The notes under the pieces: generated by a model | The model's input: the letters and a program-made list of their open reading frames with translations, nothing else | Database searches by the model: none | What the model was told of the DNA's origin: nothing | Source of the DNA: a virus | DNA: 29,168 bases | Reading direction: 5' to 3' (one strand) | IMG/VR virus record: IMGVR_UViG_3300006305_000063 | Coordinates: 1 to 29,168 of that record | Program-made: the position numbers and the translations under genes | Shown here: positions 1-29,168 of the stretch, piece after piece | Layout: each line of letters begins with the position of its first letter | How positions within the stretch are numbered: position 1 is the stretch's first letter

Positions 1-125
1 TCTAGATCCTTAATTACTGTACGGTTACCTTGCCAGATGAATTCGTTCATCTCGTCTATAGTGTGACCGTGCTCTTCTCTGTACTCTTCCCATACAGTGT
101 CGTAGATCCAAGTATTTTCTGGCAT
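1..125 (-). CDS. Hypothetical protein, 3' part cut off by window edge
   Basis: The reading frame opens at ATG 125-123 and stays open to base 1, giving 41 residues (MPENTWIYDTVWEEY at the start); the C-terminus lies outside the window. The start is decided by a strong Shine-Dalgarno AGGAGGT ending seven bases before the ATG, one of the few strong ribosome sites in the small-gene block. The visible part is acidic and aromatic, with no motif I recognise. It follows the 61-residue gene by 12 bases. Its ribosome site lies in the 3' arm of a hairpin at 131-155, so translation or transcription of this gene could be controlled there. Function unknown. Confidence 0.65.
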   Translation of the reverse strand, partial: MPENTWIYDTVWEEYREEHGHTIDEMNEFIWQGNRTVIKDL

Positions 126-130
126 GAAAA

Positions 131-155
131 AGACCTCCTAAGCGAAAAGAGGTCT
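131..155 (-). terminator. Terminator-like hairpin that also holds the next gene's ribosome site
   Basis: In the minus-strand transcript, perfect 7-base arms AGACCTC and GAGGTCT enclose an 11-base loop and are followed at once by five T residues, the form of a rho-independent terminator. The loop contains the TAG stop of the 61-residue gene. The 3' arm overlaps the AGGAGGT ribosome site of the gene starting at 125. It could end transcription, hide the ribosome site, or both. The short stem (7 bp) and short T tract make termination uncertain. Confidence 0.5.
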
Positions 156-323
156 CATGTAGTCCTTGAACTCTTCGCATCTGTGCTTTGCTAGGACTTG
201 CATTTCTTTTTCTGTGATTACTATGTCGTAACCCTCTGCCTTCATCTCATCGTAGCATGCCTGTGCTACTCCTTTGTCTGTTAGGTCGTATTTGTGAAGT
301 GATACGTGCTTGAAGAATGACAT
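138..323 (-). CDS. Hypothetical protein, 61 aa
   Basis: A 61-residue charged protein beginning MSFFKHVSLHKYDLTDKG. It has no signal peptide or membrane span and no family I recognise. No Shine-Dalgarno is visible before the ATG; the leader from the putative promoter at 352-397 would be only about 20 bases. Its stop codon lies in the loop of the terminator-like hairpin at 131-155. It appears to be the first gene of a short unit that continues into the truncated gene at the left edge. The gene call rests on frame length, position and the promoter in front of it. Confidence 0.6.
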   Translation of the reverse strand: MSFFKHVSLHKYDLTDKGVAQACYDEMKAEGYDIVITEKEMQVLAKHRCEEFKDYMRPLFA

Positions 324-386
324 AAATGGTTTCTGAATTTGTTTATACTCTATTATTGCATTTTTTTATGCATAATGAAACCATTT
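324..386. repeat. 10-bp perfect inverted repeat flanking a promoter
   Basis: AAATGGTTTC at 324-333 and GAAACCATTT at 377-386 are perfect inverted copies separated by 43 bases. They bracket the -10 region of the putative promoter at 352-397 and end right at the ATG of the 61-residue gene. The half-sites are 53 bp apart centre to centre, about five helical turns. Operator half-sites are possible, but chance in AT-rich DNA cannot be excluded. Confidence 0.35.
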
Positions 387-397
387 GTGTGCCACTA
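352..397 (-). promoter_or_regulatory. Putative promoter 1 with TAGTGGCACA upstream element
   Basis: On the minus strand TAGTGGCACA (397-388) precedes an AATAAT -10-like box (357-352) by 30 bases. The -35 position (TTTCAT, 380-375) is poor. Two other intergenic regions carry the same ten-base element 29 bases before TATAAT (2012-2056, 3726-3770), and a variant occurs at 4022-4064. It would drive the 61-residue gene starting at 323. Confidence 0.45.
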
Positions 398-412
398 ATA
401 ATATCGGCACAC
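387..412 (-). other. Hairpin after the 44-aa gene stop
   Basis: The transcript can pair GTGTGCC (412-406) with GGCACAC (393-387) around a 12-base loop, directly after the stop of the 44-residue gene. There is no T tract, so it is not a classical terminator. It overlaps the TAGTGGCACA element of promoter 1. It may protect the 3' end, or be the chance result of the promoter element lying near a partial inverted copy. Confidence 0.35.
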
Positions 413-546
413 TATCTGTCTTTATCCTTCCTGATCCGTGTTATCTTTTTCTTATTGGACCTGTCTATATTCTTAATCTGATATCCATATGTGTTGAGAT
501 CGTCTGAATTGGCGTCTCCTTGGTCAATATTATACTTTTTAGGCAT
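412..546 (-). CDS. Small basic protein, 44 aa
   Basis: A 44-residue frame from ATG 546-544 to TAG 414-412, starting MPKKYNIDQGDANSDD and ending in a very basic tail with NKKKITRIRKDKDR. The start codon abuts the TAA stop of the 78-residue gene upstream (TAAATG), so translation is probably coupled. The lysine and arginine-rich C-terminus could bind nucleic acid, but that is only inference from charge. No family recognised. Confidence 0.5.
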   Translation of the reverse strand: MPKKYNIDQGDANSDDLNTYGYQIKNIDRSNKKKITRIRKDKDR

Positions 547-783
547 TTATTTCTCAGCGGGGACTAGTTCTCCTTCTTTTATACTGGCATGAAATAGTTT
601 ACCAACAGATTCCTCTTTTACCAAGGTCTGGACAAGCTTATTCTCGAATTTTTGTGGGTTTTCACACATAAATTCGTATTCTTTGTCGATATTTGTATTA
701 TATGTTGCAAATACTGACTTTTCGTCAATTCTTATAACATATAATGCCGAACTACCGAGGTTTTCGTAGGTTTTCACAAACAT
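547..783 (-). CDS. Hypothetical protein, 78 aa
   Basis: A 78-residue soluble protein beginning MFVKTYENLGSSALYVIRID, with alternating hydrophobic and charged residues typical of a small alpha/beta or all-beta domain. No membrane span or catalytic motif is visible and I do not recognise the family. No Shine-Dalgarno is present; the upstream leader is a T-rich tract (on this strand) made of degenerate 17-bp repeats. The 44-residue gene follows with no gap. A weak promoter-like TACAAT at 897-892 may drive the pair. Confidence 0.6.
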   Translation of the reverse strand: MFVKTYENLGSSALYVIRIDEKSVFATYNTNIDKEYEFMCENPQKFENKLVQTLVKEESVGKLFHASIKEGELVPAEK

Positions 784-883
784 TTAAAATTAAAAATTCT
801 TAAAAAACTCAGAATCTTAAAAAAATGACTTTTTTAACTTTCTGAAAAACTTAAAAAACTGAAAAAGTGACTTTTCTGTCTTT
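782..883. repeat. AT-rich degenerate tandem repeats, 17-bp period
   Basis: Consecutive 17-base blocks start at 799, 816, 833, 850 and 867. Blocks at 799 and 850 share CTTAAAAAACT; the block at 816 begins CTTAAAAAAA; the block at 833 matches the 850 block at 12 of 17 positions. The blocks at 782 and 867 are more diverged. The array lies directly upstream of the 78-residue gene. It may be a leader, a protein-binding array or simply slippage in A/T tracts. Confidence 0.4.
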
Positions 884-1106
884 CTGTAATAATTGTAGCA
901 CACCTCAGAGTGTTTTTGAGGGTTTATGCGGGTTTCGGGACATAAAGATATCCGCACTTGACATCTCATACATACCAGCCTAAGACGACAACTCTAGAGC
1001 ACCTTACCTATATTTAATTAATGATTAAGAATCAAAAGGATACTACCCTATACTACCTTATAATATCCCTTGGTATCACTGACGCTCTAACATCCGCAAA
1101 AGTACT
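784..1106. other. 323-bp gap between small genes
   Basis: No convincing gene. The gap holds the 17-bp repeats (to about 883), a weak minus-strand promoter-like site (TACAAT at 897-892 with CTCAAA 17 bases upstream), a possible 22-residue minus ORF at 905-973 beginning MYEMSSADIFM, and a short 10-bp tandem run (ATACTACCCT, ATACTACCTT, ATAATATCCC) at 1040-1069. I give none of these high weight. It is the largest non-coding stretch in the window. Confidence 0.5.
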
Positions 1107-1307
1107 CTAAAATCCTCCACCTCCACTCTTCCTCTTATCCACTACATCTACGTGAGAACACACCTCTGAAAACTGCATCCAAGTCTGTTTCATCTGACCA
1201 TAATCATCAAATACAATAGACCTACCATCAACAAAAGTTAACTTGTATTTGTGTCTATTGTATGGTTTATCTGATGTAAACTTATGTTCTTGTGTTGGTG
1301 TAATCAT
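1107..1307 (-). CDS. Conserved cyanophage-type small protein, 66 aa
   Basis: A 66-residue protein with KYKLTFVDGRSIVFDDYGQM near the middle, then SEVCSHVDVVDKRK and a GGGGF tail. The pattern of a KLTF-DGRS-VFD beta unit, an aromatic-rich middle, SHVDV and a basic, glycine-rich end resembles small proteins common in T4-like cyanophages; I recall the family but not a function. It starts with ATG 1307-1305, which overlaps the TGA of the upstream 48-residue membrane protein by four bases (ATGA). It is the last gene of a five-gene overlapping chain. Confidence 0.7.
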   Translation of the reverse strand: MITPTQEHKFTSDKPYNRHKYKLTFVDGRSIVFDDYGQMKQTWMQFSEVCSHVDVVDKRKSGGGGF

Positions 1308-1450
1308 GACTCTTTACAGTATGATGCATCTACTTGACATAGTTCATCGTATAGTCTTTGGTTTCTCTCACTTCTATCAATCTTAAGTGTTGTTCTTATC
1401 AGTGTCATAAAGAATAACCCTATGATGATATATGCTATGTAAGGTTTCAT
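1304..1450 (-). CDS. Membrane microprotein, 48 aa, N-terminal anchor
   Basis: A 48-residue frame from ATG 1450-1448 to TGA 1306-1304. Residues 4-18 (YIAYIIIGLFFMTLI) form one hydrophobic span, followed by a basic and then charged tail with two cysteines (residues 38 and 45). It overlaps both neighbours by four bases (ATGA) in the same operon, which strongly supports translation. Topology is probably N-out, C-in by the positive-inside rule. No family recognised. Confidence 0.6.
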   Translation of the reverse strand: MKPYIAYIIIGLFFMTLIRTTLKIDRSERNQRLYDELCQVDASYCKES

Positions 1451-1635
1451 TGTACTGTGTAACTCCAGTTGTTTGCTGATATGAATTCAAGTAGTTTAGC
1501 ACCTTCTTCGATGCTATAAACTACCTTCTCTCCTAGTTTACGATGTTGAGACATATTATTGTCTTCATACCATCTGATTGTAAACTTGTCTTGATTGCGA
1601 TTATACAAGAATTTATGGGGTTTTTTGGTTGTCAT
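1447..1635 (-). CDS. Hypothetical protein, 62 aa
   Basis: A 62-residue basic soluble protein starting MTTKKPHKFLYNRNQDKFTI. Residues 10-42 look like beta strands (FLYNRNQDKFTIRWYED, KLGEKVVYSI) and the C-terminal part like a helix (EEGAKLLEFISANNW). The ATG lies within the end of the upstream 48-residue membrane protein gene (23-base overlap), and its TGA overlaps the next ATG by four bases. Function unknown; operon structure supports the call. Confidence 0.6.
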   Translation of the reverse strand: MTTKKPHKFLYNRNQDKFTIRWYEDNNMSQHRKLGEKVVYSIEEGAKLLEFISANNWSYTVQ

Positions 1636-1759
1636 CGTTGAATGGGGATATAGTATATGCTCTGTTTGTCACATAATATAATACCAGTGTGAATAGTATC
1701 CCACCTAGTCCTATCCATAGTATAGGTGAGTGTGGGAAATCATATGTTGGAATGTTCAT
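1613..1759 (-). CDS. Membrane microprotein, 48 aa, single span
   Basis: A 48-residue frame from ATG 1759-1757 to TAA 1615-1613. A proline-containing N-terminus (MNIPTYDFPHSP) precedes one membrane span at about residues 13-31 (LWIGLGGILFTLVLYYV), then a short polar tail. The start overlaps the stop of the upstream gene by one base (TAATG) and the end overlaps the next gene by 23 bases. It has the same length as the membrane microprotein two genes downstream but no clear sequence match to it. Role unknown. Confidence 0.55.
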   Translation of the reverse strand: MNIPTYDFPHSPILWIGLGGILFTLVLYYVTNRAYTISPFNDDNQKTP

Positions 1760-1986
1760 TATACAGTACCTAGGTTTAAGTTCATGATGTCTCTGACTCT
1801 TTCTCTATCTAGTGAGTCTCCGTCTCCCCATGTCCAAGGATCGTCTGCTCTGAAGCATATCTCAAGATACTCTGCAGTTGCTTCTGCTATCTGTGGAATA
1901 GTTCTCTTGTTCTCTGGGTAGATACCATCTTTACCATAGAAAGAATGTACGTAGTCATAGAATGAGAAAAGTTGGTCTACTGTCAT
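1759..1986 (-). CDS. Conserved cyanophage-type protein, 75 aa
   Basis: A 75-residue acidic protein with FYDYVHSFYGKDGIYP near the N-terminus, an AEATAEYLEI helix, and GDSLDRERVRDIM near the end. The succession SFYG-GIY, an alanine/threonine/glutamate helix and GDS-DRE-VRDIM resembles a small protein that recurs in T4-like cyanophages; its function is not known to me. It is the first gene of a five-gene chain joined by overlaps of one to 23 bases. It lies 25 bases downstream of the -10 box of putative promoter 2. No clear Shine-Dalgarno. Confidence 0.7.
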   Translation of the reverse strand: MTVDQLFSFYDYVHSFYGKDGIYPENKRTIPQIAEATAEYLEICFRADDPWTWGDGDSLDRERVRDIMNLNLGTV

Positions 1987-2011
1987 GATAATGTTTGTTT
2001 GTTATGTACTT

Positions 2012-2056
2012 ATTATAGTCCATCTATGTGTATATGTGTAGTATCATGTGCCACTA
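2012..2056 (-). promoter_or_regulatory. Putative promoter 2: TAGTGGCACA-N29-TATAAT
   Basis: On the minus strand TAGTGGCACA (2056-2047) is followed by 29 bases and TATAAT (2017-2012). The -35 position 17 bases before TATAAT reads TACACA (4 of 6 to TTGACA). The stretch ACTATAATAAGTACATA around the -10 is identical over 17 bases at promoter 3. The upstream element encodes the last residues of the preceding gene. It should drive the chain starting at 1986. Confidence 0.6.
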
Positions 2057-2259
2057 TTCTTACTGGTTTCTTTTAACCACCAATAGTTGACATATGCTTT
2101 ATACTGATGTGACTTAAGTTTATGCTTACGTATGTGATCTTTCATACGTTCCTCGCCAAAATATTGATCGAACCATGCCTTGTTCAATCTGTCTGCTATT
2201 TCTGGCATTGGTTCAAAGTAATAGGGAAACTTATGTGCGATACCCATGTGTGGGAACAT
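2044..2259 (-). CDS. Hypothetical protein, about 71 aa, start uncertain
   Basis: The C-terminal portion of a longer open frame (open back to an ATG at 2478). I place the start at ATG 2259-2257 (MFPHMGIAHKFPYYFEPMPE) because the frame upstream of it overlaps the gene at 2294-2485, whose acidic, helical protein is more credible than the Ser/Thr/Lys-rich translation on this frame. Another ATG at 2247-2245 has AAGGA about 13 bases before it. The body is rich in aromatic and basic residues (RMKDHIRKHKLKSHQYKAYV). No family recognised. If the ATG at 2478 is used, the protein has 144 residues. Confidence 0.5.
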   Translation of the reverse strand: MFPHMGIAHKFPYYFEPMPEIADRLNKAWFDQYFGEERMKDHIRKHKLKSHQYKAYVNYWWLKETSKNSGT

Positions 2260-2293
2260 ATCCTTCTTACGTGATTGTATGATAGTGATCTTA

Positions 2294-2485
2294 CTAGATC
2301 TCGTCGTAGATGTCCCTGCCTTCGCTCTCTGAGTTGTAGTACTCTTCGAGGTGGTCTTGCCCTTTGTCGTTTGGGTTTTCCGAGTCGATGACACGTTGGA
2401 TTTCTTTTTTGATCTCGTCGTAGATGTTAACCCCTTGAGATTCTCCTTCAGTGCCTTCGCTGTGGTTGATTTTTTCATTTGTCAT
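2294..2485 (-). CDS. Acidic hypothetical protein, 63 aa
   Basis: A 63-residue very acidic protein with an internal repeat: NIYDEIKKEI at about residues 20-29 and DIYDEI at the end. The middle (DSENPNDKGQDHLEEYYNSE) is polar and probably flexible. The ATG overlaps the end of the upstream 42-residue gene. Most of the gene is also open in a second frame of the same strand (see findings). Codons in this frame end mainly in C, while the competing frame gives low-complexity sequence, so this frame is preferred. Function unknown. Confidence 0.5.
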   Translation of the reverse strand: MTNEKINHSEGTEGESQGVNIYDEIKKEIQRVIDSENPNDKGQDHLEEYYNSESEGRDIYDEI

Positions 2486-2603
2486 CGTACTGTTGTTCGT
2501 AATCGTACGCTTCCCTCACAACAACTGGAGCAACTACAAGATAAAACTCCTCCCACAGTTCAGTAGGATTAGGATGAAATTGTAGTTCCTCTTCATTTGC
2601 CAT
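2475..2603 (-). CDS. Small acidic protein, 42 aa
   Basis: A 42-residue frame from ATG 2603-2601 to TGA 2477-2475: MANEEELQFHPNPTELWEEF at the start, a short hydrophobic stretch YLVVAPVVV, then acidic YDYEQQYDD. It overlaps the upstream gene by 11 bases and the downstream ATG by several bases, consistent with the overlapping style of this block. The hydrophobic stretch is too short for a membrane span. No family recognised. Confidence 0.5.
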   Translation of the reverse strand: MANEEELQFHPNPTELWEEFYLVVAPVVVREAYDYEQQYDDK

Positions 2604-2757
2604 CGGTTAAACGTCTCAGTTGGTTGATCTCGTGTAGTATTCCCTCTGCCTTAGCGTCATCATCCGCATTCTTTGCTTTGATGTACGCTAGGACTAGATC
2701 TCTCATACTATCATCCACTTGTGAGTTCGAGGTAGGTTCGTTTGAGTTCTGTTTCAT
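2593..2757 (-). CDS. Small hypothetical protein, 54 aa, start uncertain
   Basis: With ATG 2757-2755 the protein has 54 residues (MKQNSNEPTSNSQVDDSMRD at the start). A later ATG at 2706-2704 would give 37 residues and begin just after the stop of the upstream gene. The core, MRDLVLAYIKAKNADDDAK followed by EINQLRRL, is a short helical segment of a kind I recall in cyanophage small proteins. Upstream codons reaching 2817 look like a shadow of the neighbouring gene. No strong ribosome site for either start. Confidence 0.5.
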   Translation of the reverse strand: MKQNSNEPTSNSQVDDSMRDLVLAYIKAKNADDDAKAEGILHEINQLRRLTDGK

Positions 2758-2962
2758 GTGAGTACAGTGTGTCTTCGTGCATCGCAATGTCTGGGTGTAA
2801 CCACTCAAAATACTCATCTGCTAGTGCCATAGCACGATTCATATCATTGTTTGCGATGTGCTCTTTAAACTTCTGCGTCATAATATCCATGATATCATCA
2901 CGTTGTTTAGAGATGCGTGCACGTTCGTTGTTAAAATCCTCTGGTGGCATTGTGTTGTTCAT
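2711..2962 (-). CDS. Hypothetical helical protein, 83 aa
   Basis: An 83-residue, mostly helical protein (NERARISKQRDDIMDIMTQK, then NNDMNRAMALADEYFEWLHP). The N-terminal half has heptad-like spacing and may form a coiled coil. It starts at ATG 2962-2960, overlapping the TGA of the upstream gene by four bases (ATGA), which fixes the start. No catalytic motif or membrane span. Function unknown. Confidence 0.6.
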   Translation of the reverse strand: MNNTMPPEDFNNERARISKQRDDIMDIMTQKFKEHIANNDMNRAMALADEYFEWLHPDIAMHEDTLYSHETELKRTYLELTSG

Positions 2963-3210
2963 CTTTTAGTTAGGAATAGTGTGTTGTTCAAATGATCATA
3001 TTGCTTAAACTCTACGTCCTTAGGTAACATGGATACTGCAGCTGCAGCAAACTCGTTAGGAAATTTACGGAACATTCTCCAAAATTTCTTCTCTTCGTCC
3101 ATGTCTAGTTCTTCACGTGGTAGTACACGCAACTCATACTCTCCCTTAGTGTATCTAAGACGAGGGTATGGTTGAATGAACTCTTTGATGTGATCAGATA
3201 GAAGATTCAT
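2959..3210 (-). CDS. Hypothetical protein, 83 aa
   Basis: I start this gene at ATG 3210-3208 (MNLLSDHIKEFIQPYPRLRY), 32 bases after the upstream stop; the frame extends back to a TTG inside the neighbouring gene but that part is a shadow. The protein has a beta-like segment (TKGEYELRVLPREELD), then a helical segment (EEKKFWRMFRKFPNEFAAAA). The last codons overlap the next ATG by four bases. Family not recognised. Confidence 0.6.
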   Translation of the reverse strand: MNLLSDHIKEFIQPYPRLRYTKGEYELRVLPREELDMDEEKKFWRMFRKFPNEFAAAAVSMLPKDVEFKQYDHLNNTLFLTKR

Positions 3211-3242
3211 GTGTGTATGTATAAGAGTACATGGTGGGTGGA

Positions 3243-3698
3243 TTATCTCATATAGAGATAACCTCCTGCCCAACCTACGTTTTTGTAATCAAATAGAAAC
3301 TCTCTATCCTTTCTCTCTAATAGATTGTATCTTACGTGCTTCGCAGGTTTTGCCCATCCTGCGGGTTTGTATACATCTCCTGTCTCTCTGTCTATGAATG
3401 CGTGTACTGAACCATTTCTGTACTCATTAGTTGGATTAGGACCCATGTCATCAAACTGTTGCTGTACGATCTTAAGATACTTACGTCCTTTCTGTATCAC
3501 ATACTTGTAAAGGTTAGCAGTATCGTTCTCGATCTCTTCGATTCTCTTTGCTGCGTAGATGCTGTATCCTTCTCTCATCTGCATTGCTCTGTATGAATCA
3601 AGTGAGTCTTGCTTGAAGTTCTCTTCTAGAGTCTCACATAGTGTCTGTGCGTACTCTTCGATGTTTGCCATTTCTTGTTGTAATAGTGCTGTGTTCAT
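3243..3698 (-). CDS. Conserved cyanophage-type protein, 151 aa
   Basis: The N-terminal 80 residues are helical with glutamate and glutamine-rich coiled-coil character. The C-terminal part holds VHAFIDRETGDVYKPAGW, then AKHVRYNLLERKDREFLF and the end WAGGYLYMR. A terminal unit of this kind (FIDR-TGDVYKPA-W, PAKHVRYNL, WAGGYLY-R) is one I recall from T4-like cyanophage proteins with no assigned function. The ATG is preceded by a good AGGAG nine bases upstream, and by putative promoter 3. It heads the operon that runs to about 2044. Confidence 0.75.
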   Translation of the reverse strand: MNTALLQQEMANIEEYAQTLCETLEENFKQDSLDSYRAMQMREGYSIYAAKRIEEIENDTANLYKYVIQKGRKYLKIVQQQFDDMGPNPTNEYRNGSVHAFIDRETGDVYKPAGWAKPAKHVRYNLLERKDREFLFDYKNVGWAGGYLYMR

Positions 3699-3725
3699 GA
3701 GTGGTGCTCCTTTGTGTATGTACTT

Positions 3726-3770
3726 ATTATAGTCGATATAAACTACGTTTCTACCTCTCTTGTGCCACTA
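3726..3770 (-). promoter_or_regulatory. Putative promoter 3: TAGTGGCACA-N29-TATAAT
   Basis: TAGTGGCACA (3770-3761) is followed by exactly 29 bases and TATAAT (3731-3726) on the minus strand, matching promoter 2 in both sequence and spacing. The -35 (GTAGAA) is poor. The leader to the ATG at 3698 is about 20 bases and contains AGGAG. A 13-base sequence just upstream (GAGTAGACAGTTA, 3786-3774) recurs upstream of promoter 4. Confidence 0.6.
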
Positions 3771-3780
3771 ATATAACTGT

Positions 3781-3957
3781 CTACTCGTATGATTCTAGCA
3801 TCCTCTCTAGTTTAGCGTAGAGTCTAGAGTGTGTTGAATGATAGTCACCCATCATCAGATTCATAAGATACTTGATCTCTGTAAGAGTGAATGTGTCTTT
3901 CATTGTTACCTCATCTGGTGTGATAGTAACAGGCATTCTAGGATACTTTTTCTTCAT
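3781..3957 (-). CDS. Small helical protein, 58 aa
   Basis: I choose ATG 3957-3955 (MKKKYPRMPVTITPDEVTMK); an upstream TTG at 3987 would add ten residues but is less likely. After a short N-terminal segment with a threonine/proline/acid-rich middle, the C-terminal half (LTEIKYLMNLMMGDY to LERMLESYE) is a helical hairpin with many methionines. It stands alone between promoter 4 and promoter 3, with a leader of about 60 bases and no clear ribosome site. Function unknown. Confidence 0.55.
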   Translation of the reverse strand: MKKKYPRMPVTITPDEVTMKDTFTLTEIKYLMNLMMGDYHSTHSRLYAKLERMLESYE

Positions 3958-4021
3958 TGTCAAGTGTAATAGGGTGCGAGAAAACAAACCTAGAAATTAA
4001 TCTGGTTGTTTTCCCACTATT

Positions 4022-4064
4022 ATTATAACGCATAAAAATCCCCTGTGCAAGAGATTGTTACACT
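4022..4064 (-). promoter_or_regulatory. Putative promoter 4: near-consensus sigma-70 plus upstream element
   Basis: TTGCAC (4050-4045), 17 bases, TATAAT (4027-4022) on the minus strand is a near-consensus housekeeping promoter. AGTGTAACA (4064-4056) lies 28 bases before TATAAT, a variant of the AGTGGCACA element at the other sites (7 of 9 bases). It should drive the 58-residue gene. Confidence 0.65.
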
Positions 4065-4079
4065 TTCCTAACTGTCTAC

Positions 4080-4093
4080 TCCGCAATTGCGGA
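4080..4093. repeat. 14-bp perfect palindrome TCCGCAATTGCGGA
   Basis: A perfect palindrome just after the stop of the 111-residue gene. As RNA it can form a five-pair stem with an AAUU loop, without a T tract. It may be a weak terminator, a processing site or a protein-binding site. It adjoins the repeated GAGTAGACAGTTA sequence. Confidence 0.4.
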
Positions 4094-4094
4094 A

Positions 4095-4430
4095 TTAGTT
4101 GTACGGATGTGATCTACTGTTGCGATCAGGGGTGGGTCTGCCTATAAATTTTGGATTGTTTTTTCTGTGATGATTGGATAATGGGTCACTGGTGCGGTGT
4201 AATACAGGATGATCTAACTCTTTTTCCGTAAGATGTATTCTTACATTGGGTAAGTCCTGCGGATATATACACCTTGCCACTTGATGTCTTCCCCATCTAC
4301 TATTCATAGATGCGGGTAGTTGTGTATCCATGAATATCATGGTAACATAATCTTCGCATATAAAATTGATGTAACCAACAACACCATCAATTACTATTGG
4401 TTGTAGTAATTGAAGATCACTCAACTTCAT
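4095..4430 (-). CDS. Hypothetical protein, 111 aa
   Basis: The N-terminal half is a small beta-rich domain (MKLSDLQLLQPIVIDGVVGY, then NFICEDYVTMIF) ending with a basic stretch and VARCIYPQDLPNVRIHLTEK. The C-terminal 35 residues are rich in histidine, asparagine, proline and arginine and look disordered. The beta-domain pattern resembles small cyanophage proteins whose role is unknown. The ATG overlaps the upstream coding region by 14 bases. Confidence 0.6.
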   Translation of the reverse strand: MKLSDLQLLQPIVIDGVVGYINFICEDYVTMIFMDTQLPASMNSRWGRHQVARCIYPQDLPNVRIHLTEKELDHPVLHRTSDPLSNHHRKNNPKFIGRPTPDRNSRSHPYN

Positions 4431-4614
4431 TGAATACTTTCCGATCTTTGTTTTCTGGTTTAGGGAGACGGAACATCTCTTTTAAATCATTAAGATCATC
4501 AAGTTGTTCTTGTAGTTTATCAATCTGTGCCTGTAAAATCTGGAAGTTCTGGTCGTTGTTGCTTTGCATCATTAAGATGTTGTTTATGGCGGATCGGAAT
4601 TCTTCTTCTTTCAT
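4417..4614 (-). CDS. Coiled-coil protein, 65 aa
   Basis: A 65-residue protein with a clear coiled-coil segment at about residues 20-48 (QNFQILQAQIDKLQEQLDDL is its core), flanked by an acidic N-terminus (MKEEEFRSAINNILM) and a charged tail. Such small coiled-coil proteins usually make oligomers; partner unknown. The first 98 bases overlap the end of the upstream 80-residue gene in another frame. The last 14 bases overlap the next gene. Confidence 0.6.
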   Translation of the reverse strand: MKEEEFRSAINNILMMQSNNDQNFQILQAQIDKLQEQLDDLNDLKEMFRLPKPENKDRKVFNEVE

Positions 4615-4762
4615 TGGTAAGTTTCTGTAGTTGTCTTTGAAGTTCTATTTCAACCATGAGTAGTTTGCTACTCATATATCCATGATAATCTTCATCAATT
4701 ATCAATTTGTCCACACTGTCTATATGTGACAATGCAGTGATTAGTCTTGTCTTTTTGTCCAT
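4520..4762 (-). CDS. Hypothetical protein, 80 aa
   Basis: The N-terminal 50 residues (MDKKTRLITALSHIDSVDKL, then the MSSKLLMVEIELQRQL helix) form a credible helical domain of a kind I recall in cyanophages. The C-terminal 32 residues (basic, then proline-rich) overlap the coiled-coil gene in another frame for 95 bases. The ATG overlaps the TAA of the upstream gene by one base (TAATG), so the start is well supported. Function unknown. Confidence 0.55.
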   Translation of the reverse strand: MDKKTRLITALSHIDSVDKLIIDEDYHGYMSSKLLMVEIELQRQLQKLTNERRRIPIRHKQHLNDAKQQRPELPDFTGTD

Positions 4763-5058
4763 TAATAACGAGATGGGATGTTGCCACGCATGAACTGCAT
4801 TGTTTTTGCTGTCATGAGTTTTTCACTTTCAAGTTGATCACTCTCATCAGCATTGACATGATGCGTGACTTCTCTCAATGTCTTGAGATATTCTAATACA
4901 TGCTTCCTGATCTCCATGAGTTCATCGAAACATCCTTGGTTGTGTGCACAACCTCTTAATTGATGGTCAGGTGCCAGAACTGACTCTGTGAATAGAGCAA
5001 GTGCTCTATCATATTTTACCTCTGGTGATTCCTTTCCTACTGAACCTTGATCTCTCAT
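4762..5058 (-). CDS. Hypothetical protein, 98 aa
   Basis: A 98-residue, mostly helical protein. After a polar N-terminus (MRDQGSVGKESPEVKYDRAL) come FTESVLAPDHQLRGCAHNQG and a long helical part (ELMEIRKHVLEYLKTLREV). Two cysteines and several histidines cluster at residues 31-43 (HQLRGCAHNQGC), which could bind a metal or be chance. No ribosome site seen. The downstream gene begins at the last base of its stop. Confidence 0.6.
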   Translation of the reverse strand: MRDQGSVGKESPEVKYDRALALFTESVLAPDHQLRGCAHNQGCFDELMEIRKHVLEYLKTLREVTHHVNADESDQLESEKLMTAKTMQFMRGNIPSRY

Positions 5059-5082
5059 AGTTTTGATAGTAAGTTCTATTAT

Positions 5083-5313
5083 TTAAGCATCATCAGTTCC
5101 TTGAACGTCTTGAATGTCACAAACTGGAACTTCATGCTGACCACCAATTAAATACCATGGCATTTGTTTTCCATGATATTCTGGGTGTGCATTATATTCT
5201 GTTGTGTATTCTCTTTCTCCCAGATACTGCATTTGATCAGCAGGAATCGGATGATCCCTGAGTATTGCTTGCAATTGCAAGTGTTGAAGCATCCAAGGGT
5301 CTGGTACGTTCAT
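5083..5313 (-). CDS. Hypothetical protein, 76 aa
   Basis: A 76-residue protein starting MNVPDPWMLQHLQLQAILRD, histidine, glutamine and tyrosine-rich, with EYHGKQMPWYLIGGQHEVPV near the end. No membrane span or recognised domain. It is the first gene after the structural operon, and its start lies about 20 bases downstream of a strong promoter-like sequence at 5335-5362. It probably heads the operon running to 4095. Confidence 0.6.
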   Translation of the reverse strand: MNVPDPWMLQHLQLQAILRDHPIPADQMQYLGEREYTTEYNAHPEYHGKQMPWYLIGGQHEVPVCDIQDVQGTDDA

Positions 5314-5319
5314 TGATGA

Positions 5320-5344
5320 GTGATAACTATTTCTATTTTATCAC
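5320..5344. promoter_or_regulatory. Operator-like inverted repeat GTGATAA-N11-TTATCAC
   Basis: Perfect 7-base arms GTGATAA (5320-5326) and TTATCAC (5338-5344) around 11 bases. The right arm overlaps the TAAAAT -10 box and the left arm falls near the start of transcription of the promoter at 5335-5362. This is where a repressor dimer would block RNA polymerase. In RNA it could instead form a weak hairpin. Confidence 0.45.
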
Positions 5345-5362
5345 AATTTTTATAGTTGTCAA
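5335..5362 (-). promoter_or_regulatory. Putative sigma-70 promoter TTGACA-N16-TAAAAT
   Basis: TTGACA (5362-5357), 16 bases, TAAAAT (5340-5335) on the minus strand. The -35 overlaps the TGA stop of the 120-residue gene, the last of the structural operon. The promoter separates the structural operon from the block of small genes. An inverted repeat covers its -10. Confidence 0.6.
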
Positions 5363-5721
5363 CCTGGTGGTGTAGGATCTGCGTTCTCATATGGTATTGT
5401 ACCGTCTGGTCTGAGAATATATGCTCTTATATAATGATCTGCGTCTGGTAAATTCTGTGGTTGTGGAAACCATTGCTCACAATAGTCTGATGCTATCTTT
5501 TCTGATGGGAAATAATAGTATATGTATTCTAATTCAAATATTCTATCAATCTCTGCCTCTGGTATGATACCATCATAGTATGCAAGTACAGTTGCTTTCT
5601 TATCTGTTGCAAGTGTATGATACTTACTGTTGTCAATAACTATCATATGCTGATTACTTAACTTTGCATAGTCAGCAGCAAGCATGTCTTTAGTTTTAGG
5701 ATTTAATGATATTAGTGGCAT
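5359..5721 (-). CDS. Hypothetical protein of the structural operon, 120 aa
   Basis: A 120-residue protein starting MPLISLNPKTKDMLAADYAK. It has a beta/alpha pattern with aromatic-rich LAYYDGIIPEAEIDRIFELE and YIYYYFPSEKIASDYCEQWF, and a proline-rich end. GGAG seven bases before the ATG, formed by the end of the upstream gene, supports the start. It follows the chaperone-like gene by two bases. Its position after the fibre genes suggests a role in fibre assembly or attachment, but no motif shows this. Confidence 0.65.
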   Translation of the reverse strand: MPLISLNPKTKDMLAADYAKLSNQHMIVIDNSKYHTLATDKKATVLAYYDGIIPEAEIDRIFELEYIYYYFPSEKIASDYCEQWFPQPQNLPDADHYIRAYILRPDGTIPYENADPTPPG

Positions 5722-5723
5722 AA

Positions 5724-6566
5724 TTATTCTCCGAAATCACCCTCATCAATCATCTTAAGTATATCATCTAGTGTATCACTACCAGTGTTTGGATTGATAC
5801 TACCCATGGGTCTAGCAATACGAGTTACTGGCATTTCATCAATATCTATTGTACCTATTGCTAGTGCGAGATAGTTTACAATTCTAGTTGAGAACTTACT
5901 GTATACTGATTGTGGTATAGTATAGAAATGTGATACATCATCAAGATAAGTTAAACCATCAGCAAGTTTAGCATGCTTTGTTGGTGTAATAGGAAATACT
6001 ACTGTGCTGGCACTCTTATTTTTCTGATCCGCAGGAATATCCCTTAGTTTCTGTCTATATGTTTGCCACTGTGTTTTCTGTTCTGCAGTGACAGGTGCGT
6101 CTCCGAGCTGTGTCCAATCACTGTCCATGAGTAAAAAGTTTCTAATTAATGCAACTTTAGTCCAGTTGAGTATCGAAGTTTGTGCAAATGATGCTGCTAA
6201 TGCACGTTCTAAATCGTTCTCTTGTCCTTGTCTGTATTCTGTAAACTTCTCAATTAATCTAGTATTAAGATCAGCGATCTCTGTTGTAAATGGTGTTAGG
6301 TCAAACTGATACGAAATCCATTTATATACTCCAGTCTTTTGATTACGTGAGTATTTGGTTTTATTCATTCTTGAAGTACCATCTTTGTACTGCACAAATA
6401 CTTCTAATTTATCATTATCAGAATCCCACATAGGATATAATATTGGAACTATTTCCTTAGTCCAATAATCATCGTCTATGGTTTTCATTATACCTTCATA
6501 CTGAATAGACTTGTCAAAGGCATTCAAGTATAGTGAAGTTGATGATGGTGATGCTATAGTTGCCAT
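5724..6566 (-). CDS. Probable tail assembly chaperone-like protein, 280 aa
   Basis: Residues 137-180 contain IRNFLLMDSDWTQL, then a short linker and WQTYRQKLRDIPADQK. The pattern R-LL--SDW ... W--YRQ-LRDIP is the signature I associate with the phage tail assembly chaperone family (Phage_tail_APC type), which helps fibre or tail proteins fold or assemble. Residues 1-136 and 190-280 are not recognised; the N-terminal part is beta-like and the end is acidic (DDILKMIDEGDFGE). It is much longer than simple members of that family. The ATG directly follows the stop of the 1,475-residue fibre gene, as expected for a dedicated chaperone. Confidence 0.65.
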   Translation of the reverse strand: MATIASPSSTSLYLNAFDKSIQYEGIMKTIDDDYWTKEIVPILYPMWDSDNDKLEVFVQYKDGTSRMNKTKYSRNQKTGVYKWISYQFDLTPFTTEIADLNTRLIEKFTEYRQGQENDLERALAASFAQTSILNWTKVALIRNFLLMDSDWTQLGDAPVTAEQKTQWQTYRQKLRDIPADQKNKSASTVVFPITPTKHAKLADGLTYLDDVSHFYTIPQSVYSKFSTRIVNYLALAIGTIDIDEMPVTRIARPMGSINPNTGSDTLDDILKMIDEGDFGE

Positions 6567-9500
6567 TTATAATGCCTTGATTAAATACTTTACCCTATGG
6601 TATTTAGTTATGAGAGGAATGTCATTTTCTGCTGATACAGTAGCGATTGTTGTAATAGGTGTAGATGATGACATTGTGAACTGCCCATCTGTTACTGTTA
6701 ATGCTGCTTGAACTGCTGATACCTCTCTTCTAACTTGATCAATACCAGTATCAGCGTTGATAGGTTGTCCACCTTCATCTAAGTTACCAGTAAGAGTAGC
6801 ACCACCAGTTGATATAAACTGTGTCTCAGTTTGAGTATCATAGAATAATGTGATAGCAGCTAAACCATAATTATCATCGTTAGCACTTGCAGTTTGGTAT
6901 ACAGGTCCTCGATCTTGTTCTAAAATTAATGTTACACTTGGATCTCTAATTGCATCTGCTTCAGCAACGTCAATTTCTACTGCTTGCCAAAGAGGATCAA
7001 CATTTGCTGCCAACAATATCTGACTAAACAACGTGACAGTATTAGATGTTCCTTTTCTGTAAAATACATTTAATGCTTGATCTGGATTCTCTCCACCATT
7101 TTGGTCACTACCACGAATAACAGTAAATCTCATTTTCTTTACTTGTGTAAAATCAAATGTTCCTACTTCTAATTGTCTTTTTCCAGCAGCATCAGTCGCA
7201 CCACCTTTAAATTCGATATATTTTTGTATTTTAGTCAGAGTATTATATGGAATAGCAGAATTAGCAAATCCTACAGTGCTTCCAGTTCCTTGACCAAATT
7301 CTCTTTGTTTGATAGCAGGGTCAGTTGATGATTGCCATACGTTAGCAATAGAAGCACTACCTATAGGATTACCATCACTATCACATTCATAATATCTTCC
7401 TGCTGGATTTGTAGTTCCACCTGGCACTGTTGTTCCTTCCTCTTGTCCAAAGTAAGTTATGTTTATAGATCCTGATCCTCCATTGTCTCCTTCTCCACCA
7501 CCATTACCAGGACCTTGCAAAGTATATGTAACAGAGGTAGCAAGACCGCCACCAAATGATAAGTTAAGGTCGCCACCTTGTCCGCCACCACCACCAGTGT
7601 TATCAAAATATTCAGTGACATTTGAGAATTGTATTTTTACATATCCTCCAGTGCAAGGAAGTGAACCTTGACCATCTTCTGATACTGCTCCAACCCAATA
7701 AGTAGTTCTGTATGCAGATATACCTCGTGTTCCACCAGTACCACCACCGTTACCATTATGTCCAACACCCGCTTGTCCACCGATACCACCAGCTGGTGAA
7801 CCGATGACACCACAGGAGGATCCACCACCTCCACCTCCACCAGCAGTACAACCACCAGTAGAACCAGAACCACCATTTGCAAAGTCTAAAGCTCCTGATG
7901 TTGCAACTAATCCTTGACTAGGTCCTTGTGCGTCACCACCAGCATAGCAACCATCAGTAGTTCCACTACCGTTGTAACCACCACCTGATCCTCCGCCAGC
8001 ACCACCACCGCCAGCTCCAGCGATTGCAACACCGTCTAAAAATAAACCTGATACTCCACCACCTGATCCTGCAGATGCACCATTACCCCATGCACCTTGT
8101 CCACCATTTCCAGATACAACTCCAGTAGCACCAAGAACACTACCAGCAGTTCCACCTGGTTCATATCCATTACCAATACCACCTGGCCAGTTATCCCATG
8201 GTTGTCCTGTAGCAGGGTCATTACCTGGTGTTCCTCCAACAGTATTTCCTTGTCTAGTATTAAAACCAGGATTACCACCCTGTCCTAATTCCCAAGATAA
8301 TGTTCCAGCTGTTGCTGCTATTGAACCTATTAATCTTGCACCTCTACCACCATATCCACCATTAGCACCACTTTTACCTGATATTGTGGTAGGCCAACCT
8401 GGCCAAGATGAACTACAGTTAGATCCTGAGTTTGCATTACCAGCACCTCCACCTCCACCTGAGATTTCAATTGTTATGCTTCTACTTATTTCTCCAGAAG
8501 CTGGTGCTGGTATTGTCCATGAACCATTAGATGTATAGATTGTCTCTGGGTCAGTATTACTTACACTTTTTAGTTGTGCTGTTCCATTACCACCTGTCAT
8601 AAATGCTCCTGATGGAATATTACCGACAACACCACCACCAAGTGAGTCATTAAGACCTGTTCCTGGTATTCCACCATTATCTCCATCATCACCAACAGTT
8701 TGGTTAAAGTTAAACCGTGAATCATTTAATAATGCTGCTGGAATTATAAATCCTCCTCCAGATCCTCCAGCACCACCAGCAGATCCTCTTGTTCCACCGC
8801 CACCACCTACAGCTCTAATAGTGTAAAATGTACCATCAACAGTTATACCAATCTCAGCATATCCACCATTTAGTCCATCATTGTCACTATCTGCACCACC
8901 ACCGCCAGGTGATCGCAAAGTAACACTACATCCTGATATTTGTCCTCCACCAGCATCTGGAATTGGTACAACACCACCTTGTGGTGTGTCAATAACAGTC
9001 TCTGATATAATAAATGAGTTGCCAGGTATGTCAAATTCTATTGCTTTACCGCCAACTAACGTGTTGTTGTCTACGACATATGCTCTTGGTGCTTGTGTAA
9101 CTTCTTGTTCTGCAAAATAACCATTTGCTAATTGTACTGTTACACCAACTCCACCAGCTGTTGCTTGTTGTGGTGTCTCTCCATCTCTTGGTTCTACACT
9201 AAATGCTTGGAGTCCAAATCCTGTTGATACTATAGTAAAATTGCCAGCAAATTCTGATGGTGTTGCTTGATTTATAGTTACAATATCACCAACATTAAGA
9301 TTATGATTACCATCACAATTTACTGTTATTAAATCAGTAATAGAGTCATAAGTAATAGATAAGACATTTACAAATGGTGATTCTGATATCATATATTGAT
9401 ATTGTTGACCACCAGTAGTTCCTAATGTATCACCAATTCCATTACTATTACCATATGTTGCTGTCAATGAGTTCTGTAATGGTACACCAATTAAACCATG

Positions 9501-10994
9501 TGAGTGACCCAATGCCTGTCCAGCAGATCCATTTGGTTCAAATAAATTAATATTTGCTCTAGTAGTCACATAGTTTACAGCAAACTTATCGACCTCTACA
9601 GTTCCTAGTTCTGCTAACTTTGTTTCGTCAACTTCTACTGTTAACATTCTATGATTATGTGTTGGTGGAAATGGGAAGATATAATCATCCATAGGTCCTA
9701 TCTGATATTTGACAGTTCCTGTGATATATGCAGAAATATCTGCAGCTATGTTGTTATACCCTGTAGTTTTTACATCACCAACAACAAAAAAATCTCCACT
9801 ATTAATTAACGTATCTTTTGGTATATACCACGTACCACCAGTTTGTCCAACAGAGTTGTTAACTGCATTTTCTGGTGTTGATGTTCCTGCTCCGTTGACG
9901 TTACCAAATCCAAGTATCTTTCTTTGTCTATAATCTGGTAAATTAAATGTTCCAATATTATATGGATAGTCTTGTAAATTATATGATTTTTGTACAACAA
10001 GATCAGGGTGTACAGCACTACCAACAGCACCAATTGCAATTGATCCATTCATCGCAGCATGATTTTGACAATTATAATAAAGAGTAACTCCTGATAACGT
10101 AGATGTATAAAGTGTTGCTACACCACTATTGTTTGGACTACTACCAGCACCATTTCCATTTACTCCATATAAAGTAGATGAAGTCTTTTCTGGAAGTTGA
10201 TTAGCAGTTCCAGTGCTATTTACAGTTTTGACAAGAAATGGATGATCAGCATTTGTAGTAACAGTAAATTGAATTATATCACCATCAGCAAAAGTAAGAG
10301 TAGGATTCTCACCAGAAACAGGACCGTCTCTATCTTCACCGTTTATATTCCATGAAGTTTCACCTGTATTAGTAACCGTAAGTGCATATGATGCAGCATT
10401 ATTAGAACCAGATGTAAAATCTATAGTATAATCAGATTGGTTGATTGCTGTTAGATCAACGGTATTGCCTAAAATATCAGTTGGAAATACTACCTCATAT
10501 GCAAATTCATTTGCAAAATTATATGCACTAACGTCTTCTGTTGGTTCTTTTAATTGATAGAAGGTAGTTTGATTAAAAATACCAGTAATTGGAAATGATC
10601 CGTAAGGATTAGTTCCAAGAGAAAATCTAAACACCGCACCATATGGATATGGTCTTTTTACATTTACTTTGTTATTTGTAGAATCGTAATTAAAGTTGAA
10701 AAATAATTTATTGTTTATAAAATATGACCTCCTCAAACCACCAGGTTGTGCTGTTTGAGTTATATTTTGTGATGCAGCACCACCATATCTATTTTTAATA
10801 ATACTGTATAATTCTGGATAATCACGAATCTTCAACTCTTTTCCATCACAATATAAATGCTGTGGATATGAATACTCAGGATCCTCTGATGCCATATTAA
10901 GATCAGCAAAAACAGGAAGAACTGTTCCGACAGGAGAGTGATTACCTGTTTTGTCGGAATAATAATTATCGTATGAATTCCTGTATGTTGCCAT
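6567..10994 (-). CDS. Tail-collar fibre protein with cupredoxin-like and glycine-rich domains, 1,475 aa
   Basis: Virion fibre or adhesin. Residues 20-72 begin a tail collar domain (PVGTVLPVFADLNM, then YCDGKELKIRDYPELYSIIK), which resumes at 350 (FNLPDYRQRKILGFG). Between them lies a cupredoxin-like segment (about 188-322) with H251, C309, H312 and M315. HxH pairs at 447-449 and 496-498 resemble metal-binding HxH motifs of T4 short and long tail fibres. About 530-600 has a DGNHNLNVGDIV beta unit also seen in the giant protein. Residues 680-1185 are glycine-rich, with a NGSWTIP-type glycine-rich domain start, resembling fibre-tip adhesins. The end (VKYLIKAL) resembles the ends of the two neighbouring fibre proteins. 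One base separates it from the upstream stop; the next ATG follows its stop directly. Confidence 0.8.
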   Translation of the reverse strand: MATYRNSYDNYYSDKTGNHSPVGTVLPVFADLNMASEDPEYSYPQHLYCDGKELKIRDYPELYSIIKNRYGGAASQNITQTAQPGGLRRSYFINNKLFFNFNYDSTNNKVNVKRPYPYGAVFRFSLGTNPYGSFPITGIFNQTTFYQLKEPTEDVSAYNFANEFAYEVVFPTDILGNTVDLTAINQSDYTIDFTSGSNNAASYALTVTNTGETSWNINGEDRDGPVSGENPTLTFADGDIIQFTVTTNADHPFLVKTVNSTGTANQLPEKTSSTLYGVNGNGAGSSPNNSGVATLYTSTLSGVTLYYNCQNHAAMNGSIAIGAVGSAVHPDLVVQKSYNLQDYPYNIGTFNLPDYRQRKILGFGNVNGAGTSTPENAVNNSVGQTGGTWYIPKDTLINSGDFFVVGDVKTTGYNNIAADISAYITGTVKYQIGPMDDYIFPFPPTHNHRMLTVEVDETKLAELGTVEVDKFAVNYVTTRANINLFEPNGSAGQALGHSHGLIGVPLQNSLTATYGNSNGIGDTLGTTGGQQYQYMISESPFVNVLSITYDSITDLITVNCDGNHNLNVGDIVTINQATPSEFAGNFTIVSTGFGLQAFSVEPRDGETPQQATAGGVGVTVQLANGYFAEQEVTQAPRAYVVDNNTLVGGKAIEFDIPGNSFIISETVIDTPQGGVVPIPDAGGGQISGCSVTLRSPGGGGADSDNDGLNGGYAEIGITVDGTFYTIRAVGGGGGTRGSAGGAGGSGGGFIIPAALLNDSRFNFNQTVGDDGDNGGIPGTGLNDSLGGGVVGNIPSGAFMTGGNGTAQLKSVSNTDPETIYTSNGSWTIPAPASGEISRSITIEISGGGGGAGNANSGSNCSSSWPGWPTTISGKSGANGGYGGRGARLIGSIAATAGTLSWELGQGGNPGFNTRQGNTVGGTPGNDPATGQPWDNWPGGIGNGYEPGGTAGSVLGATGVVSGNGGQGAWGNGASAGSGGGVSGLFLDGVAIAGAGGGGAGGGSGGGYNGSGTTDGCYAGGDAQGPSQGLVATSGALDFANGGSGSTGGCTAGGGGGGGSSCGVIGSPAGGIGGQAGVGHNGNGGGTGGTRGISAYRTTYWVGAVSEDGQGSLPCTGGYVKIQFSNVTEYFDNTGGGGGQGGDLNLSFGGGLATSVTYTLQGPGNGGGEGDNGGSGSINITYFGQEEGTTVPGGTTNPAGRYYECDSDGNPIGSASIANVWQSSTDPAIKQREFGQGTGSTVGFANSAIPYNTLTKIQKYIEFKGGATDAAGKRQLEVGTFDFTQVKKMRFTVIRGSDQNGGENPDQALNVFYRKGTSNTVTLFSQILLAANVDPLWQAVEIDVAEADAIRDPSVTLILEQDRGPVYQTASANDDNYGLAAITLFYDTQTETQFISTGGATLTGNLDEGGQPINADTGIDQVRREVSAVQAALTVTDGQFTMSSSTPITTIATVSAENDIPLITKYHRVKYLIKAL
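7440..8960 (-). repeat. Glycine-codon-rich low-complexity segment of the fibre gene
   Basis: The region encodes about residues 680-1185 of the 1,475-residue fibre. Runs of GGT/GGA codons appear as repeated CCACCA or CCTCCA on the given strand. The protein alternates glycine runs (for example AGGGGGGGGSS) with short beta-like segments. This is likely to recombine or slip easily and could vary host recognition. Confidence 0.6.
10029..10433 (-). other. Cupredoxin-like domain inside the tail collar protein
   Basis: Encodes residues 188-322 of the 1,475-residue fibre. The features seen are a beta-rich stretch, DHPFLVKT with a candidate first ligand H251, and YYNCQNHAAMNGSI with C309, H312 and M315. 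The order H...C-x2-H-x2-M is that of type 1 copper sites in plastocyanin-like proteins. Real copper binding is not shown. Confidence 0.55.
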
Positions 10995-10995
10995 T

Positions 10996-12405
10996 TTAAT
11001 ATTTAATTAAAAATTCTTGAACTAAGAATGGTTGTATAAAACCATCTGCTTTATTTTCTGTATTTACATCAATGTTAATTGTTGATGTTATTGAATCTGC
11101 AGGAATATAGGTTGGTTTTGTTACCACATTCCATGTATGTGCATCTTGATTAAATGGAACAAAATGTTTATGTATACATTCATTACCAAAATCTTCTACA
11201 TCAACCACAGTATTGTTGAGTGCACCATAAGTTACAGTGTTTGCTTGTGAATCAAATGGAAGTTGAGTTGCAGAATCCACAGTCAATGGTGTATAGTTAG
11301 GTGCCACTTTAGAATATATGTTACCTCCTCTAATAGCAGGGTTAGCATATCCATCACAGTCTGATGCTCCAATACCACAAGAACCTGTAGTTTTACAAGT
11401 CATTTCACCTTGGTATTCCATATTTCCACAAAATCCGCTATGTGGATTTTGATCTGAGCGATAATATATTGGAAATCCGTTCTGATTTCCAAGAGTTGAA
11501 CATCCAAATTGTAAGATGGTTCCTGTTGGATTTCCACTTCCATCAGAATTTAACTCAGGAATATTACCAGGTATTAAACACTTCTTTTGTTGATCAAAAG
11601 TACAACCACTCCAACAAGCACCAAACCACTCATAGTCTTCTTGTGTAGAACCACCAAAAAATGAGAAACCACAAGAATTACTATCATTTTGTGGTTGAAC
11701 TGCAGTAATTGCTTTAGATGCTACTGCCTTACATAATTCTTGTTGTGTGTTATTTGCCCATGGCATAATACACAAAGTAGATTTAGATGTATATGAGTTT
11801 CTACCAAATAAACCAAATTCATTTGAAGGTGATGCAGTTCTTGATCTCTTCCCATCATGGAAATGTGCATGTGGTTGAAATTGGTTCTGTAATACTTCTG
11901 ATTCTTCTGTGTAGTTACCACTAGATCTAGCAAAACCAGGTTGACCAGTAATTTCAACTGTTTGTGATGGTAAAAAGAAGTTACCTTGATATTGTATCTC
12001 GAACGTTGCTCCTATGTTACTACTAACTTCTAATCCTACACCAGATTTCGTTATCTCTTGTCCTGCATCATTGAGCAAATATGTATCTTGATAATCTCCT
12101 AAGTTAGAGGAGAATGATGTCTTGGTAGATTTTGCACCAAGATCTGGCACTTGAAATTGATTGTCAAGTAAGTTTGTATCTGGTTTTTTATATCTACAAT
12201 TTGTTCCAACGCCCAATATACTGGCAAGTTCTGGAAATGCTTCAGCAGCATAAACTGATCCATCACATCTTAAATAACCAGCAGGAAGAGTTTCGTATAT
12301 TGTTGGATCTTCTGGATCTGATGATGTTAATTGATTAGACCAGTTTATAATAGAACCAGTAAGTGTTCCTATTTTTCCTTTTTCTTTTGAATATAATACT
12401 GCCAT
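10996..12405 (-). CDS. Cysteine-rich tail-collar fibre protein, 469 aa
   Basis: A virion fibre protein. The N-terminal tail collar domain reads GTLTGSIINWSNQL, then LPAGYLRCDGSVYAAEAFPE and FQVPDLG (about residues 11-90). H179, H181, H183 (PHAHFHDG) and H412, H414 (IHKHFV) are HxH-type motifs, found as metal sites in T4 tail fibres. Residues 212-350 hold 11 of the 14 cysteines, unusual for a phage fibre. The end (VQEFLIKY) resembles its neighbours' ends. Its ATG overlaps the upstream stop by one base (TAATG). It probably contributes to a receptor-binding or baseplate fibre; which T4 protein it replaces cannot be told. Confidence 0.75.
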   Translation of the reverse strand: MAVLYSKEKGKIGTLTGSIINWSNQLTSSDPEDPTIYETLPAGYLRCDGSVYAAEAFPELASILGVGTNCRYKKPDTNLLDNQFQVPDLGAKSTKTSFSSNLGDYQDTYLLNDAGQEITKSGVGLEVSSNIGATFEIQYQGNFFLPSQTVEITGQPGFARSSGNYTEESEVLQNQFQPHAHFHDGKRSRTASPSNEFGLFGRNSYTSKSTLCIMPWANNTQQELCKAVASKAITAVQPQNDSNSCGFSFFGGSTQEDYEWFGACWSGCTFDQQKKCLIPGNIPELNSDGSGNPTGTILQFGCSTLGNQNGFPIYYRSDQNPHSGFCGNMEYQGEMTCKTTGSCGIGASDCDGYANPAIRGGNIYSKVAPNYTPLTVDSATQLPFDSQANTVTYGALNNTVVDVEDFGNECIHKHFVPFNQDAHTWNVVTKPTYIPADSITSTINIDVNTENKADGFIQPFLVQEFLIKY

Positions 12406-13709
12406 TAGTATGCTCTGATGATATACAAAGTGACCAAGGATGGTGTATTAGGATTTACCTGTACACTAAGTGCCCTGTTAACATTGATAGGTTCAACATT
12501 TCCAGTCGTCATATTATTTATGAGTAAAGTAGTAGGGATATTCATTTGTCCTCTAGTCATTGATATATCAATCGTAAAGTGATTATGAGCTCCTAAACTA
12601 CTACTTGTAAAAGCATCGCCATTATGACTTAATGTTGTAGGATATGGATAATCTCTTCCTGCTCCAATCGCACCATAATAGTCTTGTTCGTCTGTAGGTG
12701 GAGGAACTACACCACTACCTCTTCTGTTTAAAGGAACTTGCTCAGATACATAAAAATTTCTTGCTCCTAAGTATGTGCCAGGTGGTGGAAATGGAGCAGT
12801 AACTGCTGGTTGTCTGGGAGTTGCTGCAACACATGAGTTATCATCAACATATTCTTGAGTATATCCATATGATGAAACAACACGATCCTGACTTGGAACT
12901 AGCGGTATGAGATCAGATGCATTACCAAAATGTCGATGATTATTCATATCAACTAATGATGTTGCTTGGGGGTCATATGCAGTCCATGAAATTGTGCCAG
13001 GATTGAAACTATCTGCTAATGGTTCTGTATTAGTAAGTCCTCTATCAGCACCAGTTTTATACTCACCATCTTGAACTTCAAATGTTCCAGCTTCAAATAA
13101 ACCTAGATAACTTCCAGCTAATTCTACAGATGGGTAGACAGAGTTTTCTGGTCTGGGATGAGTATGTGCTGCAGTATGTTCAACACCTAATTTTCTATTA
13201 ATAGTTCTAATAGTATCAAAATATGATGGTTCTTCAATAGTAATGCCCTTTATTTTTCCTGATAATTCTGCCTCAACACTTGTTGTAAACTGTGCATCAA
13301 TATATGATAATACATTGGATACTGGTTGTTGACCTTCAAAACCATTTAATGAGACAAATTCTCCAAATATACTCAATTCTTGTCCTGATAACAAATTACT
13401 TTCTAAATCTATGAGAACTTGTTGATTTAGTAATGGTAAATTGAAAACATCATCATCATTATAATTTGGATATGAATTAGTTATACCAACAAATGGTTGA
13501 CCAGCTTCTACTACAGGACCATATAAATTACCTAGAACTTGTGCAAGTACAGGATAATCTCTTGCCCTCAACTGACCTCCGTTACATACTATCCAACCTC
13601 TTGGTATAGCATCTGGAGATAGTGCTGATTCACTGGTACTACCAGTCCATGGCATTATTGTGCCTATTGGACTGGCTTTTGACGCTTTTATGCGGTTGTA
13701 ACTTGGCAT
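12405..13709 (-). CDS. Tail-collar fibre protein, 434 aa
   Basis: A virion fibre protein with an N-terminal tail collar domain: SPIGTIMPWTGS, then IPRGWIVCNGGQLRARDYPV and FNLPLLNQQVLIDLE (about residues 13-103). Three HxH motifs occur: H182/H184, H258/H260 and H375/H377. The C-terminal region includes a proline-rich segment (about 300-340) and ends in TLYIIRAY. A good Shine-Dalgarno, GGAGG, lies eight bases before the ATG and is made by the last codons (MEV) of the giant upstream gene. Along with the two following genes it forms a set of three adjacent collar-domain paralogues. Confidence 0.75.
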   Translation of the reverse strand: MPSYNRIKASKASPIGTIMPWTGSTSESALSPDAIPRGWIVCNGGQLRARDYPVLAQVLGNLYGPVVEAGQPFVGITNSYPNYNDDDVFNLPLLNQQVLIDLESNLLSGQELSIFGEFVSLNGFEGQQPVSNVLSYIDAQFTTSVEAELSGKIKGITIEEPSYFDTIRTINRKLGVEHTAAHTHPRPENSVYPSVELAGSYLGLFEAGTFEVQDGEYKTGADRGLTNTEPLADSFNPGTISWTAYDPQATSLVDMNNHRHFGNASDLIPLVPSQDRVVSSYGYTQEYVDDNSCVAATPRQPAVTAPFPPPGTYLGARNFYVSEQVPLNRRGSGVVPPPTDEQDYYGAIGAGRDYPYPTTLSHNGDAFTSSSLGAHNHFTIDISMTRGQMNIPTTLLINNMTTGNVEPINVNRALSVQVNPNTPSLVTLYIIRAY

Positions 13710-13712
13710 TTA

Positions 13713-16700
13713 TTATACCTCCATTAACCACCAACCTTGTACGCTAGTTGGTATGCCTATTTGATCATTACTATCAACAGATCCAAGATATACGAGTGCA
13801 AATCCAGCATTAGGAGTTTGAACTACAAGTTCACCAGATGGATATGGAGTTAATCTATCTCCAAATAGTGTTCCTGATGAGTCACCTTGTATTGGTGTTC
13901 CACTTGTCTCAGGAGTTCTAACAACTAATGTTGTATCATACTTCAAGTTACCACCCACATCAATCATTCTTACAATATCACCTGTTTGTGGTGCAGCTGG
14001 TAGTGTAACGATCAATGTTTGTGTTGCTTGTACGTTTACCATGTAAACTATATTTGCAATCAGTATTAGATCTGCTTCTGGTGATGCTGCTGATAAGTAT
14101 CTAGTATGCCTTGCACCAGTTGATGTAGTGAAGTTTTGTAATCCAAATGCATCAATCGAACGATTCTGCTTGATAGTGTATTCACTACCACCATTTATTC
14201 CAAGATTCTGTACTGAGAATACATCAGCACCTGTTGGAGTTAATGTTGGAGTACCTGTTATTGTCAGTGTTTTCTGAGCAGTTACATTTCCTAAGTTATC
14301 TACTGAGAATGATGGTTCACATGCTAATGATGTAATAACATTCTCTGGGCAAGATGTTGGATATAAGAACAAGTCACCTCTTGCTATCACACCAGCATCC
14401 CAGTTAATTAGACCTGAGTGATCAGCATGTCCGTCATCGTTAACAAACTGGAATAATTTAGTTTGTTTAACACTATCATAAATTGTGAAGTTACCACCAG
14501 TTAATGTTAGATTGTCTGTTACATCCAATCTACCATTTCTGTATGACTTAGCACCATCACCAAGTTGCTCATTCATCTGGGTTGTATGAGTCTTACCATA
14601 CAATCTACCGTTTACATGAGTTAGTATCTCAACACCAGTGGTTGTGTTTCTAAATCTTAACCACTGTTTGTAATCTAGTTTCTGTTGTGAGATATATCCT
14701 CTCTCTATTATTACAGAGAGATAATCAGCATTTACACCAGCAACTGATCTTTGTCTAATTTGAGCATCAATTACACTAGATTGTGTTTCATGTTTGATAA
14801 TTCTTCTAACAACATCACCAACACCATGACTCATTGCGACTGTTCCTTCTTGCTCTCTTGTAGCAATAATGGTAGGAAGTCCACCAGTGTTCACAATTGT
14901 GTCAATCTTCATTATCTCAATTTGACCAGTAGTACCAGAGAATGATGCTAAAGGTCCTACAGCGATTAGATCACCAACTGCAAACGTACCAGTTCCTTCT
15001 CCAAGTTGTTGTACTGGAATCTGTAATAAAGTTGCACTGTTACCAGCAGCAGTCGCTGATGCTATTGTTGTGTTAGGACCATTTGCCTGTATTGACTGTG
15101 GATCTGCGTAGTAACCATATGCTATTATTTCATCTGCATTCAATGCTGTTGGTAAATCAGCATTTGTAAGAATACCAGCAGCACTTGACCATGCTAAGTT
15201 AAGATCAAACCTACCAGCATGAGATCCAATTATTGTTGATCCTGAGCATGAATCAACATCAAATGTAGGATTGTCATTACCATCATTGATGGTAAATCTT
15301 TCATTCCTATTTGCTTTGAATGTAGTTCCTGATGTTTGTTGAGAACCAATTATATTGGTTGTTAAGTAGATAGCACCGCCAAAGATAAAGTCAACAGCAG
15401 TATCTTGATCCATCGAGAGTGGTGATGAATCTGTTACAACATTGATAACATCGCCCTTCTTAATATCAGAAAGTGATTTGCCAGGAGATGTGACAGTTAC
15501 ATTTGTAATAACCTTCGTTCCAGCGTTTGCATCTCCAGTAAATGTTATAGAACTCAATGTTCCACAACCACCATCCATATCAAGAGATGAGTTGATTGTT
15601 ACGATTGAACCAGGTATATTTGGATTACCAATCTGTACCTCACCAGTTACAGAGTTAATTACGAATACATCCTCATCTGGATCAGCACAATTAGAAACTC
15701 TAAATTTCTGCTGTTGCTCTGCAAGAGGTGAAATAACCTTAATATATTCTGGAACTTTTGGTGAATCATTTCTATCAACAATGATGTAATCATTATTTGT
15801 TAGATTACCACCAAATTCAGATAAGTATATTGGATCTGTTGCACTGGTATCATTATCAATTGCTTGCTCTGTCCACGTAGCATCAAACTGTACATTAACT
15901 TTGTATATTGGTGTAGTGTCAGCATGGTTACTTAATACACCACCAAATGCACCGAATGGACGTCTCTTGACTTTAACATAGTATGGTGCTTCACTTATTC
16001 TTGTAAGTTCTACAATTTGTACTATTTCTGGATGACTGGTTGCGGATGATCCTGTACCAACAACTGCACTATCAACAATAATATAATCATTAGTTCCAAA
16101 GTATGGAGTACCATCATTCTTTATTGGTTGTAATTTAAGTGGTAGATAGTATTCATCTCCAGTTATCGCTGGTAGAATAATAGGTTCAACTGTTCCACCA
16201 GTATCAGTTTGACTCTGGTATGCTGTTCCACCCCATAGTCCTGCACCAGCAGTATCAATTGCGTTGTATCCTTCTTCATTTGTTTGTTTAACGAGTACAT
16301 TTAAGATGTCAACGTTCTTATTGAATAGTGACTGTGATATAATTCCATCTTCATGTGCAACTATATCTGTTCCTAACTGTGCTCTTCCACCAGTAAATGC
16401 GAATGATGCAACACCACCACACATATGTACATCACCATTGAACTTAGCAGATGCTATAACTTCTAACTGGTTGTTGATAGTAGTTGTACCACCCTGACCA
16501 GCAATGTTAATTTCAGATGCATTTAAAGCAAAGTTGATTATCGAAGGACCACCAGTGTTAGAGAAGAAGTCAACTTGTGATGCTTGTGATTTAAGTGATG
16601 TAGTTTCACCAAGTCCCTTACGGAATCCTAACCATGCATCACCATCAATTCTCAAGTTTCTAGTCTTGATCTTGGTGTATGATAAATCTTCGTTTTGATT

Positions 16701-19700
16701 TGCAAATGCACCACCAATTTCCACCTTAGAAATGCTAGTACCAGCACTGTCAGGTGTTGCACCTAACCATATGTTACTATGTGCAGATCCACGAGCAATA
16801 TGTACAAATTGATCTGCTGTAGTATCATTGAATAAGTATGCAGTTGTTACTTCACTACCAAAGTTAACTGTACCAACAAATGTAGCATCATCTATTAAGT
16901 TAAATGTTCCTGTTGTCTGCGATGTTCTAATCTCAGCAATGACTCCATCATCACCATTAACTTCAATGTCATGCTCAAACTTAGCATCATCTGTAAATCT
17001 AGATAAACCATTAACAACTAACGCTCTATCTAAGTTAGCATTACCTATATTAATACCAACACGACCACTATTTGTAGTTGCTATTCTGAATACTGAAATA
17101 TCGTTAGGAGCAGAACTATCACCACCAACTAAGAATGCGTTGTCAACAGCAGTCTTATCACGATCAGCAAACTGTGTATGCTGTAAGAAGTCAGCAGTTG
17201 TTCTACCACTGATGAATGCTGTACCAACAACATCTAAGTTAGCACGTGGATCTGTTGTAAGGTTATCAACAAATGCATTTTGATATGCACTATGTGGTGC
17301 TCTTGCAACTGTGTTAATACCTAACTTGTAATCACCAATAGTCTCTGTCTCTGTTCTTAGTGCCTCACCACCTAGTACACCAACTTCTTTGAAGTTAGAG
17401 TTGGAGAACTCAATGGTAGGAGCAACAGCACCTTGTGCAGTTCCAGCAATAATTGATTCCCATGCTTCTGTTGCTTGTGGAATCTGATCAATAACTTGGA
17501 AATGAACGTAGTTATTTGTTGGTGAGAATGGATCGCCAGGTTTAGCAGCATATACTTGCCATGTTAGATTTAATCTAGGATCATAATAGAAGTTGTTAAT
17601 TCTAATCTGTGATGAAGATGTAATTCCAACTTCTGTATTTGAAAGAGCAACGCCACTGTTAAAGTCTCTAAACTCTAGTTTAACGACGTTAGATCCATCA
17701 AACACGATGTTATCAATACTGTTATTGGCAATTTGTGAGAAGTAGTTAGCAAGAATCCATGCAACTGATCCACTCTTACCAATTTCCTCACCCTTAAACA
17801 ATACATCGCCTGTTCTAGGAATTACACCACCATAAGTGACAAACTGTGCAGAATTAATTCTAGATCCGCCGTCTACAATTAGTGGAGATTGGTTTGGTGT
17901 AATATTAGAAGCAACACCTTGTATGGTATGTGTCTGGAACATATATCCCTGACCATTACCTCTAGAATTAAACTGGAATACAGCAGCTTTGACTGTGTTC
18001 TTACTAATTCTAACATCACCTTCAGTAGGAGGTGAGAATGATGTTCTATCTAATCCCTCATCTTGTTCTAACTGTGTAACTGGATCAACAGATGTGACAT
18101 TTGAACGAATAATTAAAGCATCACGTGCCTGTGTAAGATCAGAATCTTGAACAGCAATAGTAACAGGTGATTCAAATGTATTGACTAACTCACCATCACC
18201 ACCAACAACTGTGATGTTTTGGTTGAATGTAACAGGAGTATCGAATGTAGTAACTAATCCTCCTAGTGTATCATCCTCATCTCCATCATCTTCGAGTGTT
18301 GCTCTATCAATGAATGTCTCTTCACCAGTGATAGCATTGATTCTTCTGTTACCAATATACAAGTCACCTTGTGAGTTGATACCAGTGTAGAATACAATAC
18401 CACCATCTTGTTTCTTGGACTGTGCGTAGAAGTCCTCATCAGGTGTGAGTACAACTTCTTGTCTTGCTGGTAGACCAGTTGAGTAGTTACCTGGACCGAA
18501 ACCGAGGTATTCAAATGTGTGGTTTCCTGCTCTTGCGATAGATGGTCGTCTAAGTTCGACATAATATCTCGTATCAGTTATTGATACATCACCGCTACCA
18601 CCAATTGGTATCTTTCTTTGTTCAGATCCAGATGCAGCATTACCACTTTGTGCTTGTATTGTATATGTTCTATCAATAAACGCTGGTTGCTCTGTCAAGT
18701 CAGTAACCATTTCTCTAGTTGTTGATCCTTTGAAATCGTTGACTGTAACAGAACCATGTACATAGTTATCAGCAGCAGAGTATGCTTGTGGTGGATCAAT
18801 TAATCCAGCATAGTAATCTTTCTCTTTCTGTGTTGTACCAGAGTTGTTGAACCAAAGAGGATCATTTCTATAGTTCAGAGGATATAGTTTACCGACTGGT
18901 TGAGAGAACTTAAATTTCTTGAAGTTATTAGTGATACCAGCACCAGTTGGGAATGGTGAAATATTACCACGTAATGCAGTTAGATAGTAAATACCATCTT
19001 GCTGACCTGATATACGTTGCTGTAATGTCTCGTATCCAAAGATATAGAATGTGTCTTCGATAACTCCTGCATCTTCAACACTATCAACATAGTATTCTAC
19101 ACCAGCGTCATCTTGAATTGTATCGCCAGGTGTGATTGTGTAAACATTCGCACCGTTTTGCTTGTAGAAAAACTGGGGATTATTTTTTGCAATTTGTGTT
19201 TTTAGAGGTAGAGATTTGCCCATATCCTGATCCTCTAGCATGTCAGCGAAGACTGTGCCTTGAGTGAATCTTGTATTAGCATATTCACTATACTCTAGAT
19301 CACCACCACGAATATTCTTAATGATGAGATAATGTTCACCATTTATTGTGTAATATGCATGAATATTTGCAAGACCTGATGAGTTACCAGCAAATGAAAC
19401 TGCGTTAGTAGATGATGCAACATTATCTACCTTGCTAGTAATAAAGATTCCACCTTGTGGTGATGTAATCTTGACTGTAGTAAATGTCTCGTTTCTTAAG
19501 CCAGGAAAGTTCTTAGTATCTACACCGTGATCAAACACTGTAAGTTCTAAGTATTCAATACTCTCATCTAATATGTCCTTAATTTTACGTCCAGATTGAA
19601 TTGTTGCTTGAATACCAGATGAGAATCTAGCAAATGAACGGTATTCAATACCAGCACCTGTTGTATCTCTTTTAAATGGATCATATGTTCCAGTTGTATC

Positions 19701-22700
19701 ACCAATAAATTCACTAGCATCAACTGGGTTCTGGAATCTAGCACCGTAGACTGTGCCAACGACTGGTTTCAATAGAACTTTCTGTGGTACTAACTTACGT
19801 GTATCATCAGTCCTAGTTTTGATTACAAATCCATTGATTGGATCTCTTGCATTTTGTAGGTAACTAGGAATAACCATACGAATTTTGTATGTTCTTTCAT
19901 CCTTATCACGATTATCTTCTAAACGCTGATACCACATATCAGTGGATCTTTGTCTGTCTGCATAATCTGACTCGCCAATTCTCCAGAAAATATTATTTTT
20001 ATAGACACTTGGTGCATTACTATTAATATCTCCTTCATTCTTACATTGAATGTACCACTTACCATTTGCTGCAGTAGCGTTTGTAAAACCAGGATCAAAC
20101 TTCATTGGTGAACGACGTTTGTTAGCATAAACAAAGAACTTAGTTCCACTCTGTCCAGATGCAAACGTGATTGGATTTACATTGTTGATAGCATCAGCAT
20201 GTGTTTTGTGTATTGTAAGTACCTTACTGTTTTGATAACGAGTGAAGAACTCAACATTAGGATTGATTCTACCAATCGCAGCATTTTGTGGGTCAATGAC
20301 TGCAACCTGTGGATCATTTGCATATGTTGTAGCAACTAGAGGTAGTAAACCACCTTCTACAGGTCTGATGAATGCTTTCTGTGGAGTTGTTCCTGCGTTT
20401 GGTATGTCAAATATATGTGAAACGTTGGTCATGATACCAGCATTCACTGTATTTGTTAACTCTGCAGTATAATTGTGTAGATCGTACTTGTCATCAAGTA
20501 CAAACTGGTATAGATCAATTTCAACATCTTTGTCTATACTATCTGTTTCAGATGCATAGATGTAGATACCAGCAGCAGCATTTTCTTTGGATGTTGCAAG
20601 CATTAATCTAGTTTGATCACTACCATTGAATATTGTAGTTGCACCATAGTTTTCTGGTTGTGTAACTCTACCTGGTGCGATTACATAATATGTTCTGTTA
20701 GTCTCAAATCCATTTGGTAGTCTGACAAGACGCTTGTCTACATCAACATACTTACCAGTTACTTGATCAAAACGGGGTCTTGGAACTAATCTTACGGGAG
20801 TTCCAGTCTCAAAGTCATGTGGGTTGGAAGGACCTGTACCAGCAACGTCAATTGTGAATAGTGTTGCTCTAGATGATAACAGTGCTGTATTGACTGTCTG
20901 TTCTTGTCTGGTGACTGTACCAAGACCACTGTTGATAATAGTTGTGATGTTACCAACTAATGTTTCAATAGCATTTGCTGTTCCTGCACACTCTCTATTT
21001 GTTGGTGATACTGTACTGTCAGCAATGACTTGAGGACCTTCTGACTCAGGACCCACAGTCACAGTATTTGGTAATGTGTCTGCCCAGATACCTTTCTCAT
21101 ACTTGAAGTATAGATCAACAGTTGTGCTATTCTGTAATGCATTTACAGTCACACCCTCATTTAATCTAGAACCATTGACACCAAGTTCAACCTGTGTGTT
21201 ACTTACAATTTTCTTGACGTAAGTTCCTTCTGGTATTGTTGTATAAACTGGAGTTGGACTGTTACCTAGTAAACCTGGTGCATTGTCTCCATCACGATAT
21301 GATCCAGCAGTGTATTCAACAACACTCATACCTATGATAATACCACGAGTATCATTGACATCTATGATTGCAGAACCAGAGTTAGTTGTACAATTATATG
21401 CTAGAACATCGAAGTTTCTCATGGCAGCAGTTGCCATTTGTCCAACATAGTTCCATGCATCTAATGTTTCTGTCTTTTCTCCATCAATATACTCTAGGTT
21501 GTTACCAACATAGTATGCTTCACCAGCCTGTATACTGTTTAAGTTACCACCAAGTCTAAGGTCATTAACAATAGCATCAACAATATATGTAACGTCACGG
21601 AAACACTTGGATGCTTCATTATTGACTGTAAAGTCACCAGTGTTTAGTGGAGGTAAACCAGCGAGAGTTCCACCACCAATAGCGTCATTCAATATATCAA
21701 ATAATGTCTCGATAGATGAACGAACGTTAGCACAATCCCACTCACCAGTGCTTAGTGGAGGTAGATTATCTAAGTTACCATCATTAATAGAGTTGCTAAG
21801 AATATCAATCAAAGCATTGACTGTTGCACAAACATCAGAGCAGTTACCTTCTTGATATGCAGTTGGTTGATACTTACCAGCAGATCTTGGATATGCATGT
21901 GATGTCTTGTTCTGATCCTTGGTACATGTAAAGATGAGTGACTCTTCCTTAAGTCTAATTGATGTTCCAGTTGGTAAAGTATGGTTACCGATAGTCAATG
22001 CTAGAGAACCAGTTACTTGATCATAAACAGCGTTAGTAACATTAAATTCAACTAGAGGAGACGCACCAACATTAATACTGATACTATAATCTGTAACAGC
22101 AGTTGGGTTTACATTCTGTCCACTGATTGGATCACTTGTTCTAGGATATGTCTTACTAGAACTGTTCTGATCCATAGAACATGTAAATGTTAATGAATTA
22201 GCATCTATAGAAATCTGATCACTGGTAGTTACGCCATGCTTAGATCCAAAGTATAATACCATTATACCTGTAGTTGCATCATATGTTGCATTAGCTGGTG
22301 TTAGTTGACCACCATTTAATACATTGACTGCATTGGCGTTAGCACTTACGAATGTGTGGTCATAGTTACCACCAGATACAACTGCTCCTGACTGTGCAGC
22401 AACAAATGTATGGGCGTATTGTTCACCCGCTGGTGAAGGACCTACATTAACTGTAAGAGAAGTTGCAGTTGTAGATATAATGTTTAGTGCAGTATTCCAA
22501 CCAGGATCTGCACCATCAGCAGTTGTTCTTTGTATGCCATCAAGATTACCAACACCAGCATCAGTTCCGATTGCTTGTATGATAATATCCATTAAACTAT
22601 CAACAGCAGCAACAGCTGAACCACACTTAGGTAGTAGTTCTTCAGCATCCCAGTCATCAACAATTGTATTGTCAATGATCTGTGTTAGATTATTACCAGA

Positions 22701-25700
22701 AGAAACAGTTACTGCTTCATTCTTGATAACCTGTATCGCAATGTTTTTAACTTCTTGGAATACTTTTGCAACCTCATCTCTTTCTACATCTTGAATGATT
22801 TGTGGATATGTTTTACCATTGAAGTCGTTAGTGATATAACCTTTAGCAACAGAGTATGTCTTGTAGTTACCACCAAACTTGACATCCCACATTACCTCAC
22901 GTAGAACATCATATACATCATCCAAACAATCTTGTGCTGTATTTCCTGTAGATGGTGTGTATGATGGATATGCTGCCTTCATTCTCTCATATGCTTCTTT
23001 AGCAATGAAGAGTTGGTTAGCGATAACCTGATCATGTGCATCACACTCAATGTCTCCAACAATAGGAGGATCACCAATAGTGTCAAGTGTAATGTTTAGA
23101 TCACGATCATAGTATTGGTTGTTCAATGCACGTTCCATCAAATCTTCTGCACGTTTAAATGCTGTGATAGATGGTGCTACCTCATTGTCTACGCCATTAG
23201 CAATGAGTTGGTTACCTTTGAAGTATTCTTTTGTAGATGCAATAGTAAATTCATTACCACCAAACCAAAGGTCTTGTGCTACAGCATCAACAACAATACC
23301 TATATCTCTACGACATTTAGCTTCGCCAGGTATTAATGTTCCCTCGTTAACTGGTTGATTCCAGATACCACCTGTGATATTACCAGCAGCAATTGCATCA
23401 GTAACAATAGTTCCTAGTGTGTCAATAGCAGACTGTACATCAGAACATGCACTTGAACTTGTCCTGCTTGTAATTGCTGAGTTTTGTTTTCTGACTGCAT
23501 TGGTTGTTGCTGATACAAATGTATGAGCATAGTTACCACCAGCAATGACTGCTCCAGCTGTTGCTGATACAAATGTATGTGGATCAGTGTTTGTAGATGG
23601 AACAGTTGTTAATACTTGAAGTGTAATTGTAGTTCCTGTTACTGACTCAATGTTTATTGCAGTATCATAGAATGGATCATTACCATTTGCTCTAGGATAT
23701 GACTTCTCTGCAGCAGAACCAGTGGCACCACCAAATCCACAACTGAATGTCAATGACTCAGGTGCTAACTTGATAGATGTACCAGCAGTCAAATCATGAT
23801 TACCGATCTCAAGAACCATCAATCCTGTATTAGGATCATATGTTGTTCCTGTAGTTGGTGTGTATGTTACGATAGGTGATGTGCCTACGTTAACTTCAAA
23901 TGTGTCATTAGTTTTATTAGCAACAGTCAACCATGTATTAAATGTTGGGTCGGTTGGTCTTGGATATGTTTTCTGTGATGTGTTACCATCCATTGTACAT
24001 GTCATTACCAATGAGTTTTCTAAGATCTTAACTTTATCTCCGTTTGCAAGACCATGACCACCAATAGTTACTACAAGAACACCAGTAGTCGCATCATAAG
24101 TCACGTTAGTAGGAGTTCCCACATCAGTTGTTGATCCAGCATAAGTAGATCCACCTTCTGTGACTGTTAAATCTTTATAGTACAACTGGTTAGTAATTGC
24201 CTTCTTCATCTCGTTAAGGGCAGTGTTGTATGCAGTTATACTTTCTGCCTCTTCACCTTGTAAACCATTTGGTAATGGTGTGGTAGCGTTAGTGAAGTAT
24301 TGCTCTGTGTATTCTCTGGTATGCTTGTTACCTTCGTGATACATGTCAACTGAGATAGCATCAATAAAGTATCCCAAGTCACGAGCACATTTGATTTCAC
24401 CAGGTCCTCTACCAGTACCATAGTTAACTTCTATTGGCATGGTGCTAAGGTTGCCATTAGCAAGAATAGTCGTAATGATACTTGTTAATGAATCAACAGC
24501 AGACTGTACATCAGAACATAAGAACTGTTGAGCATTAGTTAATTCATTCTCAGTGTTACCACCAAAGTTGACTGCATTGGCACTTGCACTTACAAATGTA
24601 TGTGTGTAGTCACCACCAGATGCTACTGCGTTAGCGTCAGCACCAGCCCATACGTGAGTATATGTTCCACCAGTCTTGACTGAGTTTGCAAGAGCACTTA
24701 CGAATGAGTGAGTTGTAGTGTTAGAAGATACACCAATGAATATCTTAATAGTTCCAGACTGCTTAAGTAAACCATTAGCAGTAGCACTTACAAATGTATG
24801 TGCATATTGATCGTTAGGACCAGAAATACCTACGTTAACCTCAAATGTATCATTTGTTTTGTTAGCAACAGTTAACCACTCATCATATGATGGGTCTGTT
24901 ATACGTGGGTAACTATGATTTGATGTGTAATTATCTTTTGAACAAGCAAATGTTAGAGATCCTAATTCAAACTTAACCTTGTTACCATTTGAAAGACCAT
25001 GACCAGCACTGGTAATTACCATAACACCAGTAGAAGAGTTATATGTTGCACCAGTTACTGTAGCAGTTGTACTAGGAACTTCTTCAACGTAGATAGAATT
25101 ATCATAGAATGGGTCTTTCTTATATGATAAACCATTTGTAGTAGCACTTACAAATGTATGAGTAGTAATATTTGTAGATGGAATATTATCTAATACTTGT
25201 ACTTGGAATGTATTTGTCTGTACATTGAATATCTTTAACCACTTATCACTTACTGGGTCAGTTGATCTTGGATATGTATGATTAGTAGCATTACTATCTT
25301 CTAAACAAGTAAATGTCAATGAATCATCTGCAAACTTAACCTGTTCATTGTTTTTCAATCCATGGTTTGCAATAGTAATTTCCATTACACCAGTCTGTGG
25401 ATCGTAGTCAGCACCTGTTACAGTTGCAGTCTCTATAGTAGATCTAGGATAACTGTGATTAGTTGCGTTACTATCTTGGTCACAAGTAAATGTTACAGCA
25501 CTATCTGCTAACTTAATGCTATCTCTTGGGAATGTAACACTATTAGCAGCAGCAGAAACAAATGCATGTGGAGTTTGGTTTGTAGATGGAGTTGATGCCA
25601 ACACCTGTACATCAAATGTATTCTGAGTTACATTTGAAATGGGGATCCACATTCCACTAACTGGGTCAGTAGAGCGAGGATATGAATGGTTAGTAGCATT

Positions 25701-28700
25701 GCTATCTTGACCACAAGTAAATGTCAATGCATCATCATCAATCCTAACTACATTACCATTTGCAAAACCATGATTAGCAATGGTAATTGTCATAATACCA
25801 CTGGTTGGATTATATGCTGCAGTGCTAGGAGTATATCTATCAGCACCACGTAGACTGTGATTACCAATAGTCAATTCCATTATACCTGTTGTAGGTGTAA
25901 AGGTAGCGTTAGTTGGAGTAAATTGTACGAGAGGTGATTGACCAACGTTGACTGTAATGCTATCTGATGTTGTTGCTGTAATTTCTATCGCTTCACCAGA
26001 TACAGGATCAGTAACTCTTGGATATGTGTGTACTGTGCCATAGTCATCCATTGAACACTTAAACTTCAATGAATTATCAGCAATTTTAATATTTGTTCCA
26101 GTTGCTAATGAGTGAGAACCTATAGTTAATACTAAATCTCCAGTAGCAGGATCATAAGTTCCAGCAGTAGGAGTGAATGATACTAGAGGAGAAGGACCTA
26201 CGTTGACTGTAATACTATCTGTTGTAGCAGAAGTAATCTTAATATACTCTCCAGATGCTGGATCTGTTGTACGAGGATATGTGTGGTTGCTATAGTTACC
26301 ATCCATTCCACAAGTAAATGTGAGAGCATTGTCTGCAATCTTAATCATGTCACCAACACTCAATCCATGATTAGCAATATCAAGAATTAAGTCACCAGTG
26401 GATGCAGTATATGCAGCACCATGTGGTGTAAAGTTTTTAGATACCTGTCCATAATCTGAGCCAGGTGCATTATCTGCAGTTCTGTCTATTGCTCCTTGTG
26501 TTCCATTATCCTTGAAATATAACTGGTTAGTGATCGCTTTCTTGATCATCTCAGCAGCTTTATTGAAGTTAGTATTGTATACACTTGAGTTGAATGAGAA
26601 CTCTGGAGTTGTAGCATCGGTAAAGAATTCTGCTGCGAATCTATGTGAGTAAACATTACCCTTACAGAATAAATCAAGTGCTAGAGAGTCAACAAAGATA
26701 CCAATATCTCTACGACATTTCTCTTCACCAGGACCTGCGATATATGATGTCTCAGTAGGAAGACTAGTCAAGTTACCTTGAGAAACACAAGTAGTAACTA
26801 TGTTTGTAAGAGTTGTGATAGCAGACTGTACATCATCACAAGCACCAGAGTTAGTTCTAGATACATTGCCACCACCACCATTATACTGTGCAGGACCTTC
26901 AGTAACTGAAAGATCTTGAATAGAAAGTTGGTTAGCAACAGCAAGTTTCATCTGATCTCTTGCTTGGTTGAATGCCTCTATACTCTGTGACTCTTCACCT
27001 TGTAGTCCACCAGAGATCCACTGTCCAGCAGATGTAAAGTATTCTTGAATGAATGTACGGGAATATTTGTTACCACCAACAAATAGGTCTAGACCGATAG
27101 CATCAACAAAGATACCTAAGTCACGCTTACATTTTTCTTCGTACTGTCCGTGATTAGGATATGACACTAGCATGTTTGCCCATGCTGTGTTTACAATTTC
27201 TGTTCTGTTCTGTACAATAAGACGATAACCATCAGCATATCTTGAACGTGCATCAGTCTGTTGGTCACCGACAAAGAAATAGTCTGGATGTTGTACAGTT
27301 GTTTCTGCTAGTGCAGTGTCAACAATCTGATCTCTATTAAATTTAATTAAACGATATGCAGATGCAAATCTTGATCCTCCATCAACTGCACTATCCCCAT
27401 CAATCACAAAGTTAGGATGATCAACAGCAATCTGAGCAAGTGCTTTGTCTCTAATCTCAGATGAGTTTCTTCTGATTAAACGGAATGCATCAGCAAGTCT
27501 TGACTGTGAGTTTGTCTGTGTATCAGTAGGATGATAGAAGTCTGGATGATATACTGAAATCTCTGCGACTGCTGCATCAAGGATAAATTCTCTGTTAGCA
27601 ACAATTCTGTTACGGGCATCTTTGTAACGGGATGCTGGATCTGCCTTGAGTGCTAGGTCAATAGTAACACCATTTGTTGTATCACCATCTAGTTCTGCCT
27701 GTGAACCTGTCTTACCAACATTGATACCGTAAGGAGCAAGGTTACTGTTAGGATCAGGATCATATAAGTCTGCCTTGTTAGGTCCTAAGTTAGCAATAGC
27801 AAGTTTACATAGATCTTTTGCTCTACGGAATGCATAAGTTGCATAGTCTTCCTCACCAACTAAACCATTAGTTAGTGGGTTACCATCACCATCAAAGTAT
27901 GTTCTAGTTGCATCAATAATATTGGAGTTACCACCGTCTCTTAAATCTTCTGCAACAGCATCAACAATTAGACCGATATCTCTCTTACACTTACCATCAC
28001 CAATACCTTGGATTACTGTAGTTCCATAGGTTCTGGTCATGTCGTCAAATGCTGTATCAACAATCCACTGTCTGTTTGCTGCAATTAAGTTACGAGCATC
28101 AAAGTATCTGTTACCAGCAGGATCTAAACCAGGATTAACATAAGGAATATTCTGAAGTCTTGGATATTTTTCTAAAATATATCCAAATACTTCCTCTTGC
28201 ATCATGCGTCTGTTGCTTTCAATCAAGTTAGCAGCATCAGCATACACACTATTAACTACACCACCCGTTGGATTAAGTATGGATCCTTTTGCAATGTACT
28301 TAACAAAACCAGTTGGTTCTAATGATGCGTTAAAGAATTCATCTGTGCCAGGTGCTGGATCTAATTTTACATATAGTTTATCATCAGACTTAGCACCAAT
28401 TCTATAACCATCAATTGTTGCTGCTGGTCTAACTAATGGATCTACAATGTCTTCATTACCTAAGAATAATTTTGTATAGTTCTGTGCAGTTGATAATGTC
28501 CCTTGTATATCAATAGTGTAATAGGAAATCTTTTTAGTATTTGCAGTATTATCAACAACTGTCTGAGGAGGAATAATATCTGTGATGTATCCACCCTTAT
28601 CTTGGTTGAACGCAAATCCTTTGAAACCAATAGCATGTAAGGATGTGTTACCAAAGTTAGAGTTAGAGTTGGTGATTGACATGTCACCACCTGACTCCAT

Positions 28701-29168
28701 CAAGAAGTGATCAGCAAAACCAACAGCAAAGATACTAACACACTGGATGAATGAATCTTCAGATGCACGAACGTGGAAAGTTCTCCACTCATCTTTGAAG
28801 TATGCATCACCCTTGGTGTGATATGGAACTGTAGCAAATGCATCTACAAGTGATGCTTGATTCCATGTGTTTGTATACTCGTCGTATCTAATGAATGCTC
28901 TGTCATCTTTCTGTAGAGATACACCAGTGTACTGAGCGATAACCATTGATTTGAAACCAGTGGCTTTCAAACCATTTGCCCAGATACCACAAATACCCCA
29001 TGTAGATCTGATTGATACGTTGAATACGTATGGAGATGCAGATTCAACAGAGTCAACTTCTGCTAATGTCTGTGCGTTCTGTCCAAGTGCTGGTGTTGTG
29101 TCAACACTTACAGTCTGTCCAGACACAATATTACTACCAATTCCACTTGTTACAAATGGAACTAGATA
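13713..29168 (-). CDS. Giant modular virion structural protein, at least 5,151 aa, 5' end outside window
   Basis: A single unbroken frame covering over half the window. A GTG at 29126 is a possible start, but the frame stays open to the last base (adding YLVPFVTSGIGSNI), so the true start is probably outside. Residues below count from the GTG. About 1-200: GDMSITNSNSNFGNTSLHAI beta-type structural domain. About 280-2700: four recurring repeat types (see repeat entries). From about 2800: beta-rich regions, including LGINTVA and LDVVGTAFISG fibre-type units near 3940-3970. The end is GWWLMEV. No protease or chaperone (S74) end was seen. It is probably a very long tail fibre or baseplate-attached structural protein, given the fibre genes that follow. 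No T4 equivalent can be named. Confidence 0.75.
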   Translation of the reverse strand, partial: YLVPFVTSGIGSNIVSGQTVSVDTTPALGQNAQTLAEVDSVESASPYVFNVSIRSTWGICGIWANGLKATGFKSMVIAQYTGVSLQKDDRAFIRYDEYTNTWNQASLVDAFATVPYHTKGDAYFKDEWRTFHVRASEDSFIQCVSIFAVGFADHFLMESGGDMSITNSNSNFGNTSLHAIGFKGFAFNQDKGGYITDIIPPQTVVDNTANTKKISYYTIDIQGTLSTAQNYTKLFLGNEDIVDPLVRPAATIDGYRIGAKSDDKLYVKLDPAPGTDEFFNASLEPTGFVKYIAKGSILNPTGGVVNSVYADAANLIESNRRMMQEEVFGYILEKYPRLQNIPYVNPGLDPAGNRYFDARNLIAANRQWIVDTAFDDMTRTYGTTVIQGIGDGKCKRDIGLIVDAVAEDLRDGGNSNIIDATRTYFDGDGNPLTNGLVGEEDYATYAFRRAKDLCKLAIANLGPNKADLYDPDPNSNLAPYGINVGKTGSQAELDGDTTNGVTIDLALKADPASRYKDARNRIVANREFILDAAVAEISVYHPDFYHPTDTQTNSQSRLADAFRLIRRNSSEIRDKALAQIAVDHPNFVIDGDSAVDGGSRFASAYRLIKFNRDQIVDTALAETTVQHPDYFFVGDQQTDARSRYADGYRLIVQNRTEIVNTAWANMLVSYPNHGQYEEKCKRDLGIFVDAIGLDLFVGGNKYSRTFIQEYFTSAGQWISGGLQGEESQSIEAFNQARDQMKLAVANQLSIQDLSVTEGPAQYNGGGGNVSRTNSGACDDVQSAITTLTNIVTTCVSQGNLTSLPTETSYIAGPGEEKCRRDIGIFVDSLALDLFCKGNVYSHRFAAEFFTDATTPEFSFNSSVYNTNFNKAAEMIKKAITNQLYFKDNGTQGAIDRTADNAPGSDYGQVSKNFTPHGAAYTASTGDLILDIANHGLSVGDMIKIADNALTFTCGMDGNYSNHTYPRTTDPASGEYIKITSATTDSITVNVGPSPLVSFTPTAGTYDPATGDLVLTIGSHSLATGTNIKIADNSLKFKCSMDDYGTVHTYPRVTDPVSGEAIEITATTSDSITVNVGQSPLVQFTPTNATFTPTTGIMELTIGNHSLRGADRYTPSTAAYNPTSGIMTITIANHGFANGNVVRIDDDALTFTCGQDSNATNHSYPRSTDPVSGMWIPISNVTQNTFDVQVLASTPSTNQTPHAFVSAAANSVTFPRDSIKLADSAVTFTCDQDSNATNHSYPRSTIETATVTGADYDPQTGVMEITIANHGLKNNEQVKFADDSLTFTCLEDSNATNHTYPRSTDPVSDKWLKIFNVQTNTFQVQVLDNIPSTNITTHTFVSATTNGLSYKKDPFYDNSIYVEEVPSTTATVTGATYNSSTGVMVITSAGHGLSNGNKVKFELGSLTFACSKDNYTSNHSYPRITDPSYDEWLTVANKTNDTFEVNVGISGPNDQYAHTFVSATANGLLKQSGTIKIFIGVSSNTTTHSFVSALANSVKTGGTYTHVWAGADANAVASGGDYTHTFVSASANAVNFGGNTENELTNAQQFLCSDVQSAVDSLTSIITTILANGNLSTMPIEVNYGTGRGPGEIKCARDLGYFIDAISVDMYHEGNKHTREYTEQYFTNATTPLPNGLQGEEAESITAYNTALNEMKKAITNQLYYKDLTVTEGGSTYAGSTTDVGTPTNVTYDATTGVLVVTIGGHGLANGDKVKILENSLVMTCTMDGNTSQKTYPRPTDPTFNTWLTVANKTNDTFEVNVGTSPIVTYTPTTGTTYDPNTGLMVLEIGNHDLTAGTSIKLAPESLTFSCGFGGATGSAAEKSYPRANGNDPFYDTAINIESVTGTTITLQVLTTVPSTNTDPHTFVSATAGAVIAGGNYAHTFVSATTNAVRKQNSAITSRTSSSACSDVQSAIDTLGTIVTDAIAAGNITGGIWNQPVNEGTLIPGEAKCRRDIGIVVDAVAQDLWFGGNEFTIASTKEYFKGNQLIANGVDNEVAPSITAFKRAEDLMERALNNQYYDRDLNITLDTIGDPPIVGDIECDAHDQVIANQLFIAKEAYERMKAAYPSYTPSTGNTAQDCLDDVYDVLREVMWDVKFGGNYKTYSVAKGYITNDFNGKTYPQIIQDVERDEVAKVFQEVKNIAIQVIKNEAVTVSSGNNLTQIIDNTIVDDWDAEELLPKCGSAVAAVDSLMDIIIQAIGTDAGVGNLDGIQRTTADGADPGWNTALNIISTTATSLTVNVGPSPAGEQYAHTFVAAQSGAVVSGGNYDHTFVSANANAVNVLNGGQLTPANATYDATTGIMVLYFGSKHGVTTSDQISIDANSLTFTCSMDQNSSSKTYPRTSDPISGQNVNPTAVTDYSISINVGASPLVEFNVTNAVYDQVTGSLALTIGNHTLPTGTSIRLKEESLIFTCTKDQNKTSHAYPRSAGKYQPTAYQEGNCSDVCATVNALIDILSNSINDGNLDNLPPLSTGEWDCANVRSSIETLFDILNDAIGGGTLAGLPPLNTGDFTVNNEASKCFRDVTYIVDAIVNDLRLGGNLNSIQAGEAYYVGNNLEYIDGEKTETLDAWNYVGQMATAAMRNFDVLAYNCTTNSGSAIIDVNDTRGIIIGMSVVEYTAGSYRDGDNAPGLLGNSPTPVYTTIPEGTYVKKIVSNTQVELGVNGSRLNEGVTVNALQNSTTVDLYFKYEKGIWADTLPNTVTVGPESEGPQVIADSTVSPTNRECAGTANAIETLVGNITTIINSGLGTVTRQEQTVNTALLSSRATLFTIDVAGTGPSNPHDFETGTPVRLVPRPRFDQVTGKYVDVDKRLVRLPNGFETNRTYYVIAPGRVTQPENYGATTIFNGSDQTRLMLATSKENAAAGIYIYASETDSIDKDVEIDLYQFVLDDKYDLHNYTAELTNTVNAGIMTNVSHIFDIPNAGTTPQKAFIRPVEGGLLPLVATTYANDPQVAVIDPQNAAIGRINPNVEFFTRYQNSKVLTIHKTHADAINNVNPITFASGQSGTKFFVYANKRRSPMKFDPGFTNATAANGKWYIQCKNEGDINSNAPSVYKNNIFWRIGESDYADRQRSTDMWYQRLEDNRDKDERTYKIRMVIPSYLQNARDPINGFVIKTRTDDTRKLVPQKVLLKPVVGTVYGARFQNPVDASEFIGDTTGTYDPFKRDTTGAGIEYRSFARFSSGIQATIQSGRKIKDILDESIEYLELTVFDHGVDTKNFPGLRNETFTTVKITSPQGGIFITSKVDNVASSTNAVSFAGNSSGLANIHAYYTINGEHYLIIKNIRGGDLEYSEYANTRFTQGTVFADMLEDQDMGKSLPLKTQIAKNNPQFFYKQNGANVYTITPGDTIQDDAGVEYYVDSVEDAGVIEDTFYIFGYETLQQRISGQQDGIYYLTALRGNISPFPTGAGITNNFKKFKFSQPVGKLYPLNYRNDPLWFNNSGTTQKEKDYYAGLIDPPQAYSAADNYVHGSVTVNDFKGSTTREMVTDLTEQPAFIDRTYTIQAQSGNAASGSEQRKIPIGGSGDVSITDTRYYVELRRPSIARAGNHTFEYLGFGPGNYSTGLPARQEVVLTPDEDFYAQSKKQDGGIVFYTGINSQGDLYIGNRRINAITGEETFIDRATLEDDGDEDDTLGGLVTTFDTPVTFNQNITVVGGDGELVNTFESPVTIAVQDSDLTQARDALIIRSNVTSVDPVTQLEQDEGLDRTSFSPPTEGDVRISKNTVKAAVFQFNSRGNGQGYMFQTHTIQGVASNITPNQSPLIVDGGSRINSAQFVTYGGVIPRTGDVLFKGEEIGKSGSVAWILANYFSQIANNSIDNIVFDGSNVVKLEFRDFNSGVALSNTEVGITSSSQIRINNFYYDPRLNLTWQVYAAKPGDPFSPTNNYVHFQVIDQIPQATEAWESIIAGTAQGAVAPTIEFSNSNFKEVGVLGGEALRTETETIGDYKLGINTVARAPHSAYQNAFVDNLTTDPRANLDVVGTAFISGRTTADFLQHTQFADRDKTAVDNAFLVGGDSSAPNDISVFRIATTNSGRVGINIGNANLDRALVVNGLSRFTDDAKFEHDIEVNGDDGVIAEIRTSQTTGTFNLIDDATFVGTVNFGSEVTTAYLFNDTTADQFVHIARGSAHSNIWLGATPDSAGTSISKVEIGGAFANQNEDLSYTKIKTRNLRIDGDAWLGFRKGLGETTSLKSQASQVDFFSNTGGPSIINFALNASEINIAGQGGTTTINNQLEVIASAKFNGDVHMCGGVASFAFTGGRAQLGTDIVAHEDGIISQSLFNKNVDILNVLVKQTNEEGYNAIDTAGAGLWGGTAYQSQTDTGGTVEPIILPAITGDEYYLPLKLQPIKNDGTPYFGTNDYIIVDSAVVGTGSSATSHPEIVQIVELTRISEAPYYVKVKRRPFGAFGGVLSNHADTTPIYKVNVQFDATWTEQAIDNDTSATDPIYLSEFGGNLTNNDYIIVDRNDSPKVPEYIKVISPLAEQQQKFRVSNCADPDEDVFVINSVTGEVQIGNPNIPGSIVTINSSLDMDGGCGTLSSITFTGDANAGTKVITNVTVTSPGKSLSDIKKGDVINVVTDSSPLSMDQDTAVDFIFGGAIYLTTNIIGSQQTSGTTFKANRNERFTINDGNDNPTFDVDSCSGSTIIGSHAGRFDLNLAWSSAAGILTNADLPTALNADEIIAYGYYADPQSIQANGPNTTIASATAAGNSATLLQIPVQQLGEGTGTFAVGDLIAVGPLASFSGTTGQIEIMKIDTIVNTGGLPTIIATREQEGTVAMSHGVGDVVRRIIKHETQSSVIDAQIRQRSVAGVNADYLSVIIERGYISQQKLDYKQWLRFRNTTTGVEILTHVNGRLYGKTHTTQMNEQLGDGAKSYRNGRLDVTDNLTLTGGNFTIYDSVKQTKLFQFVNDDGHADHSGLINWDAGVIARGDLFLYPTSCPENVITSLACEPSFSVDNLGNVTAQKTLTITGTPTLTPTGADVFSVQNLGINGGSEYTIKQNRSIDAFGLQNFTTSTGARHTRYLSAASPEADLILIANIVYMVNVQATQTLIVTLPAAPQTGDIVRMIDVGGNLKYDTTLVVRTPETSGTPIQGDSSGTLFGDRLTPYPSGELVVQTPNAGFALVYLGSVDSNDQIGIPTSVQGWWLMEV
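20920..26850 (-). repeat. Repeat type C of the giant protein (DVQSAI units)
   Basis: At least seven units of about 28-30 residues with the pattern C-DVQSAI-TL--IV followed by a short loop and GNL. Approximate positions: 26760-26850, 24441-24520, 23380-23450, 22530-22630, 21763-21845, 21640-21740 and 20930-20996. Examples are CDDVQSAITTLTNIV and CSDVQSAIDTLGTIV. They usually lie next to a type B unit, suggesting a paired B-C helical module. Confidence 0.6.
21880..26330 (-). repeat. Repeat type D of the giant protein (FTC--D-N---H-YPR units)
   Basis: Ten units carrying the pattern LTFTC-MD-N---H-YPR-TDP (for example LTFTCGMDGNYSNHTYPR). Each is preceded by a HGL--GD-IKIAD beta segment and often followed by a HTFVSA-ANAV segment. 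YPR centres lie near 26275, 26020, 25678, 25445, 25270, 24906, 23962, 23695, 22142 and 21885. The cysteine, aspartate and histidine pattern could bind metal. HTFVSA copies are nearly identical at the DNA level, indicating recent duplication. Confidence 0.65.
27135..27629 (-). repeat. Repeat type A of the giant protein, tandem 43-residue units
   Basis: Four tandem copies begin at 27629, 27500, 27371 and 27242, exactly 129 bp (43 residues) apart: pattern R--DA-RLI--NR--I-D-A-A---V-HPDF then a loop ending in SR. Two more diverged copies lie at about 28020-28260 and one near 22930-23060. They look like helical repeat units; the protein identity is high in the core while the loop varies. Confidence 0.7.

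What the first reader, a model, noticed from the sequence alone, without database searches (positions are those of the whole stretch)
352..4064. A shared upstream promoter element (TAGTGGCACA) at fixed distance from the -10 box in four intergenic regions
Three minus-strand promoters (397-352, 2056-2012, 3770-3726) have the identical ten bases TAGTGGCACA 29-30 bases before TATAAT or AATAAT. A fourth (4064-4022) has AGTGTAACA 28 bases before TATAAT. The first three have poor -35 boxes, so the element sits where an activator could act (about -50 to -42). T4 MotA boxes lie near -30 and differ in sequence, and NtcA sites are GTA-N8-TAC, so this does not match known sites I can name. It could be a phage-specific regulon.
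Basis: partly seen in the sequence, partly recalled or inferred. Interest (0 to 1): 0.65.

Follow-up and report, generated by a model that had tools for sequence, protein, structure and literature searches.

The report
Cyanophage early-type promoters with palindromic operator
Four switches in front of small genes of a marine cyanobacterial virus share a palindromic DNA site used by the whole virus family, and a closely similar site sits in front of a porin gene of the host Prochlorococcus, so the virus may turn on its genes by borrowing a host activator.

Summary
TAGTGGCACA occurs three times in the window, always on the minus strand, 29-30 nt before a -10 box and shortly before a start codon; a fourth, variant copy lies 28 nt before TATAAT. 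None of 400 simulated windows held three copies. The decamer is one arm of a 24-bp palindrome, TGTGMCASTT-N4-AASTGKCACA, centred near -53.5. Palindrome plus -10 is strongly enriched in five marine T4-like cyanophages (10-31 high-scoring sites each, 0.6-2.6 expected) and absent from T4 and Ma-LMM01. It marks a family-wide class of activated sigma70-type promoters, very probably the 'novel regulatory element' of early cyanophage genes of Doron et al. 2016 (recalled abstract; text not held, so unverified). The window's copies are therefore new members of a probably known class. What I could not find reported: a dyad of the same geometry, with the same tolerated substitutions (C/G and G/T), is conserved 89-91 nt before the start codon of a porin gene in 23 of 30 Prochlorococcus promoters collected without reference to it. 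This suggests a hijacked host activator. No protein was identified, no transcription start was mapped here, and marine Synechococcus hosts show no comparably strong site.

The parts
388..411 (-).
   Evidence: left arm 7/10 to TGTGMCASTT
352..357 (-). -10 box AATAAT of promoter 1, gap 30; predicted +1 near 345
   Evidence: +1 placed by the YAT signal seen 12-13 nt from the -10 T in 97 aligned sites
138..323 (-). ORF downstream of promoter 1, 61 aa, phrog_19379, unknown function
2047..2070 (-). Operator 2: GAAACCAGTAAGAATAGTGGCACA (left arm weak, 5/10)
2012..2017 (-). -10 box TATAAT of promoter 2, gap 29; predicted +1 near 2005, leader about 19 nt
1759..1986 (-). ORF downstream of promoter 2, 75 aa, phrog_7799, unknown function
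3761..3784 (-). Operator 3: GTAGACAGTTATATTAGTGGCACA (best-scoring copy in the window)
   Evidence: score 45.3
3726..3731 (-). -10 box TATAAT of promoter 3, gap 29; predicted +1 near 3719, leader about 21 nt containing AAAGGAG
3243..3698 (-). ORF downstream of promoter 3, 151 aa, phrog_818 / Pfam DUF7717, unknown function
4056..4079 (-). Operator 4 (variant): GTAGACAGTTAGGAAAGTGTAACA
   Evidence: score 24.2
4022..4027 (-). -10 box TATAAT of promoter 4, gap 28; predicted +1 near 4015
3781..3987 (-). ORF downstream of promoter 4, 68 aa from TTG (in-frame ATG at 3957), phrog_34877, unknown function

Best explanation
Each copy is the operator of an activator-dependent sigma70-type promoter: a 24-bp palindrome at about -65 to -42 (axis about -53.5), a weak -35, a good -10 box, initiation at an A in YAT, and a short leader to a small ORF. 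A dimeric DNA-binding protein sits just upstream of the -35 region and helps host RNA polymerase start transcription of the phage's small, mostly uncharacterised genes, probably early in infection. The protein is more likely a host regulator already present in the cell than a phage product; in Prochlorococcus its own target would be a porin gene. Shown here by sequence: the sites, the palindrome, the fixed spacing, the restriction to marine T4-like cyanophages among the phages tested, and the conserved host dyad. Inferred: that they are active promoters, that they are early, that the site activates rather than represses, and that one protein binds both phage and host dyads.
For: Window copies beat chance. 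Among IMG/VR contigs found with the decamer plus TATAAT, gaps pile up at 28-30 nt (100 of 119). The left arm TGTGMCASTT is present (at least 7/10) in 70 of 98 sites with gap 28-30, against 1 of 89 when the gap is set to 12-18 nt and 0 of 79 for the reversed decamer; only one arm spacing is conserved. Palindromes collected without using any -10 box have TATAAT at 28-30 nt downstream in 24 of 122 cases and on the other side in 10, with almost none at other distances. A model trained on IMG/VR only finds, at score 16, 10/18/19/31/28 sites in Syn9/ACG-2014h/P-TIM40/P-SSM2/S-PM2 against 0.6-2.6 for shuffled models, and 0 in T4 and 1 in Ma-LMM01. In Syn9 the sites lie at the 3' end of one gene and just before the next, co-oriented, mostly in the gp55-gp93 cluster of small genes. 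54 of 69 sites have an ORF start within 60 nt of the predicted +1 (median 20 nt) against 32% and 13% for random places on the same and opposite strand. Host: in 30 Prochlorococcus porin promoters fetched by their leader sequence alone, 23 carry the dyad with at most 4 mismatches at 89-91 nt from the ATG (reversed control best 6-9 mismatches); column profiles of phage and host dyads correlate at 0.75, against at most 0.29 at any other offset and at most 0.54 in 5000 column permutations.
Against: No transcription start, expression time or binding protein was measured or could be read here; the Doron 2016 text was not held. The host left arm is TGTAYAA rather than TGTGMCA. The host dyad is 47-52 nt from its candidate -10 box rather than 29. 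In whole host genomes essentially one recurrent promoter site is seen, an odd regulon for a host regulator. Marine Synechococcus, hosts of Syn9 and S-PM2, show nothing above control (WH7803: 1 site vs 4 control at 3 mismatches; its genus: 2 of 31 genomes, control hits in 6). A second recurrent Prochlorococcus match (TGTGGTAGTTGCCCAAGTAGCACT) shows that a match once present recurs through homology.
Confidence: 0.6

Rival explanations
1. Same promoter class, but the palindrome is bound by a phage-encoded activator, either carried in the virion or made first from a few activator-independent promoters. The porin resemblance is then convergence or chance.
For: The palindrome is dense in phages and nearly absent from host genomes (277 of 300 Cyanobiaceae genomes have no match at 2 mismatches), and no strong site was found in marine Synechococcus, which are nonetheless hosts.
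Against: GerE/LuxR-type domains are absent from all five cyanophages and the one Syn9 gene labelled 'transcriptional regulator' next to phoH has no Pfam match, though other DNA-binding folds were not surveyed. If the promoters are the first to fire, a newly made phage protein would come too late unless packaged. The conserved host dyad is unexplained.
Confidence: 0.25
2. The palindrome is a repressor operator that shuts these genes off later in infection, not an activator site.
For: Palindromic operators are common for repressors (general knowledge); nothing in the sequence proves activation.
Against: It sits at -65 to -42, upstream of the core promoter rather than over it, at one fixed distance, and the -35 is weak (only 3 of 72 sites match TTGACA at 5-6 positions), the pattern expected for activation.
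Confidence: 0.1
3. A known site: T4 MotA box, NtcA, Pho box or a CRP-type site.
For: TGTG...CACA ends recall CRP sites; cyanophages do carry predicted NtcA and Pho boxes (PMC3037559).
Against: MotA boxes lie near -30 and marine T4-like cyanophages lack T4-like middle promoters and motA and/or asiA (PMC5780444); NtcA is GTA-N8-TAC and Pho CTTA-N7-CTTA in PMC3037559; CRP half-sites TGTGA/TCACA are 6 bp apart, here TGTG and CACA are 16 bp apart.
Confidence: 0.03
4. Chance repetition or a duplicated intergenic block.
For: Sites 2 and 3 share a longer stretch around the -10 (GACTATAATAAGTACATA), so some shared descent or common core-promoter preference is possible.
Against: Simulations, the fixed spacing in other contigs and the cross-genome enrichment with negative T4 and Ma-LMM01 scans.
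Confidence: 0.01

Closest known systems
Early-gene regulatory element of T4-like cyanophages Syn9 and P-TIM40 (Doron et al. 2016, ISME J 10:1437; recalled from abstract, text not held)
   Same: Same phage group; the element found here is dense in the Syn9 small-gene cluster and in P-TIM40, and conserved across T4-like cyanophages as that abstract says.
   Different: I could not read its sequence or position, so identity is inferred. The palindrome, the axis at -53.5 and the host porin dyad are from this work and may or may not be in that paper.
T4 middle promoters (MotA box plus sigma70 -10, with AsiA)
   Same: Activator site plus -10 with a poor -35, host RNA polymerase.
   Different: MotA box is a short site near -30, bound by phage MotA; here a 24-bp palindrome at -65 to -42, and marine T4-like cyanophages lack motA and/or asiA (PMC5780444).
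Class I/II CRP-type activation
   Same: Dimeric operator upstream of a weak promoter; TGTG/CACA outer bases.
   Different: Arm spacing and dyad length differ; axis at -53.5 is neither -41.5 nor -61.5.
Prochlorococcus porin (MKLFKSLLVAPATLGLLAP...) promoter dyad, described here
   Same: 24-bp dyad, same N4 spacer and the same C/G and G/T tolerated positions.
   Different: Left arm TGTAYARSTT; 47-52 nt to the candidate -10; one site per genome.

Membership tests
Marine T4-like cyanophage palindrome promoters (class defined here) | 24-bp dyad TGTGMCASTT-N4-AASTGKCACA | tested here: met
   Right arm TAGTGGCACA exact in three copies and AAGTGTAACA in the fourth; left arm 7/10, 5/10, 7/10, 7/10
Marine T4-like cyanophage palindrome promoters (class defined here) | -10 box 28-30 nt downstream | tested here: met
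   30, 29, 29, 28 nt
Marine T4-like cyanophage palindrome promoters (class defined here) | Intergenic, followed by an ORF start within about 60 nt | tested here: met
   ORF starts at 323, 1986, 3698, 3957; promoters 1-3 have leaders of about 19-22 nt, promoter 4 about 58 nt
Syn9 early element of Doron et al. 2016 | Same sequence and position as the published motif | not testable with these tools
   Paper not held
Syn9 early element of Doron et al. 2016 | Occurs upstream of Syn9 and P-TIM40 genes and is conserved in T4-like cyanophages | tested here: met
   P-TIM40 19 sites, Syn9 10 sites at score 16
Syn9 early element of Doron et al. 2016 | Drives genes expressed early | not testable with these tools
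   No gene-level expression data held; early, middle and late classes exist in P-HM2 (PMC5082946) but the gene lists are in supplements
T4 MotA middle promoter | MotA box near -30, with motA/asiA in the phage | tested here: not met
   Element lies at -65 to -42; lack of motA and/or asiA in marine T4-like cyanophages is from PMC5780444, not tested here
NtcA or Pho box | GTA-N8-TAC or CTTA-N7-CTTA | tested here: not met
   The dyad consensus contains neither; consensi from PMC3037559

The most novel reading that the evidence does not exclude
Marine T4-like cyanophages switch on their small-gene promoters with improved copies of a host operator: the phage palindrome is bound by a host activator whose own conserved target in Prochlorococcus is a porin promoter, so the phage starts its programme with a pre-existing host transcription factor.
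Probability: 0.5. Interest if true: 0.8.

Novelty: new member of a known kind. Interest (0 to 1): 0.6.

Why it matters
T4-like cyanophages are abundant ocean viruses, lack T4-type middle control, and the protein that recognises their early promoters is, to my knowledge, unknown. A defined 24-bp palindrome and a matching conserved host promoter turn this into a direct experiment: pull the protein out of uninfected Prochlorococcus with either DNA. If it is a host activator of a porin, phage gene expression would be tied to host outer-membrane regulation.

Tried and rejected
A direct TAGTGGCACA-plus-TATAAT search in Syn9 looked nearly empty until the intergenic regions were read and the palindromic consensus with looser -10 was used. 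A model refined on the isolates drifted to palindromes without -10 boxes and reports both strands of each dyad, so enrichment is quoted from the unrefined model. A match inside nrdA of Syn9, with a similar one in S-PM2, is within a coding region and ignored. GerE/LuxR candidate in the phages: none. Host-wide regulon: only the porin promoter recurs, apart from one other recurrent match whose context was not examined. Other Cyanobiaceae porin promoters show only weak dyads, mostly 4-6 mismatches. My notebook entry of '26 of 30' porin promoters was a miscount; the table gives 23 of 30 with at most 4 mismatches. Rfam: no family in the window. Paper searches for a held account of the motif or a porin link found none.
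Full report
What the window is. The record is a 29168-base virus contig. Its proteins match cyanophage-type tail-fibre, tail assembly and small unknown families, and its first 6 kb aligns only to Synechococcus and Prochlorococcus phages and cyanophages, best to ACG-2014h. The left end carries small ORFs on the minus strand; the rest is structural genes.

The observation. TAGTGGCACA occurs exactly three times, all on the minus strand, at 397-388, 2056-2047 and 3770-3761, with 30, 29 and 29 nt to AATAAT, TATAAT and TATAAT. A fourth, variant copy at 4065-4056 has 28 nt to TATAAT. Simulated windows contain 0.10 copies on average, none of 400 contained three, and no other repeated ten-mer in the window has three copies in front of a -10 box at this distance. 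All four sites point into short ORFs (61, 75, 151 and 68 aa) of unknown function; promoters 1-3 have leaders of about 20 nt.

It is a palindrome. A scan of IMG/VR for the decamer followed by TATAAT at 26-32 nt gave 119 stretches, gaps peaking sharply at 29 and 30. Aligning 97 distinct sites revealed a second arm upstream, TGTGMCAGTT, at a single spacing. Sites from five isolate genomes, not selected on the exact decamer, give TGTGMCASTT-N4-AASTGKCACA, a true 24-bp palindrome. With the -10 box at -12 to -7, it spans about -65 to -42, axis about -53.5. A +1 signal (A 77%, T 75% at the next base) follows the -10 at the expected place and the leader is A-rich. The left arm is present in 70 of 98 sites, against 1 of 89 and 0 of 79 in two controls, and palindromes found without reference to a -10 box have TATAAT at 28-30 nt and almost nowhere else.

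Who has it. A two-part model trained only on IMG/VR contigs scores 10, 18, 19, 31 and 28 sites in Syn9, ACG-2014h, P-TIM40, P-SSM2 and S-PM2 (0.6-2.6 with shuffled models) and 0 and 1 in T4 and Ma-LMM01 (1.1 and 1.7 expected). In Syn9 the sites lie between genes, co-oriented, mainly in the run of small genes gp55-gp93, with others before gp32, the gp150 peptidase and cobS. Syn9 prefers GGTGGCACA or AAGTGTCCAC arms and TATTCT or TATACT -10 boxes, which is why an exact-decamer search nearly misses it. 54 of 69 IMG/VR sites start an ORF within 60 nt of the predicted +1. In 20 of 72 sites the 28-30 nt between palindrome and -10 fold into a hairpin well below shuffled energy, some followed by T runs, so the terminator of the preceding gene may be built into the promoter (the terminator reading is inference).

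A host counterpart. In 300 Cyanobiaceae genomes the palindrome is almost absent (277 with none at two mismatches), but several exceptions in Prochlorococcus fall at one place: upstream of a porin-like gene encoding MKLFKSLLVAPATLGLLAP... ('porin' is from the signal sequence and general knowledge of picocyanobacterial porins). To avoid choosing sites by the motif, I fetched 30 promoters of this gene by the conserved leader next to the start codon. 23 of 30 carry a dyad TGTAYARSTT-N4-AASTGKCACA with at most 4 of 18 positions wrong, always 89-91 nt from the ATG; the reversed pattern is never better than 6. Sequence upstream of it has diverged. The right arm varies as AAGTGGCACA, AACTGGCACA, AACTGTCACA, AAGTGTCACA, the same C/G and G/T choices as in phages, and the column profiles correlate at 0.75 against at most 0.29 at other offsets. 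The position was chosen among five neighbouring ones by best match, a small bias. With the relaxed dyad, 18 of 61 Prochlorococcus genomes match and no control does, nearly all at the porin. In marine Synechococcus no such site was found, and other porin promoters show only weak dyads.

Reading. The phage sites are almost certainly promoters of one class with a dimeric activator site (about 0.9). That the activator is a host protein is my preferred reading (about 0.5-0.55): a regulator must be on hand when the first genes fire, the host has a conserved dyad of the same geometry, and no phage regulator of the one type checked is present. Against it: the host regulon looks like a single gene, its left arm and promoter distance differ, and Synechococcus hosts lack a strong site.

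Known or new. From memory, the abstract of Doron et al. 2016 reports a novel regulatory element for early genes of Syn9 and P-TIM40, conserved in T4-like cyanophages, with host-like middle promoters. Held papers that cite it confirm early, middle and late classes and the lack of T4-like middle promoters and motA and/or asiA (PMC5780444, PMC5082946), but the paper itself was not held. The element here is very probably that one, so the window's copies are new members of a known class. I found no held paper linking it to a host porin promoter.

Noticed in passing
IMG/VR sites such as L009, L012, L008, L044, L045 (gap between palindrome and -10): Hairpins, often GC-rich and sometimes followed by T runs, fill the -41 to -13 region of about a quarter of these promoters, as if the upstream gene's terminator were nested in the promoter.
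   Followed up: partly
Prochlorococcus porin promoters L349-L378: Conserved 24-bp dyad 89-91 nt from the start codon of a porin gene, same geometry as the phage operator.
   Followed up: yes
window 3957-4015, minus strand: The leader of promoter 4 is about 58 nt and contains an apparent inverted repeat (GAAAACAACC ... GGTTTGTTTTC), unlike the other three short leaders.
   Followed up: no
window 4080-4093: Perfect 14-bp palindrome TCCGCAATTGCGGA directly upstream of operator 4.
   Followed up: no
window 13713-29126, minus strand: One ORF of 5137 aa fills half the contig; by size it recalls the giant putative fibre gene of Syn9 (gp101, 60762-78992).
   Followed up: no
window 784-890: A/T-rich repetitive stretch (AAAAACT/GACTTTT) upstream of ORF 547-783, within a match to phage S-B43 that covers 560-886.
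   Followed up: no
Prochlorococcus genomes, e.g. G337:C1:433905, G068:C2:229962: Second recurrent weak match TGTGGTAGTTGCCCAAGTAGCACT in many Prochlorococcus genomes; context not examined.
   Followed up: no
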